Shown: in pieces, positions 1 through 64,000 of the stretch
Layout: each line of letters begins with the position of its first letter
Numbering within the stretch: position 1 is the first letter of the stretch
Assembly: GCF_037023755.1 (NCBI RefSeq)
Contig: NZ_CP146100.1
Coordinates: 5,053,501 to 5,117,500, forward strand
Direction: 5' to 3'
Source of the DNA: Saccharopolyspora sp. SCSIO 74807
GTDB lineage: Bacteria; Actinomycetota; Actinomycetes; Mycobacteriales; Pseudonocardiaceae
Length of the DNA stretch: 64,000 nt
Translations under genes and position numbers: made by a program
The notes under the pieces: model-generated
Seen by the model: only the letters and a program-made list of their open reading frames with translations
What the model was told of the DNA's origin: nothing
Database searches by the model: none

Positions 1-1
1 C

Positions 2-268
2 ATGGGTACGCGTGGCGTGGTCGAGCTCCAGCGCGGCCGGATTCAGCGCATCCACCCGGACGGTCAAGTGATCGAGTCGTTGTCTAGGGAACAGTCGTGG
101 CCGTCGGCGGCCACGGTGCAGGTGGACCACTTCTGCCGCGTGATCCGCGGTGAGCGCGCCAACCTCGCTACGCCGGAAACTCACCTCGCCCACGCGGCGT
201 TCATCGAGGCCGCTTACGCATCCGCCGAGCGGGGATGCTTCGTCGACCCCAAGGAGCTGATGGCATGA
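2..268 (+). CDS. Gfo/Idh/MocA-family oxidoreductase, C-terminal end (partial)
   Basis: Only the last ~88 codons are present; the gene begins left of the window. The segment VDHFCRVIRGE...ATPETHLAHAAFIEAAYASAE is the usual C-terminal helix of Gfo/Idh/MocA NAD(P)-dependent sugar or inositol dehydrogenases, where phrases like 'F.r.i.g.....p...gl.a..i..Ai..Sa..g' recur. The stop overlaps the next start (ATGA at 265-268), so it is translationally coupled to the DegT aminotransferase. An oxidoreductase followed by a DegT enzyme is the classic pair that oxidises and then transaminates a sugar or cyclitol hydroxyl. The substrate cannot be read from this fragment. Confidence 0.75.
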   Translation: MGTRGVVELQRGRIQRIHPDGQVIESLSREQSWPSAATVQVDHFCRVIRGERANLATPETHLAHAAFIEAAYASAERGCFVDPKELMA

Positions 269-1521
269 GCAGTCCACTGGCGATCCACGGCGGTACCCCA
301 CTCATCGACCAGCCCGCTCCGCACCTTCACTGGCCGCCCATCACAGAGGCCACGACCGCAGCAGTCATGGAGCAGCTTCATCGCGCCGTGTCAATTCCCG
401 ACAGGTCCGGGGTGATCGCCGAGTTGGAAGACCGGCTCGCGGACTACTTCGGCGTGCGGCACGCCGTACTAACCAGCTCGGGCACTGCGGCTCTGCACTC
501 TGCCTATGCGGGAGTTCGACTCGGCGCCGGGGACGAGGTCATCGTGCCTGCCTACACGTTCCACGCAACCGCGTCACCGCTGTTGCACCTCGGGGTTGTT
601 CCGGTACTCGTTGATTGCGACGCGGAGGGCAACCTCGACCCGGACCAGGTGGAAGCAGCGATCACCAGCGCGACCAAGGCGATTGCGGTCACGCACATGT
701 GGGGTCTGCCCGCACAGATCGAACTGCTCGAGACCATCGCGGGGAATCACGGCCTCCACCTCATCGAGGACGGCTCACACGCCCACGGCGCCAGCGTCAA
801 CGGCCGCAAGGTGGGCACCTTCGGCCAGGTCTCGGCGTTCAGCATGAACGGCCCCAAGTCTCTGTCAGCTGGAGAGGGCGGGTTCGTCCTGACCGACGAT
901 GACGAGATCTACTACCGAGTCCTCCTGCACGGCCAGTACAACAAACGGTGCCGCACCGAGATCCCGGTTGGCCATCCGTTGCGCCGTTTCGCGATCACCG
1001 GAACAGGACTGAAACTGCGCATTCACCCGCTGGCCGCAGCGATCGCTATCGATCAGTTGCACTCGCTGGACACGTGGCTGGAGCACCGCCGCAGCAGCGC
1101 CAAGCAGATGATCCACCGGTTACGTGACTTGCCTGGAGTCGTCGTGCCGGAGATTCCCGCAAGTATCGAACCGTCCTGGTACGCGCTGCCGTTGGTGTTC
1201 CGACCGGAGGAAGCGGACGGCCTGTCGATCGCCGCGCTGGTCAGTGCGCTACACGCGGAAGGCTGCCTCGAGGTGGATCAACCAGGTTCCACGCGCCCCC
1301 TGCACGAACACGCGCTGTTCAGTACGGACGCCTCGTCGTTGTTGCCTGTCCCGTCGAGGCGTCAACCTTGGGGCGACTTTCCTCGTGCGGTGAGCCTTTA
1401 CCGAAGCACCGTGAAGATGCCCGTTCCACACGATGACGGCACCGCCCTGAACCTCTACCCGGATGCGTTCGGCAAAGTGATCCACCATCGACACCACCTC
1501 ACGGAGGCTTGCACCCAATGA
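265..1521 (+). CDS. DegT/DnrJ/EryC1/StrS-family aminotransferase
   Basis: This 418-residue fold-type I PLP enzyme should transaminate a keto-sugar or keto-cyclitol. The start at 265 is chosen because it overlaps the upstream stop by ATGA and gives a normal N terminus (MSSPLAIHGGTPL). Visible landmarks are LTSSGTAALHSA near residue 70 (phosphate binding), PAYTFHATASP near 95, IEDGSHAHGA near 168 (the Asp that pairs with the pyridine nitrogen), and the Schiff-base Lys198 in NGPKSLSAGEGG. Length is typical of the family. It is coupled on both sides (ATGA overlaps with the oxidoreductase and with the NUDIX gene), so the three genes form one operon. Substrate specificity, for example an aminocyclitol or an amino sugar, is not resolved. 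Confidence 0.9.
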   Translation: MSSPLAIHGGTPLIDQPAPHLHWPPITEATTAAVMEQLHRAVSIPDRSGVIAELEDRLADYFGVRHAVLTSSGTAALHSAYAGVRLGAGDEVIVPAYTFHATASPLLHLGVVPVLVDCDAEGNLDPDQVEAAITSATKAIAVTHMWGLPAQIELLETIAGNHGLHLIEDGSHAHGASVNGRKVGTFGQVSAFSMNGPKSLSAGEGGFVLTDDDEIYYRVLLHGQYNKRCRTEIPVGHPLRRFAITGTGLKLRIHPLAAAIAIDQLHSLDTWLEHRRSSAKQMIHRLRDLPGVVVPEIPASIEPSWYALPLVFRPEEADGLSIAALVSALHAEGCLEVDQPGSTRPLHEHALFSTDASSLLPVPSRRQPWGDFPRAVSLYRSTVKMPVPHDDGTALNLYPDAFGKVIHHRHHLTEACTQ

Positions 1522-1958
1522 CCGAACCTGGCACCGATTTCTTGACCGCACAGGACTCCCGCGACGGGATCCAACAGCAGGTAGTCGGCGCGGTGATCAA
1601 CGACAGCGGGGCCTTCCTGGTGTTGAAACGACCCGCCGACGACTTCCGCGGAGGAACCTGGGAGCTGCCGTCCGGCAAGGTCGAGGCGGGGGAAGACCTG
1701 CTCGACGCGCTGCACCGCGAGGTGACCGAGGAAACCGGCCTAACCATCGAGCGAGTATCCGGCTATCTGGGAGCGTTCGACTACCTCTCGGGCAGCGGCA
1801 AGCACACCCGCCAACACACCTGGATGGTCACCGTCACCAGTTCCGAAGGAGTGAGGCTGACCGAGCACGACGCCTACGAGTGGGCCTCCACCGCCAGCGA
1901 ATACCCGGTGAGCACTGAGGTTCGTGCGCTTCTCGCGAAGGCAGAGCAGAACGACTGA
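1518..1958 (+). CDS. NUDIX hydrolase
   Basis: The 146-residue protein carries a complete Nudix box, G53-x5-E59-x7-REVTEETG, which coordinates Mg2+ and catalyses hydrolysis of nucleoside diphosphate-linked compounds. ATG 1518 overlaps the upstream stop and is preferred over a TTG nine bases earlier. Central strands (VVGAVINDSGAFLVLKRP, GTWELPSGKVEAGE) match the mutator-type fold. Being coupled to a sugar oxidoreductase/aminotransferase pair, it may remove a toxic or wasted NDP-sugar, or be a general sanitation enzyme; this is inference. Confidence 0.9.
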   Translation: MTEPGTDFLTAQDSRDGIQQQVVGAVINDSGAFLVLKRPADDFRGGTWELPSGKVEAGEDLLDALHREVTEETGLTIERVSGYLGAFDYLSGSGKHTRQHTWMVTVTSSEGVRLTEHDAYEWASTASEYPVSTEVRALLAKAEQND

Positions 1959-1971
1959 TACGCGGCGTAAC

Positions 1972-2016
1972 GAGCCTCCGTGCCGCCCAAGTCGTTTCCG
2001 CTCGACACGGAGGCTC
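1972..2016. terminator. Inverted repeat, likely bidirectional terminator
   Basis: GAGCCTCCGTG (1972-1982) is perfectly complementary to CACGGAGGCTC (2006-2016) with a 23-base loop. It lies just after the NUDIX stop and before the convergent trxB end. There is no T tract, as is common in actinobacteria. The rest of 1959-2287 holds no gene I can support. Confidence 0.5.
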
Positions 2017-2287
2017 CTGCGCGGCTGCATAGCAACGTCTCCACGGACGGAGAATCCCACCCTCTGGGCCCCACAGCCGCGCCGTCCCGGACGCCTTATC
2101 GACGCCACAGACAGCCAAGGTGGTCTGGCTGTCAGTCAGCGAGATTAGACCGGAACCGGATCGGAGAGCCGGTGACAGCCTGCGGCGGCGAACGCGTCGC
2201 TCTGGACTGGTCGCACGCGCCGCAATGGGGACCGGGTCGAAGAGCGGTGAAGGGACATCGTCAAGGGCCACGGTCCCGGGTGTGGGG

Positions 2288-3292
2288 TCAGTGCCCGGAG
2301 GCTCCGACCTCGGCGGCGTATCCACCGCCTGCGTGTTCGGGTGTGACGTGCGCGGTGGTGGTCGCTTCGTGTTCGGCGAGCCAGCGTTCAGCGTCGATGG
2401 CTGTCGCGCAGCCGGATCCGGCCGCGGTGACGGCCTGTCGGTAGGTCTTGTCCACCAGGTCGCCTGCGGCGAAGACGCCGGGGATGGCGGTGTGCGTGGT
2501 GGGTTGTTGCACGAGAACGTATTTCTCGTCGTCGACGTCGAGTTGGTCGCGGACCAGTTCGCTGCGGGGGTCGTGCCCGATCGCGACGAACATGCCGCTG
2601 ACCGGCAGCTCGGAGGCGGCACCATTGACCGTGTCCTGCAGCTTCAACCCAGTGACGGCGTTGTCACCGACGACCTCGGTGACAACGGCATTGGTTCGCC
2701 ATTTGATCTTCTCGTTGGCGCGGGCGCGTTCCAGCATGATCTTGGAGGCGCGGAACTCGTCGCGGCGGTGGATGATCGTGACCGAGTTGGCGAACCGGGT
2801 GAGGAAGGTCGCTTCTTCCATCGCCGAGTCCCCACCGCCGATGACGGCGATGTCCTGGTCGCGGAAGAAGAATCCGTCGCAGGTAGCGCAGGAGGAAACG
2901 CCGCGTCCGAGTAGGCGTTCCTCGCCGGGCACGCCCACGTAGCGGGCGGCGGCGCCCATCGCGAGGATGATGGTCTTGGCCCGGTACTCGACGCCGTTGG
3001 CCACGACGGTCTTCGTGTCTCCGGCGAGGTCGATCTTCTCGACGTCTGCGGTTCGGAGGTCGGCACCGAAGCGTTGGGCTTGGGTGCGCATCTGCGCCAT
3101 GAGGTCGGGACCCATGATGCCGTCGCGGAAGCCGGGGTAGTTTTCGACCTCGGTGGTGGTCATCAGCGCACCGCCGAACTGGGTGCCTTCGAAGATGAGC
3201 GGTTCGAGTTCAGCGCGAGCGGCATACACCGCGGCGGTGTATCCGGCTGGGCCGGAACCCACGATGATCAGGTTGTGGACCTCGCCGGTCAC
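2288..3292 (-). CDS. trxB: Thioredoxin-disulfide reductase (arsenate reductase recycling)
   Basis: The 334-residue flavoenzyme moves electrons from NADPH through FAD to thioredoxin in the cytoplasm. Seen here: the FAD fold [13 protein letters not shown] at the N terminus, the redox pair C135-A-T-C138, the NADPH fold [11 protein letters not shown] near 150, and [10 protein letters not shown] near the C terminus. GTG 3292 is chosen because it overlaps the arsC stop by GTGA; longer starts run into arsC. The coupling to an arsenate reductase implies that it regenerates the reductant for ArsC. The C-terminal ~25 residues (after WLAEHE) are a low-complexity tail. Confidence 0.93.
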
Positions 3293-3966
3293 CGCGCGGC
3301 CTCCGGTGCCAGCTCGCCCAGCAGCCCGGTGACGCGGCGGTCGATCTCGTCCCGGATCGCGCGGACTTCGTCGACGGACTTTCCGGCGGGGTCGTCGAGT
3401 TCCCAGTCGAGGTAGCGCTTGCCGGGGAAGACCGGGCAGGCGTCTCCGCACCCCATGGTGATCACGACGTCTGCGGCCTCGACCGCCTCGGTGGTCAAGG
3501 GCTTGGGGAACTCTTGGGACAGGTCGAGGTCGAGTTCGGCCATCGCGCGTACGACCGCCGGGTTGATGGTCTCGGCCGGGGCGGAGCCGGCGGAGCGGAC
3601 GGTGACCCGACCTTGGGCGCGGTGGTGCAGCAGCGCGGCGGCCATCTGGGAGCGGCCTGCGTTGTGCACGCAGACGAACAGCACTTCGGGGGTCGAGGAC
3701 ACGAGGGCTCCTTGGTTCTTGGCGGTCGAGGTGAGGCGTTCGCGGGCGAACCGCGTCGCGAGGGTGGCCAGGTGGGTGTGTATCCGGGCGGTGGCGTTGA
3801 GCTGTGCGTAGGTCTCGTTGACGACCGCGCGGATGGTTTCTGGGCCAAAGATCCCGCGGAACTGGGGTTGCAGGTCGGTGGTGGCGTGGTCGAGGAGTTC
3901 GGTGACGTGGGGGTCGGTCAGCCGGTATTCCTCGGCGTCGTGATGGTGGTGGGGTGGCGTGGACAT
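3289..3966 (-). CDS. arsC: Arsenate reductase with N-terminal three-helix domain
   Basis: Residues ~92-225 are a low-molecular-weight phosphatase-type arsenate reductase: P-loop CVHNAGR (C99-x5-R105) for arsenate binding, followed by GCGDAC (C172, C176) that supplies the resolving cysteines, and the Asp-containing DWELDDP loop. The enzyme reduces As(V) to As(III) for export. Residues 1-90 form a separate helical domain ([34 protein letters not shown]...) known from actinobacterial arsenate reductases. A short His run (PPHHHHD) opens the protein. It is transcribed with trxB. An ArsR-type 16-mer lies 65 bp upstream. Confidence 0.92.
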
Positions 3967-4030
3967 GTCGGCCGCCTGGAGTTCGGTAGGGCGAGCCTTG
4001 CGGGCTTGCTTTGGCGGGGCCAGGTCTCCG

Positions 4031-4046
4031 ATCGAGTGATGTTGAT
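4031..4046 (-). promoter_or_regulatory. ArsR-type operator upstream of arsC-trxB
   Basis: Read on the minus strand the 16-mer is ATCAACATCACTCGAT, nearly identical to the box overlapping the arsR start (ATCAACATGAGTCGAT). It is placed 65 bp before the arsC start, where a repressor would block initiation. Assignment to ArsR is by position and recurrence, not by experiment. Confidence 0.65.
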
Positions 4047-4063
4047 GGGATGTCGCGACGGGT

Positions 4064-4429
4064 TTAGGCGCAGGGGCGGCGGATGGCCTGGGCGTGGTGT
4101 GCCTGTGCGGTGAGGTTCGCGATCCCGACCGTGAGCAGGCTCAGCGCTTCCGGGCGCAGCCGGTAGTAGGTGTACCGGCCGCGCGGCTCGGCGGCGACGA
4201 AGCCTGCTTCGCGGAGAACCCGCAGGTGGTGACTGATGGTCGATTGCCGTGCTCCGGTGTCGTCGACCAGGTGGCAGGTGCACATCTGCTCACGTGCGAG
4301 CAGGCGCACGATCTCCGCGCGCAACGGATCACCGAACAGCTTCACCGCAGCCTCGGCGAGGTCTGGTTGCGCGTCCGCAGCCTGCCCGGGAGCGTCTTCG
4401 TCAGCCCCAGCAACGGGTGACATCAACAT
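4064..4429 (-). CDS. arsR: ArsR/SmtB-family arsenite-responsive repressor
   Basis: The winged-helix repressor (121 residues) has the CTCHL metal site (C50, C52) at the start of the DNA-recognition region RQSTISHHLRVLREAGFV, as in classical ArsR proteins that release DNA on binding As(III) or Sb(III). I start it at ATG 4429, which lies 6 bases after a good -10 (TTTCAT, 4441-4436) with -35 TTGACG (4465-4460) 18 bases further up. That is the pattern of a leaderless mRNA, and there is no Shine-Dalgarno. ATG 4423 is an alternative. An ArsR box (4422-4437) sits on the promoter, so the gene is probably autoregulated. Confidence 0.9.
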   Translation of the reverse strand: MLMSPVAGADEDAPGQAADAQPDLAEAAVKLFGDPLRAEIVRLLAREQMCTCHLVDDTGARQSTISHHLRVLREAGFVAAEPRGRYTYYRLRPEALSLLTVGIANLTAQAHHAQAIRRPCA

Positions 4430-4437
4430 GAGTCGAT
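4422..4437 (-). promoter_or_regulatory. ArsR-type operator on the arsR promoter/start
   Basis: The 16-mer ATCAACATGAGTCGAT overlaps the predicted -10 element and the ATG of arsR. This is consistent with autorepression of a leaderless transcript. Confidence 0.65.
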
Positions 4438-4554
4438 GAAAGCACCGGCTTGAGGGCTCCGTCAAGCGGTGTAGCTGGTGGCGCAGGATACAGATGAACT
4501 GCGATTTCGACGGATCGGAACCACTTGGTCAACCTTGCCGCGACGACTGGTTGC

Positions 4555-4588
4555 ATCAGCTTCGGTTGATTCATCAGCTTGGGTCGAT
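4555..4588 (+). promoter_or_regulatory. Tandem ArsR-type operators upstream of arsDAB
   Basis: Two 16-mers, ATCAGCTTCGGTTGAT (4555-4570) and ATCAGCTTGGGTCGAT (4573-4588), are spaced 18 bp centre to centre and end 43 bp before arsD. Both fit ATCR-N8-YGAT shared by the other arsenic promoters of the window. Confidence 0.65.
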
Positions 4589-4631
4589 GTAACGTCGACT
4601 GAGTGCTGCTCCCGGAGGGAAGGGGTCTGTG

Positions 4632-5009
4632 ATGGCTTCTGTCGAGATTTATGACCCGGCGATGTGCTGTTCGACCGGGGTGTGTGGGCCATCGGTGGAG
4701 CCGGCGTTGGCTCAGTTCGCTGCTGACGTGGACTGGCTGGGCGCTGCGGGCGTGGAGGTCCACCGGTTCGGGTTGTCCTCGGAGCCGGGCAAGTTCGTGG
4801 CCAACGCCGAGGTGGGCGCGCTGCTGAAGGACCAGGGTGAGCACGCGCTGCCTGCCGTGTTCGTGGACGGAGCGCTGCGCACGACGGGGCGGTACCCGAC
4901 GCGGTTGGAGCTGGCCCAGTGGACGGGGGTGCCCACCGAGCGCCCCGGCCTGCCGGTGGTCGAACAGGCCGAGTCCGGCGGTGGGTGTTGCGGCGGCGGG
5001 GAGTGCTGA
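4632..5009 (+). CDS. arsD: ArsD arsenite metallochaperone
   Basis: ArsD hands As(III) to the ArsA ATPase. With ATG 4632 the arsenite-binding cysteines fall at C12, C13 and C18 (MCCSTGVCG), exactly the positions known in characterised ArsD; a GTG one codon earlier is also possible. The ribosome site GGAGGGAAGGGG lies just upstream. The C terminus ends in a second Cys cluster (GGGCCGGGEC), as in several ArsD proteins with an extra vicinal pair. The length (125 residues) is normal. arsA follows after two bases, so the genes are coupled. Confidence 0.93.
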   Translation: MASVEIYDPAMCCSTGVCGPSVEPALAQFAADVDWLGAAGVEVHRFGLSSEPGKFVANAEVGALLKDQGEHALPAVFVDGALRTTGRYPTRLELAQWTGVPTERPGLPVVEQAESGGGCCGGGEC

Positions 5010-5011
5010 GC

Positions 5012-6811
5012 GTGGGGACCGCGCCAGGCGAGCAGGTTCTCGGCGGTCTGCTCCGGGTGAGCACGCCGTTCGTGTTCTTCACCGGCAAGGGCGGTGTGGG
5101 CAAGACCTCGACGGCCTCGGCGACCGCGATCGGTCTGGCCGAGGCTGGGCACCGGGTGCTGGTGGTCAGCACCGACCCTGCCTCGAACCTCGATGAAGTC
5201 CTGGAGACCCGCGCGGGCCGGGACCCGCAGCCGGTGAGCGGTGTGCCCGGATTGTTCGTGATGAACATCGATCCGAACCAGGCGGCATCCCAGTATCGCG
5301 ACAAGGTCCTCGGGCCCTATCGGGATGCCCTGCCCGCCTCCGCGGTCGAGCAGATCGAAGAACAGCTCTCCGGGGCGTGCACGGTCGAGATCGCCGCGTT
5401 CAACGAGTTCGTCGCGTTGCTGACCGATCCGGAAATCCGTGAGCGGTTCGCCTACGTCGTGTTCGATACCGCGCCGACCGGGCACACGCTGCGGCTGCTG
5501 AGCCTGCCCAGCGCGTGGTCGGATTTCCTGGCCACCAACCCCGGCGGCGCCTCCTGCATCGGACCGCTGGCGGAGATGGGCGCGCAACAGGAACGCTACG
5601 CCGCGGCGATGCAGGCGCTGGCCGACCCGGAGCAGACCACGCTGGCCCTGGTGAGCCGCCCGGAGCACGGAGCGCTGGTCGAGGCCGGACGGGCGTCGGC
5701 CGAACTGCGCGACCTCGGCATCCGCAACCAGCGTCTGATCGTCAACGGGATGTTCACGCCCACCTGCGACGACGACCCGCTCGCGCGGGCCTGGCAGCAG
5801 CGCGCGCAGGACGCGCTGGAGGCCATGCCCGAGTCGCTGGCGGAGGTGACCGAGATCGAGACAGTGCCCCTGCTGCCGGAGCTGCCGCTGGGGGTGCAGG
5901 GGCTGCGCGCCATGCTCCATCCCGAACCCGTGACGCAGTCCGCCTCGACGGTGCCGGTGCCGCTGCCCGTCGGTGCTGCCACCGACTTGCGGGCGCTGGT
6001 CGACGAGGTCGCCGCCAGCGGCCGCGGGCTGGTGATGGCGCTGGGCAAGGGCGGCGTCGGCAAGACCACGGTCGCCTCGGCCGTGGCCGTGGCGCTGGCG
6101 CGTCGGGGACTTGCGGTCACGTTGACCACGACCGACCCGGCCGCGCACCTCGACACCACCCTCGGTGAGGGCGTCGGTGATCTGGAGGTCACGCGCATCG
6201 ATCCCGTCGCCGAGACGGCCGCCTACACCGAGTCGGTGCTCGCCGAGGCCGGGGCGAACCTCGATGAGCAGGGCCGAGCGTTGCTGGTCGAGGACCTGCG
6301 CTCGCCGTGCACCGAGGAGATCGCGGTCTTCCACGCCTTCGCGCGCACCGTGGCGGCGGCAAGTGACCGAATCGTGGTGGTCGACACCGCGCCGACCGGG
6401 CACACGTTGTTGCTGCTTGATGCCTCGCGCAGCTACCAGCGCCAGTTGTCCCAGCAGACCGGCCAGGCCCCGCCCGCGGAGGCGGTGGAACTCCTTGACC
6501 GCCTGACCAACCCGGATTACACCCGGATCATGCTGGTGAGCCTGCCGGAGGCGACACCGGTGCACGAGGCCGCCGCGTTGCAGAACGATCTCGCGCGGGC
6601 GGGCATCAAGCCCTTCGCATGGGTGATCAACCAGAGCCTGGCAGCCGCTTGCCCGACCGAGCCGCTGCTGCTCGCTCGAGCCGCGTCCGAGCACCGCTAC
6701 CTCGCCGAGGTCGCCACCGAACACGCCGAACGCACCGCCGTGCTGCCCTGGCACGCCGCAGCACCGATCGGCGCCGACCGGCTGGCGCGGCTCGCGCACG
6801 GCGATCACTAG
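5012..6811 (+). CDS. arsA: ArsA arsenite-translocating ATPase
   Basis: The 599-residue protein is two tandem A-half domains. Each has a P-loop (GKGGVGKTS near residue 25 and GKGGVGKTT near 345) and a DTAPTGHT signal-transduction motif (near 152 and 456), the hallmark of bacterial ArsA that drives As(III)/Sb(III) efflux through ArsB. GTG 5012 is chosen because GGGGAG lies 8 bases upstream; GTG 5057 directly before STPFVFFTGKGG is a shorter option. SPCTEEIAVFHAF near 430 and GACTVEIAAFNEF near 125 carry the metal-site cysteines expected in each half. Confidence 0.95.
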   Translation: MGTAPGEQVLGGLLRVSTPFVFFTGKGGVGKTSTASATAIGLAEAGHRVLVVSTDPASNLDEVLETRAGRDPQPVSGVPGLFVMNIDPNQAASQYRDKVLGPYRDALPASAVEQIEEQLSGACTVEIAAFNEFVALLTDPEIRERFAYVVFDTAPTGHTLRLLSLPSAWSDFLATNPGGASCIGPLAEMGAQQERYAAAMQALADPEQTTLALVSRPEHGALVEAGRASAELRDLGIRNQRLIVNGMFTPTCDDDPLARAWQQRAQDALEAMPESLAEVTEIETVPLLPELPLGVQGLRAMLHPEPVTQSASTVPVPLPVGAATDLRALVDEVAASGRGLVMALGKGGVGKTTVASAVAVALARRGLAVTLTTTDPAAHLDTTLGEGVGDLEVTRIDPVAETAAYTESVLAEAGANLDEQGRALLVEDLRSPCTEEIAVFHAFARTVAAASDRIVVVDTAPTGHTLLLLDASRSYQRQLSQQTGQAPPAEAVELLDRLTNPDYTRIMLVSLPEATPVHEAAALQNDLARAGIKPFAWVINQSLAAACPTEPLLLARAASEHRYLAEVATEHAERTAVLPWHAAAPIGADRLARLAHGDH

Positions 6812-6815
6812 CCCG

Positions 6816-6847
6816 ACCGGTGGCCAGGTTAGGACCTGGCCACCGGT
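6816..6847. terminator. Strong hairpin between arsA and arsB
   Basis: ACCGGTGGCCAGGT (6816-6829) pairs perfectly with ACCTGGCCACCGGT (6834-6847) across a 4-base loop. It starts 4 bases after the arsA stop and ends 39 bases before arsB. It could attenuate arsB expression, stabilise the arsDA transcript or terminate. Confidence 0.55.
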
Positions 6848-6886
6848 TCCGTTCCGACTCACCAGCACAGGAGAAACGACGACGCC

Positions 6887-8353
6887 ATGACAGTGGCCGC
6901 AATCCTGATCTTCCTCGCCACGCTCACCTTGGTGATCTGGCAGCCCAAAGGGCTCGGCATCGGCTGGAGCGCGCTCGGCGGCGCCGTCGTCGCCCTGGCC
7001 ACCACGGTCGTCCATCTCTCCGACGTGCCGACCGTGGTGGGCATCGTGTGGAACGCGACCCTGGCCTTCGTCGCCGTGATCATCATTTCGCTGATCCTCG
7101 ACGAGTGCGGGTTCTTCGAGTGGGCCGCGCTGCATGTGGCCCGGTGGGGACGCGGCCACGGCCGCGCGTTGTTCGTGTTGATCGTGCTGCTCGGGGCCGC
7201 GATCGCCGCGGTGTTCGCGAACGACGGCGCCGCGCTGATCCTGACCCCGATCGTCATGCAGATCATGCTCGCGCTGCGGTTCTCCCCGAAGGCGTCGCTC
7301 GGGTTCGTCATGGCGACCGGGTTCATCGCCGACACCGGCAGTCTGCCGCTGGTCGTGTCCAATTTGGTCAACATCGTCTCCGCCGACTTCTTCGGCATCG
7401 ACTTCGCCCGCTTCGCCGCGGTCATGGTCCCGGTCGGCATCGTCTCGGTCGCCGCCAGCCTCGGGATGCTACTGCTGTACTTCCGCCGCTCGATCCCGAA
7501 GACCTACGACGTGAGCGCGCTGCGGCAGCCCGCTGAGGCCATCAGCGACCAGGTGACCTTCCGGGCCGGGTGGGTCGTGCTCGCCCTGTTGCTGGTGGGC
7601 TACTTCGGTGCCGACCCGACGGGCGTGCCGCTGTCGGTCGTGGCCGGTGCCGGAGCCCTCATCCTGATCGCCGTCGCCGCACGCAAGCCCGCCTTCGCCT
7701 TTCCGCGGTCAGCCCGGCAACCACTGCCGGCGCCCGTGGGTGCAAGCAGCACGGACACCGAGGCACAGCACCCGGTGGACCCTCCGCACAACACCGCCAC
7801 CGCGACCGATCTCGCCACCACCCCGGTCACGCACGACGACGACCGCGCGGGAGGCCCGCGGCAGATCCCGGTCGGCAAGGTCATCCGCGAAGCGCCCTGG
7901 CAGATCGTGCTGTTTTCCATCGGCATGTATCTCGTCGTCTACGGCCTGCGCAACCAGGGATTGACCGGCGAACTGGCCAAGCTGTTCGGGTTCTTCGCCG
8001 ACCACGGGGTCCTCGCCGCGGCCCTCGGCGTCGGCGTGGTGGTGGCGGTGCTGTCGTCGATCATGAACAACATGCCCACGGTGCTCATTGCCGCCCTGGC
8101 CGTCGGCGCCGTCGGCGCGACCGGGCTCACCCACGAGGCGATGGTCTACGCCAACGTCATCGGCTCCGATCTCGGACCCAAGATCACCCCGATCGGGAGT
8201 CTGGCGACCCTGCTGTGGCTGCACGTGCTCGACCGCAAGGGGATGCACATCGGGTGGGGCCGCTACTTCCGCACCGGCATCGTGCTGACCATCCCGGTCC
8301 TGCTGGTCACGCTCGCCGCGTTGGCCGGGTGGCTCACCGTCATCGGCACCTAA
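6887..8353 (+). CDS. arsB: ArsB arsenite efflux membrane protein
   Basis: This 488-residue ion-transporter-superfamily protein has ~12 hydrophobic helices and the ArsB/NhaD landmarks [13 protein letters not shown] and [19 protein letters not shown] in the first half, and [13 protein letters not shown] and [19 protein letters not shown] in the second. With ArsA it forms the ATP-driven As(III)/Sb(III) exporter; alone it can work as an arsenite/H+ antiporter. The central cytoplasmic loop (residues ~265-325) is long and rich in Thr, Ala and His, and reads like a disordered linker. It is the third gene of arsD-arsA-arsB. Confidence 0.95.
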
Positions 8354-8408
8354 ACCAGGTCCCGGGACGACGCTTGCGCCGCCCGGGCGGGCACGGAAGG
8401 AGACCGTC

Positions 8409-8657
8409 ATGCACTGCTTCGACTGCGCCGGACGAAACGTAGAGCAGCCTGCGGTGGGGGCCTGTATGGATTGCGGCGCGGGCGTGTGCGCTCAGCACGC
8501 CCACGCCGACCACCGCCCCGTCACGTGTCGAATGGTCGGTCTGACGGTCGTCGAGCATCCGACCCGACTGCCAGCCCGTATCCTCCGCTGCCCCTCCTGT
8601 ACCCAGGTTCGCGCCGCGGTCGCCGCCTGCGAAACACAGGGCGGCCGGGACTGCTAG
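8409..8657 (+). CDS. Small zinc-ribbon-like protein (DUF2180-type)
   Basis: The 82-residue protein has paired Cys/His knuckles: CFDC near the start, CMDCGAGVCAQHAHADH in the middle and CPSC near the end. This is the pattern of the small DUF2180 zinc-binding proteins that recur in actinobacterial ars operons. A good ribosome site (GGAAGGAG) precedes ATG 8409. Its role is unknown; metal buffering or a partner for the efflux pump is speculation. It sits between arsB and arsO on the same strand. Confidence 0.75.
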   Translation: MHCFDCAGRNVEQPAVGACMDCGAGVCAQHAHADHRPVTCRMVGLTVVEHPTRLPARILRCPSCTQVRAAVAACETQGGRDC

Positions 8658-8704
8658 TGATGCCGCGGAACGTCGACGGCACGGTGCGACAACGAAGGTA
8701 GGAC

Positions 8705-9775
8705 ATGGCCACCACCACGGACGTAGTTGTGATCGGCGGCGGTCAAGCCGGCTTGGCCGCCGGCTACTTCCTCCGCCGAGCCCGGCAAAGTTTCGTCATC
8801 CTGGACGCCCAAGACCAGCCGGGCGCCGCGTGGCGGCACGGGTGGGAATCGCTGCGGCTGTTCTCCCCAGCCGAGTACAGCCCGCTTCCTGGCTGGTGGA
8901 TGCCGCGCCAGGACGGCGAGACCTTCCCTACCGCCGACCACGTCGTCGGCTACCTCCGCGACTACGAGCAGCGCTACGAACTTCCGGTCCACCGGCCCGT
9001 CCGCGTGCACGGCGTCCACGACGCGGGCGCCTGGCTGGCCGTCGACACCGACCACGGTGCCTGGCGCGCTCAAATGGTCATCAGCGCGACCGGCACGTGG
9101 GATTCGCCGTACCTGCCGGACTCCCCTGGCAGCGACGAGTTCGCGGGACAGCACCTGCACACTGTCTCCTACCGCTGTCCCGAACGGTTCCGCGGCCGGA
9201 GCGTGGTGATCGTGGGCGGAGGTAACTCCGCGGCCCAGATCCTGGCCGAAGTCTCCACCGTCGCCGACACCACCTGGGTCACGCAGCGCCCGCCGCGGTT
9301 CATGCCCGACGACGTCGATGGCCGCGTCCTGTTCGACGTCGCCACCCAGCGCGAAGCCGCCCGCAGGGAAGGTACGGACGCCGAGGGCGTCTCGGGGTTG
9401 GGCGACATCGTCATGGTTCCCAGCGTCCGCGAGGCCCGCGACCGCGGCGTGCTGCACGCCCAACCCATGTTCGATCGCCTCACTCGCGACGGCGTCGCCT
9501 GGAACGACGGAACCGAGCAACGCTGTGACGCGATCATCTGGTGCACCGGGTTCCGCCCGAGCCTGCACCACCTCGACCCCCTCGGGTTGGGGTACCAGAA
9601 CGGTGTGTCGAAGACGGTGGGCGCGCGATCGGTCGACGAACCGCGCCTGTACCTGCTCGGCTACGGAGACTGGACCGGTGCCGCCTCGGCCACCCTGATC
9701 GGTGCGGGCCGCACCGCGAAGTCCACGGTCGCCGACATTGCCGATCGCTTGCGCTCTCACGAGCGGGCAGAGTGA
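8705..9775 (+). CDS. arsO: ArsO-type flavin-dependent monooxygenase
   Basis: The 356-residue protein has an FAD motif (VVIGGGQAGLAAGYFL, residues 7-22), an NADPH motif (VVIVGGGNSAAQIL near 168) and a GYGDWTG C-terminal FAD segment. Length and architecture match the ArsO family, NAD(P)H-dependent flavin monooxygenases found in ars operons and assumed, without firm biochemical proof, to act on trivalent arsenicals. RWHGWESLRLFSPAEYSPLPGW-type residues follow the FAD domain. Last gene of the first arsenic operon. Confidence 0.85.
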   Translation: MATTTDVVVIGGGQAGLAAGYFLRRARQSFVILDAQDQPGAAWRHGWESLRLFSPAEYSPLPGWWMPRQDGETFPTADHVVGYLRDYEQRYELPVHRPVRVHGVHDAGAWLAVDTDHGAWRAQMVISATGTWDSPYLPDSPGSDEFAGQHLHTVSYRCPERFRGRSVVIVGGGNSAAQILAEVSTVADTTWVTQRPPRFMPDDVDGRVLFDVATQREAARREGTDAEGVSGLGDIVMVPSVREARDRGVLHAQPMFDRLTRDGVAWNDGTEQRCDAIIWCTGFRPSLHHLDPLGLGYQNGVSKTVGARSVDEPRLYLLGYGDWTGAASATLIGAGRTAKSTVADIADRLRSHERAE

Positions 9776-9868
9776 AGCCAGTGAGCCTCTGCAAGTGCCG
9801 GGCGATGGCTACGGTCTCCGCCTGAGACCGCATCACCGGGGCCGCAGAGGGGGAAGGTCCGCCGTGAC

Positions 9869-10303
9869 CTACCCCTCGGTGTGCGCACTGTGGTCGCGGC
9901 CGGTGTGGTTTTCGATGATGCGGCAGACCACGGCGCCTTCGCCGCGGCGTTGGCCCTCGCGGGCTGCTCGCCGGGCGGAGGCCAGTGAGCGGCGGAGTGT
10001 TCGCAGGTCGGCCAGGGTGCGGTCGATCTCGGCGATGTGGGTATCGAGTAGTTCGGTGACCCGCCCACACGGGGTGACGCCGTCGCGTTGCAGGTCGATG
10101 ATGTTTTTGATCTCGGGCAGGGTCAGGCCCAGGGTCTTGGCCTGACGGATGAAGCGCAGCACGTCGAGATCGTCGTCGGTGAAGACGCGGTAGCCGGCCT
10201 CGGTGCGCTCAGCTGGGGGTAGTAGCCCCTTGGACTCCCAGAGTCGTACCGCCTTGGCGCTGACTCCGGCGGTGGTGGCCGCCGTTCCGACGGTCATGCC
10301 CAT
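9869..10303 (-). CDS. MerR-family heavy-metal regulator
   Basis: The 144-residue protein starts with a typical MerR winged helix (GVSAKAVRLWESKGLLPPAERTEAGYRVF) and a long coiled-coil dimerisation helix. The Cys in VTPCGRV corresponds to Cys79 of MerR/ZntR, used for divalent metals, and a second Cys sits in VVCRI near the C terminus. CueR-type Cu(I) regulators lack the first Cys, so Zn, Cd, Pb or Hg sensing is more likely. AGGAGG lies 5 bases before ATG 10303. It diverges from the HMA/P-type ATPase operon, whose promoter has MerR spacing. Confidence 0.85.
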   Translation of the reverse strand: MGMTVGTAATTAGVSAKAVRLWESKGLLPPAERTEAGYRVFTDDDLDVLRFIRQAKTLGLTLPEIKNIIDLQRDGVTPCGRVTELLDTHIAEIDRTLADLRTLRRSLASARRAAREGQRRGEGAVVCRIIENHTGRDHSAHTEG

Positions 10304-10335
10304 CAGATCCTCCTGTGGTGGCCGAACCTTCACCC

Positions 10336-10367
10336 TTGACCTTACCCCAGGGGCAAGGTTCTAGCGT
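10336..10367 (+). promoter_or_regulatory. MerR-type promoter with 20-bp spacer and dyad
   Basis: The -35 TTGACC (10336-10341) and -10 TAGCGT (10362-10367) are 20 bp apart, too far for unassisted sigma-70 use. The spacer contains the dyad ACCTTACCCC/GGGGCAAGGT (10339-10359). This is the architecture that MerR proteins untwist. The same hexamers and spacing occur at 54160-54191. Confidence 0.75.
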
Positions 10368-10415
10368 GTCGTTCAGCGGTGGACAAGCAGGTCAGAGGGA
10401 CATGAGGAGTCAGAA

Positions 10416-10637
10416 GTGGACACGCTGGAGTTGCAGGTGCAGGGCATGTCGTGTGCGGGGTGTGAGCAGCGCATCGCCACGGTGTTGGGCCGTGTGGAGG
10501 GCGTGCGAGACGTGAGTGCCGATCACAGTACCGGCCACGTGCGGGTACGTGTCGGTCCGGCGCTGGCCGACCGTGCCGTGCTGGCTGAGCGTATCGAGGC
10601 GGCGGGCTTCGAGGTCGTCGAAGGAGCGAGTCGGTGA
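10416..10637 (+). CDS. Heavy-metal-associated (HMA) chaperone
   Basis: The 73-residue ferredoxin-like HMA domain has the metal-binding loop GMSCAGC (C13, C16). It begins at GTG 10416 and overlaps the downstream ATPase by GTGA, so it probably delivers metal to that pump or to its N-terminal HMA domain. The partner is not a standard CopA, so the metal may be Cu(I) or a divalent soft metal. Confidence 0.88.
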   Translation: MDTLELQVQGMSCAGCEQRIATVLGRVEGVRDVSADHSTGHVRVRVGPALADRAVLAERIEAAGFEVVEGASR

Positions 10638-13093
10638 CTACCGCTGTTGACGAAAGTTCGCAACTGTGGGCTTCGGAGCCGGGCACGACTGAAGGCCAGC
10701 AGCGGATCCGGGCGCGTATCGCGGGGCTGCACTGCTCGCTGTGCACGGGCACGATCGAGAAGGCCCTGGGTCGGCTGGACGGGGTGGGCACGGTGTCGGT
10801 GAGCCTGACCCACGAGCAGGCCCTGGTCGACTACGACCCCAAGATTGTCGAGCCCGAGCGGATCCTGTCCACGCTGCGCGATATCGGCTACGAGCTCTAC
10901 GACCCGCGCAAGCTGCGCAGCTTCGAGGACGAAGAAGCCGACCTGCTGGCCGAAGGTAAGCGGTTGTTCACCGCGATCGGGCTCAGCTTGACCGCCATGG
11001 TCCAGATCGCCGAAGGCTGGTGGACGCTGCTGTGCGCCACCCTGCTCATGGCGGCACTCGGGTTGATCTTCGGCATCCTGCGCCCCACCGGTCAATGGCG
11101 CGCGGCCGGGTGGGCCGCGGCGGTGGCCGCACCGGGTGCGGTCGCGTTGGCCGCCCGCTTCGCCGGGTGGCTGACACCTCCGATCAATGGCTGGATCGCT
11201 GCGGTGCTGGCCGGGGTGATGGTCTTCGCCGTGGCCCCGCACATCCTGCGCATGGCCTATCAGTCCGCCCGGCGCGGGATCCTCAACCAGCACGTGCTGC
11301 TGGAGACCGGCGCGTTCGCCGGCATCACCGGCGGCATCATCGGCCTGACCGGGCTGCTGGAGAACTACCCTACGGCGGAGTTCTTCGCGGTCGCCGCGAT
11401 CGTGGCTACGTACCACATCTTCTCGGAGTGGCTCTCACTGCTGGTCAAGACCCGCTCGGGCCAGTCGATCAAGAAACTGCTGAACCTCCAGCCCGACCTA
11501 GCCCGGCTCGTGACCGAGACCGGTGCGTTCGAGGTGCCGGTCGAGGACATCGCGGTGGGCCAGCACGTGCGGGTACGCCCCGGTGAACGCATCCCGCTGG
11601 ATGGGCGCATCCGCGACGGCTCCTCGGCCATTGACGTCGCGCTGGTCACCGGCGAGCCCGTACCGGCCGAGCGCGGACCGGGCGAGGAGGTCGTCGGCGG
11701 GGCGATCAACGGCACCGGCAGCCTGCTGGTGGAGGTCACCGCCACCGGCGCCGAAGGGTTCCTCGCCCAGGTCGTGCGCCACGTCGAGGACGCCCGCGCA
11801 CTCAAGCCCGGCATCCTGCACTTGGTCGATAAGGTGCTGCGGGTCTATACCCCCACCGTGCTCAGCGTCTCGGCGCTAGCGCTGCTCGCCTGGTTGACCG
11901 GCAGTTGGCTGGCCACCGGCCAGCCAGACGTGCACCGAGCGGTGTTCGCCTCCCTGGGCGTGCTGGTGATGGGCTATCCCTGCGCCGTGGGCATCGCCGC
12001 GCCCCTGGCGATCGTGCGCGGCACCGGCCACGCCGCCGATGCCGGCATCGTCATGCGCACCGGCGAGGCATTCCAAACCTTCCGGCTGGTGCGCCGCATC
12101 GTGCTGGACAAGACCGGCACGCTCACCGAAGGCCGCCCCGCTGTGCGGGCCGTCGAAGCCGTCGACGGCGACACCGCCGAGCTGCTGGCCTTGGCCGCCG
12201 CGGCCGAGAACCACTCCGAGCACCCCCTGGCCGGTGCCATCGTGGCCGCCGCCCAGGAGAAGGGGCTGGCAGTGGACACAGTGGACGAATTCGAGTCGAT
12301 GACCGGCTCGGGCGTGCGCGCGATCCTCGACGGACACCGAGTCCTCATCGGACGGCCAGGACTGCTCACCGACGCCGGCATCGACGTGGCTGAACTCGCG
12401 GAGTGGATCGAGGCTCAGGAGGCTACCGGGCACACCGTCGTCGCCGTGGCCGCCGGCGAGATGCTGCGAGGTGCGATAGCCCTCGGCGACCAGCTGCGCC
12501 CCGACGCCACGACCGCGGTCGCGGCCATGCGCGAGGCGGGGATGGACCCAGTGCTGGTCACCGGCGACAACCAGCGCGCCGCCGCCCACGTCGCCGACGA
12601 ACTCGGCATCGATCAAGTGCATGCCGGCGTCCGCCCGGACGGCAAGGCCACGATCGTGCGTGAGCAGCAGGCCGATGACACCCGGGTGGCCATGGTCGGC
12701 GACGGCATCAACGACGCCCCCGCGCTGATGCAGGCCGATGTGGGCATCGCCGCCGGTGGCGGAACCGACGTCGCCGTGGAATCCGCCGACATCGTGCTGC
12801 TACGCGAGGACATCGCCGCGGTGCTCGACGCCTGCGAGATCAGCACCCGGGCCTACCGGCGCACCCGCACCAACGTGGGCCTGGCGTTCGCCTTCAACGG
12901 CCTCGGCATCCCCCTGGCCACCACCGGACTGATCTCCCCAGCGTGGGCGATGGTGGCCATGGCCGCCTCGGTGACCACGATTTTCATCAACTCCTTCGGC
13001 ACTCGACCGGCGCTGCTGATCAACGCCATCGCCAGCGTCGGCCGCGCACGCAGCGCAGCGGGCCACCAACTCCCTGAGCCGACCGCCACCTGA
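10634..13093 (+). CDS. P1B-type metal ATPase with YPC transmembrane motif
   Basis: The 819-residue pump has one N-terminal HMA domain (LHCSLC, C34/C37), the actuator motif TGEPVP, phosphorylation site D492KTGT, the SEHPLA motif of P1B ATPases and the hinge GDGINDAPA. The intramembrane motif that defines metal specificity reads Y448-P-C instead of CPC, SPC or TPC. YPC pumps are known among uncharacterised bacterial and archaeal P1B ATPases, but their substrate is unclear. An unusually long hydrophobic segment (residues ~115-215) precedes the A domain. It is coupled to the HMA chaperone and lies under a MerR-type promoter. Confidence 0.93.
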   Translation: MTTAVDESSQLWASEPGTTEGQQRIRARIAGLHCSLCTGTIEKALGRLDGVGTVSVSLTHEQALVDYDPKIVEPERILSTLRDIGYELYDPRKLRSFEDEEADLLAEGKRLFTAIGLSLTAMVQIAEGWWTLLCATLLMAALGLIFGILRPTGQWRAAGWAAAVAAPGAVALAARFAGWLTPPINGWIAAVLAGVMVFAVAPHILRMAYQSARRGILNQHVLLETGAFAGITGGIIGLTGLLENYPTAEFFAVAAIVATYHIFSEWLSLLVKTRSGQSIKKLLNLQPDLARLVTETGAFEVPVEDIAVGQHVRVRPGERIPLDGRIRDGSSAIDVALVTGEPVPAERGPGEEVVGGAINGTGSLLVEVTATGAEGFLAQVVRHVEDARALKPGILHLVDKVLRVYTPTVLSVSALALLAWLTGSWLATGQPDVHRAVFASLGVLVMGYPCAVGIAAPLAIVRGTGHAADAGIVMRTGEAFQTFRLVRRIVLDKTGTLTEGRPAVRAVEAVDGDTAELLALAAAAENHSEHPLAGAIVAAAQEKGLAVDTVDEFESMTGSGVRAILDGHRVLIGRPGLLTDAGIDVAELAEWIEAQEATGHTVVAVAAGEMLRGAIALGDQLRPDATTAVAAMREAGMDPVLVTGDNQRAAAHVADELGIDQVHAGVRPDGKATIVREQQADDTRVAMVGDGINDAPALMQADVGIAAGGGTDVAVESADIVLLREDIAAVLDACEISTRAYRRTRTNVGLAFAFNGLGIPLATTGLISPAWAMVAMAASVTTIFINSFGTRPALLINAIASVGRARSAAGHQLPEPTAT

Positions 13094-13205
13094 CCGATCA
13101 CCGAGCACCAATCGGTCGCCACCTCGGCCGGAAGCTCTGTAGCGCCGACATCAAGTCGCGCCACTCCGCGAACTCGTCCTGAAACCGCCGCACAAGGAAG
13201 TTGAC

Positions 13206-14426
13206 GTGTCTGAGCAATCGCCCCCGGCTGCCCCACGCGGCCTGCTGGCACTGCTGACCGCCGCCGCGTTCGTGATCTTCGCGCAGATTTTCATGGTCGC
13301 GCCGATCTTGCCGCGGCTGGCCGAGGTCTTCCGTGCCGAGCCGGGCTTGGTCGGATTGGCCGTGCCCGCTTACCTGATCCCCTACGGGGCGATGGTCCTG
13401 GTGTGGGGGCCGGCCTCCGAACACCTCGGACGCCGGCCGGTGATCCTCGCCTCGCTGGCCGCGTTCACCGTCTTGGTCGGCGTGACCGCGCTGACCGGCA
13501 GCTCCGGGACGTTCATCGGGATGCGGCTGGCCACCGCGATCGGTGCCAGCGGCGTCGTGCCGATCTCGCTGGCCCTGATCGGCGACCTGTACCCGTACCA
13601 GGGGCGCGGGTACGCGCTGGGCTGGCTGTTCGGAGGCATGGCCGGCGGTATGGCCATGGGCGCCACCGCCGGAGCGCTAGGCGAGCCGCTGATCGGCTGG
13701 TCCGGGCTGTTCCTGGCCGCGGCTGCTGCCGGGCTGGTGTTGCTGATCGCCGCCCTGGGCCTGTTGCCCCAAACCCCGCGGGTAGCAACCCCACCCAGGC
13801 TGCGCACCGTCGCGGCCGGCTATACGGCCCTGCTCCGCCAGGCCCGCGGGCGGCGCACCTACGGCTACGTCTTGCTCAACGCCGTGCTGCATTCCGGGGT
13901 CTACACCTGGCTCGGGGTGTACCTGCACCAACAGTTCGGCCTGGGTGAATTCGGCATCGGACTGACCCTGCTCGGCTACGGCATCCCCGGGCTACTGCTG
14001 GGCCCGGTCATCGGGCGGCTAGCCGATCGCTACGGCCGCGCCCGCATCATCCCCGCCGGCATCGCCCTCGGCGGAGTGTGCGCGCTGCTGTTGGCCAGCC
14101 CACTGCCGCTGGTGGCCGTGCAAGCCAGCATCGTCGCCCTGTCCCTCGGCTACGACATGACCCAACCACCCCTGGGCGGCATCGTCACCAACCTCCACGG
14201 CCACGGCGGACTGGCCATGGGACTGAACGTGTTCACCCTGTTCACCGGCATGGGCCTGGGCAGCCTCGTCTTCCAAGCCCTCCTGCTACCCACCGGCTTC
14301 GGTGTGGCCTTGAGCGTGTTCGGAGCCGGAGCCCTGCTCGCCGCTGCCTTCGCCGTACCGGTATTCCGCCACGAGCGGCCCCACCAGCGCCCCGGGAAAC
14401 GCCGAGGGATGTCATCGAGCACGTAG
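13206..14426 (+). CDS. MFS transporter
   Basis: The 406-residue, 12-helix major facilitator has the loop motif GPASEHLGRRPVIL after TM2 and GRLADRYGRARII in the second half, typical of drug/H+ antiporters. It lies 112 bases after the YPC ATPase on the same strand and may be co-expressed. Substrate unknown. The last ~15 codons run up to the Tn3 scar that follows, so the original C terminus may have been slightly altered. Confidence 0.85.
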   Translation: MSEQSPPAAPRGLLALLTAAAFVIFAQIFMVAPILPRLAEVFRAEPGLVGLAVPAYLIPYGAMVLVWGPASEHLGRRPVILASLAAFTVLVGVTALTGSSGTFIGMRLATAIGASGVVPISLALIGDLYPYQGRGYALGWLFGGMAGGMAMGATAGALGEPLIGWSGLFLAAAAAGLVLLIAALGLLPQTPRVATPPRLRTVAAGYTALLRQARGRRTYGYVLLNAVLHSGVYTWLGVYLHQQFGLGEFGIGLTLLGYGIPGLLLGPVIGRLADRYGRARIIPAGIALGGVCALLLASPLPLVAVQASIVALSLGYDMTQPPLGGIVTNLHGHGGLAMGLNVFTLFTGMGLGSLVFQALLLPTGFGVALSVFGAGALLAAAFAVPVFRHERPHQRPGKRRGMSSST

Positions 14427-14668
14427 ACGGCTTCGCCGTCGGTGACCGGGATGACCTTAATGCCGTAGGTGGAGTGACGGTCGGACACGTGCATGTAGGA
14501 CGCCACGTCTTCGTCGACGAAGTACCTGCTCATGGCTCGTGCGATTAGGGATTTACCGCGCATCGGGAACCGCTGACCATCCGATGTGGACATAGTGCCG
14601 CCGCCCCACACCGCCGACGGCGGCAGCCGGTGATGGTGGTTGACGAGGGCGGCATTGCCTCCCGAAGG
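14395..14668 (-). pseudogene. tnpA: Tn3-family transposase fragment
   Basis: The minus strand encodes NAALVNHHHRLPPSAVWGGG, then STSDGQRFPMRGKSLIARAM, then SYMHVSDRHSTYGIKVIPVT and EAVYVLDDI, the recognisable core of Tn3-family transposases around the catalytic region. Both ends are missing and the reading frame runs into the neighbouring MFS genes. It marks an old recombination joint exactly between the YPC-ATPase block and the second arsenic block. Confidence 0.8.
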
Positions 14669-14735
14669 GTCGAAGGCCGGGGGCGGCAGTGAGTTCCGGA
14701 CTGCCCACCGCCGATCACCTGGACAGCGACATCAG

Positions 14736-15950
14736 TTACGGGACGTTCCTTCCAGGCTTCGTGGCGAGGGAGAGCAGGGCCGCGGCGACGGCGACCGCGC
14801 CCAGGACGAGGAATGTGGTGGCGTAGCCGCCGAGCAGGCCGGCCAAGCCGGCACCGGCGAACGGAGCGAGCGCCATCGTGATCGTCAACGGCGCGGACAG
14901 CAGCCCGGTCAGCTGCCCGTAGTACCGGGGTCCCCATCGGTCGGTGACGGCGGTGGCCTGCAGCAGCGTGAACACCCCGCGGGCCGTGCCCGCCAGGATC
15001 GCCGCGACGGTCAACGCGGCCACCGAGGTGAGCACCCCGAGCAGCGCGGTGGTGACCGCCATCGCCAGCAGGATCAACGCGGTGCGTGCCCGCACGGTGG
15101 TGCGCCGGGTCAGGGTGGTGTAGCCGAGCCTGCCGAGGACCTGGCCGGCGCCGCCCAGGCCGAGCGCGACCGCGGCGGTGCCGGTTCCGATGCCCCGTTC
15201 GGCTAGCAGCGGCACCAGGTTGATCACAACAGCGAAGGTGGCGAACGCGGCCAGGCTCAACGCAACGATGAGCGTGAGAAACGAGCGACTTCTCGCCACC
15301 GCCCCGGGATCGACCTTGTCCTGCTCGTTTTCGGTCTCCGGGTGTGCTGGCCACGGGAGCGCGAGTCCGAACCAGTGCCCGGGGATCGTGATCAGCGCGA
15401 GGATGGCGGCCAGCACGAGGTAGGTGCCCCGCCAGTCCAGAATCGCGGCAAGCGCGGCGGTCAGCGGGGCGAACACGGTGCTGGCCAGTCCGGCGGCCAG
15501 CGTCAGGATGGTCAGCGCGCGGACGCGGTCGGGTCCGTGCCAGCGGGTCAGGGCGGCGAATGCGGGCGGATACAGCACCGCGCCCATCGCCACGCCGGCA
15601 AGCAGCCATGCGGCGAGAAACCACGCCAGGTTCGGCGCCGTGGCCACCGCGATCATGGCGGGCGCCGCCAGCGCCGAGCCCGCCGTCATGACCCCGCGCG
15701 GACCATGTCGATCCAGCCACCGGCCGACCGGGATGCCGACCAGTGCGGCGACGAGTTGGCTGGCCGACAACGCCGCGGTGATCGCTGCGGTCGGCCAGCC
15801 CGTCGTGGCGGTGATGTCGCCGGCCAAGACGGGAAAGGCGTAGTAGAGCACGCCCCAACTGGTGATCTCGGTGACGCACAAGGTCACCAACACCCGCCGC
15901 AACCCTGCCTGGCTCACCACACCCGAGTGCGCGAGCGCACCGAAGGTCAC
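14736..15950 (-). CDS. MFS transporter of the second arsenic operon
   Basis: The 404-residue protein has 12 predicted helices, GRWLDRHGPRGVM after TM2 and TSWGVLYYAFPVL in TM1. It starts 12 bases after the flavin monooxygenase stop, in the operon that diverges from the ArsR-ArsN fusion. MFS exporters in such positions (ArsK-like or organoarsenical exporters) move trivalent or methylated arsenicals; that role is inferred from context. It is not ArsJ, since no GAPDH gene is nearby. Confidence 0.85.
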   Translation of the reverse strand: MTFGALAHSGVVSQAGLRRVLVTLCVTEITSWGVLYYAFPVLAGDITATTGWPTAAITAALSASQLVAALVGIPVGRWLDRHGPRGVMTAGSALAAPAMIAVATAPNLAWFLAAWLLAGVAMGAVLYPPAFAALTRWHGPDRVRALTILTLAAGLASTVFAPLTAALAAILDWRGTYLVLAAILALITIPGHWFGLALPWPAHPETENEQDKVDPGAVARSRSFLTLIVALSLAAFATFAVVINLVPLLAERGIGTGTAAVALGLGGAGQVLGRLGYTTLTRRTTVRARTALILLAMAVTTALLGVLTSVAALTVAAILAGTARGVFTLLQATAVTDRWGPRYYGQLTGLLSAPLTITMALAPFAGAGLAGLLGGYATTFLVLGAVAVAAALLSLATKPGRNVP

Positions 15951-15962
15951 CCCGTAGCCCGC

Positions 15963-17303
15963 TTAATGCGCGGAAGACGCGGACGCGGTAGCTGCTGGCT
16001 CTCCCGAAGCGCCGCAACAGCCGTCCGCCTGCTCCTCGGCGGATGCGTCGAACACCCCGGCACCACCGCACACGCCCGTCTCCGGCAACACCAGCTCGAC
16101 CCGCTCGGCGGATTCATGGTCACCGGCCAATGCCGCGGCGATCGAACGGACCTGCTCGTAGCCGGTCATGGCCAGGAAGGTCGGCGCGCGGCCATAGCTC
16201 TTCATCCCGGCCAGGAACACGCCAGGCTCCGGATGGGACAACTCGCGGGCTCCATGCGGGTAGACCGTGCCGCAGGAGTGCACGTTCGGGTCGATCAACG
16301 GCGCCAGCGCGACCGGAGCCTGCAATGTCGCATCCAGGCCAAGCCGGACCTCCGACAACCACGACATGTCCGGGCGGAACCCGGTGAGCACTACGACCTC
16401 ATCGACTGCCTCGACCCGTTCACCAGCGTCAGAGATCAGCGCCAGCCGGTGCCGCGCGTCGCGGTCCACCTGCTCGGTGCGGAACCCCGTGACGACCGCG
16501 ATCCGTCCAGCCTCGACCGCGGCCTCGGCCCGCTGCCCGAGAGCGCCCCGCGCGGGCAACTGATCGGCTTGGCCACCACCGAAGGTGTCCCCTACCTCTC
16601 CGCGCCGCAGCAACCACGTGATCTCCGTTCCCGGCTGCTGGGCGGCCAGCTCGTCGAAGGCGACCAGGGCCGTCAACGCCGAATGCCCGCTGCCCACCAC
16701 GACCACGTGCCGACCCGCATATCGGTCCCGGACAGCCGCATCAGCCAGATCGGGCACCTGGTAAGTGACCTGCTCAGCGACGGCCTGCTCGCCCGCCGCA
16801 GGCAACCCGTTTCCACCGAGCGGGTTCGGGTTGCCCCAAGTACCCGAGGCATCGATCACAGCCCTGGCCGTCACACGCTCCTCGGCACCCGAGGAGGTGC
16901 GCAGGTGCACGGTCAACGGCTCGCTGTCGCGGCCCGCGTCGACAACCCGGTCCCGGCCCCGGCGAGCGACGCCGATCACCTCCGTGCCGAACCGCACCCG
17001 CCGGCCCAGAGCCTCAGCCAAGGGCACCAAGTAGTGCTCGGCCCATTCCCGACCGGTCGGGTAGGCATCCTCATCCGGATGCCGCCAACCTTGCCCGTCC
17101 AGCAACCGCCTGGCCGCCGGATCGACCAGCTCGGCCCACCGGGAGAACAGCCGCACATGGTGCCACTGCACCACCGCCGCGCCCGCCCGCTCGGCACGCT
17201 CCAGGACCAGCGGTTCCACTCCCCGCTCGACAAGCTCGGCCGCCGCGGCCAGACCCACCGGCCCGGCGCCCACCACAACCACCGGAAGCTCGCGCATCGT
17301 CAC
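15963..17303 (-). CDS. Arsenic-operon flavin monooxygenase with Cys-rich tail
   Basis: The 446-residue flavoprotein has FAD (VVVGAGPVGLAAAAEL), NADP (VVVVGSGHSALTAL) and GVFLAGMKSYGRAPTF motifs. It is larger than ArsO and ends in a Cys-bearing tail (VCGGAG, later GCCG), which would suit binding of trivalent arsenicals. Homologues recur beside ArsR-ArsN genes in actinobacteria; their reaction is not established. It starts at GTG 17303 after GGAGGGG. Three ArsR-type sites lie in the 100-bp divergent promoter region. Confidence 0.85.
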   Translation of the reverse strand: MTMRELPVVVVGAGPVGLAAAAELVERGVEPLVLERAERAGAAVVQWHHVRLFSRWAELVDPAARRLLDGQGWRHPDEDAYPTGREWAEHYLVPLAEALGRRVRFGTEVIGVARRGRDRVVDAGRDSEPLTVHLRTSSGAEERVTARAVIDASGTWGNPNPLGGNGLPAAGEQAVAEQVTYQVPDLADAAVRDRYAGRHVVVVGSGHSALTALVAFDELAAQQPGTEITWLLRRGEVGDTFGGGQADQLPARGALGQRAEAAVEAGRIAVVTGFRTEQVDRDARHRLALISDAGERVEAVDEVVVLTGFRPDMSWLSEVRLGLDATLQAPVALAPLIDPNVHSCGTVYPHGARELSHPEPGVFLAGMKSYGRAPTFLAMTGYEQVRSIAAALAGDHESAERVELVLPETGVCGGAGVFDASAEEQADGCCGASGEPAATASASSAH

Positions 17304-17315
17304 CCCATCCCCTCC

Positions 17316-17390
17316 ATCGACTCAGCTCGATCGAGCTAACTTGAATGTATCGACCGCGCTCGATGCTCGCAACCATCGATTCCCGTCGAT
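17316..17390. promoter_or_regulatory. Three ArsR-type operators in the divergent promoter
   Basis: 16-mers ATCGACTCAGCTCGAT (17316-17331), ATCGACCGCGCTCGAT (17349-17364) and ATCGATTCCCGTCGAT (17375-17390) all fit ATCR-N8-YGAT. The third ends within a -10-like TACACT (17390-17395), which lies 6 bases before the ArsR-ArsN ATG, the same spacing as in the arsR leaderless promoter. The region serves both directions. Confidence 0.65.
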
Positions 17391-17401
17391 ACACTGGCGG
17401 C

Positions 17402-18241
17402 ATGGCGATCGCGCTCCGGCAAGCCCAGATCCTGCCCACCGCTGATGCGGCCACCTACGCCGACTGGTTCGCCTGCCTCGCTGAACCGGTCCGAGTACGG
17501 CTGCTGCACGCGGTCGCGACCAGCCCCAAGGGCATCACCGTGGGCGCACTCACCGACATCCTGGGCACCAGCCAGTCGACATGCTCCTTCCACCTGCGCA
17601 AGCTCGCCGAGGTCGGCTTCGTGCGCACACACAAGGAAGGCACCGCCACGATCGTCACGATCAACGAAGCGTGCTGCACCGGCCTCCCGCACGCCGCCGA
17701 CGCCGTCATGGGACTCCTCGGCCCCCAACCCTGCTGCCCCGACAACCTGCCCGCCGACGTGACCGTGCGCGCTCTCCACTCCGACGACTGGCCAGCCGTC
17801 CGCCGCATCTACGGCGAAGGCATCAACACCGACATCGCCACCTTCGAGACCACCGTGCCCAGCAAGACCAGCCTCGACGCCACATGGCTCCCCGAGCACC
17901 GCTGGGTCGCCGACATCGACGGCGACGTCGTCGGCTGGACCGCAGCCAGCCCCGTGTCTCCGCGCAAGTGCTACGCCGGAGTCGCCGAAACAGCCGTCTA
18001 CGTCGCCGAAAAGTACCGCGGACGCGGCGTGGGCAAAGCGTTGCTGTACAAGCAGGTCACCGAAGCCGACACCGCCGGACTCTGGACCTTGCAAACCTCG
18101 ATCTTCACCGAAAACCGCGCCAGCATCGCCCTGCACCACGCCGCCGGCTACCGCACCGTCGGCCTCCGCGAACGCATCGCCCAACGCGACGGCACCTGGC
18201 ACGACACCGTCTTCCTCGAACGCCGCTCACCCATCAACTGA
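17402..18241 (+). CDS. ArsR-ArsN fusion (arsenic repressor plus GNAT acetyltransferase)
   Basis: Residues 1-115 are an ArsR winged helix (STCSFHLRKLAEVGFVRT as recognition region) with C-terminal vicinal cysteine pairs EACC (C91, C92) and QPCC (C111, C112), the type of site known from ArsR proteins that sense As(III) or methylarsenite. Residues ~119-279 are a phosphinothricin-type GNAT acetyltransferase with the acetyl-CoA loop KYRGRGVGKALL and FTENRASIALHHAAGY. ArsN1 enzymes acetylate the organoarsenical antibiotic arsinothricin; that activity is the best guess here. ATG 17402 has no Shine-Dalgarno and looks leaderless. Confidence 0.9.
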   Translation: MAIALRQAQILPTADAATYADWFACLAEPVRVRLLHAVATSPKGITVGALTDILGTSQSTCSFHLRKLAEVGFVRTHKEGTATIVTINEACCTGLPHAADAVMGLLGPQPCCPDNLPADVTVRALHSDDWPAVRRIYGEGINTDIATFETTVPSKTSLDATWLPEHRWVADIDGDVVGWTAASPVSPRKCYAGVAETAVYVAEKYRGRGVGKALLYKQVTEADTAGLWTLQTSIFTENRASIALHHAAGYRTVGLRERIAQRDGTWHDTVFLERRSPIN

Positions 18242-18673
18242 CCCACCAGCGCGGACAAGATCACACTGACTGTGTCGCCCACGACCCAGACACTTGCAGG
18301 AAATTTGAACACTAGTCCGGCACGCTACTTGTGCTCTCAACCAGTAGTCGCGCTTACTGCTTGCGGCCGGGAGCATGGCGCTTCGCGGCTCATGGTTCTC
18401 TGGTGGCGCCCCAGTCTTGGTGAACAGGCTCAAGCAGCCAACTTCTCGGCCCAGGACAGGTCGAATTCGGCATTGCGGCCGTCACAGCGAGGCGTGCCCA
18501 AGTGCGCTCACTGATCTGAACCTTCGGGAGATGGTCGAGGCCAACGGCAGGAACTTCGACCTACGCGCCGAGGGCAACGTGCTGCTGCTGGAGCACCCGG
18601 ACCGGCCGGCGTGATGGGCAATGTCAGCACGCTGCTCGGCGAGTGCGGCATACCTAGTCGTTCTTTCACGAGG
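18242..18673. other. Intergenic, possible gene remnant
   Basis: About 430 bases without a supportable intact gene. The last ~34 codons of a plus frame ending at 18614 (LNLREMVEANGRNFDLRAEG) have strongly G/C-biased third positions and may be the tail of a decayed gene. I recognise no family. Confidence 0.4.
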
Positions 18674-19981
18674 TCAGCGGCGAAACGCCTCCGCAACGTC
18701 ACGCAACGCGGCACCAAAGCGGTCCACGTGCTCGCGCAATGTGTACAGACCGGGCGTGACTCGGACGCATCCGCCCCGGGCCGGGCCGTCCTTGTCCACG
18801 ACGAAGATCTGGTACCTGTCGAAGAGGTACTTCGCGATCTTTTCATTGTCTTCGGTGGAGGTGCGCCCGGTGATGCGGAAGCTCGTGATTCCACCGTGCA
18901 TCTTCGCGTCTGCGGGGGTCAGAACTTCCACGTTGGAGAGGTCAGCGGCCGCCTCGACCCAGCAGTCCCGCAGGTACTGGAGTCGTGCTTGCTTGACAGC
19001 GGCACCGCCGAGGTCGTCGTGGTAGTCCAGGGCAGCCGGGACCGAGAGCATCGACGCCACGTCGCGGGTTCCGGAAACCACGCGGGACTTGATGTCGTCG
19101 GCCGGGTTGGACTCGTCTTCGAAAAGGACATCGATCGAGCCCAGACGTTCTTTGCGAATGTAGAGGAAGCCGGTGCCGAGAGGCGCACCAATCCACTTGT
19201 GCAGCGAAAATCCAACGAAGTCGGCGCCGAGGTCCTCGACGCGGAAGTCCAGTTGTCCCCACGAATGAGCGGCATCGACGATGACATCGACACCGTGGGC
19301 ACGTGCCATGCTCACGATCTCGCGAACCGGCGTCGCAAGGCCCGTGCGGTTGTTCACGTGGCTTAGCAACAGCAACTTGGTTTTCGGGTTCTTGCGCAAA
19401 GCCGCATCGTAGGCATCCAGGACGGCTTGCCGGGTGGGCGGCTCGGGGAGCGCGAAAGTCGCCACCTCGACGCCGCGGCGCTGCTTCAGCCAGTCCATGG
19501 CGTCTTGCATGTCCGGGTAGTCGAGGTCGGCGTACATCACCGTGTCACCGGCGCGGAGATCGTTGTAGCCGCTGATGAGGTTCTGCAGCGCTTCGGTTCC
19601 ACTTTGAGTCAACGCGATCTCTTCGTCGCGCGCACCTAGCATGGCAGCGATCCGTGCTCGGATCTTGTCCGCGTCCGGCTTGTAGGTAGTGCGCAGAAGA
19701 TATGAGTTCAGCTCGTTGAGCCGGTCAACGTTGTCGTGATAAGTGCGCCGAACCGGGTCCGACATGATTCCGTAGTAGCCGTTCTCCAAGTTGAGGAAGT
19801 CCCCGCTGACACGGTACTGCCGCGCGACCCGACGCCAATACGATTCGTCCCGAGCGACGTCGTCAGGGGCGCTGCCGCCCGGGAAGCGCGGCGCGCGGGT
19901 GTCCGCCCGAGCAGAGCCGACCACAGAGGTGGAGGCCAAGGTCCCGATACCCACGGCGAGACTGCGGCGAGACAGGTGCAT
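18674..19981 (-). CDS. Tat-exported class V (CefD-like) PLP enzyme
   Basis: The 435-residue protein begins with a twin-arginine signal (HLSRRSLAVGIGTLASTS, cleavage likely after SARA), then a complete fold-type I class V enzyme: LTQSGTEALQNLISGY, VDAAHSWGQLDF, and the PLP lysine in SLHKWIGAPLGTGF. Relatives are annotated as isopenicillin N epimerase-like or cysteine desulfurase-like. A Tat signal makes sense because PLP is loaded before export of the folded protein. Start 19981 is chosen for GAGGAG 7 bases upstream. Substrate and reason for export are unknown. Confidence 0.85.
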   Translation of the reverse strand: MHLSRRSLAVGIGTLASTSVVGSARADTRAPRFPGGSAPDDVARDESYWRRVARQYRVSGDFLNLENGYYGIMSDPVRRTYHDNVDRLNELNSYLLRTTYKPDADKIRARIAAMLGARDEEIALTQSGTEALQNLISGYNDLRAGDTVMYADLDYPDMQDAMDWLKQRRGVEVATFALPEPPTRQAVLDAYDAALRKNPKTKLLLLSHVNNRTGLATPVREIVSMARAHGVDVIVDAAHSWGQLDFRVEDLGADFVGFSLHKWIGAPLGTGFLYIRKERLGSIDVLFEDESNPADDIKSRVVSGTRDVASMLSVPAALDYHDDLGGAAVKQARLQYLRDCWVEAAADLSNVEVLTPADAKMHGGITSFRITGRTSTEDNEKIAKYLFDRYQIFVVDKDGPARGGCVRVTPGLYTLREHVDRFGAALRDVAEAFRR

Positions 19982-20384
19982 TGAACGGCTCCTCGAGGGA
20001 TGGTACGAACTATCGGCCATAGTAGATCACACAGACGTAGCGACGTACCGGACGGAAGTAGTGTCCAGAACAGTCGGCGGCTATCCGCCGGGTTGACTCA
20101 CCGTTGTGGCATCGGGCTGCGGACGAAGCGTCGGGGCTTGAGCTCGCTTTTCGGAGACCGCCTGGCCACGAGCTATTGTTAGAACGATCGGTCGACGAGC
20201 GCGCAACCCCACTGCGGCAGACAGCAGGTGGCCTCCGCGCTGCAGCGCATGGTTCACCGAATCGTTCCCGGAACGCTGACGGCAACCGGTGGCAGCTGGC
20301 CAACGAAGCGACACAGCATTGGTGTGGTGGACTCGCCCGCTCCGGAGCACGCTGTATGAGATCCCGATCCCAGGAGGGCAAGCG
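19982..20384. other. Divergent intergenic region
   Basis: This ~400-base gap separates the Tat PLP enzyme and the methyltransferase. Open frames on both strands are short and lack family signatures. I see no clear promoter box or RNA. Confidence 0.4.
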
Positions 20385-21116
20385 ATGCCGGACGAGTCGA
20401 CGTTCCAGCACCCGCGGTTCGCGCGGATGTACGAGCGGATCAGCGCTGAGTCCGAGCGGCGCGGCGGTGCGCAGCACCGCGAGCGGGTGCTGGCGGAGCT
20501 GTCCGGGCGGGTGATCGAGGTCGGCGCGGGAAATGGGCTGAACTTCCGGCACTACCCGCATACCGTCACCGAAGTCATCGCGGTCGAGCCGGAGGACCGC
20601 CTGCGCGCTTTGGCCGATAAGGCAGCCGAATCCGCTGCCGTACCGATCCGGGTGACCAACGGGCATGCCGAAGCCCTGCCTGCCGAGGACGGCTCGTGCG
20701 ACGCCGCGGTCGCTTCTCTCGTCCTGTGTTCGGTACCGAACCTCGCGGGGACCTTGGCCGAACTCCGACGGGTGCTTCGGCCTGGCGGCGATCTGCGGTT
20801 CTACGAGCACGTGCGGTCGGCGAACCCTTGGACCGGCCGCGTGCAGGACGTCATCACGCCCGTGTGGTCCCGCGCGGCCGGAGGGTGCCGCCTCAACCGC
20901 GACACGGCGTCGGCCTTGCAGGCGACGGGTTTCGAGATCGACGAACTGGATCGCTTCACCTACGTGCAGAACGAACGCAGCCCATTCCCCCGGTGCCCGC
21001 AGGCACCGTCAGAACCGGGGCATCGGCGCACGCTCGGTAAGCGCACCAGGAAGGAACTGCACCTGGCGAGCCCCTCCTCCACATCCGTCCACAGTGGAGT
21101 ACGGGCTCGCGGGTAA
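20385..21116 (+). CDS. Class I SAM-dependent methyltransferase
   Basis: ATG 20385 follows AGGAGGG by 6 bases. The protein (243 residues) has motif I VIEVGAGNGLNF, an acidic ribose-binding VEPED, AEALPAEDGSCDAAVASLVL and the LRRVLRPGGDLRFYEHV post-motif, a Methyltransf_11 fold. The N terminus (FQHPRFARMYERIS) resembles METTL7-like enzymes. Its C-terminal ~45 residues (RSPFPRCPQAP onward) are atypical and low complexity, so a late frameshift is possible. It is not ArsM: the ArsM cysteine arrangement is absent. Confidence 0.8.
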   Translation: MPDESTFQHPRFARMYERISAESERRGGAQHRERVLAELSGRVIEVGAGNGLNFRHYPHTVTEVIAVEPEDRLRALADKAAESAAVPIRVTNGHAEALPAEDGSCDAAVASLVLCSVPNLAGTLAELRRVLRPGGDLRFYEHVRSANPWTGRVQDVITPVWSRAAGGCRLNRDTASALQATGFEIDELDRFTYVQNERSPFPRCPQAPSEPGHRRTLGKRTRKELHLASPSSTSVHSGVRARG

Positions 21117-21253
21117 CCATGTTCACCACGACGAGATCCGGGCCGCGCCGAGCCTGGACCTCGGTTTCCCGCATCGCAAATCTCGGGACACGCGCCCACA
21201 CCACCGATGGTCCGGCCGCGTCCACTTTGCACACAGCGGAAGTCGCCACGACC

Positions 21254-21469
21254 TCAGCGCTGGGATGTTCCCTCGCCACTGGGACGAGCCGCCCGTTCTT
21301 TCCGCCGTTGCCGCAGCACCAGCCCCAACTGCACGGCTGCGGCAGCGCCGATGAGCCCGACCATCAGCACGGCCGGCCACGACCAGCCGAAGATCACGCC
21401 GACGACCAACGCCACCGCGAGGAACGCCAGCGTTCTGACCAAGAACAACGCCATGCTTCGCGAACTCAT
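21254..21469 (-). CDS. Small two-helix membrane protein
   Basis: The 71-residue protein starts at ATG 21469 after a GGAGGAG site. Two hydrophobic helices (ALFLVRTLAFLAVALVVGVI and PAVLMVGLIGAAAAVQLGLV) are followed by a basic tail RQRRKERAA. It lies directly downstream of the broken ctaG and was probably its operon partner. I do not recognise the family. Confidence 0.65.
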   Translation of the reverse strand: MSSRSMALFLVRTLAFLAVALVVGVIFGWSWPAVLMVGLIGAAAAVQLGLVLRQRRKERAARPSGEGTSQR

Positions 21470-21537
21470 CGCAACCGCTCCTCCCCAACCGGCTGTCGTC
21501 GGGCCCGTTGTCCGGCCGGTCCGGATCCGCCGACTCT

Positions 21538-21836
21538 TCAGGCAGTCCCGGCGCCGCCGCGGTGCTGCTTGAGCTTGTCGAGCATCGCACGATGTGCGAC
21601 CGCGCCGTCGAGGGCGTTGCCCGGGAAGTCGTCCGAGCCACCAGGACCCGCTCACCAGCAACCGAGGAAACCAACCGCCCAGCCGCTGATCGGCGAGCAC
21701 GTCGGTGAATCACTGCAGGTCGATAGCTCGGTAACAGAGCCCGGCGGTCGCTGCGTTCATGCTCAGCACGATTACGGCGAACACCCGGTGGAACGGCATG
21801 ACGACGAGGACCATGTCCAGCCCACGCAACCGTCGA
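21538..21836 (-). pseudogene. ctaG: Broken CtaG-like (cytochrome c oxidase assembly) 3' fragment
   Basis: Three consecutive minus-strand pieces in different frames add up to a CtaG C terminus. MVLVVMPFHRVFAVIVLSMN (from 21814) ends in a premature stop after YRAIDLQ. DVLADQRLGGWFPRLLVSGS follows in the next frame, then PGNALDGAVAHRAMLDKLKQ to a stop at 21538. The MPxH helix and the 'aDQrlgG' segment are family landmarks. At least two frameshifts and loss of the 5' part make it a pseudogene. CtaG/DUF1404 proteins are linked to copper delivery. Confidence 0.65.
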
Positions 21837-21915
21837 GCTACGCCGGGGTCCCCACCGCAGGCCAGAGCTCGCTCACCCCGCCGCAGCTGTCGTACACCGA
21901 CGCCATCCTTTCAGT

Positions 21916-21937
21916 TCAATACACGTTAGTATGTTGA
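21916..21937 (+). promoter_or_regulatory. Putative CadC operator and leaderless promoter
   Basis: A 22-bp imperfect dyad begins TCAATAC and ends GTATGTTGA, overlapping a -10-like TAGTAT (21927-21932) that lies 6 bases before ATG 21939. No ribosome site is present, so the transcript is probably leaderless and the repressor would sit on its own promoter. Confidence 0.6.
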
Positions 21938-21938
21938 T

Positions 21939-22340
21939 ATGACCGTGGAACGCGATGACAGCTGCGGCCTGCTGTGCCTGGACCTCCCGCACGCCGAAGA
22001 GATCAGGGCCGGCCTGCCCGAGCTCTCGGACGTGGAACCCGCTGCGGCAGCGGCGCGAGCATTGGGGGATCCGACGCGGCTGACCATCGCCGCAGCGCTG
22101 CACACCGGCGGAGAGCTGTGCGTGTGCGATGTCTCGTGGGTGGCCGGCCATGCCAAGAATCTCGTGTCGCACCACCTGCGCCAGCTCAAGGTCGCGGGGC
22201 TGGTGACTTCGCGCCGGGACGGCAAGCTCGTGATGTACGGGCTGACCGAACAAGGTCGCACGCTGACCTACGCCGTCCTCGGCACATCCGCCCCCACGAG
22301 CGCGGTGACGACAGGACGGGCATTGGAAGACCGACGATGA
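21939..22340 (+). CDS. CadC-type ArsR-family metal repressor
   Basis: The 133-residue protein has N-terminal C9 and C13 plus ELC61VC63DV before the recognition helix (NLVSHHLRQLKVAGLV). These match, with a shift of two or three residues, the Cys7/Cys11/Cys58/Cys60 site of staphylococcal CadC that binds Cd, Pb and Bi. It therefore likely senses Cd/Pb/Zn and represses the adjacent ATPase. The stop overlaps the ATPase start by ATGA. Confidence 0.9.
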   Translation: MTVERDDSCGLLCLDLPHAEEIRAGLPELSDVEPAAAAARALGDPTRLTIAAALHTGGELCVCDVSWVAGHAKNLVSHHLRQLKVAGLVTSRRDGKLVMYGLTEQGRTLTYAVLGTSAPTSAVTTGRALEDRR

Positions 22341-24343
22341 GCGCCGAGTGCTGCGGACCCGACGAATCCGGTTCCTCGCACGAACCGGGCCACGACCGGC
22401 ACAGCGCCGAACGGCTCTGGCAGGTGCGCGAACTGCAGTTGGCTGCCGCGGCCGCCCTGTTACTGGCCGCGGGATGGTTGATCGGACTAACGGGGGCCAA
22501 GCAGGTCGGGCTCGGGGTCGAACTCGCTGCCGCCGTCGTCGGAGCGGCCACGTTCGCGCCGGAAGCGGTGCGCAACGTGCTGCGCCGCCGGGTCGGTGTC
22601 GGCACGTTGATGACCATCGCCGCCGTCGGTGCAGTGGCACTCGGGCAATTCGCCGAAGCCGCCCTGCTCGGGGTGCTGTTCTCGATCGCCGAAGGGCTGG
22701 AGCACTACGCGATCGCCCGCACCCGCCGCGGATTGCGATCGCTGCTGGGCCTGGTGCCGCCCACCGCCACCGTCCTGCGCAACGGCGTGGAAAACCGAGT
22801 CTCCCCCGATGACCTCGTCGTTGGTGATCGGCTGCTGCTGCGCCCCGGCGAGCGTGCGGCCACCGACGGCGTGATCAGCTCCGGCCGCACCAGCCTGGAC
22901 CTCTCGGCGATCACCGGCGAATCCGTACCGGTCGAAGCCGGTCCCGGCGACATCGCCCACGCTGGAGCGATCAACGGTGGCGGCGCCGTCGAAATCGAAG
23001 TGAGCGCCCCGGCTTCGGACTCCTCACTGGCACGCATCGTGCACATCGTCGAGCAGGCCCAAGATCGCAAGGGCCGCGGGCAACGGCTCGCCGACCGCAT
23101 CGCCAGGCCGCTGGTACCCGGCATCATGGCCCTCGCCGCGGTGATCGCCGCACTGGGACTCGTCCTGGGCGAGCCACTGGTGTGGATCGAACGCGCCTTG
23201 GTCGTACTCGTGGCCGCTTCCCCCTGCGCGTTGGCAATCTCCGTGCCGTTGACGGTCGTCGCGGCGGTCGGCGCCGCCAGCCGCACGGGCGCACTCGTCA
23301 AAGGGGGCGCCGCGCTGGAGGAACTCGGGCGCATCAAGACCGTGGCGGTCGACAAGACCGGCACCCTCACCCGCAACGAGCCGCGGGTCGTCGAAGTTGT
23401 CACGACCGGCGGCGCCACCGAGCACGACGTGCTCACGACCGCCGCCGCACTCGAGGCCCGCAGCGAACATCCGCTCGCCCGGGCGATCCTGTCGGCCGTC
23501 GAGGCGCCCACCGCTGCCGACGAGGTCACCGCGACACCCGGGCACGGCCTGCACGGGCACCTCGACGGAATCCCACTCCGCCTGGGCAAACCCGGATGGA
23601 TCAACGCCGACGCGATCGCCGACGACGTGGCGCGGTTGCAACACGACGGCGCAACCGTCGTGCTCGTCGAACGCGACGGCGCCCTGCTCGGGGCGGTCGG
23701 GGTCCGCGACGACCTCCGCGCCGAAGCCCCCGAAACGATCCGACGGCTGCGCGGGCAGGGCATCGACGCGGCGATGCTCACCGGCGACAACACCCGCACC
23801 GCCACGGAACTGGCCCAGCAGGCCGGGATCGGCACCGTGCACGCCGAGCTGCGCCCCGAGGACAAGGCCCGCCGCCTCGACGAGCTGCGCAACGGACGCA
23901 AGATCGCCATGGTCGGCGACGGCATCAACGACGCCCCCGCCCTCGCCACCGCCGACGTTGGCATCGCCATGGGCGCGATGGGCACCGACGTCGCGATCGA
24001 AACAGCCGACGTCGCGCTGATGGGCGAAGACCTCCGACACCTCCCGCAAGTCCTCGAACACGCCCGGCACGCCCGCACCGTGATGCTGCAGAACATCGGC
24101 CTCTCGCTAGCGATCATCATCGTGCTGATCCCCCTGGCCGCCTTCGGCGTCCTGGGACTGGCCACCGTGGTGTTCGTGCACGAACTCGCCGAGGTCCTCG
24201 TCATCGGCAACGCCGTCCGAGCAGCCCGCGCCCGACCCCTTCCCGACACCGCGCCGGTCGCGGCGCCGGGCAAGCGAGAACCTTCCGTCACCGGCAAACC
24301 CACCGGCCGCCCGGACAGCAGCGGATGCTGCGACGCCTGCTGA
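22337..24343 (+). CDS. P1B-type divalent-metal ATPase (SPC motif, CtpG/CadA-like)
   Basis: The 668-residue pump lacks an HMA domain but starts with a Cys/His segment (ECCGPDESGSSHEPGHDRH) and ends with GCCDAC, both plausible metal collectors. Motifs: S295-P-C in the transport helix, TGESVP, D339KTGT, SEHPLA, GDGINDAPA and a last-helix HELAEVLVIGN. The HE(I/L)AEV signature and the A/S-PC motif are those of mycobacterial CtpG-like pumps. Together with the CadC-type regulator this points to Cd/Pb/Zn (or Co) export. Confidence 0.92.
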   Translation: MSAECCGPDESGSSHEPGHDRHSAERLWQVRELQLAAAAALLLAAGWLIGLTGAKQVGLGVELAAAVVGAATFAPEAVRNVLRRRVGVGTLMTIAAVGAVALGQFAEAALLGVLFSIAEGLEHYAIARTRRGLRSLLGLVPPTATVLRNGVENRVSPDDLVVGDRLLLRPGERAATDGVISSGRTSLDLSAITGESVPVEAGPGDIAHAGAINGGGAVEIEVSAPASDSSLARIVHIVEQAQDRKGRGQRLADRIARPLVPGIMALAAVIAALGLVLGEPLVWIERALVVLVAASPCALAISVPLTVVAAVGAASRTGALVKGGAALEELGRIKTVAVDKTGTLTRNEPRVVEVVTTGGATEHDVLTTAAALEARSEHPLARAILSAVEAPTAADEVTATPGHGLHGHLDGIPLRLGKPGWINADAIADDVARLQHDGATVVLVERDGALLGAVGVRDDLRAEAPETIRRLRGQGIDAAMLTGDNTRTATELAQQAGIGTVHAELRPEDKARRLDELRNGRKIAMVGDGINDAPALATADVGIAMGAMGTDVAIETADVALMGEDLRHLPQVLEHARHARTVMLQNIGLSLAIIIVLIPLAAFGVLGLATVVFVHELAEVLVIGNAVRAARARPLPDTAPVAAPGKREPSVTGKPTGRPDSSGCCDAC

Positions 24344-24453
24344 CACGCATCGGCAACCCCGCAGCCCGCACGTCGCCGGCAGCCTGAGCGAAACTCGCTT
24401 TCCACCACCAACCGCTTCGCGGTGAGCAAGCGGTGTCGCCGAGTGGACATAGG

Positions 24454-24491
24454 ATTGCCGAGGGCACCAGCCTCGCAGCGCCCTCGGCAAT
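24454..24491. terminator. Hairpin between convergent ATPase and Cys-rich gene
   Basis: ATTGCCGAGGGC (24454-24465) pairs perfectly with GCCCTCGGCAAT (24480-24491) over a 14-base loop, between two converging genes. It can serve both. Confidence 0.65.
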
Positions 24492-24506
24492 CACCGCAGG
24501 AGTCGG

Positions 24507-24821
24507 TTATCGGGCCTGCATGTGCAGCGTGTCCCCCATCTGATCAGGCATTCCCGCCATCGCGGACATGCACTGCCGACATTTTCCCTGCACACACTGC
24601 TTGGCACACTGCTTGCATTTGCCCTTCATGCACTGCTGACACTTGCCGTGCATGCACTCCGGGCACTTGTCCGACATGCCTTGCACTACCGGACTTGGTG
24701 CCGCCGGACCACCCTCGGCCACGGCAACCGGCGCGACGAGCATCCCGGCCCCCACCGCGAGACCCGAGATGACCAGCGAAAAAACACCGTGGCGTCGCAC
24801 ACGCACCAACTCCCTCGACAT
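24507..24821 (-). CDS. Secreted Cys-rich CxxC-repeat protein, metallothionein-like
   Basis: The 104-residue protein has an N-terminal signal (basic RVRRHG, hydrophobic VFSLVISGLAVGAGMLVAP, likely cleavage after AVA/E). The mature part carries nine cysteines at 53, 56, 61, 64, 69, 72, 76, 81 and 84, arranged as four CxxC pairs. The first three pairs repeat every 8 residues in the pattern CxxCxxGK. A Met-rich tail (MSAMAGMPDQMGD) follows. Such spacing can bind soft metals (Cu, Cd, Zn), but an exported metallothionein is unusual. I know no named family. It diverges from the TlpA-CcdA operon across a 17-bp dyad. The start is uncertain (GTG 24842 also possible). Confidence 0.75.
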   Translation of the reverse strand: MSRELVRVRRHGVFSLVISGLAVGAGMLVAPVAVAEGGPAAPSPVVQGMSDKCPECMHGKCQQCMKGKCKQCAKQCVQGKCRQCMSAMAGMPDQMGDTLHMQAR

Positions 24822-24876
24822 CGGATCGGCCAACGGGAGCACCGAAACGGAGCCCCACCGGCAGCATAACCTACCC

Positions 24877-24893
24877 TCCTAAGTAACTTAGTT
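24877..24893. promoter_or_regulatory. 17-bp BlaI/CopY-like dyad (site 1)
   Basis: TCCTAAGTAACTTAGTT contains the perfect palindrome CTAAGT-A-ACTTAG. It lies 56 bp before the Cys-rich gene and 78 bp before the TlpA-like gene, so one bound dimer could control both. The sequence aligns with sites at 34169, 35351 and 53594. Confidence 0.6.
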
Positions 24894-24970
24894 TTTTAGC
24901 TGCCGAACACCCCCGGCCGACGGAGATCGCCGCTGATGGTCCTCGACTCCCCGCACGGCAAGGCAACGTC

Positions 24971-25573
24971 ATGAGAAGCAAACGGCTCTGGAGCACCCTG
25001 CCGATCGTGGCCGCGCTGCTCGTGTCGGCCTGCACGGTGGGCACGAATAGCTCCGCCGGCGACGAGTTCACCTTCGTCTCCCCGGGCGGGCAGACCCGGA
25101 TCTTCTACGACCCGCCCCACACCCGCGGCAGAATCACCGCACTCGCCGGAGACGATCTGCTCCGCCCTGGCCGCAAGATCTCTCTGGCCGACTTCCGGAA
25201 CGCCGTCGTCGTGCTCAACGTGTGGGGTTCATGGTGCGGACCCTGTCGTGAAGAAATGCCTCACCTGCAGCGAGTTCAGGAGCAGACCGCGCGCTCCGGT
25301 GTTCAGGTGCTGGGGGTCGACGTGCGCGACGGTGCGCGCAGCGCCCCGGTGGATTTCGTCCGCGACATCGGAATCACCTACCCGTCGATCTACGACCCAT
25401 CGGGCCGAGCGCTGCTGGCGCTGAAGGGCTACCCGCGCAGCGTCGTGCCATCGACCGTCGTGCTCGACCGGCGCCACCGCGTTGCGGCCATCTTTCTGAC
25501 CCAAGTCGACGACAGCCAACTCCTGCCCGTAGTGCGACGAATCGCCGCCGAACCTGATCAAGGACCTGCGTGA
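24971..25573 (+). CDS. TlpA/ResA-like thioredoxin lipoprotein
   Basis: A lipoprotein signal ends in LVSAC (Cys21). The thioredoxin fold carries VWGSWC89GPC92, with VLGVDVRD and a cis-Pro region (VPSTVVLD). It would act outside the membrane as a disulfide reductase fed with electrons by CcdA, the next, GTGA-coupled gene. Such pairs serve cytochrome c maturation or keep extracytoplasmic metal-binding thiols reduced. The neighbouring Cys-rich exported protein makes the second role attractive, as inference. Confidence 0.9.
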   Translation: MRSKRLWSTLPIVAALLVSACTVGTNSSAGDEFTFVSPGGQTRIFYDPPHTRGRITALAGDDLLRPGRKISLADFRNAVVVLNVWGSWCGPCREEMPHLQRVQEQTARSGVQVLGVDVRDGARSAPVDFVRDIGITYPSIYDPSGRALLALKGYPRSVVPSTVVLDRRHRVAAIFLTQVDDSQLLPVVRRIAAEPDQGPA

Positions 25574-26364
25574 ACCTGACCGAAGTAGCCATCTCCGGTC
25601 CGCTCCTGGTGGCAATGCTGCTCGCCGTGGCGGCGGGAGCGGTCTCCTTCGCCTCGCCGTGCTGCTTGCCGCTGGTCCCCGGCTATCTCGGGTACCTCGG
25701 CGGACTCGTTGGTGCCCCACCGCCACCGGTCGAGTCCTCCGACGTCACATCAGCGCCCGCCTCAACCTTCGGTGACAGGTGGCGCGTCGCCGGAGCGGCG
25801 CTGTTGTTCGTCGCCGGATTCACGGCCGTGTTCGCCGCGGCGACGGTCGCCGTGCTCGGCGTGTCCGACGCGGTCCTCGCGAACGAGCAGCTGTTGCAGC
25901 GCATCGGCGGCGTCGTCACCGTCGCCATGGGCCTGGTGTTCGTCGGGTTCGTACCGTCGCTGCAGTTCACCAAGCGAATTCGGCACACACCCCGCCGGGA
26001 CGGGCTATGGGCCGCTCCACTGCTCGGCGCGGTCTATGGCCTCGGCTGGACTCCATGCCTGGGTCCCACGTTGACCGGGGTGATCGCCCTTGCCAGCGCC
26101 ACCGACATCGGCCCGGCGACTTTTCGCGGGCTGCTGCTGGTGATCGCCTACTGTCTGGGACTCGGGCTGCCCTTCGTCGCGATCGCGCTGGGCGCTCGGC
26201 GCACGGTGCGGGTCACCGCGTGGCTGCGTCGCCACACCCGGCGCATCCAGCAGCTCGGCGGAGCACTGCTGATCGCCATCGGTCTCGCACTCGTCACCGG
26301 CCTGTGGGCAGAATGGATTTCCTGGATGCGCGGCCCGATCAGCGGGTTCACGTTGCCCCTGTGA
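25570..26364 (+). CDS. ccdA: CcdA-type thiol-disulfide transporter
   Basis: The 264-residue membrane protein has the two CcdA half-motifs, FASPCCLPLVPGYL in TM1 and GWTPCLGPTL in the fourth helix, which shuttle electrons from cytoplasmic thioredoxin to the outside. Starts at GTG 25570, overlapping the TlpA-like stop. The loop after TM1 is extended (PPPPVESSDVTSAPAS). It works with the upstream lipoprotein. Confidence 0.93.
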   Translation: MNLTEVAISGPLLVAMLLAVAAGAVSFASPCCLPLVPGYLGYLGGLVGAPPPPVESSDVTSAPASTFGDRWRVAGAALLFVAGFTAVFAAATVAVLGVSDAVLANEQLLQRIGGVVTVAMGLVFVGFVPSLQFTKRIRHTPRRDGLWAAPLLGAVYGLGWTPCLGPTLTGVIALASATDIGPATFRGLLLVIAYCLGLGLPFVAIALGARRTVRVTAWLRRHTRRIQQLGGALLIAIGLALVTGLWAEWISWMRGPISGFTLPL

Positions 26365-26432
26365 TCGCAAAGGCCCCCGGCACCTCGATTACCATGACGT
26401 CGGGCGCGGCGCCCGCGTTCGGAGGAGGCACG

Positions 26433-26807
26433 ATGCCCGCGTTCGGGGACTTGGAAGCCGAGATCATGGACGTGGTCTGGTCGACGGATGAGCCGGTGAC
26501 CGTGCGCCACGTCGTCGACCGGCTCAACGAGCAGCGCGCGGTCGCATACACCACCGTGCAGACCGTCGCCGAAATCTTGTTCCGCAAAGGTTGGCTGCAA
26601 CGCTCCAAGGTCCGGCGCGCCTACCAGTACTGGCCCACCAGGAGTCGTGCGGACTACACCGCCGGTCTCGTCGCCGAGGCCCTATCCGCAACGCCGGACC
26701 GCGCCGCGGCGCTAGTGAGGCTGTTCGATCACCTCGACCCCGGCGAAGTCGCCGAGCTACGCGCCGCGCTGAACTCCGCCAAGACCGCCAAGAACCGGTC
26801 GCAATGA
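26433..26807 (+). CDS. BlaI/MecI/CopY-family repressor (pair 1)
   Basis: The 124-residue winged helix has the family's opening (FGDLEAEIMDVVWSTDEPVTVR) and recognition region (AYTTVQTVAEILFRKGWLQRSK). GGAGGAGG lies 4 bases before ATG 26433, deciding the start. It overlaps the M56 protease gene by ATGA, like blaI-blaR1. BlaI proteins repress from A/T-rich dyads and are cleaved when the partner protease is triggered. The 17-bp dyads in this window are its likely targets. Confidence 0.92.
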   Translation: MPAFGDLEAEIMDVVWSTDEPVTVRHVVDRLNEQRAVAYTTVQTVAEILFRKGWLQRSKVRRAYQYWPTRSRADYTAGLVAEALSATPDRAAALVRLFDHLDPGEVAELRAALNSAKTAKNRSQ

Positions 26808-27754
26808 TCACGTTCGCGCTGCTCGTCTACACGAGCCTGCTCACCATGGTCGCCGCGCCGCTGATGCGCCGCTGCAGCCTGTTCGACCGCGCACCCAACC
26901 TCGGCATCCTCGCCTGGCAAGTGCTGCAGGTATCCACCGTGCTGTCGTTGGTGCTCGCCGGGCTCGTCCTGGTGATCCCGACGGTGCCGGTCAGTTCGAG
27001 CATCGCCGAATTCGTGCACACCTGCGTGATGGTCATCCGCCAGCAGTACGCCACACCCGGCGGCGCCATCGTGGCCGGTACCAGCCTCGCCCTCGCACTG
27101 ACATTGCTCGCCCGCACAGCTGTCCACCTCGCTCGCATCAGCCTGAACACGCATCGGCACCGCCGTGATCATCGGCAGAGGTTGGAGTTGACCGGGCATA
27201 CCGGTCCGGCCGGCATCACCGTGCTGGAGGCCGCTACGCCGGTCGTTTACTGCCTGCCCGGCCGTCACGCGCGCATCGTCGCCACCAGCGCCGCCCTCAC
27301 CGCGCTCGACGCGCACCAACTCGGCGCCGTGCTCGCACACGAGCACGCCCATCTCCGCCGCAGGCACCACCTGCTACTGCTCAGCAGCGCTGCCATCGCA
27401 GCCGCGCTTCCCCTCCCGTCCATGCGCACCGCCCACGCCGAAACCACCAGGCTGGTCGAACTGGCCGCCGACGATGCGGCAGCCGGCCACACCGACCACC
27501 TCGAACTCGCTGAAGCGCTACTCACCCTGGCCGAGAACCGGAGCCCTGCGACAACGCTCGCGGCCGGCACCACCGCCTCCGCCGTCCGGGTGCGACGACT
27601 ACTCAACACGCCCGCTCCCCCGCGGCGCTTCGCTGCACTCGCCGGCGTCGCCGCGGTCGTACTCGCACTCCTACTGCCACTCGCCGTAGCCGCAGGCCCC
27701 GCAGTCGCAGCAGCCGGCGCCGATCACTGCCCGATCGCTCCGACCGCTTGGTAA
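26804..27754 (+). CDS. M56-family membrane metalloprotease (pair 1)
   Basis: The 316-residue protein has N-terminal and C-terminal transmembrane helices and a zinc protease site H179EHAH183 followed by a downstream glutamate helix (VELAADDAA). It is a BlaR1-like signal-transducing protease but has no extracellular penicillin-binding domain, so its trigger is not a beta-lactam. It most likely inactivates the coupled BlaI-type repressor. Confidence 0.9.
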   Translation: MITFALLVYTSLLTMVAAPLMRRCSLFDRAPNLGILAWQVLQVSTVLSLVLAGLVLVIPTVPVSSSIAEFVHTCVMVIRQQYATPGGAIVAGTSLALALTLLARTAVHLARISLNTHRHRRDHRQRLELTGHTGPAGITVLEAATPVVYCLPGRHARIVATSAALTALDAHQLGAVLAHEHAHLRRRHHLLLLSSAAIAAALPLPSMRTAHAETTRLVELAADDAAAGHTDHLELAEALLTLAENRSPATTLAAGTTASAVRVRRLLNTPAPPRRFAALAGVAAVVLALLLPLAVAAGPAVAAAGADHCPIAPTAW

Positions 27755-27899
27755 AGCTTCCTCACCACACCGGTCGAGCTGTGGCGGAACATGCCCATCT
27801 TCGCTCAGCTACGCGCCGCGGTAACGCTGGGATGCAGCGAGCGAGACCGCTCTCAGCAGTCCGTGCTCAACTCCACGGCCCGAAGCCGTCCGGGACACG

Positions 27900-28673
27900 C
27901 TAGTCGGTCCATTCCGGAGCGCGTTTCTCCAGGAACGAGGCCATTCCCTCTCGGGCCGGGGGACTCTGCGACGTCGCGGTCATGACCTCGGTGGCTATCG
28001 CGTAGGCGTCGGTCTCGGGGCGGTCGAGTTGGGCGTAGAGCGTCTGCTTGCCGATCCCTTTGGAGAAACTGCTTCCACGGGTGGCCCGAGCGAGCAGGTC
28101 ATCGACCGCGGCATCCAGCCGCTCGTCGGGCACCGCGTAGTTCACCAGCCCCCATTCGGCGGCGGTGACCGCGTCGATCGGATCGCCGGTCAGCGCCAGC
28201 TCCATCAAGCGCTTGCGGCCGACGCTGCGGGCCACCGGCACCGCCGGTGTGTGGCAGAACCAACCGCCATTGCCACCGGGCAGCGCGAACGCCGCCGAAG
28301 CCGCGGCCACGGCCAAGTCGCAGGACGCGACCAACTGGCATCCCGCCGCGGTGGCGATCGCGTGCACGCGAGCGATCACGACCTGCGGAACCTCCTGCAC
28401 GGTGCGCATCAGCCGCTGGCACAGCTGCAGCAGCTCACGCACCTCGGCGAGGTCGCGCTCGGCGACATCGCCGAAATCGTGCCCCGCCGAGAATGCCTTG
28501 CCGTTGCCCGCCAACACGATCCCGGAGGCCCCCGACCGACCAGCCGCCTCGAACGCCTCCACGAGTTCGCGCAGGTGGTCCCCGGTCAGCGAATTGCGTC
28601 GGGCCGGGCGGTTCATGGTGATCCGGACAGTGTCGGCATCGCTGGCGACCTGGAGATGTTCGTAGTCGCTCAT
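27900..28673 (-). CDS. Enoyl-CoA hydratase/isomerase family protein
   Basis: The 257-residue crotonase starts at ATG 28673 behind AAAGGAG. Landmarks are LAGNGKAFSAGHDFGDVAE (first oxyanion-hole strand), IARVHAIATAAGCQLVASCDLAVA (second) and FALPGGNGGWFCHTPA; the position often held by a catalytic Glu is Gly in this last loop. It resembles the ECHDC3-like group, for which true hydratase activity is doubtful. It looks like a chromosomal housekeeping gene caught between metal genes. Confidence 0.88.
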   Translation of the reverse strand: MSDYEHLQVASDADTVRITMNRPARRNSLTGDHLRELVEAFEAAGRSGASGIVLAGNGKAFSAGHDFGDVAERDLAEVRELLQLCQRLMRTVQEVPQVVIARVHAIATAAGCQLVASCDLAVAAASAAFALPGGNGGWFCHTPAVPVARSVGRKRLMELALTGDPIDAVTAAEWGLVNYAVPDERLDAAVDDLLARATRGSSFSKGIGKQTLYAQLDRPETDAYAIATEVMTATSQSPPAREGMASFLEKRAPEWTD

Positions 28674-29142
28674 GCACGTACTCCTTTCCCCGTGGCGCGG
28701 CGGCCCCACCCGGTTAGGGTGGCGCAGCAACGCACTGCTGCCCACCCGCGAGCGGTCGGCGACGGGATCGTCCGGTCTCCGACGGTCCGGCCTGCACAGC
28801 CGAGCGAAGCCCGCAGGATGATCCATGTCAGGACCACCCCGCCGACAGAGCAGCTGGAGCCGCACCAATATCGTGATCAGCAACCGTTAGCTCGACTTGC
28901 CATCGATTAAGCGGTCGCCGCAGTGCGTGGCCAGGACGAAGTTCCTTAGCTGCCCCGCCATGAGCCTCCTACCGTGGGCAGTACTCGTGCAGCGCGAGAG
29001 CTGAAGGGGCATCCGCCGAGCGCGTATGGGCAGGTCACCGAGCCGACTACCAGTCCGCATCGTTCTCTCACGCCTTGTTGAGCATGAGCGTTACGGGCAT
29101 GACAGATGCCGTGTTCGAGTATCCGCGCGAAAGAGGAAGATC
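28674..29142. other. Intergenic region before the Trp/Gly-rich ORF
   Basis: About 470 bases. No frame on either strand shows a recognisable product; a GAGGAAGA ribosome site precedes the small ORF at 29143. Confidence 0.4.
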
Positions 29143-29277
29143 ATGCGCGTCAAGAGCATTTTCCGCTTCGGCTCCGGTGGCTGGGGCTGGGGCCACGGAG
29201 GCTGGGGCTGGGGCCACGGCGGCGGCTGGGGCTGGGGCCGCGGAGGCGGCTGGGGCTGGGGAAGGTGGGGCAAATAA
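29143..29277 (+). CDS. 44-residue Trp/Gly/His repeat peptide
   Basis: MRVKSIFRFGSGG is followed by four imperfect repeats of GGWGWG(H/R), giving nine Trp and two His in 44 residues, ending RWGK. A ribosome site (GAGGAAGA) 4 bases upstream supports translation. The DNA is an imperfect tandem repeat of a 21-24 base unit. There is no signal peptide beyond a basic N terminus. It could be a structural, metal-binding or membrane-active peptide, or a peptide natural-product precursor, but no modifying enzyme is adjacent. I recognise no family. Confidence 0.6.
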   Translation: MRVKSIFRFGSGGWGWGHGGWGWGHGGGWGWGRGGGWGWGRWGK

Positions 29278-29464
29278 GCCTCGTGCTTCCTTTACCTAAC
29301 AGCACCTAGGTCAGTCTAAGAATTATTCTGCATTGCTGAAGCGGCTCTCATCCGCATGGTGGCGCCCCAGGCCACTGCGGGTGAGAGCTGCTCTACGGAC
29401 AAGCTGATTCCGTGCGTCTTTCACCTGCGCCAGTGGCCAACTGCATCGGACGCCGCACTTCTAA

Positions 29465-30814
29465 TACTGCAACGGCACTCAGAGTGGGTGTCCGCGTTGT
29501 CGGTAGTGGCAGTGGCGGGCTTGGTGTTGGCGTCGTCGGCGCCAGCGTGACCAGGACCAGACGTGCTTGGCGGGGTGTGGTGTCCGGGTGATGAGGTTGA
29601 TCAACAGTCGGCGGAGCTCTGCTAAGGTGTAGTCGATCATACCCGGTTCTCGGGCGTTGAATTTGCTTGTGTGGCCTGGGTTTTCGCCACGGCTAGCCAC
29701 GCGAGGGCGAGCAGCGACAGGGTGGTGTGGGCGTACCAGGCTCGCCAGGAGCGTGCTTGGTAGTGGTCGAGCCCGGCCTCGTTCTTGGCCTGTTGGAAGC
29801 ACTCCTCGACATGCCAGCGAGATCCGGCGGTCCAGGCGAGATCGAGCAGTCGGGATCGGCGGGGTCCGTAGGCGACGTAGTAGGCGATCTCGCTGGGATT
29901 GCTCGTCGAGCGCCGCGCCAGCAGCCAGCGTCCCCGCCCGGGCGGCCAATCGGCGCCGAGCGGGATGCGGGCCCAGTCATAGATGCGCGGGCCGTGGGCA
30001 CCGGCGCCGACCGACAGTCGTCGCCACGATTGCTCGGACAGCCCGGCGATGAGCTCGTCGGCCCGGCTCGTGTCACTGGAGAGGGTGGTCAGGGTGTCGT
30101 TGCGTTTGGTGGCCAGCACGTAGGCCGCGTCCTGGGCTTCGAGCCAGTCCCGCAGGTAGTGGGCCTGCCCGTAGGCCTCATCGGCGGTGACCCACGAGAA
30201 CGGCACCCCGGCTTCGAACGCCCGAGCCAGCATCGCTTGGGCCTGCGCAGGTTTGGTGGCAAAGTCGACCTCGTCGGGCACCCCGGCCGCTCGGCAGCGG
30301 TCCCGATCATCGGTCCAGCTGGTCGGTAAATACAGCTCCCGGTCGATCAGCGCGTGCCCAGCCGAGGACGCATACGCCAGGAAGGTCCCGATCTGGCAGT
30401 TTTCCGTGCGACCGGCCGTGCCGGAGTACTGGCGCTGCACCCCGGCCGAGCGAGTCCCCTTCTTCAAAAACCCGGTCTCATCGACGATCAACACACCCTC
30501 GCGGTCACCGAGGTGCTCGATGACGTAGTCACGCACGTCGTCGCGGACCCCGGCGATGTCCCAGTCCGCCCGCCGCAGCAGCCGCTGCATCCCATCCGGA
30601 CTGACCTCACCGGCCTGCTCAGCGATCGTCCACCCGTTCTTGCGTTCCAAGCCCGCGACCAGGCCCGACACGTATTCACGCACCCGCGCACGTGGCTCTG
30701 AACGCACGAACCGCCCAGCGATTCGCTCGTGCACCCGCTCCAGCTCCGCCGCCACCAGCTCCACAACCACGCCCACCATGATCCACTACGGCTCAGGCGA
30801 GTGCCGTTGCAGTA
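29465..30814 (-). mobile_element. IS701-family insertion sequence, intact ends and 4-bp TSD
   Basis: The ends carry matching inverted repeats: TACTGCAACGGCACTC at 29465-29480 and its reverse complement at 30799-30814. The flanks are CTAA at 29461-29464 and CTAA at 30815-30818, a 4-bp duplication of the YTAR type favoured by IS701 elements. The ~1350-bp element holds one transposase. Intact ends and duplication indicate a recent insertion. Confidence 0.92.
29637..30779 (-). CDS. IS701-family transposase
   Basis: The 380-residue DDE enzyme has LIVDETGFLKKG (first Asp), SWVTADEAYGQ (second Asp) and RWHVEECFQQAKNE (Glu). The N-terminal ERKNGWTIAEQAGE and YSGTAGRTENCQIGTF segments are typical of IS701. 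It is full length with no frameshift, so the element may be active. Confidence 0.95.
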   Translation of the reverse strand: MVGVVVELVAAELERVHERIAGRFVRSEPRARVREYVSGLVAGLERKNGWTIAEQAGEVSPDGMQRLLRRADWDIAGVRDDVRDYVIEHLGDREGVLIVDETGFLKKGTRSAGVQRQYSGTAGRTENCQIGTFLAYASSAGHALIDRELYLPTSWTDDRDRCRAAGVPDEVDFATKPAQAQAMLARAFEAGVPFSWVTADEAYGQAHYLRDWLEAQDAAYVLATKRNDTLTTLSSDTSRADELIAGLSEQSWRRLSVGAGAHGPRIYDWARIPLGADWPPGRGRWLLARRSTSNPSEIAYYVAYGPRRSRLLDLAWTAGSRWHVEECFQQAKNEAGLDHYQARSWRAWYAHTTLSLLALAWLAVAKTQATQANSTPENRV

Positions 30815-31327
30815 CTAACCGCGGACGACACTATATGATGCACCCACACAGCTTGTACGCCCCAGCCCGGCCGTGCCCGGGTTCGCGTCACAGTCATTGA
30901 AACAGCAGCCATTTTCTTTTAAATTACCTACACGCCGAAACTTGCGAATCGTTATACGATGAGGATGACGCGGGCACGTAATTCAAGTTCGAGCCCGCGT
31001 CCCTTGTTGCACATAGCGCTCTGCTCAACGGCAAGATCAATACCTGACCTCTGCACGACGGAAATAGGGTTTACTTCGAGCATCCGAACCACGAATATCC
31101 GGTCGGATGGTGGCGGTCCGCGAGCAGCGATCATCGCATTTTCGTGATTGATCGTAAATGGTCCGGATCGTCCGTAATGGGACGCCTCCGTCGGCGCCTT
31201 ACCTACCGCATCGGCGATCCTCGACATCACGACGTGCACATGCGTTGCCGATGACGGCGGCGGAACGAGGGCCAGGCGCACACGCCGCTCGCCGGGTTGG
31301 GCATTATGCTCGTCACAGGGAGGTCTC
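30815..31327. other. Lower-GC intergenic stretch with hairpin
   Basis: About 510 bases between the IS and the second BlaI gene, with patches of A/T (CATTTTCTTTTAAATTACC) unusual for this window. A hairpin GACGCGGGC (30967-30975)/GCCCGCGTC (30993-31001) may be a terminator. No gene is supportable. Confidence 0.45.
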
Positions 31328-31687
31328 ATGCAAGGTCTGGGTGATCTGGAATCCGCAGTGATGGACGTGCTGTGGCAGACCGACGAGCCGATGACCGTGC
31401 GCGCTGCGTTGGACGCGCTCAGCGCCGACCGGAAGCTCGCGTACACCACGGTGATGACCGTGTTGGATAATTTGCACCGCAAGGGGTGGGTGGAGCGCGA
31501 GATGGTGGGACGCGCCTACTGCTATCGGCCCTGCATGAGCCACGAGGAAGCAGCGACGCATGCATTGCGCGAACTGCTCGGCTCGACCAGTGACCCTGAC
31601 GCGGTTTTGCTGCACTTCGCGCGTTCGACGTCTGATCATGAGTCGGCCTTGCTCCGCAAGGCTCTGCGGGAGCGCCGGGACACATGA
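31328..31687 (+). CDS. BlaI/MecI/CopY-family repressor (pair 2)
   Basis: The 119-residue winged helix has LGDLESAVMDVLWQTDEPMTVR and AYTTVMTVLDNLHRKGWVER. CAGGGAGG lies upstream of ATG 31328. It resembles pair 1 in length and arrangement and overlaps the following M56 gene by ATGA. It has a longer His/Cys-containing C terminus (RAYCYRPCMSHEEAATH). Confidence 0.92.
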   Translation: MQGLGDLESAVMDVLWQTDEPMTVRAALDALSADRKLAYTTVMTVLDNLHRKGWVEREMVGRAYCYRPCMSHEEAATHALRELLGSTSDPDAVLLHFARSTSDHESALLRKALRERRDT

Positions 31688-32658
31688 CGGTCGCGCTGTC
31701 GTTGCTGCTGGGCGCCGTTCTCGTGGGCTGGCTGAGCCCGAGGTTGCTCCACGCCATGCTTGAGCGCCGTGTCGACCCGACCGCCGCTCTGGCCGGTTGG
31801 ACCATGCTGGTGATCGGTTGCCTGCTGACCGGCGCCACCGGACTGGCCTTCGCCTTCCTCCCAGGCCATGGCCTCGCCCCGCAGATCGTCGACTTGCTGC
31901 ATGAGTGCTGGCTCATGCTCAAGGACGGTTCCGTTCCGCAGCTTCACGAGATCATCAGCGTCGCCAGCATGGCGACCGGGATGCTGATCGCAGGTCGGCT
32001 GATCCATACCTACGCTCGCCATACGCGTCATCAACGACGCAGTCACCGCCGCCAGACCAACCTGCTGCGGGTCGCGGCACACCCCGAAGCTGGCGCGTAT
32101 ACGACGATGTGGCTCGACCATCCACAACCGTTCGCCTACAGCATCGGCGGAACGAACCCGGCCATCGTCGCGACTCGGGGACTCCGGGAGAGGCTGCCGG
32201 ATACGGAACTCGCGTCCGTGCTCGAACACGAACGCGCACACCTCCGAGGCAGGCATCACGCGCTGGTCGGACTGGCCAAGGTCCTCGCCACAGCACTGCC
32301 CTGGATCCCACTGACCCAGTGCTCACCCCACTTTGTCAGCACCATGGTGGAAATCGCGGCCGACGAGCATGCCGCACGGCGGCATGGCCCTCGGACCGTG
32401 CTGTCCGCGTTGGCCGCGCTCAGCGAGGGCGCACCCTCACCCCCTCCACTCGCGCTCGGCGTCGCAAGCGGCCATGTGCAGCTGCGCGTGCAACGCCTCG
32501 CCCAACAGAAACGCCACCGTGGCCGAGTCACGCGCGGACTCAACACCTCGCTTGCCGCCGTGACCGCGACGGTGACCCCGCTGGCCTTCAGCGCGGCCGT
32601 GTTCCTTCTCGGCACTCTCGCGTTGTGCCCTGTGCTGATGCGCTTAGTGGACGGATGA
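31684..32658 (+). CDS. M56-family membrane metalloprotease (pair 2)
   Basis: The 324-residue protein has several transmembrane helices, the zinc site HERAH in SVLEHERAHLRGRHH and the downstream EIAADEHAARRH helix. Like pair 1, it has no beta-lactam sensor domain. The product is expected to relay an envelope signal to the coupled repressor. The two pairs sit on either side of the IS701 element. Confidence 0.9.
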   Translation: MTVALSLLLGAVLVGWLSPRLLHAMLERRVDPTAALAGWTMLVIGCLLTGATGLAFAFLPGHGLAPQIVDLLHECWLMLKDGSVPQLHEIISVASMATGMLIAGRLIHTYARHTRHQRRSHRRQTNLLRVAAHPEAGAYTTMWLDHPQPFAYSIGGTNPAIVATRGLRERLPDTELASVLEHERAHLRGRHHALVGLAKVLATALPWIPLTQCSPHFVSTMVEIAADEHAARRHGPRTVLSALAALSEGAPSPPPLALGVASGHVQLRVQRLAQQKRHRGRVTRGLNTSLAAVTATVTPLAFSAAVFLLGTLALCPVLMRLVDG

Positions 32659-32697
32659 ATGAGCAGCCTTCAACCTGGCGATAGCACGCCGATCAAA

Positions 32698-33363
32698 TCA
32701 GTTGTGCGCTGGAAGCAAGTGCCCTCCTCGGTCGACCAGCAACCGGGTCATGGTCTCGGTTTCGGCTCGCTGCGCGCGCAAGATCTGCTGGGCCAGGTTG
32801 CGTACCGGCGGTAATGTCGCCCGCTCGGCGGCCTCCGCCGCCATAGCCGCACCGCCTTGATGATGCCGGATCATCAGCTGCAGGAAGAACTTGTCGAACT
32901 CGACCCCGGACAGCGACCGCAAACGATCGAGGTCTTGGTCCGAGGCCATCCCGGGCATCGTCATGCGCTGCCCATGAGCGGCGTGCCCGCCGGAAGTGCC
33001 CATCCACCCCATGGGCGTCCCGGCGGGGATCGGAGGCTGATTCCACATGCTCAGCCAGCCCTTCATCCGTCCGACCTGTTCCAGTTGTCCCGTCTCGATG
33101 TCGAAACCGAGCTGTCGAATCAACGGATCTCGGCTGCGTTCGCGGGCCACATTGGCCATCTCGACAGCCTGTAGGTGGTGGGTGCTCATGTCCTGCGAGA
33201 ATCCGATGTCCACGGCATCCGGAGAGGTCGACTCCGACATGTCCCGGGAAACCAAGAACAGTGTGGCCGCGGATGCGAGCAAGGCGACGGCTACGAGCAC
33301 CGCGAACGCGAGCACCCATCGCAGCCACGCCGGCTGGTGCCGTTCGCTCATAGACATCCTCAT
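32698..33363 (-). CDS. DUF305-family His/Met-rich exported protein
   Basis: The 221-residue protein has one N-terminal membrane anchor (WVLAFAVLVAVALLASAATL) and two DUF305 halves: GFSQDMSTHHLQAVEMA and FFLQLMIRHHQGGAAMA, each with HH. The linker is rich in Met and His (MGWMGTSGGHAAHGQRMTMPGM). Such proteins are repeatedly found with copper genes and probably bind copper outside the membrane. Start 33363 overlaps the DUF3105 stop by ATGA. Confidence 0.88.
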   Translation of the reverse strand: MRMSMSERHQPAWLRWVLAFAVLVAVALLASAATLFLVSRDMSESTSPDAVDIGFSQDMSTHHLQAVEMANVARERSRDPLIRQLGFDIETGQLEQVGRMKGWLSMWNQPPIPAGTPMGWMGTSGGHAAHGQRMTMPGMASDQDLDRLRSLSGVEFDKFFLQLMIRHHQGGAAMAAEAAERATLPPVRNLAQQILRAQRAETETMTRLLVDRGGHLLPAHN

Positions 33364-34142
33364 GCTCCCTGTCGATCGCTCGAGGGCGCGTCGCCACCAC
33401 CCGCGTTCGCGGCAGACGCGGGCACTGCACCCGGACCGGGCGGGCTGGGATTGAACGGTGGCGGCGCGGCCGGGTCGAAGGTGCCAGGCCCAAGTGCCTC
33501 GCACGACGCGCCGACTTCCGGATACGTGTACTGGTTGGTCCGCAGTGCACGGATGAACTGATCGATTCGCGGGTCATTCGGATCGTTGAGCTTGAGTTGA
33601 TGCCCCCAGGACTGCAGCGAGATCGCGCCGTCGAGCCCCGGATACGGCGACATGGTCATGTACTGCTGACCATCGACCCGCTTGCGCAACACCGCAACAC
33701 CCGCATCGTCGAGTCGATCCGGGTTGTAGGCGATCCACACCGCGCCGTGCTCGAGGGAATGAACGAGATTCTCCGTGCGCACTGCGGTCTCATATACCTG
33801 CCCGTTGCACGCTGCCCACACGCCGTCGTGCGGACCGCCAAACCCGGGACGAGCCTCGTAGGCCACGCGTTGAGCACCTTGAACATGCTGACCGGCCTCG
33901 TAGTTTTTGACCACGACGCCGGGGATAGCTCGCGAGGGATCGCGGTTCGTCTCGGACGGCGTCCACGGCGCGACGGCAGCAGCACGCTCAGTTTTGTCGC
34001 TATACAGCACGAAAACGTAGCCGAAGATGCCACCCGCGAACACCACCACGGCCGCGACGGCTACGACCGTGATCCAGGGAACACCGCTCCCGGCCAGGGT
34101 GTTCTGCGTCTTCCGGGACGACGGTCTCTGCTTTCCGGCCAT
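33360..34142 (-). CDS. DUF3105-family membrane-anchored protein
   Basis: The 260-residue protein has one N-terminal transmembrane helix (WITVVAVAAVVVFAGGIFGYVFV), then the DUF3105 domain with conserved FGGPHDGVWAACNGQVY and VHSLEHGAVWIAYNP, whose His residues could bind metal. The C terminus is Pro-rich and probably disordered. It is coupled to the DUF305 gene. A 17-bp dyad (34169-34185) and a CsoR-like box (34188-34202) lie just upstream, which suggests metal control. Function unknown. Confidence 0.88.
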   Translation of the reverse strand: MAGKQRPSSRKTQNTLAGSGVPWITVVAVAAVVVFAGGIFGYVFVLYSDKTERAAAVAPWTPSETNRDPSRAIPGVVVKNYEAGQHVQGAQRVAYEARPGFGGPHDGVWAACNGQVYETAVRTENLVHSLEHGAVWIAYNPDRLDDAGVAVLRKRVDGQQYMTMSPYPGLDGAISLQSWGHQLKLNDPNDPRIDQFIRALRTNQYTYPEVGASCEALGPGTFDPAAPPPFNPSPPGPGAVPASAANAGGGDAPSSDRQGA

Positions 34143-34168
34143 GCTGCTCCGCTCAACGCCACTCTTAG

Positions 34169-34185
34169 TACTAAACTACTTAGTA
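34169..34185. promoter_or_regulatory. 17-bp BlaI/CopY-like dyad (site 2)
   Basis: TACTAAACTACTTAGTA has perfect 6-bp arms (TACTAA/TTAGTA) and lies 27 bp before the DUF3105 start. An overlapping TTAGTACTAA palindrome (34165-34174) may be a second half-site. Confidence 0.6.
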
Positions 34186-34187
34186 GA

Positions 34188-34202
34188 TACCCCGAGGGGG
34201 CA
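34188..34202. promoter_or_regulatory. CsoR-like box (one mismatch) beside dyad site 2
   Basis: TACCCCGAGGGGGCA differs by one arm base from the TACCCC-N3-GGGGTA palindromes at 39458 and 48462. It is adjacent to site 2 upstream of the DUF3105-DUF305 pair, so copper input is plausible but weakly supported. Confidence 0.4.
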
Positions 34203-34246
34203 CCGCCTCGGCCGACCCCGCACTCAAAGAACCAGCCGGTCCGCGA

Positions 34247-35290
34247 TCAACCCGCGAAGCGGCGGATCGTGTTCACGTCGCCGATTTCCTTGTACGACTC
34301 GACCTTCACGTCTTGCCCCTCCGTGGGGGCATGCACGACGTTGCCGCCACCGATGTAGATCCCGTTGTGGCTGATCGGGCTGTAGAAGAAGATCACGTCG
34401 CCCGGCTTGAGCTCGCTTTCCGAAACGCTCTGACCCTCGGTTGCTTGGGTCTTCGTCGAAGCGGGCAACGACAGACCTGCCTGCTTGTACGACCACTGCA
34501 CCAACCCCGAGCAGTCGAACTGGCTGGGGCCTTTCGCGCCGTAGACGTAAGGGGAACCCTGTTTGCCCAACGCCGCATTGACCGCTTGGATGGCCACACC
34601 GGAGCCCGCGAGCTGACCGACATTCGTACTGCCGCCCGACAACGACCCCTGTTCTTCGGAGCTGAGTCGGCCGTACTGCTGCTTGACGGCCGCGACCTGC
34701 TTGTCCATCGCCGACTTCTTTGCCGCGATCTCGTCCTTCAACCGGGCCGCATCGGACTCGGCCTTCGCCGCCCGATCCCGCGCCTCCTGCGCCCGACGCT
34801 CTGCACGCTCGGCCTGATCGGTCGCGTTCGCCAGCGAGCGAATCGCCTCGTTGTTGTCCTTCGCGAGCACGTCAAGCGCAGAGGAACGGTCCAAGAAATC
34901 ATTCGGCGACTCGCTGACCAGCAATGCCGACAGCTTGTTCATCCGCGCACCCTTGTAGGAGGCACCCGTGAACTGATCGACCTGCTGCCGAAACGTCTCT
35001 TCGTCCTGCCGAGCCAGTCCGGCGACCTGTTCGGCCTGCGCGCTCTCGCCGGTCGCCCGGGCAAGGTCGGCTTGCCGCGCCGCGTGGTCGTCTTCGGCCT
35101 TCTTGAAGTCTTCGGTGAGCACCTCGGCCTGGTGGGACAGGTCCCGGAACTGCTTGGCCGCATCCGAGGCGGTGTCTGGCACCCGCGGGTCCGCCACAGC
35201 CATCCCGGAGGGCATCCCCACGGCTGCGGCCACGGCCGTCGCCGCTGCTACTCCACACACACCACTGCCAGGTCGACGACGCTGAAACAC
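34247..35290 (-). CDS. NlpC/P60 peptidoglycan endopeptidase (RipA-like)
   Basis: The 347-residue secreted protein has a signal peptide (VCGVAAATAVAAAVGMPSGMAVA), a long coiled coil (residues ~35-210, with KAEDDHAARQADLA and QAERAERRAQEARDRAAKAE) and a C-terminal NlpC/P60 domain with the catalytic Cys in FDCSGLVQWS, His in SHNGIYIG and a third residue in VVHAP. It cleaves stem peptides of peptidoglycan; the coiled coil normally holds it inactive. A 17-bp dyad lies 61 bp upstream. Confidence 0.93.
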   Translation of the reverse strand: MFQRRRPGSGVCGVAAATAVAAAVGMPSGMAVADPRVPDTASDAAKQFRDLSHQAEVLTEDFKKAEDDHAARQADLARATGESAQAEQVAGLARQDEETFRQQVDQFTGASYKGARMNKLSALLVSESPNDFLDRSSALDVLAKDNNEAIRSLANATDQAERAERRAQEARDRAAKAESDAARLKDEIAAKKSAMDKQVAAVKQQYGRLSSEEQGSLSGGSTNVGQLAGSGVAIQAVNAALGKQGSPYVYGAKGPSQFDCSGLVQWSYKQAGLSLPASTKTQATEGQSVSESELKPGDVIFFYSPISHNGIYIGGGNVVHAPTEGQDVKVESYKEIGDVNTIRRFAG

Positions 35291-35350
35291 CCTGCCCGCC
35301 CCTCACGTTCGTAGCTCGAACGAGCGCATAGCGAGTACTATACAGGCAAG

Positions 35351-35367
35351 TACTATGTCACATAGTA
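35351..35367. promoter_or_regulatory. 17-bp BlaI/CopY-like dyad (site 3)
   Basis: TACTATGTCACATAGTA is a perfect palindrome around a central C, upstream of the NlpC/P60 gene. A direct copy of its left half (AGTACTAT) lies at 35334-35341, giving a possible two-dimer site. Confidence 0.65.
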
Positions 35368-35738
35368 TTACCTCCAAGTCGGTTTGACCTGGGAGAACCG
35401 CCAGGGAAGCCGTAGTGGGGTTGAAGCCTTGGGTGTCGACCCCGGCAGGACGTCTGGCCTCAAGGACACTCACTGCACGCGAGAGCGGGCTCGCGGTTGT
35501 TCCCACCGGAGCGGCCACAGCAGTCCGAGGCGAGACCTGGTCGGCCGATATCTCTGTGAGAACGACGGGCATGACACCGCGGCCGTGTTTGGTGCTGTCG
35601 AGCAGGCGCAGCTTCGTGAGCACGCACTCGGAGCTGCCTGCCCCCGGCCCCTGCCCCCTCAGTCATCGGCTTCATATGCCCCTGACACGGCCCACACCTG
35701 GGTAGTCCTAACGGAGCACCGAGCGGGAGGTGATGACG
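35368..35738. other. Intergenic, no supportable gene
   Basis: A minus frame ending at 35303 (start 35623) is open but has no recognisable domain. GGGAGG (35725-35730) is the ribosome site of the SHOCT gene. Nothing else stands out. Confidence 0.4.
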
Positions 35739-35981
35739 ATGATGAGTGACATGTACCCCGCGATGGGTCTGTGGATGGCCTTGTGGGGCCTGATTTCCGT
35801 GGCGATGCTGATCCTCATCGTGCTCGCCATTATCTGGTTGGTCCGCGCGATGACCCGCCCCAACGCTCGCACGGCCGAGCATCAGGACCACGCCGAAGAG
35901 GTTCTCCGCCGCCGCTACGCCGCAGGCGAGATCGACGAAGAGGAATACCAGCGCCGGCGCAGCACGCTCCGCGGCCAGTAG
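35739..35981 (+). CDS. Small SHOCT-domain membrane protein
   Basis: The ~80-residue protein has one membrane helix (LISVAMLILIVLAIIWLV) and a C-terminal SHOCT motif (AEEVLRRRYAAGEIDEEEYQRRRSTL). Several in-frame starts exist (35733, 35739, 35742); 35739 lies 8 bases after GGGAGG. The N terminus is Met-rich (MMSDMYPAM), which suits a gene in a copper neighbourhood. Function unknown. Confidence 0.8.
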   Translation: MMSDMYPAMGLWMALWGLISVAMLILIVLAIIWLVRAMTRPNARTAEHQDHAEEVLRRRYAAGEIDEEEYQRRRSTLRGQ

Positions 35982-36220
35982 GGCGCCACCAGTACTCGCT
36001 CCCCGAGCACCAACAAGGTGTGGGGATGCTCACTTGGACGGCAGGTTTCGTCGTCAGGACGTCTGTCTGCGACCGACTGCGGCGTTGCGTTCGAGGGACA
36101 CGACCGAGCGCTTAGTCCCTGCACATCCAGGAACAACAGATCAGCGCTGTTCACGGCACGCGCCACGATCGACAAAACCTGAGAAGCGCCTGTCGGGATG
36201 ACGAGGAACGCCTCGGTCGA

Positions 36221-36239
36221 TGAAAGCCAGCAGCTTTCA
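36221..36239. promoter_or_regulatory. Dyad upstream of the first DUF6153-type gene
   Basis: TGAAAGC (36221-36227) and GCTTTCA (36233-36239) form a perfect 7-bp inverted repeat with a 5-base spacer, 15 bases before ATG 36254. It could be an operator. Confidence 0.4.
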
Positions 36240-36253
36240 GTAGAGTGGCCGAC

Positions 36254-36736
36254 ATGCTGAAGGTGCTCAAGCGTGCGCGCGGCAGCCGCGTGCTTCTCGC
36301 GCTGTTCGCCCTTTCAGCTTTTCTTCTGTGCACGTTGCCGGCACACCATGCCAAAGCCGAGATGGCGGCCGCGTCCGGCAGTGCGAAGTCGGCCGTTGCT
36401 GCGACCTCGGCGACGGGCACGGACGCGGGTTCCTCGGTGCCAGGAACACCACCGGGTGCGGACGCCGTCGGCGCTCAGTCGCACGGCGGGCACGGCCACG
36501 ACTCGGACTCCGCCCCCCACTGTCACGTCGTGAACTCGCACGTCATGGACGTCGTGAACCGCTTCGTGCCGTCCTCTCCAGGCGACGTCCTCGGACTTGT
36601 CGCAGTGCTGCTGGTCGCGTGCCTGGGCGGCTTGCGTTTGGGGACGCAGGTCCGTGCTCAATGGTGGGCGACGCGACCGTCACGGCCGCTCGCCGGGGTT
36701 CCGCTACTGATCTCACTCGGAATTTCGCGAACCTGA
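36254..36736 (+). CDS. DUF6153-like His-rich membrane protein (copy 1)
   Basis: The 160-residue protein has a hydrophobic N-terminal helix (VLLALFALSAFLLCTLPAHH), a low-complexity His-containing middle (SHGGHGHDSDSAPHCHVV) and a second helix (VLGLVAVLLVACLGGLRLG). A gene of the same plan lies at 51576. The His cluster between two helices suggests extracytoplasmic metal binding. GTG 36245 is an alternative start; no Shine-Dalgarno is visible. Confidence 0.7.
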   Translation: MLKVLKRARGSRVLLALFALSAFLLCTLPAHHAKAEMAAASGSAKSAVAATSATGTDAGSSVPGTPPGADAVGAQSHGGHGHDSDSAPHCHVVNSHVMDVVNRFVPSSPGDVLGLVAVLLVACLGGLRLGTQVRAQWWATRPSRPLAGVPLLISLGISRT

Positions 36737-36757
36737 TTCGGGTATACGCGCGCACTG

Positions 36758-36798
36758 ATGCCTCACTGAACATCAGGTGAACATTTCCTGAGAGGCAT
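36758..36798 (+). terminator. Inverted repeat after copy 1 of DUF6153
   Basis: ATGCCTC (36758-36764) pairs with GAGGCAT (36792-36798) around a loop with two TGAACAT direct repeats. A pyrimidine-rich run follows (TTCGTTCTCATTTTCC), so a terminator is plausible. Confidence 0.4.
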
Positions 36799-36977
36799 TA
36801 CTGTTCGTTCTCATTTTCCTCTGACTTCGCCGCGGAACGCGTCGGCGTGTTCTCGCGCACCCTTTTCCGTCAGGGGTCTCTTGTCGTTCACCGGCCCGCC
36901 GTGGGTGGCGGCCGGTCTCATACCCGCGCACACGGCTGTGCCCACTCACGCTGCGGTGGGCTGCCAGGAGGTTCGCA

Positions 36978-37958
36978 ATGACGTACGACTCTGTTCTGGA
37001 TTGTGTCGGCTCGACGCCGCTGGTGCGGTTGCGGCGCTGCTTCCCCTACCCCGAGATCGAGGTCCTGGCCAAGCTGGAGATGCTCAACCCGTGCGGGAGC
37101 ATGAAGGACCGCCCCGCGCGCTACATCGTGGAGCAGGGCATTCGCGAGGGATCCCTGTACCCGGGGATGCGCCTGGTCGAAAGCACCTCGGGAAACCTCG
37201 GTGTGGCCTTGGCGGCCGCCGCCCGGATGCACGGGTTGTCGTTCACCGCGGTGGTCGATCCCAACACCTCGCCGACGAACCTGCGGCTGCTGGAACTGTT
37301 CGGCGCCGATGTGGACATGGTCACCGAGCCGGACGAGGCGGGTGGCTACTTGCACACGCGAGTGCGGCGCGCGCAGTCCTACGCCGAGGCCGATCCTGGG
37401 GTGGTCTGGATCAACCAGTACGCGAACCAGCGCAACTGGCGGGCCTACTACGACACGCTCGGCGCGGAGATCTTGCAGCAGGCCGGCGGGCCGATCGACT
37501 ACCTGGTCGCCCCGGTGTCCACGACAGGCTCGTTGCAGGGCACGGCACGACGACTGCGTGAGGAGAATCCGAATCTGAAGGTGGTGGCCGTCGACGCAGT
37601 GGGGTCGGTGATCTTCGGCGGGCCGCCCGCGAAGCGCCGCATCCCGGGCTTCGGTGCCAGCCGCGTCCCGGAGATCTTCAGCCCGCACGAGATCGACGAA
37701 GTCGTCCACGTCGCCGATCCCGGTTCCACGGCCGGCTGTCGTCGACTGGTCGAGACCGAGGGCGTGCTGGCCGGCGGTTCGTCGGGCGCCGTGATCGCCG
37801 CGCTGGACGAGCTGCTCGAGCGCATCTCCGGCCCCGCCCGAATGGTCACGTGGCTGCCCGACCGCGGGGAGCGCTACCTCGACACGGTCTTCGACGATGA
37901 CTGGGCTGAGAGCTTGAAGGAACACGCGAGCCAAGACGATCTGGCGGAGGCTCCGTGA
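36978..37958 (+). CDS. SbnA-like PLP beta-replacement enzyme
   Basis: The 326-residue fold-type II enzyme starts after AGGAGG (36966-36971). The PLP lysine is in NPCGSMKDRPA, the substrate loop in ESTSGNLGVALA, and the phosphate loop in VSTTGSLQGTARR. These match cysteine synthase relatives of the SbnA group, which in staphyloferrin B synthesis join O-phosphoserine and glutamate to give a diaminopropionate precursor. No SbnB partner is nearby, so product identity is open. It overlaps an MFS gene by GTGA, suggesting that the product is exported. Confidence 0.85.
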   Translation: MTYDSVLDCVGSTPLVRLRRCFPYPEIEVLAKLEMLNPCGSMKDRPARYIVEQGIREGSLYPGMRLVESTSGNLGVALAAAARMHGLSFTAVVDPNTSPTNLRLLELFGADVDMVTEPDEAGGYLHTRVRRAQSYAEADPGVVWINQYANQRNWRAYYDTLGAEILQQAGGPIDYLVAPVSTTGSLQGTARRLREENPNLKVVAVDAVGSVIFGGPPAKRRIPGFGASRVPEIFSPHEIDEVVHVADPGSTAGCRRLVETEGVLAGGSSGAVIAALDELLERISGPARMVTWLPDRGERYLDTVFDDDWAESLKEHASQDDLAEAP

Positions 37959-39331
37959 GCACCCAGCGGCGCAACCTCGTCTTGCTGTGGGCGAGCCAGT
38001 TCATCAACACCGCGGGGCTGATGATGCTGGTGCCGATCATGCCGTTCTACGTCGAAGGCATGGGCATCACCGGCACAGCCGCGATCCAGACCTGGGCCGG
38101 GGTGGCGATCGCGGCCCCGGCGCTGGCCCTGACCGTGGCGACCCCGTTGTGGGGTCGCCTCGGCGACCGGGTCGGACGGCACTGGATGGTCGTGCGCGCA
38201 CTGGTCGGATTGGCCTTGTCGATGCTGGTCATGGCCGTGGCGGGCAACCCGATCATGCTGGTGCTCGGGCGATTGCTGCAAGGAAGCCTCGGCGGCGTCG
38301 TCGAAGCCGCACAAGCCTTCGCCGGCGCCGCCGGGCCCGGGAACAAGCGCGGCTCAGCGTTGGGCAAGTCCTTCAGCGCCACCGCCGCAGGCTCGCTGGC
38401 CGGTCCCATCGCCGGCGGCGTGCTCGTCGGAGCCGGGGGCCTGAGCAACCTCATGGTGGGCATCGCCGCCCTGGCGGGCCTGCTCGCCGCAGCCTGCGCT
38501 GTCGGACTCCGGGAACCACGTTCGTCCCCTGTTTCCGAGCCCGCATCGGTGCACGCCGGGGTTCAAGGAGGTCGTCGGCGTTCGGGCTTCTGGCGCGTGC
38601 CCGGCGCGGCGCCCCTGGCGGTGGCCGCGGTCGGCGCGTACTTCGGCGTCTACGGGCTGATCCCGGTGTTCGCCGAACAGGTGCAGCAGACCTTCCCCGC
38701 CGGACAAGCCGGTTTGTGGGTCGGGATCTTTCAGTCGCTGACCTGGGGAGCGACCCTGATCACCTCCTTCTGGTGGGGTCGGCACAACGACCGGGGCCAA
38801 CGCCCGGTGCGGTCCCTGGCGCTCGCCTCGGGCGTCTGCGCCGTCAGCATCACCGCGCAAGCCCTCCCCTTGGGCGCGGTCGGACTGATCGTGTTGCGGC
38901 TGCTGCAGGGAGCGAGTTTCGCCGCCTTGGCCCAGTCGTTGTTCTTCCACTTCAGCCGACACGCACCGGAGGACCGCCGAAGCGGCTACGTCGGTGCGGC
39001 CAACAGCTTCCTGCTCGCCGGGCAGTCGGCCGGACCGTTGCTGGCCGGCCCCATGGCCATCCTGTTCCCGAGCCCGATCTCGATCGCGCTGATGGGTGCC
39101 GCCTGCGGCGTGGCGTTCGTGTGCTGTCTGGGGGCCACCCGGGCCGAAAATGAGCACGCCGAGCCGACCAGGGGATCGGCCTGTGACAGCGGACAACCGC
39201 CCGTGCTGCGAAAGATGAGCGGCACGCTCGACCTCCCGGCCGAACAGACATCGCCGCTTCCACCGATCACCGGCACTGTCACGACGACGAGCGACCGCCG
39301 TCGTGACGGAGTGAGCCAACTCCGCTCGTAG
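37955..39331 (+). CDS. MFS exporter coupled to the SbnA-like enzyme
   Basis: The 458-residue transporter has 12 helices, GRLGDRVGRHWMVV after TM2, and two halves joined by a linker (SEPASVHAGVQGGRRR). The C-terminal ~60 residues are an extra hydrophilic tail. GTG 37955 overlaps the upstream stop. The arrangement parallels SbnD next to SbnA in staphyloferrin clusters, but could equally export another small amino-acid product. Confidence 0.85.
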   Translation: MSTQRRNLVLLWASQFINTAGLMMLVPIMPFYVEGMGITGTAAIQTWAGVAIAAPALALTVATPLWGRLGDRVGRHWMVVRALVGLALSMLVMAVAGNPIMLVLGRLLQGSLGGVVEAAQAFAGAAGPGNKRGSALGKSFSATAAGSLAGPIAGGVLVGAGGLSNLMVGIAALAGLLAAACAVGLREPRSSPVSEPASVHAGVQGGRRRSGFWRVPGAAPLAVAAVGAYFGVYGLIPVFAEQVQQTFPAGQAGLWVGIFQSLTWGATLITSFWWGRHNDRGQRPVRSLALASGVCAVSITAQALPLGAVGLIVLRLLQGASFAALAQSLFFHFSRHAPEDRRSGYVGAANSFLLAGQSAGPLLAGPMAILFPSPISIALMGAACGVAFVCCLGATRAENEHAEPTRGSACDSGQPPVLRKMSGTLDLPAEQTSPLPPITGTVTTTSDRRRDGVSQLRS

Positions 39332-39457
39332 CGGAGCACGCGCGGTACCGGGTAGGGCTCCGCCCATGCCCGGTACCGATCGCCTGCCGAAACCATCGAC
39401 ACCCGGAAATCGCACGATCAGCACGACCGTGCGCGTCGGAACACCGGTTGGCGCGCG

Positions 39458-39472
39458 TACCCCTACGGGGTA
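39458..39472. promoter_or_regulatory. CsoR-type palindrome without an adjacent gene start
   Basis: TACCCCTACGGGGTA has perfect 6-bp arms like the box in front of csoR. It lies between the converging ends of the MFS gene (39331) and the methyltransferase gene (39488). No start codon with a ribosome site follows within a plausible distance. Confidence 0.5.
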
Positions 39473-39487
39473 TTGGGAAGGCTATGC

Positions 39488-40093
39488 TCAGTTGGGGAGG
39501 CTCGCCAGCAGTTCCACCGCTGAGCTGGTGAAGCGGCGGGGCCTGCTGGTCACCGTGATGTCGGTGAAGCCAGCGTGCCTGGCATCGTCTCGGAGCTGGT
39601 CGGGTGAGATGTCGAGAACGTGGCGGTGCACGGTGGCCACGAGGCGGCCTCCCCGACGGAGCACTCGGGCCAGTTCGTTGAACCCCGCCTCGCGGTCCCA
39701 AAGCATGATGTTGTTGACCGAGATCGCGACGTCGATGCTGGCACCGCTGCACCCGGTGTTCTCCGCTCGGCCGGGGCGTACCTCGACCACGCCGCGCGCG
39801 ATCTGGTCGGCACAGCGCGCTGCGGCCATGCGCCGCATCGGCTCGGACGGATCGACACCGACGACGTGACCACCCGGGTCGACGGCCGCCGCGGCCAGAG
39901 CGAGCCCGAGGCCGGGGCCGTGCCCGAGCACCAACACGTGCTCGCCAGGGCGCAATACTGCCTGTTCGACGGCGCGGTGTTCCTGCTCGGCGTTGCCTCG
40001 CAGCATCATCGCGCCGCCGACCCGCCCCAAGACGCCGCGGGGATGGCCGAAGGCAGGATCGAGCCACCGCATCAACAACCTCGCCATGGGCAC
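39488..40093 (-). CDS. Class I SAM-dependent methyltransferase (nuo-like operon end)
   Basis: The 201-residue protein has motif I VLVLGHGPGLGLALA, the acidic VVGVDPSEPM and NELARVLRRGGRLVATV. The N-terminal RWLDPAFGHPRGVLGRVGG is a feature of a small actinobacterial methyltransferase group. An ATG two codons in is an alternative start. It follows nuoN after 56 bases on the same strand and could be the last gene of that operon. Substrate unknown. Confidence 0.85.
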   Translation of the reverse strand: MPMARLLMRWLDPAFGHPRGVLGRVGGAMMLRGNAEQEHRAVEQAVLRPGEHVLVLGHGPGLGLALAAAAVDPGGHVVGVDPSEPMRRMAAARCADQIARGVVEVRPGRAENTGCSGASIDVAISVNNIMLWDREAGFNELARVLRRGGRLVATVHRHVLDISPDQLRDDARHAGFTDITVTSRPRRFTSSAVELLASLPN

Positions 40094-40149
40094 AGCTCAC
40101 CACCGCTGGTCAGACCTGCGCATCCGGGAGAATCCCCGATTCCGGCCAG

Positions 40150-41574
40150 CTACGGGACGAGCGGGCCCGCGGTCAGCGGGAGCACCGCTCCCCCAGCCAT
40201 ACCGAGCAGGAGCGAGGCTGCTGCGGCCAGGTAGGCGGTTGCGGCCGCCCACCGTCCCTTCAGGACCATGACCTTGGTGCTCTCGGATGCCGGCGAGAAC
40301 ACCGGCAGGATCCAACGCAGGTAGTAGAACAGGCTGGCTACGGTGTTGAGCACCGCCAGCACGGCCAGCCAGACGAAGTCACCATCGATGGCGGCGGTGA
40401 ACACCTCCAGCTTGCCGAGGAATACCGATGTCGGTGGCGTGCCGACCAAACCCAGCAGGCACACGACGAGGCCGCCCGCGAGCATCGGGTGCGCGCGACC
40501 AAGTCCGCGGTAGTCCTCGAGCCGGGTCGTGCGAGGTACTGCGGCGACTACGGCGAATGCCCCGAGGTTGGTGACGGCGTAGGCGCCGAGATAGAACAGC
40601 GTTCCGGGCAGTGCGAGGGCACTTTTCCCCGCTACGGCGATGGCCATGAGGATGTACCCGACTTGGCTGATCGTGGAGTAGGCCAGCAGGCGCCGTACAT
40701 TGTCCTGGAAGAACGCGGCGAGATTGCCCAGCGTCATCGACGCAGCCGCCAGGATGGCCACCAGCAGCGGCCAATTGAGACTCACCGCGGGTATGCTGTC
40801 GACGAGAAGTCGGTAGGCGGCGATGAGCCCGCCGATTTTGGGCACGGTGGTCACGAACGCGGCGACCGATGTGGCGGCGCCTTCGGTCACGTCGGGGACC
40901 CAGAAGTGCGCGGGCACCGCGCCGATCTTGAACAGTAGCCCGCCCAGCACCGCCACCAACGCGATCCCGACCACCGGTGGTGGCGCCGTCGGCAGGTTCC
41001 GGGCGAGTGCGGCGTAATTGGTGGCGCCGCCGCTGCCGTAGAGGATCGTGGTACCGCCGAGCAGGGCGATCCCGAGGAAGGCGCCCATGAGGTAGTACTT
41101 CAGCGATGCCTCGGTTCCCGATGCGTCCTTGGCGAAACCGGCCAGCGCATACAGCGGAATCGAGGCCAGCAGGTAGGCGGCCACGAGCAGCAGCACGTCC
41201 GATGCGCCGGCGAGCATGATCGTGCCCAGGGCCCCGAGTTGCATCAGCACGTGAAATTCGGTCTCCCGAGGGTGGGCGCCGATCTCCTCGCTCGACAGGC
41301 AGATCACGAGCAGGACCGCGACCAGCACGATGAGCCGTCCGGCGTTCGTGGCGGTGTCGATGGCGTAGCTGTCGCCGAAGACCTTCTGCGGCTCGCCGGC
41401 CATCGCGGCACCCGTGGCCACGATCCCCGCCAGGCAGGCACAGGCCGTGACCACGCGCACCCACCACTGCCTGCGGCGCGGCAGCCAGGACCCCAGCAGC
41501 AGGCCCAGCACGGCTCCGGCGACCAGGGTCAGTTCGGGTATCAGGGCGGCAGGGTTCTCGTTCATGCCCGTCAT
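40150..41574 (-). CDS. nuoN: Complex I-like subunit N (antiporter-like)
   Basis: The 474-residue protein has ~14 helices with the NuoN signatures KYYLMGAFLGIALLGGTT, FKIGAVPAHFWVPDVTEGA (the lysine-bearing discontinuous helix region) and LLAYSTISQVGYILM. It is one of three proton-channel subunits. ATGA overlap with nuoM. The gene set lacks the whole hydrophilic arm of complex I. Confidence 0.93.
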   Translation of the reverse strand: MTGMNENPAALIPELTLVAGAVLGLLLGSWLPRRRQWWVRVVTACACLAGIVATGAAMAGEPQKVFGDSYAIDTATNAGRLIVLVAVLLVICLSSEEIGAHPRETEFHVLMQLGALGTIMLAGASDVLLLVAAYLLASIPLYALAGFAKDASGTEASLKYYLMGAFLGIALLGGTTILYGSGGATNYAALARNLPTAPPPVVGIALVAVLGGLLFKIGAVPAHFWVPDVTEGAATSVAAFVTTVPKIGGLIAAYRLLVDSIPAVSLNWPLLVAILAAASMTLGNLAAFFQDNVRRLLAYSTISQVGYILMAIAVAGKSALALPGTLFYLGAYAVTNLGAFAVVAAVPRTTRLEDYRGLGRAHPMLAGGLVVCLLGLVGTPPTSVFLGKLEVFTAAIDGDFVWLAVLAVLNTVASLFYYLRWILPVFSPASESTKVMVLKGRWAAATAYLAAAASLLLGMAGGAVLPLTAGPLVP

Positions 41575-43076
41575 CGGCCCACGAGCCCGATCAGCGTCGC
41601 CGAGGCCGGTTCGATCACCTCGAGCAGGAATCTCGGCACCACACCGATCACGACCGCAAGGGCGAGCAACGGCAGCACCGAGACGACCTCGCTGCGGTGC
41701 AAGTCCGCGAAGTCACGTCCGGCGCCGGGCGCGTCCGGAAGCCGCAGCGTTCCGAGGAAGACCCGATGCAGGACTCGCAGGAACAGCCCGGCGGTGATCA
41801 GAATGCCCAGCACGGCCAGCGCAGTGCCGATCGTGGCAGAGGCCAAGCTGCCGGTGAAGATCTGAAACTCAGCGATGAACCCGGAAAAGCCGGGCAACCC
41901 GAGCGAGGCGAACGCGGCGACCCCGGTCGCGGCGGCGAACAGCGGTGCCGGACCAGCCACTCCCGAGTACGCGCCCATGTCATAGGTGCCGCGGCGGTCG
42001 TAGAACACTCCGGCCAGCAGGAACAGCGCGGCGGTGATCAACCCGTGGCTGACCATCTGGGTCACCGCACCGGTCACGGCCAGCGAACGAGCCTGCGCGT
42101 CGCTTCCGGCCCACAGCCCTGTGGCACCGACCGCGAGTACGACGTATCCCATGTGGTTGACCGAGGTGTAGGCGACCATGCGCTTGAAATCCTGTTGCGC
42201 CAGCGCGACCAGGGCACCGTAGAGCACCGAGACCACCCCGATCACCACCACGGCACCGGCGTACTGGCGCCAAGTCTCGGGCAGCAGCGGCATGGCGATG
42301 CGCACGAAGCCGTAAGTGCCCATCTTCAGCAGAACTCCCGCCAGGATCGCTGAGCCTGCGGCGGGAGCGTCGGTATGGGCGGGCGGCAGCCAGGTGTGAA
42401 ACGGCACGGTCGGTGTCTTGACCGCGAGCCCGATGCCGATGGCCAGCAGCACCAAGGCCGCGTAGGCCCCGCGGCCCGCCAACGGATTTGCCGTGGCGAG
42501 CGCGATGATGTCGAACGTGTGCGGCTCGGCGGCGAGGTAGAGACCGATGAATCCCAGCAACAGCGCCAACGATCCGACGAAGGTGTACAGGAAGAACGTC
42601 AGCGCCGAGCGTTTCGCCTGCCCGTGTCCCCACCCCGCGATGACGAAGTACATGCCCACAATGGACAGATCGAAGTAGACGAAGAACAGGATCAGGTCCA
42701 GTGCCGTGAACAGTCCCAGGCTCACCGTCTGGAGGAACAGGAACAGCAGCACGAAGCTCTTGACCCGATGAGTTTGACGCAGCGAATACACCGCACACGC
42801 CAAAAACAGCAATGCTGTCATCGCCACCAGCGGTAGCGACAGGCCGTCGACACCGACGTGGTAGGCGACCCCGGCGCTGGGGATCCAGCGCACGTTCTGT
42901 TCGTAGCTCATGCCACCGCCGGTGTCGGAGGCGATCCAGGCGAGCACGACCAGCACCGCGTCGATCGCCGTGATACCGATCCAGCCGACCAGGAACGGGC
43001 GGCGCCCGGCGGATTCCGGGACCGCAGCCAGCACCACGGCGGCTACCAGCGGCAGGAAGACGATCAGTGTGAGCAC
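41571..43076 (-). CDS. nuoM: Complex I-like subunit M (antiporter-like)
   Basis: The 501-residue subunit has IGLAVKTPTVPFHTWLPPAHTDAPAAGS and KRMVAYTSVNHMGYV. In the helix that holds the key Glu144 in Escherichia coli NuoM (WEMMLVPMYF) this protein has FDLSIVGMYF, a Glu-to-Asp change that keeps an acidic group. Four bases separate it from the nuoL stop. Confidence 0.93.
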   Translation of the reverse strand: MLTLIVFLPLVAAVVLAAVPESAGRRPFLVGWIGITAIDAVLVVLAWIASDTGGGMSYEQNVRWIPSAGVAYHVGVDGLSLPLVAMTALLFLACAVYSLRQTHRVKSFVLLFLFLQTVSLGLFTALDLILFFVYFDLSIVGMYFVIAGWGHGQAKRSALTFFLYTFVGSLALLLGFIGLYLAAEPHTFDIIALATANPLAGRGAYAALVLLAIGIGLAVKTPTVPFHTWLPPAHTDAPAAGSAILAGVLLKMGTYGFVRIAMPLLPETWRQYAGAVVVIGVVSVLYGALVALAQQDFKRMVAYTSVNHMGYVVLAVGATGLWAGSDAQARSLAVTGAVTQMVSHGLITAALFLLAGVFYDRRGTYDMGAYSGVAGPAPLFAAATGVAAFASLGLPGFSGFIAEFQIFTGSLASATIGTALAVLGILITAGLFLRVLHRVFLGTLRLPDAPGAGRDFADLHRSEVVSVLPLLALAVVIGVVPRFLLEVIEPASATLIGLVGR

Positions 43077-43079
43077 GGG

Positions 43080-44945
43080 TCACCTCACCAGCACAATGAT
43101 CAGGGCGAGCACCGCCACCGCGACGGCGGTCTGGGCGTAGTACTGGTGCAGTTGTCCGGTCTGTGGTCGACGGGCGAGCGCCCCGAGCCTCCTGGCCGAG
43201 TGGGCCACGGCCTGCACCGCACCGTCGATCGGATGCTCTGCGCGACGGGCAGCAAACCGGGCCAGGTCCAAAGCCGCCGCCGGGACGGCCCGCACGGCCC
43301 GGTCCAACACCCGGTCGTCGAAGACCGCCAAACCACGTGCTAGCGCCATCGTCGGCCGCACGACCAGCAGCCGCGCAGCACGCTCGATCCACAGCCATTC
43401 GGCCAGCCCTTGGTGCACAACAGCGGGTGTCGCCGTGCGGCGGTTTCCCCACCACCACGTCGCGCTCGCGGCGGCCACGGCCACCACCACCGACAGGCCG
43501 AGTTCCCAGGCGGCCGGGACCGGGGTCCACGGTTGGCCGAGCAACGCTACGACGGCGTGGATCCCCGGGGGAACGCCGAAAAGGCCCAGCACGGCGGCGA
43601 AAGCCGAAAGGGCGATCAGAACCGGCGGGGTGACGGCGGGAATTTCGCGCGTGCCGATCTGCTCGGTGTCCCAGTCGGTCGTTCCGGATTCCGGCCGCCA
43701 GACGAACCACGCGGCTTTGGCGCTGTAGACGGCCGCGACCACCGCCGCTGCCAGCCCGATCGCGTACAGCCCCGGACTGCGGTGCAGCACGGCGGCGAGC
43801 ACGGCGTCCTTCGACACCCACAGCGACAGCGGCGGCAGACCGGCCAGGGACGCGGTGGCGATGGTGAACGTGGCCCCGACCAACGGATACCGCCGCGCCG
43901 CGCCGCGCAGCGCGGGCAGTGCTTTGGTGCCCAACGCGGTCAGCCACGCCCCAGCGGCGAGGAACAGGGCCGACTTGGTCGCCGCATGCGCCACGAGCTG
44001 CAGCACTCCGCCGGTGATCCCATCCGCACCCGCGGCCAGCACCATGAAACCGATCTGGGCCGAAGTCGATGCCGCGAGCAGCTGCTTGAGGTCGGTCTGC
44101 GCGACCGCCACGAGGCCCAGCAGCAGCGCGGTCACCGCGCCGGCCCAGGCCACCAACGACTCGCCCCAACCGGACGCGGCGAGCAACGGGTGCACCCGCA
44201 GCAGCAAGTACGCTCCGGCGGCGACCATGGTCGCCGAGTGCAGCAGCGCCGAAACCGGACTCGGGCCCTCCATCGCCCGGGACAGCCAGAAGTGGAACGG
44301 CACCTGCGCTGACTTGCCCAACGCCGCGAGCACCACTCCCGCCGTGACGACGTCCCGCCATCCTGGTCCTGCGTCCGGGAGCGCGGATAGGGCCAGCGAG
44401 CCGATTCCTCCGGCGAGGGCCGCGCCGGAGGCGAGGTAGAGGCCGAGATCGGCCGCCCGGGTCGTGAGGAAGGCGACGTTGGCGGCTCGCATTCTGCGGG
44501 TGTCGCGCCACCAGAATCCGATCAGAGCCCAGCTCGTCGCCCCCATGAGCTCCCAGCCCATGAGCAGCACCGCCATCCCGGTCGCGGTGACGGTGACCAG
44601 CATGGCCCCGGAGAACACCAGCATCAGCCCGGTGAACCGTCCGCGCGCCGCGGCGAGTTCGGGCTCCCCCGCAGCGAAGACCAGCACGGCCACGGTGACG
44701 GCGGCGACGGTGACGACCAGGATCGCCGAGAGCCCGTCGACCGCCAAGCCCGCGTCGATCCCGGCGAACAACGGCACGCTCACTGCCGGTCGGCCGACCG
44801 CGACGGCGACCGCGAGCGCCGAGGTGATTCCCGCGGCCGCCGTGCCCGCGGCAACGGCGAAACGATCAGCGCGTCGACCAGCGCACGCCAGCACAACCCC
44901 GGTTCCGAGCGGGACCGCGATCAGCAGCCACACGAGCGTGCCCAT
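43080..44945 (-). CDS. nuoL: Complex I-like subunit L (antiporter-like)
   Basis: The 621-residue protein keeps GWELMGATSWALIGFWW (the conserved Glu), KSAQVPFHFWLSRAMEGPSPVSALLHSATMV and KQLLAASTSAQIGFM, so the proton path looks functional. The C-terminal part should include the lateral helix (LVVRPTMALARGLAVFDDRVLDRAV region). Confidence 0.93.
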   Translation of the reverse strand: MGTLVWLLIAVPLGTGVVLACAGRRADRFAVAAGTAAAGITSALAVAVAVGRPAVSVPLFAGIDAGLAVDGLSAILVVTVAAVTVAVLVFAAGEPELAAARGRFTGLMLVFSGAMLVTVTATGMAVLLMGWELMGATSWALIGFWWRDTRRMRAANVAFLTTRAADLGLYLASGAALAGGIGSLALSALPDAGPGWRDVVTAGVVLAALGKSAQVPFHFWLSRAMEGPSPVSALLHSATMVAAGAYLLLRVHPLLAASGWGESLVAWAGAVTALLLGLVAVAQTDLKQLLAASTSAQIGFMVLAAGADGITGGVLQLVAHAATKSALFLAAGAWLTALGTKALPALRGAARRYPLVGATFTIATASLAGLPPLSLWVSKDAVLAAVLHRSPGLYAIGLAAAVVAAVYSAKAAWFVWRPESGTTDWDTEQIGTREIPAVTPPVLIALSAFAAVLGLFGVPPGIHAVVALLGQPWTPVPAAWELGLSVVVAVAAASATWWWGNRRTATPAVVHQGLAEWLWIERAARLLVVRPTMALARGLAVFDDRVLDRAVRAVPAAALDLARFAARRAEHPIDGAVQAVAHSARRLGALARRPQTGQLHQYYAQTAVAVAVLALIIVLVR

Positions 44946-44948
44946 CGC

Positions 44949-45254
44949 CTACTCCTTGAGATCGGCGGCCATATCGGTCATGTCGACGTCCCGTGCGCGG
45001 AAGATCGCGGTGACCACCGCGAACCCGGCCGCCATCTCCACCGCCATCGCCGCGATGATCACGATGACCAGCACTTGGCCGGCCGTCGCGGCCGGTGCGA
45101 GGAAGTACCAGAAGGCCGCCGCGGCCACGATGAGGCCGTTGAGCATTAGCTCCAGGCCCATCATCAACATCACGATCGACTGCTGCGACAGAGTGCCGAA
45201 CAACCCGATCGCGAACAGCCCAGCGGCCAACAGCAGGAACCACTCCAGGCTCAA
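44949..45254 (-). CDS. nuoK: Complex I-like subunit K
   Basis: The 101-residue, three-helix subunit retains both conserved membrane glutamates, in MLMMGLELMLNG and MAVEMAAGFA. It overlaps nuoJ by ATGA. Confidence 0.95.
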   Translation of the reverse strand: MSLEWFLLLAAGLFAIGLFGTLSQQSIVMLMMGLELMLNGLIVAAAAFWYFLAPAATAGQVLVIVIIAAMAVEMAAGFAVVTAIFRARDVDMTDMAADLKE

Positions 45255-45814
45255 CGTCCGGCACCTCCCGGAATCGGGTCGTGCGCCGGATCCCGCAGGT
45301 CATCGCCGAATCGGTCGTACCGGCCGCGGTGGGTGGCCAGCACGACCGTGGCCACGATCGTCGCGAACAGCACGAGACCGAGCGTCATCATGGTCAGCAT
45401 GTGCGGGCCCATCAGTGCCTGTCCCAGCGCGAACGTGGGATCACGGGGAGGCTCCCCGGTGCGCTGCGGCCAGTCGACAAGCACGATCCCGGCGGCCAGC
45501 ACCGCGAATGTCCCCACCGACAGGGTCATCGCGCCGGTCTTGTTGTGATACATCGCCATCGGCATCAACCCGGCGGGGTTCATCATGTACATGATCATGA
45601 ACACGGCCATGATGACCATTTCCATGACCATCATCAGCACGATCACCACACCGAGGTAGTCCAACCCGAGCAGGACCACTTCGGCGGCCACGCACAGAAA
45701 CGACGCCAACAGCGCGAAGGTCACCCGCGCCATCGAGTCCAACCGGAACACCAGGAAGCCCCTGACCACCGCGAAAACCGCGAAGATCCAGAACAGCACT
45801 GTGCTCACCCGCAT
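45251..45814 (-). CDS. nuoJ: Complex I-like subunit J
   Basis: The 187-residue subunit has VEVVLLGLDYLGVVIVL-type helix 3 (seen as AAEVVLLGLDYLGVVIVLMM) with a very Met-rich continuation (MVMEMVIMAVFMIMYMM). Its ending is a short hydrophilic tail. The Met-rich helix is more extreme than in standard NuoJ. Confidence 0.9.
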   Translation of the reverse strand: MRVSTVLFWIFAVFAVVRGFLVFRLDSMARVTFALLASFLCVAAEVVLLGLDYLGVVIVLMMVMEMVIMAVFMIMYMMNPAGLMPMAMYHNKTGAMTLSVGTFAVLAAGIVLVDWPQRTGEPPRDPTFALGQALMGPHMLTMMTLGLVLFATIVATVVLATHRGRYDRFGDDLRDPAHDPIPGGAGR

Positions 45815-45821
45815 CCCCTCC

Positions 45822-46751
45822 TCATCGCGCCAGCACCACCACGGCCACCACCAGGGCTTGCAGGATGGTCAGCGGGATCAGCACGATCCAGGCGAACTCG
45901 GCGAACCGGTCCATCCGCACCGCCGGGAACCGGCGCCCGAGCCATATCACCGCCGCCAGCACGGCGGCCGTCTTCACGAACGTCCACGCCCACGCGGGAA
46001 GGACCGGGCCGCTGCCGCCACCGAGGAACAACGGGACCGACATCGCCACGGCGACCACCAGCAGCATCCACCGTCCGCCCACGAACACGAGCCGGTCCAC
46101 ACCGGACAGTTCCGCGGCAGCACCGCCGGCGAGGTCAGTCCCCAGCGGTGCCTCGAAAGGACCCCAGAACGCCATGGCCGCGGCGCTGAGCAGATACACC
46201 ACGAACGCCACCGGCATCCACACCACGAACCACAGGCCGGACTGCGCCTCGACGATGCCGCCCACCCGCAACGTTTCCGCCGCGGTGGCAGCCGTGATCA
46301 ACGCGAACATGTGCGGCAGCTCGTAGGCCAATCCCTGGGCGACGAACCGATACCCACCGATCAACGAGAACACGGAGTTCGGGCCCCAACCGGCCATCCA
46401 CACCGCTGCCCACGCGAGGATCTCCATCCCGTTGAACCACACCACGCCCACGGGCAGATCGGCCACGGCCACGTGTCCCCACGGCAGCACCACCGCCGCC
46501 GACACCGCGGCAACCGGCACCGTGACCAGACCTACCCGCCACAGCACGAGATCCGCAGCCGTGGTCGTACGCCGCTGACCGATCACCAACCGCACCACCG
46601 AGCGCAACGGCCGCACCATCGAACCCGCGACCGACACAGAACGCCCCGCGGCGCGTGCGTGCAGCGCTGCGTCGATGGCGACCGCGGCATAGGCCGCCGC
46701 CGCCATCGCGAAGGGAAGAACCACGACCGACCACACCGGCGCCTCACCCAT
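45822..46751 (-). CDS. nuoH: Complex I-like subunit H
   Basis: The 309-residue subunit keeps GWGPNSVFSLIGGYRFVAQGLAYELP (compare GWGSNN...SYEI) and PFEAPLGTDLAGGAAAELSG (compare [21 protein letters not shown]). Several acidic residues of the quinone-linked loop are missing, which fits loss of quinone chemistry at the interface. It overlaps protein X by 8 bases. Confidence 0.88.
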   Translation of the reverse strand: MGEAPVWSVVVLPFAMAAAAYAAVAIDAALHARAAGRSVSVAGSMVRPLRSVVRLVIGQRRTTTAADLVLWRVGLVTVPVAAVSAAVVLPWGHVAVADLPVGVVWFNGMEILAWAAVWMAGWGPNSVFSLIGGYRFVAQGLAYELPHMFALITAATAAETLRVGGIVEAQSGLWFVVWMPVAFVVYLLSAAAMAFWGPFEAPLGTDLAGGAAAELSGVDRLVFVGGRWMLLVVAVAMSVPLFLGGGSGPVLPAWAWTFVKTAAVLAAVIWLGRRFPAVRMDRFAEFAWIVLIPLTILQALVVAVVVLAR

Positions 46752-47988
46752 CCAGGAATCCCGCCGCGAGCTCCTCGGAGGTGAGCTCTGCCAGGTCAGG
46801 GTCGAAGCTGGCCACGATCAGCCGCGCCGTGGCGAACTCGGTTCCCTCCAACAAATCGGGCAGAACAGCCAGCAGCGGTGCTGAGCCGCCCTGTCCGCGC
46901 GGCGGCTCCACGTCGTCGGTCAACCTGCCGACGTCATCGACGTGCGGGAGCAATTCGTCGAGTTCGTCAAGCCAGATCGCCCAACGGGCGCTGACATCAC
47001 CGCTCGCCCGGCTAGCCCGCAGCGCCGGGCCCGTCACTCCGGCTTGTGCAGCTTCCTCCGAAGAGAGCACGCCGAGGCCATCGGTGAGCCACCGCAACGT
47101 CCGCGAGCGACGCAACCGTCCGGCCAGCTTGAACCACGCCGAGGCCACCTGCGCAGCAGGGGCACTTGCCAGCACCGCATCGCGCACGCGGCGAGCACGA
47201 CAGGCCGCGTCCGGCCATCCAACCACCGTCAACACGCGGGCAAGGCTGTCCAGATGTGCGCCCGCCCGTCGTCGAGTCGCCTCTCCGATCGTCACCGCGT
47301 GGCCGGTGTCGGCGCGGTGCCAGGGCGCGGTCCAGAAGGCATCCGCCGGACCCGCCCGTCGATGCCCGGCGACGCGCACGTCCTGGAGCACATCGCCCTG
47401 CACCGTCGTGCGCAGCACCAGACCGGCGGGCCAGGCGGGCAGTACCGGGCCGAGCGGTACGTGCAACTGATCGAGCGTGAGCCCGTCACGGTCGTCACCG
47501 CGTTCGGCCATCGCCAAGCCACCGGGCAAATCCTCGCCCGAACCATGCCCGTGTTGATGGTCCGAGCCGGGATCGTGGTGGGCGCCTGCATCACCGCCGT
47601 GTCCGGCACTGGGATCGTGTTGGTGGTCGCTGCCACCGCGGCTGGGCCGAGAGTGCGAGTCGTGCTGCGCGGCTGGTTCCGCAGCGGCGAGCGCGCTCTT
47701 GCCCTCGTCGAGTGCGCCGACGGCGTCGTCGGCGCCCGGCACATGAACACGAGCCCGTGGACCCGGGACCTGGCCCCAGGCCTGATCGAAGAACTCCGCC
47801 AGCCCAGGATCTTCGGGGCCGGTCACGACCAGCAGGTCCGCATCCGCAGGACTCGCCGCCTCCGGCCAGCCGCGCACCCGCAACACGTTCTCAACGGCCA
47901 GCCGCGCCGCCGTACCGGCGGGGGACTGCGCGACCAACACATGCGGAACGTCGGCGGCGAAGCGCCGCAAAGCGGCGTTCAAGCCCAT
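46744..47988 (-). CDS. Protein X: NuoB-like/NuoD-like fusion without redox ligands, His-rich linker
   Basis: This 414-residue protein replaces nuoB-C-D in the operon. Residues ~15-95 resemble the NuoB core: ADADLLVVTGPEDPGLAEFF aligns with NuoB 'QADLMVVAGTCFTKM', but all cluster N2 cysteines are gone (the whole protein has one Cys). Residues ~100-155 are a His/Asp/Gly linker (QHDSHS, HQHDPSAGHGGDAGAHHD, HQHGHG). From ~175 it resembles NuoD: HVPLGPVLPAWPAGLVLR (NuoD GPQHPATHGVLR, the quinone His lost) and GLGVLSSEEAAQAGVTGPAL (NuoD 'IGVLPAEAALAWGVTGP'). It looks like a structural plug or sensor on the membrane arm. The alignment is by eye. Confidence 0.6.
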   Translation of the reverse strand: MGLNAALRRFAADVPHVLVAQSPAGTAARLAVENVLRVRGWPEAASPADADLLVVTGPEDPGLAEFFDQAWGQVPGPRARVHVPGADDAVGALDEGKSALAAAEPAAQHDSHSRPSRGGSDHQHDPSAGHGGDAGAHHDPGSDHQHGHGSGEDLPGGLAMAERGDDRDGLTLDQLHVPLGPVLPAWPAGLVLRTTVQGDVLQDVRVAGHRRAGPADAFWTAPWHRADTGHAVTIGEATRRRAGAHLDSLARVLTVVGWPDAACRARRVRDAVLASAPAAQVASAWFKLAGRLRRSRTLRWLTDGLGVLSSEEAAQAGVTGPALRASRASGDVSARWAIWLDELDELLPHVDDVGRLTDDVEPPRGQGGSAPLLAVLPDLLEGTEFATARLIVASFDPDLAELTSEELAAGFLDG

Positions 47989-48335
47989 CGCAGTGCCCCT
48001 TCGCGCCAGGCATAGACCACCCCGGCGAGCAGGATCCCCAAAAACAGGAACATTTCGATGACCGCGCTGGCGCCGACCGACGAGACCACGAGCGCCCACG
48101 GGTACATGAACAGCATCTCCATCTCGAAGGCCAGATAGACCATCGTCAGCGCGTACCACCGCGCGTGAAAGCGGGAAAACGCGTGCTCGGAAGGCTCATG
48201 ACCGGACAGGAACGGCTTGACCGGCCGCTCCGACGGTGCGCCCGAGGCCAGCGCCGCCAGCCCATACACCCCGGCGACCAAGACGACCGTCACCACTAGC
48301 ACGAGCAGGGCCGCCCCGAATCCGCTCACATCCAC
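47979..48335 (-). CDS. nuoA: Complex I-like subunit A
   Basis: The 118-residue, three-helix subunit has SGHEPSEHAFSRFHARWYALTMVYLAFEMEMLFMYPWAL, the NuoA loop and helix 2 with its acidic residues. The Cys of the loop found in many NuoA proteins is absent. First gene of the minus-strand operon A-X-H-J-K-L-M-N; it overlaps X by 10 bases and diverges from csoR. Confidence 0.93.
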   Translation of the reverse strand: MDVSGFGAALLVLVVTVVLVAGVYGLAALASGAPSERPVKPFLSGHEPSEHAFSRFHARWYALTMVYLAFEMEMLFMYPWALVVSSVGASAVIEMFLFLGILLAGVVYAWREGALRWA

Positions 48336-48461
48336 CTCCTGCCGTGGCCGGGCCGAAGATCACCGCCGCAGGCACCCAGTCTGATCCCATCCCCGCACCC
48401 ACGCCCGTTCGCGCACGGCCACCCCTGTCCACGTCTCGTCGACAGCTGGTTTGCGTACCAC

Positions 48462-48476
48462 TACCCCCTAGGGGTA
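48462..48476. promoter_or_regulatory. CsoR operator in the nuoA-csoR divergent region
   Basis: TACCCCCTAGGGGTA is a palindrome of the actinobacterial CsoR type (TACCC...GGGTA core), 36 bp before csoR and 127 bp before nuoA. Autoregulation of csoR-copZ-copA is expected. An effect on the nuo-like operon is possible. Confidence 0.75.
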
Positions 48477-48511
48477 TATCTCTAGGTAGCTCCAACAGAG
48501 AGGACGGCGAG

Positions 48512-48793
48512 ATGAACGGTTACGCCCAGGACAAGAGCCAGTACGCCGCACGGTTGCGCCGGATCGAGGGACAGGTCCGCGGCCTGGCGAACGCGATTGA
48601 GAACGACCAGTACTGCATCGACGTGCTCACCCAGGTCAGTGCGACCACTAAGGCGCTGCAGTCGGTTGCGCTGGGCCTGATGGACGACCACCTCAAGCAC
48701 TGCGTCGCCGAAGCGGCCGCCGAGGGCGGCGAGGTCGCCGACGAGAAGGTGCGCGAAGCCAGCGACGCGATCGCACGGCTCGTTCGCTCCTGA
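48512..48793 (+). CDS. csoR: CsoR copper-sensing repressor
   Basis: The 93-residue four-helix protein has the Cu(I) ligand triad C35-H60-C64 (YCIDVL, DHLKHC), matching Cys36/His61/Cys65 of mycobacterial CsoR, and the DNA-contacting RLRRIEGQVRGL. AGAGAGGACGG precedes ATG 48512. It heads csoR-copZ-copA. Confidence 0.95.
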   Translation: MNGYAQDKSQYAARLRRIEGQVRGLANAIENDQYCIDVLTQVSATTKALQSVALGLMDDHLKHCVAEAAAEGGEVADEKVREASDAIARLVRS

Positions 48794-48837
48794 CTGGCAC
48801 GCGCGATTCAACGAAACCACAGGGAAGGGACACAGCA

Positions 48838-49047
48838 ATGACCGAGGCGACCTACACCGTGGCCGGGATGACCTGCGAGCACTGCGCCCGCTCGGTCACC
48901 GAAGAGATCTCCGAGATCACCGGCGTGCAGGACGTGGCCGTGGACCTGGGCTCCGGAGCAGTGACCGTCACCAGCGCCGAGACGCTACCGACGGACGCGG
49001 TGCGCGCGGCCGTGTCCGAAGCCGGCTACGAACTGACCTCCGACTAA
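48838..49047 (+). CDS. copZ: CopZ copper chaperone
   Basis: The 69-residue HMA protein has AGMTCEHC and the C-terminal SEAGYEL. It carries Cu(I) to CopA. AGGGAAGGG lies upstream of ATG 48838. Confidence 0.95.
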   Translation: MTEATYTVAGMTCEHCARSVTEEISEITGVQDVAVDLGSGAVTVTSAETLPTDAVRAAVSEAGYELTSD

Positions 49048-49146
49048 CCCCAGCACACCGCGGTCCCAGCCCTTGTTCTGGGGTTGGTTGACGCGGTGGA
49101 GCACCGACCGACGCCAGGCGGCGTCACCGAGCACAGGAGAAGCAGC

Positions 49147-51441
49147 ATGAGCACGGTCACCGATCCCACAGCCACACCCGCACACGAGGTCGAGCTCGCG
49201 ATCACCGGGATGACCTGCGCGTCATGCGCGGCCCGCATCGAAAAGAAGCTCAGCAAGCTCGACGGGGTCACCGCCACGGTCAACTACGCCACCGAGAAGG
49301 CCAGCGTCCGCTACCCCGAGGGGCTGGACCGCCAGCGGCTCCTCGACCAGGTCGAAGCCGCCGGGTACTCGGCCACGCTGCCCGAATCCGACGCGCGAGG
49401 CGAACCGGCCGTCACCCCGGCCGAGATCGACGATCCCGCGCGGGCCCTGCGCGAGCGGCTTGTCATCTCGGCCCTGCTCTCCGTCCCGGTCATCGCGATG
49501 GCGATGGTCCCTGCCTTCCAGTTCACCTACTGGCAATGGATCTCGCTGACGTTGGCCGCACCGGTCGTGGTCTGGGGAGCGTGGCCGTTCCACCGGGCCG
49601 CGTGGACGAACCTGCGCCACGGCGCGGTCACCATGGACACCCTCATCTCAATGGGCACATCGGCGGCCTTCGCCTGGTCGCTGCACGCGCTGCTGTTCGG
49701 CACCGCGGGCACGCCGGGCATGACACACCCGTTCGCCCTGACCATCCAGCACGGAGCCGGCGCCGGGTCGATCTACCTGGAAGTCGCGGCGGGCGTAACC
49801 ACCTTCATCCTCGCCGGACGCTACTTCGAAGCACGGTCCAAGCGCCGTGCCGGCGCAGCACTTCGCGCACTGCTCGAACTCGGAGCGAAAGACGTCGCCG
49901 TGCTGCGGGACGGCCGCGAGCAACGCATCCCCACCGACCAGCTCGTCGTCGGCGACCGGTTCCTCGTCCGCCCCGGCGAGAAGATCGCCACCGACGGCAT
50001 CGTCGAAGACGGCACCTCCGCCGTCGACGCCAGCATGCTCACCGGCGAGTCCGTGCCCGTCGAGGTCGCGCCCGGCACCACCGTCGTCGGTGCCACCGTC
50101 AACGCGGGTGGCAGCCTGATCGTGCGGGCGAGCAGGGTCGGCGCCGACACGCAACTGGCCCAGATGGCCAAGCTCGTTGAGGACGCCCAGAGCGGCAAGG
50201 CAGCGGTGCAGCGACTCGCCGACCGCGTCTCGGCAGTGTTCGTGCCCATCGTAATCGCGTTGGCGGTCGCCTCACTGGTCTTCTGGCTGGTCTCAGGTGC
50301 TGGCGCCACCGCGGCGTTCACCGCCGCCGTCGCCGTTCTGATCATCGCCTGCCCATGCGCGCTCGGACTGGCCACGCCCACCGCGCTGATGGTCGGCACC
50401 GGCCGAGGCGCCCAGATGGGCGTGCTGCTCAAAGGCCCCGAAGTGCTGGAGTCGACCCGCCGGATCGACACGGTGGTGCTCGACAAGACCGGCACCGTCA
50501 CCACCGGCCAGATGTCGCTGATCGCTGTGCACGTCGCCGCAGGAGAGGACCACGAGCAGGTGCTGCGGCTGGCCGGTGCGGCCGAGCACGGCTCCGAGCA
50601 CCCCATCGCCAAGGCCATCGCCGACGGGGCCATGGACCGGACAGGACAGCTCCCCGCGGCCGAGGACTTCAGCAACGTCGAAGGCTTGGGCGTGCAGGCC
50701 ACCGTCGACGGGCACGCAGTGCTCGTTGGACGGCCACAGCTCCTGCAGCACTGGAGTCAGCCCCTTCCCCAGGATCTCACCGCCCGCCAAGCCACCGCGG
50801 AAAGCCACGGGCGCACGGCTGTGGCGGTCGCGTGGGACGGGCAGGCCCGTGCGGTGCTCGAAGTCGCCGACACCGTCAAGCCCACCTCCGCGGCAGCCGT
50901 CGCGCAGCTGCGCGACCTCGGCCTGTCACCGGTACTGCTCACCGGCGACAACGACGCCGTCGCACGCACCATCGCCGCCGACGTCGGCATCGACGAGGTC
51001 ATCGCCGAGGTACTCCCGCAAGACAAAGTCGCCGTGATCGAACGCCTCCAGCGCGACGGGCGGTCTGTGGCCATGGTCGGCGACGGGGTCAACGATGCCG
51101 CAGCGCTCGCCACCGCCGACCTCGGGCTGGCCATGGGCACCGGCACCGACGTGGCCATCGAAGCCTCGGACCTGACCCTGGTGCGCGGCGACCTGCGCGG
51201 GGCCGCTGATGCCATCCGCCTCGCCCGACGGACTTTGACGACGATCAAAGGCAACCTGTTCTGGGCGTTCGCCTACAACATCGCCGCGTTGCCGCTGGCG
51301 GCAGCGGGCCTGCTCAACCCCATGATCGCAGGCGCTGCTATGGGCTTTTCCAGCGTGTTCGTCGTCGGCAACAGCCTGCGCCTGCGCCACTTCCGCAGCC
51401 ACGCAACAACTTCTTCCGCAGCCCACGCGGAGGTTGCCTAA
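49147..51441 (+). CDS. copA: CopA copper-exporting P1B-1 ATPase
   Basis: The 764-residue pump has one N-terminal HMA domain (GMTC24ASC27), CPC at 402-404 in the transport helix, TGESVP, D446KTGT, SEHPIA and [10 protein letters not shown]. It exports Cu(I). ATG 49147 follows CAGGAGAAG. It is the canonical copper pump of the window, unlike the YPC and SPC pumps. Confidence 0.96.
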
Positions 51442-51575
51442 CGCCATGCCATCTCGGCGACGTGGGAACTATTCGCCCGGGTGCCGAGCTCCGCTGCAGG
51501 CCGCTCGGCACGGCCTGAACGGGAGTGGTTCACCACTTCGCTGAGAACGTTCTACGACCTGAGTAGGGTGGTCAT

Positions 51576-52001
51576 GTGCAGGGAAGGTCCCGGCCGCTTC
51601 GATGGGGCATGTTGGTGGTTCTCGCCCTTGGCGTGATCCTCATGCACCACGCGCCCGCACTGCATACGCCAGCACACGAAGGCCCAGCGGTTGCCGCTGT
51701 GCACAGCACCCAGGTGCACACCATCGCCGGGTCGGCGTCGTTGATGGAACAGGCATCTGAGAAGACCATGTTGTCGAAGGTGTCGAATCCCGACGACACA
51801 CTGGATTCATCCCACGCCATGCTCCACATGTGCCTGGCCATCGTGACCGGCCTGGCCCTGCTGCTGCTCACTGCCGCGACCGGCCTCCTGCAGGTGCGAT
51901 TGCCCTGGGCAAAACACGCCCCGTACAAGAGCCGAAGCCGATTCCGGCCGCCCCTCCCGGTTCCCCGCCGTCTTGCCGTGTTGTGCGTGCTTCGGCTGTG
52001 A
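51576..52001 (+). CDS. DUF6153-family His-rich membrane protein (copy 2)
   Basis: The 141-residue protein has a first helix (MLVVLALGVILMHHAPALH), a His-containing outer segment (ALHTPAHEGPAVAAVHSTQVH), and a second helix (HMCLAIVTGLALLLLTAATG) opened by HMC. The basic C terminus is cytoplasmic. It starts at GTG 51576. It sits between copA and a DUF305 lipoprotein, supporting a copper-related extracytoplasmic role. Confidence 0.75.
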   Translation: MQGRSRPLRWGMLVVLALGVILMHHAPALHTPAHEGPAVAAVHSTQVHTIAGSASLMEQASEKTMLSKVSNPDDTLDSSHAMLHMCLAIVTGLALLLLTAATGLLQVRLPWAKHAPYKSRSRFRPPLPVPRRLAVLCVLRL

Positions 52002-52095
52002 CAGGTCGCTAAGCCCGTTCCGACCCTTGTGCCGGAACGGTCTCATCTGCCTGATCAGCGCACACGACATCACGTCGACAAGTGAGGAACACATC

Positions 52096-52731
52096 ATGAA
52101 GCGCACTCGCGCAATCGCTTCCGCGGCAGCTTCCGTCGCCGTCGCCGCGGTCATCGCCGGATGCAGCAACGCCACCGACACAAGCCAGGCCCCCAGCCCG
52201 GCACCGCCGAGCGCTGGAGCCCCGTCCCAACAGGCCCCGACGCAGGCACCGCACAACCAGGCGGACATCACCTTCGCCCAAGGCATGGTCCCGCACCACC
52301 AGCAGGCCATCGAGATGTCCCGAACAGCTCTCGAACGCGCCCAGTCCGACCAGGTCAAAAACCTCGCCCGGCAGATCGAAGCCGCTCAAGGCCCGGAGAT
52401 CGAGACCCTGAACGGCTGGCTGCGCGCTTGGGGCGCAGCCACCTCACCCATGCCCGGCATGGACCACGGAGGCATGAACCATGGCAGCATGAACATGGGC
52501 GAAGGCATGATGTCGCCTGAGGAAATGCAGCAATTCCAACAGGCCACCGGCCCTGAGTTCGACCGGCAATTCCTGACCATGATGATCAAGCACCACCAAG
52601 GCGCCGTCACCATGGCACAGACCGAACTCACCAACGGGCAAAACGCCGAGGCCAAGCAGCTCGCCCAACAGATCATCAGCACTCAGAACGCCGAGATCGA
52701 CACCATGAAGAAGCTGCTCGAACAGAAGTAG
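52096..52731 (+). CDS. DUF305 His/Met-rich lipoprotein
   Basis: The lipobox VIAGC (Cys23) anchors a 211-residue DUF305 protein with two HH motifs (FAQGMVPHHQQAIEMS and FLTMMIKHHQGAVTMA) and a His/Met linker (MPGMDHGGMNHGSMNMGEGMM). It is probably a surface copper buffer. The hairpin at 52756-52793 ends the copper operon. Confidence 0.92.
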   Translation: MKRTRAIASAAASVAVAAVIAGCSNATDTSQAPSPAPPSAGAPSQQAPTQAPHNQADITFAQGMVPHHQQAIEMSRTALERAQSDQVKNLARQIEAAQGPEIETLNGWLRAWGAATSPMPGMDHGGMNHGSMNMGEGMMSPEEMQQFQQATGPEFDRQFLTMMIKHHQGAVTMAQTELTNGQNAEAKQLAQQIISTQNAEIDTMKKLLEQK

Positions 52732-52755
52732 TCGCACGCTACTGCGACTCAATAC

Positions 52756-52793
52756 GCAGGGGTGAAGGTGCTACCCAGCACCTTCACCCCTGC
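52756..52793 (+). terminator. Strong terminator after the copper operon
   Basis: A perfect 17-bp stem, GCAGGGGTGAAGGTGCT (52756-52772) with its complement (52777-52793), has a 4-base loop. It separates the copper operon from the converging cyclodipeptide synthase gene. Confidence 0.85.
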
Positions 52794-52841
52794 CTTATCG
52801 TTCAGCGCATTGCCGGTCGACCAAACACTATGACCGGGCCG

Positions 52842-53561
52842 TCACAATTCGGAGACATATCGAACGAAACCCTGTTCGTCGGCCGTCTTCCACGGCAACG
52901 CACCGGCGTAGAGTTGCTCTAAGAACGCAGGCGCCTGGTGGTAGCAGAATACCGACGCATCGGCTCCGACGATGCCCGCCGTATCTACGAACAGCGGGAA
53001 CTCTGCCAGCAGGTAACGTACCGCGATGTGCAACTGGTGGTCGGTTGGCTCCGCTCCATCAGGCAGGCGACCCTCGAGCACCCAGGCGGAGGCCGCAACG
53101 CAGGTGGCGCGAAAGTTGGGGTCCTCGTCAAACAGCGCGTGCGCCTGCCCCAGCAACTCGAGGTAGCGGCCATTGTCGCGCAGAATCGGCCAATTGAGGA
53201 TCAATTCGCCCGGATTGACGATTCCGAGATCGTCGAGCGCCCGACAGATCTTGTTGTAGACGTAACGCCCCTGGCGATGAGCCTTGTGACGCGCCTTCTC
53301 GGGCGAATACCCAAGCGCTTCCAGCGTGTGTACAGCTGGAACATCAGGAACGAAGAAATGCACCGCGTCGAACTCTCTGAAGCCCCATCGGGCTATCGCA
53401 GTGATCCGAGCAGTGGTGAAGTAGCTGTTGAACGGGCTGATGCCGAAGCAGACGTGGCTGCGGCGAGAAAAGCTGCGCTCACAGGCAGTGGTGAGAGGAC
53501 GACATTCCGGGCTCCCTCCCAAGGACGTCGCCACTGCCAACTCCTGCAGGTCTTCGCTCAT
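52842..53561 (-). CDS. tRNA-dependent cyclodipeptide synthase
   Basis: The 239-residue protein (the length of AlbC) has the CDPS signature GISPFNSYFTTARI with the acyl-accepting Ser42, Asn45, and later RYLLAEFPLF (Tyr183, Glu187) and ASVFCYHQAPAFL. Compared with AlbC Ser37, Asn40, Tyr178 and Glu182 the positions keep a constant offset of five. Asn45 points to the NYQ-type subfamily. The enzyme uses two aminoacyl-tRNAs to make a diketopiperazine. No oxidase or methyltransferase is adjacent, so the plain cyclodipeptide or a remotely modified one is expected. Longer starts (GTG 53579, TTG 53582) exist. A 17-bp dyad lies 33 bp upstream. Confidence 0.88.
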   Translation of the reverse strand: MSEDLQELAVATSLGGSPECRPLTTACERSFSRRSHVCFGISPFNSYFTTARITAIARWGFREFDAVHFFVPDVPAVHTLEALGYSPEKARHKAHRQGRYVYNKICRALDDLGIVNPGELILNWPILRDNGRYLELLGQAHALFDEDPNFRATCVAASAWVLEGRLPDGAEPTDHQLHIAVRYLLAEFPLFVDTAGIVGADASVFCYHQAPAFLEQLYAGALPWKTADEQGFVRYVSEL

Positions 53562-53869
53562 GTCTGCCTCGCTTCGCACCAACGCCTGCTGTCTACTTAC
53601 CTCCTTAGTAGGTTAGTAGAGATTCGGATGCGTCGTGCATGGCAGTGCTCACAGCGCCGGGTGGCGCGGTGAGCGCTGCCGGCTGGGCTGGCCCGCAGGG
53701 AACTGGATCAGCGGGAGTCAGAAGGCTCGATGCCATGGCCACGAGCGGGCCGCCTAAGCTGAAGCCAGCGGCGCGGTCGCACCGCCAGGGCGGCCAGGCG
53801 AGTGAGACGCTGCGCACGAAGCTGCGTAGGGGAGGTAGCCCGCACCGAGCGGACCACCTCCCACAGGGT
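53562..53869. other. Intergenic with dyad, otherwise empty
   Basis: Besides the dyad at 53594-53610 and A/T-rich promoter-like half-sites (CTACTAACC on the minus strand) I see no gene here. Confidence 0.4.
53594..53610. promoter_or_regulatory. 17-bp BlaI/CopY-like dyad (site 4) before the CDPS gene
   Basis: TACTTACCTCCTTAGTA aligns with sites 1-3; on the minus strand it reads TACTAAGGAGGTAAGTA. An additional TACTAA half-site lies next to it (53611-53619). The operator lies between the probable promoter and the start codon. Confidence 0.55.
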
Positions 53870-54139
53870 TCAGGAGCAGCTACCGACACCCGCCGCAGTC
53901 AAGCCCTCACGAGTAGGACCCTGAGCGTCCTCACAGCACGGGGCCACACGGCCATCGACAACCACCGCAGGAACCTGCCTGATCGCGTTCTGGACAGCCT
54001 GGGCCGCGGCGTCGGCGTCTTCGCGCAGATCGCGCACGATCACCTCACACTCCGGCCCGGCCATCTTCTCCACCAGCGCTACCGCAGGCGCACAACCCGC
54101 GCAGCCGGTGGTGAACACTTCGACACGGCTCTTTGCCAT
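53870..54139 (-). CDS. Small thioredoxin-fold protein (MerR-controlled)
   Basis: The 89-residue protein has an N-terminal TGC13AGC16 redox pair and a cis-Pro strand VPAVVVDGRVAPC, plus further Cys near the end (APCCEDAQG, GSCS). This matches small metal- or redox-linked thioredoxin-like proteins often annotated beside mercury genes. ATG 54139 follows GGAGG by 8 bases. It is preceded by a MerR-type promoter (54160-54191), so it is the likely target of the MerR gene next to it. Confidence 0.8.
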   Translation of the reverse strand: MAKSRVEVFTTGCAGCAPAVALVEKMAGPECEVIVRDLREDADAAAQAVQNAIRQVPAVVVDGRVAPCCEDAQGPTREGLTAAGVGSCS

Positions 54140-54159
54140 CGTCATCACCTCCACCATGG

Positions 54160-54191
54160 ACGCTAGAGATTCCACCCGGGTGCAAGGTCAA
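54160..54191 (-). promoter_or_regulatory. MerR-type promoter with 20-bp spacer
   Basis: On the minus strand -35 TTGACC (54191-54186) and -10 TAGCGT (54165-54160) are 20 bp apart, with the dyad CACCCGGGTG in the spacer. Hexamers and spacing equal those at 10336-10367. The -35 overlaps the stop region of the merR gene. Confidence 0.75.
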
Positions 54192-54610
54192 GCCCGCGCC
54201 TGCCCCTGGCGCCGAACGTGGTCAATCAGCGGGCAAGACCGGTGCGCCGCATCGGGCTCAGGCCCCAGCTGGTCGGCACGGGCATCGAGATCGACCAACT
54301 GATCGCGCAGTCGCTGCAAATCGGCGATCTTGGCATCGATGTCCGCAACGTGCTCGTGCAGTACGCCACGCACATAACCGCAGGGCCGCCGGTTCGCATC
54401 GCGCAGAGCAAGCACCTCCGCGATCTCGTCCAAACGCATTCCTAGCCGCTGAGCAGCCTTGATGAATCCCACCCGGTCGGCGTCACAGTGGCCGTACACC
54501 CGGTATCCGGCGCCGGTCCGCTCGGCCGCCGGCAACCGCCCGATCATCTCGTAGTAGCGCACGGTCTTCGGGTTCACACCGACCTTGCGGGCCAATTCCC
54601 CGATACGCAC
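54188..54610 (-). CDS. MerR-family metal regulator (second copy)
   Basis: The 140-residue regulator begins at GTG 54610 (RIGELARKVGVNPKTVRYYE) with the Cys79-equivalent in RRPCGYV and a C-terminal HRSCPLIDH like the tail of MerR (VSCPLI). The middle Cys114-equivalent is missing, leaving two obvious thiolate ligands. It should sense Hg, Zn, Cd or Pb and activates the promoter between itself and the small thioredoxin-like gene. Confidence 0.85.
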   Translation of the reverse strand: MRIGELARKVGVNPKTVRYYEMIGRLPAAERTGAGYRVYGHCDADRVGFIKAAQRLGMRLDEIAEVLALRDANRRPCGYVRGVLHEHVADIDAKIADLQRLRDQLVDLDARADQLGPEPDAAHRSCPLIDHVRRQGQARA

Positions 54611-54735
54611 AGCTGCCCTCCGCTCCCATCGGCCCCGATGCCTCCCGGCCAAGCGTGCACCTTCCACCCGCTGGAACGTCTAAAACGCCACCGACACCCA
54701 GACCGCCTATCTAACAGCTCCTACCGCTCGCAGCG

Positions 54736-55068
54736 ATGGTGCGCGATGCTGAACAGGTGGAAATCGAGGTCCTCACCGTGCCCGACTGCCCGAACGCCGC
54801 TCCGACGGTCGCCCAGGTTCGGCGAGCACTCGACCTTCTCGACCTTCGTGAGATCGCCATCAAGACCCGCGTCATCACCAACCAAAAACAGGCCGAAAAG
54901 TCCGGCTTCACCGGATCCCCCACCATCCTGATCAACGGCACCGACCCGTTCGCCGATCCCGAACAGGCACTAGGACTGTCCTGCCGGCTCTACGCGACGC
55001 CCAACGGCCTGGCAGGCTCGCCCGGCTTGGAGGCGCTGCGACAGGCGCTGGCCATGAGCGACGGCTGA
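54736..55068 (+). CDS. Thioredoxin-like protein (alkylmercury-lyase-neighbour type)
   Basis: The 110-residue protein has EVLTVPDCPNAAPT (single redox Cys), KSGFTGSPTILINGTDPFA (cis-Pro strand) and LSCRLYATPNGLAGSPGLEALRQAL. This type is frequently found beside merB and other mercury genes, but no merA or merB is present here. Function unknown. Confidence 0.75.
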   Translation: MVRDAEQVEIEVLTVPDCPNAAPTVAQVRRALDLLDLREIAIKTRVITNQKQAEKSGFTGSPTILINGTDPFADPEQALGLSCRLYATPNGLAGSPGLEALRQALAMSDG

Positions 55069-55501
55069 GTTCCCGTGAGTTCCCGCGAGCCACCCACGAA
55101 GATCGCATCGACGGCGCTGGATCTGCCCCACACTCGGCTATTCACGACGGCGTCGGATGCCTGGAGGCTGTGGGTCGAACGGTCCTTCCGTCTTGGCTCC
55201 GCAAGGAAGAGGTCTCAGCGTGGAAGCCCACCTCCCTGAGTCGTACAGGGCGCAACGTCCGTCCACTCGTCACGACAGCAGATAGTCCGTCCACGCAGCT
55301 GCGTCCTGAAGGACTCTCAGCAGTGGATGCTGGCGAATTGAGCCCGTCCAACGTCGACGAGGCAGTCGTCGCCGGTGCGCAAACCAATGGCCCGAGCGTC
55401 CCCGCGGCGCGCAAGGCCCGTGATCGCTACGCCCGGCCGCCGCCACGTCCTTCCCCGGCACCGCACGAAGCATGCCGCGGGTGGCTAGACCAAGCCCTGC
55501 C
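55069..55501. other. Intergenic before a decayed gene
   Basis: Open frames here are not family members and have no consistent third-position bias. I see no RNA or repeat. Confidence 0.4.
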
Positions 55502-55690
55502 GGTGGGCACATATCTCCTGGCCGCGGCAAAGTCGGCTTCCAACACTATGCCGACGCCCTTCGCTCCATCAGCTTCGACGGCGTCACCATCTACGAACTC
55601 ATCGACCTCGAACCACCCCTCCCCGCTTCCACGACGACATCGCGGCCTTCGAAACGTCCAGCTGGTCCGGCGCGACTGCTGGAGCTGTCC
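55502..55690 (+). pseudogene. C-terminal remnant of a sugar phosphate isomerase/epimerase
   Basis: ISPGRGKVGFQHYADALRSI then DGVTIYELIDLEPPLP continues, after a one-base shift, as RFHDDIAAFETSSW. This is the C-terminal half-barrel of xylose-isomerase-like TIM-barrel proteins. Only the tail is left and it is frameshifted. Together with the sugar oxidoreductase at the window start it may indicate an older sugar-metabolism region. Confidence 0.6.
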
Positions 55691-55724
55691 CCGCTACCCA
55701 AAAACGCTGAGCCGAACCGACCAG

Positions 55725-57707
55725 TCAACAACAACGCACGGCCCGACGCCTCCTCCGCGTAGCGCGCCAGTGGAGGTTCCGGGCCGCAGGCATCCACGTA
55801 GCCGAAAGCTCCGCGGTAACGACCGATCGGGGATTCACCGCGCACTTCGATCCACGGGTTTCGCCGCTACTGCCGATCCCAAGACCTCGCCGAATCGGCT
55901 GCGCCGACGTCCGGGAACGAAACGGAACGACACTGCGCCGCAACGGACCGACGGTTTTACAAGACGACCGCGAACCGGACGTTACAATCCAGGCATGGAG
56001 ACGCGCTTTGCGCGAATCCGCTACGCGTGGGGGTTCAAGTCCCCCCTCGGACACAACCAGTTGGTCCACGAGCGGTCTTGGTCGGGTTTCGACCAGGACC
56101 GTTTTGTGTGTGGGATCGTAGGTCATGGTGAGGCCGAGGTGGCGGTATACCTCTGCCTTATCGGTCGGGTCAGCGTTGTGTAGGGCTGCTCGGAGGCCAC
56201 CGAGCGTGGTGACGATCTCGTGGATCTCCGCCGGAGTGAGTTCGGGGCGTGCGGAAGCACGCTGACGGAGACGGGTGATCTCTGTATCGATCTCCGTGGC
56301 GCGCTGCTGGGGCTCTCGGCTCCAGCCGGCGACCAGGTGCGGGTCGAGGCCGGCTTCGATCGCCTGCTTGTGTCGCTCGAGCTTCTGCCGACACACCGCC
56401 AGTTCTTCGTGCAGCCGGGCGATTTGTTGCTCGGCGGTGTCGGCGTCCGGCTGCATCTCGGCGAGTCGCCGCAGCTGCTGCTGGATCCGGTCGGGCTCGA
56501 ACACGCGGGCCAGCCAGGCATCCAGATCGGCGGTGATGGCGTCCTCGCGCAGATACACCGAGGGCGGGTGTTCGATCTCATTCGCCAGCGCGTACTCCTT
56601 CGGGAACCGACACCGGTAGTGCGCCCGCTGGTGATTCCACGTGCCCTGCATCCGCCGCCCACACAAACCGCAGTGCAGCAACCCCTTGAACACGTAGGGA
56701 TGCCGCACCCGCTCGGTGGCCCGCTTGCTCGAGCGCGGACCGCGGGAGGCCAGTCGCTGCTGGACCGCCTCGAACATCTCGGGATCGACCAGCGCCGGGT
56801 GCACCGGCTCGGCCGAGTAGATCCACTCGCTGCGTTCGTTCCACCGCATCTGCGTCTGATGCCCCAGCGCTACGTCCTCGACATCGAGCAACGACTCCTG
56901 CTTGCGCTGCTTGTTCCACACCTGCCGACCCGTGTAACGGGGGTTGGTCAAGATCGCCCGGATCGCGCTCTTGGACCACGCGACCCCACTGCGGTGCCGG
57001 TTCCGCGCACGGTCCCGTGCCGACGGACATGGGATGTCCTCGGCCGTCAGCTCTTGGGCCAGTGCGAAGATCCCGACCCCGTTCATATACCCGCGGAACA
57101 ACCGCTGCACCACCGGCGCGGTTTCCTCGTCCGGTTCCAGCTTGTGCAGTCGCTTCCCGTCGGCGGCCTTCGTCGGATTCGGATGCGGCCCCGCATCCAC
57201 GATCCGATAGCCGTACGGAGGGCGACCGCCCAGATACCGTCCCTCGATCTGGGCCTGCGACCCCATCGCGGTACGCACCCGAACCTTGATCCGGTTGCGC
57301 TCCCCCTTCGACATCCCACCGAACACACCCATGATCAAGTCATGGGCCTCCGAAGCCGGATCGATCGCCCCACCGACCTCCGGCACCCACAACCCCACGC
57401 CGTAGTGCTCGAACACCGGATACGTCAGGCTGTACTGATTGCCGTAAAACGCCCGCTGCGGCTCCCCGATCACCACCGCATCAAAGCCGCGCGCCGGATC
57501 CTTCAGCGCCTCCAGCAACCGCGAAGCCTCCGGACGCCGCTTCCACGGCAACGACCGTGAACGCCCCACATCGAAGAACTCCGCCACGATCTCCCCACGC
57601 GCCTCCACCAGCGCCCGAGCACGAGCCAGCTGCCAGTTCCGCGACGCTTCAGGATCCTGCTGATCCTCAGTGGACACACGCCCGTAAAAGGCAAAACGAA
57701 CACTCAT
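55725..57707 (-). CDS. Large serine recombinase (integrase), frame running through the att site
   Basis: The 660-codon frame has a resolvase domain (FAFYGRVSTEDQQD, catalytic Ser12), a Recombinase domain (GRPPYGYRIVDAGPHPNPTK), a zinc ribbon (CGLCGRRMQGTWN...HYRCRF) and a coiled coil (residues ~415-490). The integrase proper ends near PRPLVDQL. The reading frame then crosses antisense tRNA sequence (VSEGGLEPPRVAD) and continues into flanking DNA to 55725. Such read-through is usual where attP overlaps the integrase 3' end, so the C-terminal ~110 residues are not part of the native protein. Confidence 0.9.
   Translation of the reverse strand: MSVRFAFYGRVSTEDQQDPEASRNWQLARARALVEARGEIVAEFFDVGRSRSLPWKRRPEASRLLEALKDPARGFDAVVIGEPQRAFYGNQYSLTYPVFEHYGVGLWVPEVGGAIDPASEAHDLIMGVFGGMSKGERNRIKVRVRTAMGSQAQIEGRYLGGRPPYGYRIVDAGPHPNPTKAADGKRLHKLEPDEETAPVVQRLFRGYMNGVGIFALAQELTAEDIPCPSARDRARNRHRSGVAWSKSAIRAILTNPRYTGRQVWNKQRKQESLLDVEDVALGHQTQMRWNERSEWIYSAEPVHPALVDPEMFEAVQQRLASRGPRSSKRATERVRHPYVFKGLLHCGLCGRRMQGTWNHQRAHYRCRFPKEYALANEIEHPPSVYLREDAITADLDAWLARVFEPDRIQQQLRRLAEMQPDADTAEQQIARLHEELAVCRQKLERHKQAIEAGLDPHLVAGWSREPQQRATEIDTEITRLRQRASARPELTPAEIHEIVTTLGGLRAALHNADPTDKAEVYRHLGLTMTYDPTHKTVLVETRPRPLVDQLVVSEGGLEPPRVADSRKARLHAWIVTSGSRSSCKTVGPLRRSVVPFRSRTSAQPIRRGLGIGSSGETRGSKCAVNPRSVVTAELSATWMPAARNLHWRATRRRRRAVRCC
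56025..56053 (+). repeat. tRNA-Leu 3'-end fragment, probable attachment site
   Basis: The plus strand shows a T-arm GGGGG-TTCAAGT-CCCCC (56029-56045) followed by CTCGGAC and A, the 3' acceptor strand of a tRNA, matching the T-arm and acceptor of actinobacterial tRNA-Leu genes. No matching 5' acceptor (GTCCGAG) lies ~75 bases upstream, so it is not a complete tRNA. Its place inside the recombinase 3' end makes it the likely attL or attR core. Confidence 0.7.
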
Positions 57708-57865
57708 GCAGCGCGCTCCCCACTCATCTCCTGCTCAACTCGATCCCGTTCGGCGGCACGCAAGATAAGCCGCAACAACGCCCTCGCCGCCTCAGGATCC
57801 AACACCGGCGGAGCCTCCGGCACCTGCACGACGATCTCCCGCTCCGTCTTCAACCGGCCCGTCAT
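57704..57865 (-). CDS. Small protein coupled to the recombinase
   Basis: The 53-residue protein (TGRLKTEREIVVQVPEAPPV, then DPEAARALLRLILRAAERDR) overlaps the recombinase start by ATGA. Short acidic-helical partners upstream of large serine recombinases are common in actinobacterial elements and may be directionality or expression factors. No defined domain. Confidence 0.6.
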   Translation of the reverse strand: MTGRLKTEREIVVQVPEAPPVLDPEAARALLRLILRAAERDRVEQEMSGERAA

Positions 57866-58394
57866 CGCCAACCCCAGGACAAACAGCGCCGATCCAGAAC
57901 CGTAACGCCGGCACCCCAAAAGCCCGAGCAGGCGAAGCCGACACCGCTGGAGATTCGCGACCGCACCCGCACGGGCCGCAAGCCCCCGCATCCCCACCGT
58001 TCACAACAGACAACCATCAGCCACCCCGGGCGAACCGCTCAACAAGCAACGACGCCCCTGAAGTCCGCAAAAACGGCCTCAACCGGTCACCAGCGAACCA
58101 AAAAACACGCACCGAACACACGCAAACACGCCCCGCCAACCGGGAGCCACAGACTCCAATCCACAGCCCCGCCTCAGCGACCTCTACCCTGTCAAGGTAG
58201 TGGCCCACTGATCCTGACCAGCGCGTTCGCGTCCCGCCGCAGTTCAGCGGCCCTCGTTCCTCCTCGTTCCGACGGGTTGCCACGCGTTGAACCGCGTTCC
58301 CGTCGCCATCAGATCGCCATATGATCTTGCAGGAGGACCGGTGTGCGTGTTGCCCGTCGTCCGGTCAGGGCGCTGTTCCAATTAGCACCCGAAG
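57866..58394. other. Divergent intergenic region of the element
   Basis: About 530 bases between the recombinase operon and the HTH gene. AGGAGG at 58330-58335 precedes a GTG-started frame (58343) that lacks family support. No repeat or RNA is apparent. Confidence 0.4.
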
Positions 58395-58847
58395 GTGGAG
58401 GTTGGGGGAGCTTACTCGAACACAAAAGACCAGGTCAGCGCGCTGGAAACCCTGCGGCAACAGCTGCCCGACCTCGAAGACCCCCTCCAACCGAAACCCA
58501 AGCGGCAACGGCCGAACCGCGCCAAGCAACTCGACGGCGAGCAAGTGCAGCACTTGATCGAGGGCTACCGGTCCGGCGCGACCATCTACGAGCCGGGTGA
58601 GCAGTTCGGCATCGAGCGCCGCACCGTCAGCACGATCCTGCACCGCCACGGTGTCCCGATGCGCCGACGCGGCCTATCCGAAGAACAGATCGACGACGCC
58701 GTCCGCCTCTACAACCAGGGATGGTCGCTGGCCCGGACCGGCAACCGCATGGACGTCGCCGCCGGCACCGTGCGCCAACGGCTGCACGAGCACGGCGTCA
58801 CGATGCGCAACACCCAAGGCCAGCCGCGGGCAGGTGACGCCCGATGA
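58395..58847 (+). CDS. Helix-turn-helix (resolvase-tail-like) protein
   Basis: The 150-residue protein has two HTH modules: [34 protein letters not shown] and [34 protein letters not shown], each like the C-terminal HTH of resolvases. Such proteins recur next to integrases in actinobacterial elements. The N-terminal start is uncertain. It overlaps the DUF2637 gene by ATGA. Confidence 0.75.
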
Positions 58848-59205
58848 ACAGCACGACAACCGGAACGACCCAACCCCGTGATCGTTCCCTACATCTGCAA
58901 GCCGCGTGCACGCTACTGGTAGCCGCCGACGCGGCCTACGTCTCCTACCGACACGGCCGCGCGTTCGCCCTACGCTTCAGCGCCGACGAAACCACCGCCA
59001 CCCTCTGGCCACTCATCGTCGACGGCCTCTTGATGATCGCCACCATCGAACTATGGAAAACCAGCCACCATCACCGCACCACCGGGCAATGGAAAGCATG
59101 GCTCGCATTCGGCCTCGGCATCGGGATCTCGCTATGCGCCAACATCGCCTCCGCCCCCGAACTCAACGCCTGCTCCATCGCCGTAGCCGCATGCCCACCA
59201 CTAGT
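58844..59205 (+). pseudogene. DUF2637 (SpdB-like) transfer protein, truncated by IS256
   Basis: The N-terminal helices (LQAACTLLVAADAAYVSYRH, TLWPLIVDGLLMIATIELW, AWLAFGLGIGISLCANIASA) match DUF2637 proteins of Streptomyces-type conjugative elements. The frame loses homology after SIAVAACPP, at the IS256 left end, and continues into IS sequence to 59290. The native gene is cut off. Confidence 0.75.
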
Positions 59206-59215
59206 GGTGTGTCAG

Positions 59216-60623
59216 GGGGAGTGTCGGTCGAACGGTGTTTCCGGCCTGACGCGCCGGGCGAAGGTCCGGTGGGAAGGGCGCCGTGACTGATGGCATCCGA
59301 TGCTGTGAGCACATCGAAAAGTGAGAAGAATTCAGGGCGGCAGCTGTCGCCGGAGCAGGCCACAGCGGCGGAAATGATCGCCCAGGCCCGTGAGCAAGGG
59401 CTGCATCTGACCGGCCCGGGTGGACTGTTGAAGGTGTTCACCAAAAACGTGCTGGAAACAGCCTTGAACGAGGAAATGACCGAGCACCTCGGGCATGAGA
59501 AGAACCAGACCGACCCGGACCGGGACTCGGAGAATGTCCGGAACGGGACACGGGCCAAGACGGTGCTCTCGGACGCGGCCGGCGATGTGGACATCGCGGT
59601 CCCGCGGGATCGCTCAGGCACGTTCACCCCGCAGATCGTGAAAAAGCGCCAGCGCCGTCTGGGCAGTGTGGACGAGATCGTGCTGTCGCTGTATGCGAAA
59701 GGGCTCACCACCGGCGAGATCGCATCGCATTTCGCCGACATCTACGGCACCTCGGTGTCCAAGGACACGATCTCAACCATCACCGACAAGGTCGTCGCGG
59801 AGATGGACGACTGGTCCGACCGGCCCCTGGACTCGATCTACGCGGCGGTGTTCATCGACGCCATCCACGTGAAGGTCCGGGACGGGCAGGTGGCCAGCCG
59901 GCCCGTCTACGCCGCCATCGGCGTCACGCTCGACGGCCGCAAAGACGTCCTGGCCCTGTCCATGGGCACCGGGGGCGGCGAGGGCGCGAAGTTCTGGATG
60001 AGTTTCCTGATCGGCCTGAAAAACCGCGGAGTCAAAGACGTGTTCTTCCTCGTCTGTGACGGCCTGAAAGGACTACCCGAGGTCGTCGCGAACGTCTGGC
60101 CGCAGACGATCGTGCAAACCTGCATCATTCACCTGATCCGTAACTCGTTCCGTCTGGTGTCGCGGAAATACTGGGAAGAGCTCAAACGCGACCTAATCCC
60201 GATCTACACCGCGTCGTCGCCGGAGGCCGCAGCGGTCACACTCGACGAACTCGACGATAAATGGGGCACGCGCCATGCGGCGGTGGTTCGTTTGTGGCGC
60301 AACGCTTGGCAGGAGTTCATCCCGTTCCTCGACTACGACGTCGAGATACGACGGATGATCTGTTCGACGAACGCGGTCGAATCACTCAACGCCCGCTACC
60401 GGCGAGCCGTGCGAGCACGGAGATTTCCCCACCGAGCAGGCCGCGATGAAGTGCCTGTACCTCGTCACCCGTAGCCTGGACCCCACCGGCACCGGCCGCA
60501 CACGGTGGGCGCAACGCTGGAAGCCCGTGATCAACGCGCTCGCCATCACCTTCAGCGACCGCTGGCCGGCCGCTGAAACCTACTGACCGAACCGCCGGAA
60601 ACACCGTTGATCGGACAGACCCC
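59216..60623 (+). mobile_element. IS256-family insertion sequence with frameshifted transposase
   Basis: The ends share an inverted repeat ending in AACGGTGTTTCCGGC (59231-59245 and the complement at 60594-60608), outer parts GGGGAGTGTCGGTCG versus GGGGTCTGTCCGATC. No matching 8-bp target duplication is seen in the flanks, so one side may have been rearranged after insertion. Confidence 0.8.
59290..60586 (+). pseudogene. IS256-family transposase with a late frameshift
   Basis: The first ~376 codons hold the DDE residues: FIDAIHVKVRDG, LVCDGLKGLPEVV and STNAVESLNARYRR. Near 60418 one base is missing; the +1 frame continues as GDFPTEQAAMKCLYLVTRSL and WKPVINALAITFSDRW to a stop at 60584-60586, the normal IS256 C terminus. 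The copy is probably inactive. Confidence 0.88.
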
Positions 60624-60742
60624 ACCGCATCCGGGAGGGCGAACGGCGTTCGCGGTGCAGCGGGAAGTCGGGGGCACGGCTTCTTCCGTCGAGGTCATGG
60701 GAGAGCTCCCTTTTCGTGGTGGGGCATTCAAGAAGAGCGGAG

Positions 60743-61954
60743 TCAGGTAGTGGTCGCCGACACGGCGTTGTCCCAGTCGGCGCGTTCGGCGACCAGTGCG
60801 CGCAGCGCCCGCAGCGGGCGGACCATGTTGACCCCGAGCGCGCCGGTGACGTGCCCGTCGCGGCCGAACACGGCGGTGAGCTTCCGGTCGGCGATGCTGC
60901 CGTCGACCACGCGCATCTGCTCCGCACCGCGTACCAGCCCGTAGACCTGGATCTTGCGGTCGTACTGGTCGGACCAGACATAGGGCACGGTGCGGAACGG
61001 CTGCGCACCGTCCCTGCCGGCGAGTATGTTCCGGGCCACGACCATGCCCTGTTCACCCGCGTTCGTGCGGTGCTCGATGCGCAGCCGTTCGCCCGTCAGC
61101 GAATCGGGCCAGGACGCGACGTCACCGGCGGCCCAGATGTTGCAGCCGGCGTGCAACGTGTCATCACACTCGACACCGTTGCCCACGGTGATACCGCTGC
61201 CGTCGAGCCATTCGACGTTCGCCCGGGTGCCGATGCCGACCAACACCGCGTCGCCGTCGACGCTGCGGCCGTCGACCAGCCGCACGCCGGTAGCCCGCTC
61301 GCCGTCGTGGCACACGCGCTCGACCATCGCCTCGGTGACCACCCGGACCCCGTGCTCCTCGTGCAGCGCGGTGAGCATTCCGCCGATCTCGGTGCCGACG
61401 GCGTCGGACAGCGGCACGTGCTGGTCGGTCACCAGAGTGACCGCGCAGCCGAGTTCCCGCGCCACCGCGGCGGCTTCCGCCCCGATGAACCCGCCGCCGA
61501 CGATCACCAAGTGCGGATGGGCGGACAGCGAGGCACGCAAGCTCAGCGCATCGTCGACGGTGCGCAGCAGGTGGGCACCTTCGATCCCGTCCATCCCGGC
61601 GATCGGCCTCGGCCGGACTCCAGTAGCCGCGACCAAGGCATCGTAGTGCAGTTCGCTGCCGTCGGCCAGACGGACTTCGTGCGCCTCGGCGTCGACATTC
61701 TCCGCCGGAGAGCCGAGTCGATGGTCCACGTTCAGCTCGGCGTACGCCTCGGGTGCGCGCAGTTGCAACCGCGGAGATTCCCACTGCCCGGACAGCAGCT
61801 GCTTGGACAGCGGAGGTCGGTCGTAGGGCAGGCGCGGCTCGTCACCGACCAGCGTCAGCTCACCGTCGAAGCCGCCGCGCCGCAAACCCTCGACAACGGC
61901 CAGCCCCGCCGCCGAGGCGCCCACGACGACGACACGATCGAGCCCGGCCATCAT
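60743..61954 (-). CDS. Ferredoxin reductase (FAD, NADH-dependent)
   Basis: The 403-residue enzyme has VVVVGASAAGLAVVEGLRRG, PYDRPPLSKQLLSG, VIVGGGFIGAEAAAVAREL and IWAAGDVASW, the putidaredoxin reductase-like family. It feeds electrons to the adjacent ferredoxin and then the P450. ATG 61954 overlaps the ferredoxin stop by ATGA. Confidence 0.93.
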   Translation of the reverse strand: MMAGLDRVVVVGASAAGLAVVEGLRRGGFDGELTLVGDEPRLPYDRPPLSKQLLSGQWESPRLQLRAPEAYAELNVDHRLGSPAENVDAEAHEVRLADGSELHYDALVAATGVRPRPIAGMDGIEGAHLLRTVDDALSLRASLSAHPHLVIVGGGFIGAEAAAVARELGCAVTLVTDQHVPLSDAVGTEIGGMLTALHEEHGVRVVTEAMVERVCHDGERATGVRLVDGRSVDGDAVLVGIGTRANVEWLDGSGITVGNGVECDDTLHAGCNIWAAGDVASWPDSLTGERLRIEHRTNAGEQGMVVARNILAGRDGAQPFRTVPYVWSDQYDRKIQVYGLVRGAEQMRVVDGSIADRKLTAVFGRDGHVTGALGVNMVRPLRALRALVAERADWDNAVSATTT

Positions 61955-62145
61955 TCCTCCACGGCGATCGCCGCAGCCGGGCACAGTTGAGCCGCGGTGC
62001 GCGCGTTCTCGTGTTCGGACTCCGGCGGAGCCTCGTCGAGCAGGATCACGACGCCGTCGTCGTCGCGCTGGTCGAACACCTCGGGCGCGGCGAGCACGCA
62101 CTGCCCGGCGGCACAGCACTTCTCTTCATCCACGGTGATCTTCAT
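61951..62145 (-). CDS. [3Fe-4S] ferredoxin
   Basis: The 64-residue ferredoxin has the cluster ligands in EKCCAAGQCVLAAPEVFD and LCPAAAI, the C-x5-C...CP pattern of single [3Fe-4S] P450 ferredoxins. The residue after the first Cys is a second Cys, which is uncommon. AGGAGGACCC lies before ATG 62145. Confidence 0.93.
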   Translation of the reverse strand: MKITVDEEKCCAAGQCVLAAPEVFDQRDDDGVVILLDEAPPESEHENARTAAQLCPAAAIAVEE

Positions 62146-62293
62146 GATGGGTCCTCCTGCTGTGGGATGCGCCGCGCGACGAAGCGGTCCGCTGCGGCGA
62201 TGAGTCAGTGTTCGGTGGATGGCGGCGGGTGTTTTCTGCGGCCCGCCCCGGGAAACGCGGGCTGCTGATGACCACCCGTCCGCGCGGTGCGGT

Positions 62294-63508
62294 TTACCAG
62301 GTGACCGGCAGAGCCCGGACGCCGTAGTTCGTGCCGTGGGTGTCCATCGGGACATCCGAGGGATCCACGGCCAGCCGCAGGTTCGGGAAACGCTCGATCA
62401 GCCGGGGCAGCACGGTCTTGAGCTCGGCCCGAGCGATGTTCTGTCCGAGGCACTGGTGCACCCCGTACCCGAAGGCCAAGTGGCGGCTCATCTTGCGGTC
62501 GAAATCGGCCATGTCCGGGTTGTCGAACGCCCGCGGGTCCCGGTTGGCCGCCGGCATCGCCACCACGACCAGATCACCCTCGCGGATCTGCGCGCCGCCG
62601 AGCTCCAGGTCTTCCGTGGCCACCCGACCGAGTCCGAATTGGACGATCGTGAGGTAGCGCAGCAGTTCCTCCACCGCGGTGCCGATCTTGGCGGGCTCAT
62701 CGCGCAGCTGTTGCCACTTCTCCGGCTGGCTGAGCAGCGTCATGATCGACAGGCCCATCATGGCCGCTGTGGTGTCGTGCCCGGCGAACAGCAGCAGCGC
62801 ACCGACCCCGGTCAGATCCTCGTTGGTCAGGATCGTGCCGCCCTCGTCGGCGATGCGGACCAGCTCGGCCAGCAGACCGGGCGAGTCCGGATTCGCACGC
62901 TTCTCCTCGACCAACTTCCCGATGTACTGCAGCAACCACTGCGCACCGGCGTCCCGTTGCTCACGCGGGTTGCTCATGTCCATCATCTGCTCGGTCGCGC
63001 CGTGGAACCCGTCCCGGTCCTCGTACGGCACACCCAGCAGCTCGCAGATCACCAGACACGGGATCGGCAGGCACAGCGCCTGCACCAGATCGACCGGCTC
63101 GTCGGTTGCGGCGATGGCATCCAGGTGCTCGTCCACGATCTTGTCGATGTACGGCTGCAGACGGTTCTGCACGGACTTCGGGGTGAACTTGCCCGCCAGC
63201 AGCTTGCGGTAAGCGCCGTGGTCGGGCTCGTCCATCATCACGAACATCGGAGGCAGCCCACCGCCGCCCTGCTGCTCGGCACCTTCAGGCTCCTCGCCCG
63301 GAGGGTTGTCGTGGCGCGGCCGACGGGCACTCATACGCGGGTCGGAGAAGACCGCGCTGCCTTCCTCGAACCGCGTCACCAACCAGCCCTCGGTGCCGTT
63401 CGGGAACGTCACCCAATGGACCGGCTGCTCCTCCTGCAGGGTCTGGTACTCGGGCGGCGGATCCAGCGGAGCGTCGCCGTCGCGCGTGGTGGGCATCGAC
63501 TGAGTCAT
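62294..63508 (-). CDS. Cytochrome P450 (bacterial class I)
   Basis: The 404-residue enzyme has the I-helix AGHDTT, EELLR of the K helix and the heme loop FGYGVHQCLGQNIAR with its Cys ligand. A short hydrophilic insert (NPPGEEPEGAEQQGGGG) lies in the N-terminal third. The layout with a [3Fe-4S] ferredoxin resembles CYP105-type systems. Substrate unknown. AGGAAGGACG precedes ATG 63508. Confidence 0.95.
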   Translation of the reverse strand: MTQSMPTTRDGDAPLDPPPEYQTLQEEQPVHWVTFPNGTEGWLVTRFEEGSAVFSDPRMSARRPRHDNPPGEEPEGAEQQGGGGLPPMFVMMDEPDHGAYRKLLAGKFTPKSVQNRLQPYIDKIVDEHLDAIAATDEPVDLVQALCLPIPCLVICELLGVPYEDRDGFHGATEQMMDMSNPREQRDAGAQWLLQYIGKLVEEKRANPDSPGLLAELVRIADEGGTILTNEDLTGVGALLLFAGHDTTAAMMGLSIMTLLSQPEKWQQLRDEPAKIGTAVEELLRYLTIVQFGLGRVATEDLELGGAQIREGDLVVVAMPAANRDPRAFDNPDMADFDRKMSRHLAFGYGVHQCLGQNIARAELKTVLPRLIERFPNLRLAVDPSDVPMDTHGTNYGVRALPVTW

Positions 63509-63540
63509 GTTCGTCCTTCCTCTTCCCGTGGGGATTGCGG

Positions 63541-63927
63541 TCAGTCCTGGTTCGGTTCCGCGGCCGTGGTGGTCTCCGCGACCGCTCGGGCGATTCCCTC
63601 CTGAACCGAGGTGGCGTTGCCCCACCCGACGTAGAACGCCAGCTGCAGCACTGATTCGTGCAGTTCGTCCGGCGTGCAGTCGCCACTGGCGAGGGCGCCG
63701 CGGGCCTGCACCTGCACCAGGTCCGCCCGTCCGAACGCGGCGGTCGCGCCGAGCACGAGCAGCCTCCGGTCCCTTGTAGACAGATCGGGCCGGTTCCAGA
63801 CCTCGCCGAAGAGATGCTCGACCGTCTCCTTCAGAAACGGCCCGCTCTGCCCGTCGAGCGCGGCGCTGAAGCCGGGCCCGTACACCTCGTCCATCACCGC
63901 GCGCCCGCGCTGGTACCGGTCGTTCAT
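63541..63927 (-). CDS. Carboxymuconolactone decarboxylase family protein
   Basis: The 128-residue protein has the AhpD/CMD helix pattern (RRLLVLGATAAFGRADLVQV and TPDELHESVLQLAFYVGWGN). The Cys-x-x-Cys of peroxidatic AhpD is missing, so it is closer to lactone decarboxylases. It begins at ATG 63927, overlapping the upstream stop, within the P450 operon of likely catabolic function. Confidence 0.88.
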   Translation of the reverse strand: MNDRYQRGRAVMDEVYGPGFSAALDGQSGPFLKETVEHLFGEVWNRPDLSTRDRRLLVLGATAAFGRADLVQVQARGALASGDCTPDELHESVLQLAFYVGWGNATSVQEGIARAVAETTTAAEPNQD

Positions 63928-64000
63928 TTCTCCTCCGCTCCGAGGGTCGCCTTCGCCTGGGAACGGGTGACGTCGACCAGCGGCAGGTCGAGCTCCAGCG
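63924..64000 (-). CDS. Upstream gene, C-terminal end only (partial)
   Basis: The last ~24 codons (LELDLPLVDVTRSQAKATLG, then AEEK) overlap the next start by ATGA. The ending resembles hydroxyisobutyrate-type dehydrogenases, but the fragment is too short for assignment. Confidence 0.5.
   Translation of the reverse strand, partial: LELDLPLVDVTRSQAKATLGAEEK

Follow-up and report, generated by a model that had tools for sequence, protein, structure and literature searches.

An eight-gene relative of complex I without a redox arm lies beside copper genes and may direct the proton gradient against copper

We analysed a window of 64,000 nt from Saccharopolyspora sp. SCSIO 74807 (NZ_CP146100.1, positions 5,053,501–5,117,500 of the forward strand), in which eight genes in the order A-X-H-J-K-L-M-N run along the minus strand from 48335 to 40150, redox genes being absent. 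The seven named subunits A, H, J, K, L, M and N all pass their Pfam cut-offs. They comprise a NuoA-like subunit of 118 aa with two acids kept and flanked by Met (47979..48335; PF00507, 2.5e-25), a NuoH-like subunit of 309 aa with an altered E216/E218 loop (45822..46751; PF00146, 4.2e-43), a Met-rich NuoJ-like subunit of 187 aa (45251..45814; PF00499) and a NuoK-like subunit of 101 aa that keeps both Glu with new Met nearby (44949..45254; PF00420). The antiporter-like subunits L (621 aa; 43080..44945; PF00361, 4.3e-53), M (501 aa; 41571..43076; TIGR01972, 1e-139, and tree placement) and N (474 aa; 40150..41574; PF00361, and TIGR01770 over its cut-off) score highest to the NuoL, NuoM and NuoN models, respectively. 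An earlier note, made from the letters of the window, had given gene order, strand and coordinates correctly throughout, and its claim that the operon has no redox arm holds here and, nearly always, at the loci of relatives.

Relatives were recovered by a genome search with the J alignment; a pattern scan of genome contigs by X alone yielded none. The identical eight-gene order is found at 109 of 123 other loci. Outside X, tblastn at E 1e-5 detected a single NuoG-like gene (L037) at these 123 loci and nothing homologous to B, C, D, E, F or I; at a laxer limit one gene of L154 resembles NuoI (E 8.9e-5). X went uncalled in four loci because the gene finder had been trained on window codons. In 16 of 51 genomes the phylum search gave weaker J matches, at E 8.9e-11 or higher; these we left out of the copper-linked system, and the three that we inspected (L159–L161) are canonical nuo operons. 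At 0.93 Mb the host genome has the A-X-H-J-K-L-M-N set once more, and at 2.10 Mb (L023) it carries a nuo operon distinct from both, in which A, B, D, H, K and L were identified by match and C, E, F, G, I and J were assigned by gene order, M and N lying outside the stretch examined. The operon is also plasmid-borne, including on proteobacterial plasmids, and some copies are incomplete or broken; on a Pseudarthrobacter plasmid an IS3 element adjoins a short X. The operon is widespread and not, as the note had considered, a decayed copy of one strain. In the NuoM tree, 51 copper-type rows form a single group (support 99/99), and the complex apparently derived from complex I on one occasion, as far as sequence indicates.

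Subunit X (414 aa; 46744..47988, minus strand) had been described as novel and as occupying the B-C-D position. Its position stands; its novelty and mere occupancy do not, since X descends from B and D. Profile comparison by hhalign aligned residues 38–86 with NuoB (47731..47877; P 95.9, E 5.7e-9, one template) and residues 168–400 with NuoD (46789..47487; P 93.4, E 2.6e-7, one template), and the predicted structure of whole X matches NuoD-type chains (Foldseek E 4.7e-7). Decoys made by reversing the profiles of X, NuoB and NuoD gave P 0.1–0.3, as did the profiles of A, J and K. The H profile, used as a further decoy, scored P 96.7 with all 39 rows, a value traced to row L050, whose open frame spans X plus H; with the 37 rows of 250–340 aa the score was P 1.9. 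By profile and structure model, X is a degenerate NuoB–NuoD fusion and hence related to complex I. The NuoB-like part lacks the Fe–S cysteines: no Cys column of X exceeds 23% (93 rows), and the cluster N2 cysteines of NuoB are thus unmatched. The NuoD motif GPQHPSTHG reads GPVLPAWPAG in the window, both His missing, and this His pair is kept in 33 of 34 NuoD rows, the remaining row being gapped.

Between the NuoB-like and NuoD-like halves sits an insert, in the window a His-rich linker of residues 109–148 (47545..47664, minus strand), 23 of whose 40 residues fall in segments with pLDDT <50. In one deep lineage the linker is replaced by the Pfam heavy-metal-binding domain (HMBD), present in 6 of 10 deep X proteins scanned. 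Six X proteins from plasmids were scanned; a single one exceeds the NuoD cut-off, and all lack HMBD. Metal-binding-type features occur at 57 of 100 loci (His-rich X 53, HMBD 6, His-rich J tail 4), and comparable His richness is seen in 2 of 307 control proteins.

The note had further stated that the proton-path residues are all kept, which is largely true of K, L and M and fails for N, H and J. The TM5 Glu of NuoM (E144) is Asp in the window and in 111/118 rows, and NuoL H334 is Gln in 78/117. The TM5 Glu of NuoN (E. coli E133) is Leu in 114/117 rows and in the window copy, whose Lys residues are kept; with this Glu lost, proton coupling via N is doubtful. E36, E216 and E218 of NuoH are mostly gone across family rows, and Y59 of NuoJ is Met in 119 of 120. 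Taken together, the antiporter-like subunits retain most proton-path residues.

Methionine enrichment is confined to A, J and K, where 18 columns are Met that are Met in none of four or five canonical subunits; 16 of these columns are also Met in three proteobacterial plasmids. The Met content of NuoJ-like proteins averages 10.0% in the family vs 3.0% in five canonical proteins. J residues 61–91 (45542..45634, minus strand) form a Met-rich TM3 and loop, where Met is found in 127 or 128 of 128 rows at positions 61, 62, 66, 69, 73, 77, 78, 86 and 88 and in 121 at position 75, and where a new Glu65, canonically Ala, is present in all 128. The new Met of A, J and K sit beside conserved acids, and both Met and acid columns are near-invariant across phyla. 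A helical wheel with the full Met set of J TM3 gave no significant Met face (p 0.16); p 0.016 was reached only after post hoc removal of one Met.

The copper context of the locus was overlooked in the note. The operon is divergent from csoR-copZ-copA, across a CsoR-type operator-like palindrome, TACCCCCTAGGGGTA (48462..48476), recognized by the consensus TAC-X9-GTA with G-tract as given in the accessible text of PMC3902906. On the plus strand follow a CsoR/RicR-family repressor (48512..48793; PF02583, 2.5e-28; the RicR model gives 2.6e-43, yet under its cut-off), a CopZ-like HMA chaperone (48838..49047; PF00403, 3e-17), a CopA-type copper P-type ATPase (49147..51441; TIGR01511, 534.9 vs a cut-off of 397 bits) and a DUF305 protein (52096..52731; PF03713, 6.3e-54). 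Upstream regions from 118 loci contain such an operator-like site in 25 cases, against a single case among 1728 random stretches of 400 bases. At 11 of these 25 loci, the window counted, csoR is the direct divergent neighbour, and the site may therefore serve csoR alone. At least one of five copper markers lies within ~10 kb at 22/39 family, 36/68 named and 10/17 phylum-search loci, compared with 3/36 random windows (family vs random, Fisher 8e-6); none of the five was found within this distance at 49/107 family and named loci and 7/17 phylum-search loci. CopA (38), DUF305 (31) and CsoR (24) are the three commonest neighbour clusters at 106 loci, a minority of the further clusters having been identified. 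Of 15 plasmids inspected, 12 have copper or heavy-metal genes next to the operon, e.g. in Roseivivax, Halomonas and Acuticoccus.

The link between operon and copper is strong; transport of Cu(I) is our interpretation of it. With the redox arm absent, the complex would not perform NADH/quinone chemistry of the known kind, in agreement with the note, whose generic antiporter we narrow to a copper-linked system. We give a probability of roughly 0.5 to a membrane complex that arose from complex I, responds to copper and acts as a proton-motive-force-driven Cu(I)/H+ antiporter. Cytoplasmic Cu(I) would be bound by X, where complex I held cluster N2 and quinone, handed into a Met/acid path across A, J and K, and released from the cell against protons entering via the antiporter-like subunits, operating alongside CopA. 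That an operon of this sort is co-expressed with copper genes in Marinobacter atlanticus (PMC8233155) also speaks for this reading. The fuller proposal, to which we lend slightly less than even credence, is that complex I became a proton-driven Cu(I)/H+ antiporter with eight subunits, its Fe–S/quinone module turned into a metal-loading module and its E-channel into a Met-lined copper path, the system being plasmid-mobile and common to Actinomycetota and Pseudomonadota. Against a Cu(I) exporter count the loci without copper markers, the operator-like sites next to csoR, the lost TM5 Glu of N and the non-significant Met face of J; furthermore, CopA already is such an exporter, 43 of 100 loci have neither His-rich X, HMBD nor His-rich J tail, and a sequence search of X against PDB sequences found no relative.

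The same metal-binding-type X and copper-gene surroundings, together with the proton-path residues that K, L and M largely retain, would also suit a proton valve or cation/H+ exchanger under copper control, in which X senses metal and gates the membrane arm, tuning pH or proton-motive force, and copper never crosses. We consider this unlikely, as it leaves the 18 new Met columns within membrane subunits A, J and K unexplained. Less probable again is an ion pump powered by redox reactions of copper, Cu(I)/Cu(II), at X. Copper-redox-driven pumping is proposed, in the accessible part of PMC8233155, for Marinobacter atlanticus, where complex I-like genes inside a copper cluster are co-expressed with copper genes, and the insert of X lies between its NuoB-like and NuoD-like parts; against it, conserved Cys are absent, the His of the NuoD quinone motif are replaced and the NuoH loop is altered, so that no electron acceptor is visible. 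We give marginally less credence still to a proton/sodium pump for marine or osmotic adaptation, the distribution-based interpretation of the partial nuo operon in what is accessible of papers on Salinispora, Streptomyces and Kocuria (PMC3314556, PMC4018334, PMC6002675, PMC6676996): the top neighbours at 106 loci are CopA, DUF305 and CsoR, and a CsoR-type site lies upstream of the operon. A functionless, decaying relic of complex I, suggested by the degenerate X and the broken copies, is very improbable given eight genes in order at 109/123 loci and the near-invariant Met and acid columns.

The Cu(I)/H+ antiporter, if true, would be a complex I membrane arm operating without redox chemistry and coupled to metal instead; the debated E-channel coupling route would become open to testing by metal binding and Met substitution, cells would have, in addition to CopA, an inner-membrane route of copper detoxification powered by protons, and a gene set long cited as marine adaptation would receive another explanation. 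Stripped of the electron-transfer parts and equipped with features that probably bind copper, this redox-less complex I relative of many bacteria may use the proton gradient against toxic copper and not for respiration.

The bare nuoA, H, J, K, L, M, N set with its marine/osmotic reading and the copper co-expression in Marinobacter are already published, as far as the accessible texts go; what we add from sequence is that X stems from B and D, that the redox genes are lost and that A, J and K share a pattern of new Met, none of which was described in the accessible PMC literature searched. Within the accessible portions, PMC6676996 gives a nuo order with a hypothetical protein separating A from H, PMC12361115 covers partial Nuo clusters without naming the eight-gene operon, and PMC4531530 and PMC13332983 do not mention it. 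The word copper has no occurrence in PMC3314556 and PMC4018334. The Salinispora, Streptomyces and Kocuria operon, likened by description only, is given neither a copper role nor an origin for the hypothetical protein in the accessible texts; the M. atlanticus operon, likewise likened by description, is listed in PMC8233155 as nuoADHJKL, nuoM and nuoN missing.

The complex resembles respiratory complex I (NDH-1, nuoA-N) in its seven membrane subunits in nuo order and in the NuoB/NuoD homology of X, and differs from it in that C, E, F, G and I are absent, B and D are fused without conserved Cys or quinone-motif His, X bears a metal-binding-type insert and A, J and K carry new Met. Mrp cation/H+ antiporters combine antiporter-like subunits with the absence of a redox arm and of NuoA and NuoH. 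They share the first two traits with our complex and serve as a working analogy, whereas here A and H are present and L, M and N match Nuo models best. HMBD occurs in metal-efflux proteins such as CusB and others; six deep X proteins share this domain, here placed inside a NuoB–NuoD fusion.

The operon A-X-H-J-K-L-M-N runs from 48335 to 40150 of the window on the minus strand, its genes overlapping or almost so, and all seven Nuo-like subunits (A, H, J, K, L, M and N) pass their Pfam cut-offs. X, which starts with the ATG at 47988 on the minus strand and comprises 414 aa, gave only a weak NuoD match in the Pfam scan (E 3.5e-4). The host genome (6.69 Mb, one contig) contains a single NuoD-family match. 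A separate nuo operon lies at 2.10 Mb (locus L023), where A, B, D, H, K and L were assigned by match and the remaining genes named by order, M and N lying beyond the stretch covered. A second copy of the eight-gene operon at 0.93 Mb again neighbours genes for SbnA-like, MFS, CsoR, CopZ, CopA and DUF305 proteins.

We compared a profile of 93 X proteins with subunits of respiratory complex I. Residues 38–86 of the window's X match NuoB (P 95.9, E 5.7e-9) and residues 168–400 match NuoD (P 93.4, E 2.6e-7; both E values for one template), with P of 0.1–0.3 for control profiles (reversed, and of A, J and K) and 1.9 for H after a row whose open frame spans both X and H was taken out. Among 30 X proteins from the Pseudonocardiaceae, Complex1_49kDa was matched in seven and Oxidored_q6 in four (E up to 1), the first of the 30 matching Complex1_49kDa below cut-off. 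The Complex1_49kDa cut-off is passed in one of six plasmid X proteins and in nine of ten scanned, out of twelve, from deep lineages; none of these ten passes that for Oxidored_q6. The X sequence alone found no relative among PDB sequences. Its predicted structure (pLDDT 87.7, pTM 0.85, 54 sequences) matches, among the top 50 matches listed, chains from complex I, photosynthetic NDH, formate hydrogenlyase and MBS entries (best E 4.7e-7, TM-scores about 0.4–0.5), and nine of the ten best entries are by name NuoD, 49 kDa, NdhH or formate hydrogenlyase subunit 5 chains. The NuoD motif GPQHPSTHG reads GPVLPAWPAG in X, and cluster N2 should not form, because no cysteine column of the alignment exceeds 23%. 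As judged from the sequences, the residues of complex I redox chemistry are missing from the operon's proteins.

Relatives of X occur in 36 of 150 family genomes, host included, some as short pieces only, and a J alignment search found 35 of 396 Actinomycetota genomes, host included, at E ≤1.6e-30. Sixteen further genomes gave weaker J matches; the three that were opened all held canonical nuo genes. A scan of the genome collection returned at least 198 relatives, of which the best 80 were retained; this set leans towards the window's relatives. We mapped 118 loci, reduced these to 106 by removing near-identical H, and added 17 from the phylum search to give 123. The complete gene order is present in 109 of the 123; X was not called in four that have the other genes, and ten are otherwise incomplete, several on short stretches. 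At E 1e-5, NuoD-like matches in the 123 loci are confined to X (three loci), and the lone further redox match is a NuoG-like gene in one locus (L037); a 478-aa gene in another (L154) resembles NuoI (E 8.9e-5). A tree of 58 NuoM rows places all 51 of this operon type, three proteobacterial plasmids among them, in one group (support 99/99) apart from five canonical and two outgroup rows on long branches. On a Pseudarthrobacter conjugative plasmid (L266:9599-12053), an IS3 transposase separates a short X from H, and the remaining genes of the operon are annotated. Two Pseudonocardia plasmids (L263, L269) are annotated with hypothetical pieces at the place of X, after A and before H. A single open frame at L050:9418-11796 matches X, J and the greater part of H; as H ends in a different frame, this may reflect either a fusion or a sequence error.

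Copper genes are frequent around the operon. Taking CsoR, CopA, CopZ, DUF305 and multicopper oxidase as markers, we counted the loci with one or more of them within about 10 kb: 22 of 39 in the family (the window among them), 36 of 68 among named loci and 10 of 17 from the phylum search. Of 36 random windows placed on the same contigs, 3 had a marker (Fisher 8e-6 for family against random); CsoR or CopA alone accompanies 15/39 family loci versus 1/36 random windows (p 1.4e-4). These p-values are guides only, because related loci are not independent. None of the five markers was found within that distance in 49 of the 107 loci of the family and named sets combined, nor in 7 of the 17 from the phylum search. 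We opened 15 of the 18 plasmid records that were returned, the other three being further M. avium records. On twelve of the 15, the stretch with the operon also holds genes for copper or heavy metals, counting an Ornithinimicrobium plasmid with DUF305 and metal-responsive regulators only; none were found in the stretch on the Gordonia, Pseudarthrobacter and Rhodococcus plasmids. Eleven of the 15 have a single protein between A and H; the other four are the two Pseudonocardia plasmids with annotated pieces, the Pseudarthrobacter plasmid with IS3, and one with incomplete annotation.

The window itself is a multi-metal region, with an ArsA-type ATPase and ArsB pump (5003–8353) and two more heavy-metal P-type ATPases, one above both copper and cadmium model cut-offs (10634–13093) and one above the cadmium and below the copper cut-off (22424–24343). 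Genes for an SbnA-family 2,3-diaminopropionate enzyme and an MFS transporter (36978–39331) adjoin the operon, as they do its second copy; SbnA-like genes lie near the operon in 11 of 106 loci. Just downstream of N, a methyltransferase gene (39488–40087) shows sub-cut-off resemblance to arsenite methyltransferases. Genes for BlaI-type repressors and M56-type peptidases recur near the operon in 16 and 15 of 106 loci, respectively (for example L038, L082 and L139).

In the window, the operon and csoR-copZ-copA diverge from a palindrome, TACCCCCTAGGGGTA, at 48462–48476, in agreement with the CsoR consensus of Streptomyces lividans, given as ATATACCCCTNAGGGGTATAT in PMC3902906. Of 118 regions covering the 400 bases upstream of A, 25 contain TACCC-N(0-8)-GGGTA; among 1728 random stretches of the same length, most of them outside promoters, one does. 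Because ten of the 25 site-bearing loci, and likewise the window, have csoR as their immediate divergent neighbour, the site in these eleven may belong to csoR itself.

A His-rich linker separates the NuoB-like and NuoD-like halves of X. The Pfam heavy-metal-binding domain (HMBD) occupies the linker position in six of the ten X proteins scanned from deep lineages (E to 2.1e-27); these six loci, from five genomes of one family, all have CsoR nearby. Halomonas, Roseivivax and Acuticoccus plasmids carry a His-rich stretch in the J tail instead. Among 100 loci with X of at least 280 aa, 53 have a His-rich X, six HMBD and four a His-rich J tail, together 57, and 2 of 307 control proteins are as His-dense as His-rich X. 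Copper neighbours are more frequent with these features than without (36/57 versus 16/43, p 0.015).

For the membrane arm we followed the functional residues of the E. coli subunits, numbered as there and with the letters at these positions checked; NuoH position 240, listed as Glu, proved to be G. In K both Glu are kept (one is Asp in 6/121). L keeps E144, K229, H254, H338 and K399, with Q at H334 in 78/117; M keeps K234, K265 and E407, with Asp at E144 in 111/118. N mostly keeps its Lys (K217 in 109/117), and its TM5 Glu is replaced by Leu in 114/117. H keeps E157 (109/121) and E228 (118/121) and has mostly lost E36, E216 and E218. In J, Y59 is Met in 119/120, and Glu65 in TM3 is gained in 128/128 rows. 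Compared with a canonical set of only four or five sequences, and leaving out rows that best match a canonical subunit, Met content is raised in J (10.0% versus 3.0%), K (8.7 versus 5.5) and A (5.8 versus 3.6); H, L, M and N have less Met than the canonical set. Across A, J and K, eighteen columns, the majority of them in J, hold Met in at least 85% of 125–128 rows and in no canonical row (five loci lack a counted row for A, two for J and four for K); at 16 of these, the three proteobacterial plasmids all have Met too. The columns in A and K adjoin acids of these subunits (71 and 73 in A, 35 and 73 in K), which line the E-channel of complex I.

By sequence, then, likely metal-binding features and signals of copper regulation are both present, and we put the probability of a copper-related role at about 0.9. 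In the likeliest mechanism, Cu(I) would be loaded by X, carried along a path of Met and acids in A, J and K, and driven out by proton flow through the antiporter-like subunits; we regard such proton-coupled Cu(I) transport as an even bet.

In the literature searched, with subscription titles mostly outside it, we found nothing on how X derives from NuoB and NuoD, on the missing redox residues, on the heavy-metal-binding domain, on the site of CsoR type or on the pattern of Met. The bare operon has been published in PMC3314556, PMC4018334, PMC6002675 and PMC6676996, which describe a partial nuo or NDH-1 operon and connect it with marine or osmotic adaptation; the last mentions a carrier from copper-rich mine fluids, read as osmotic. 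A copper link of such an operon is already published for Marinobacter: PMC8233155 describes, in Marinobacter atlanticus, a complex I-like operon within a copper cluster that is co-expressed with copper genes.
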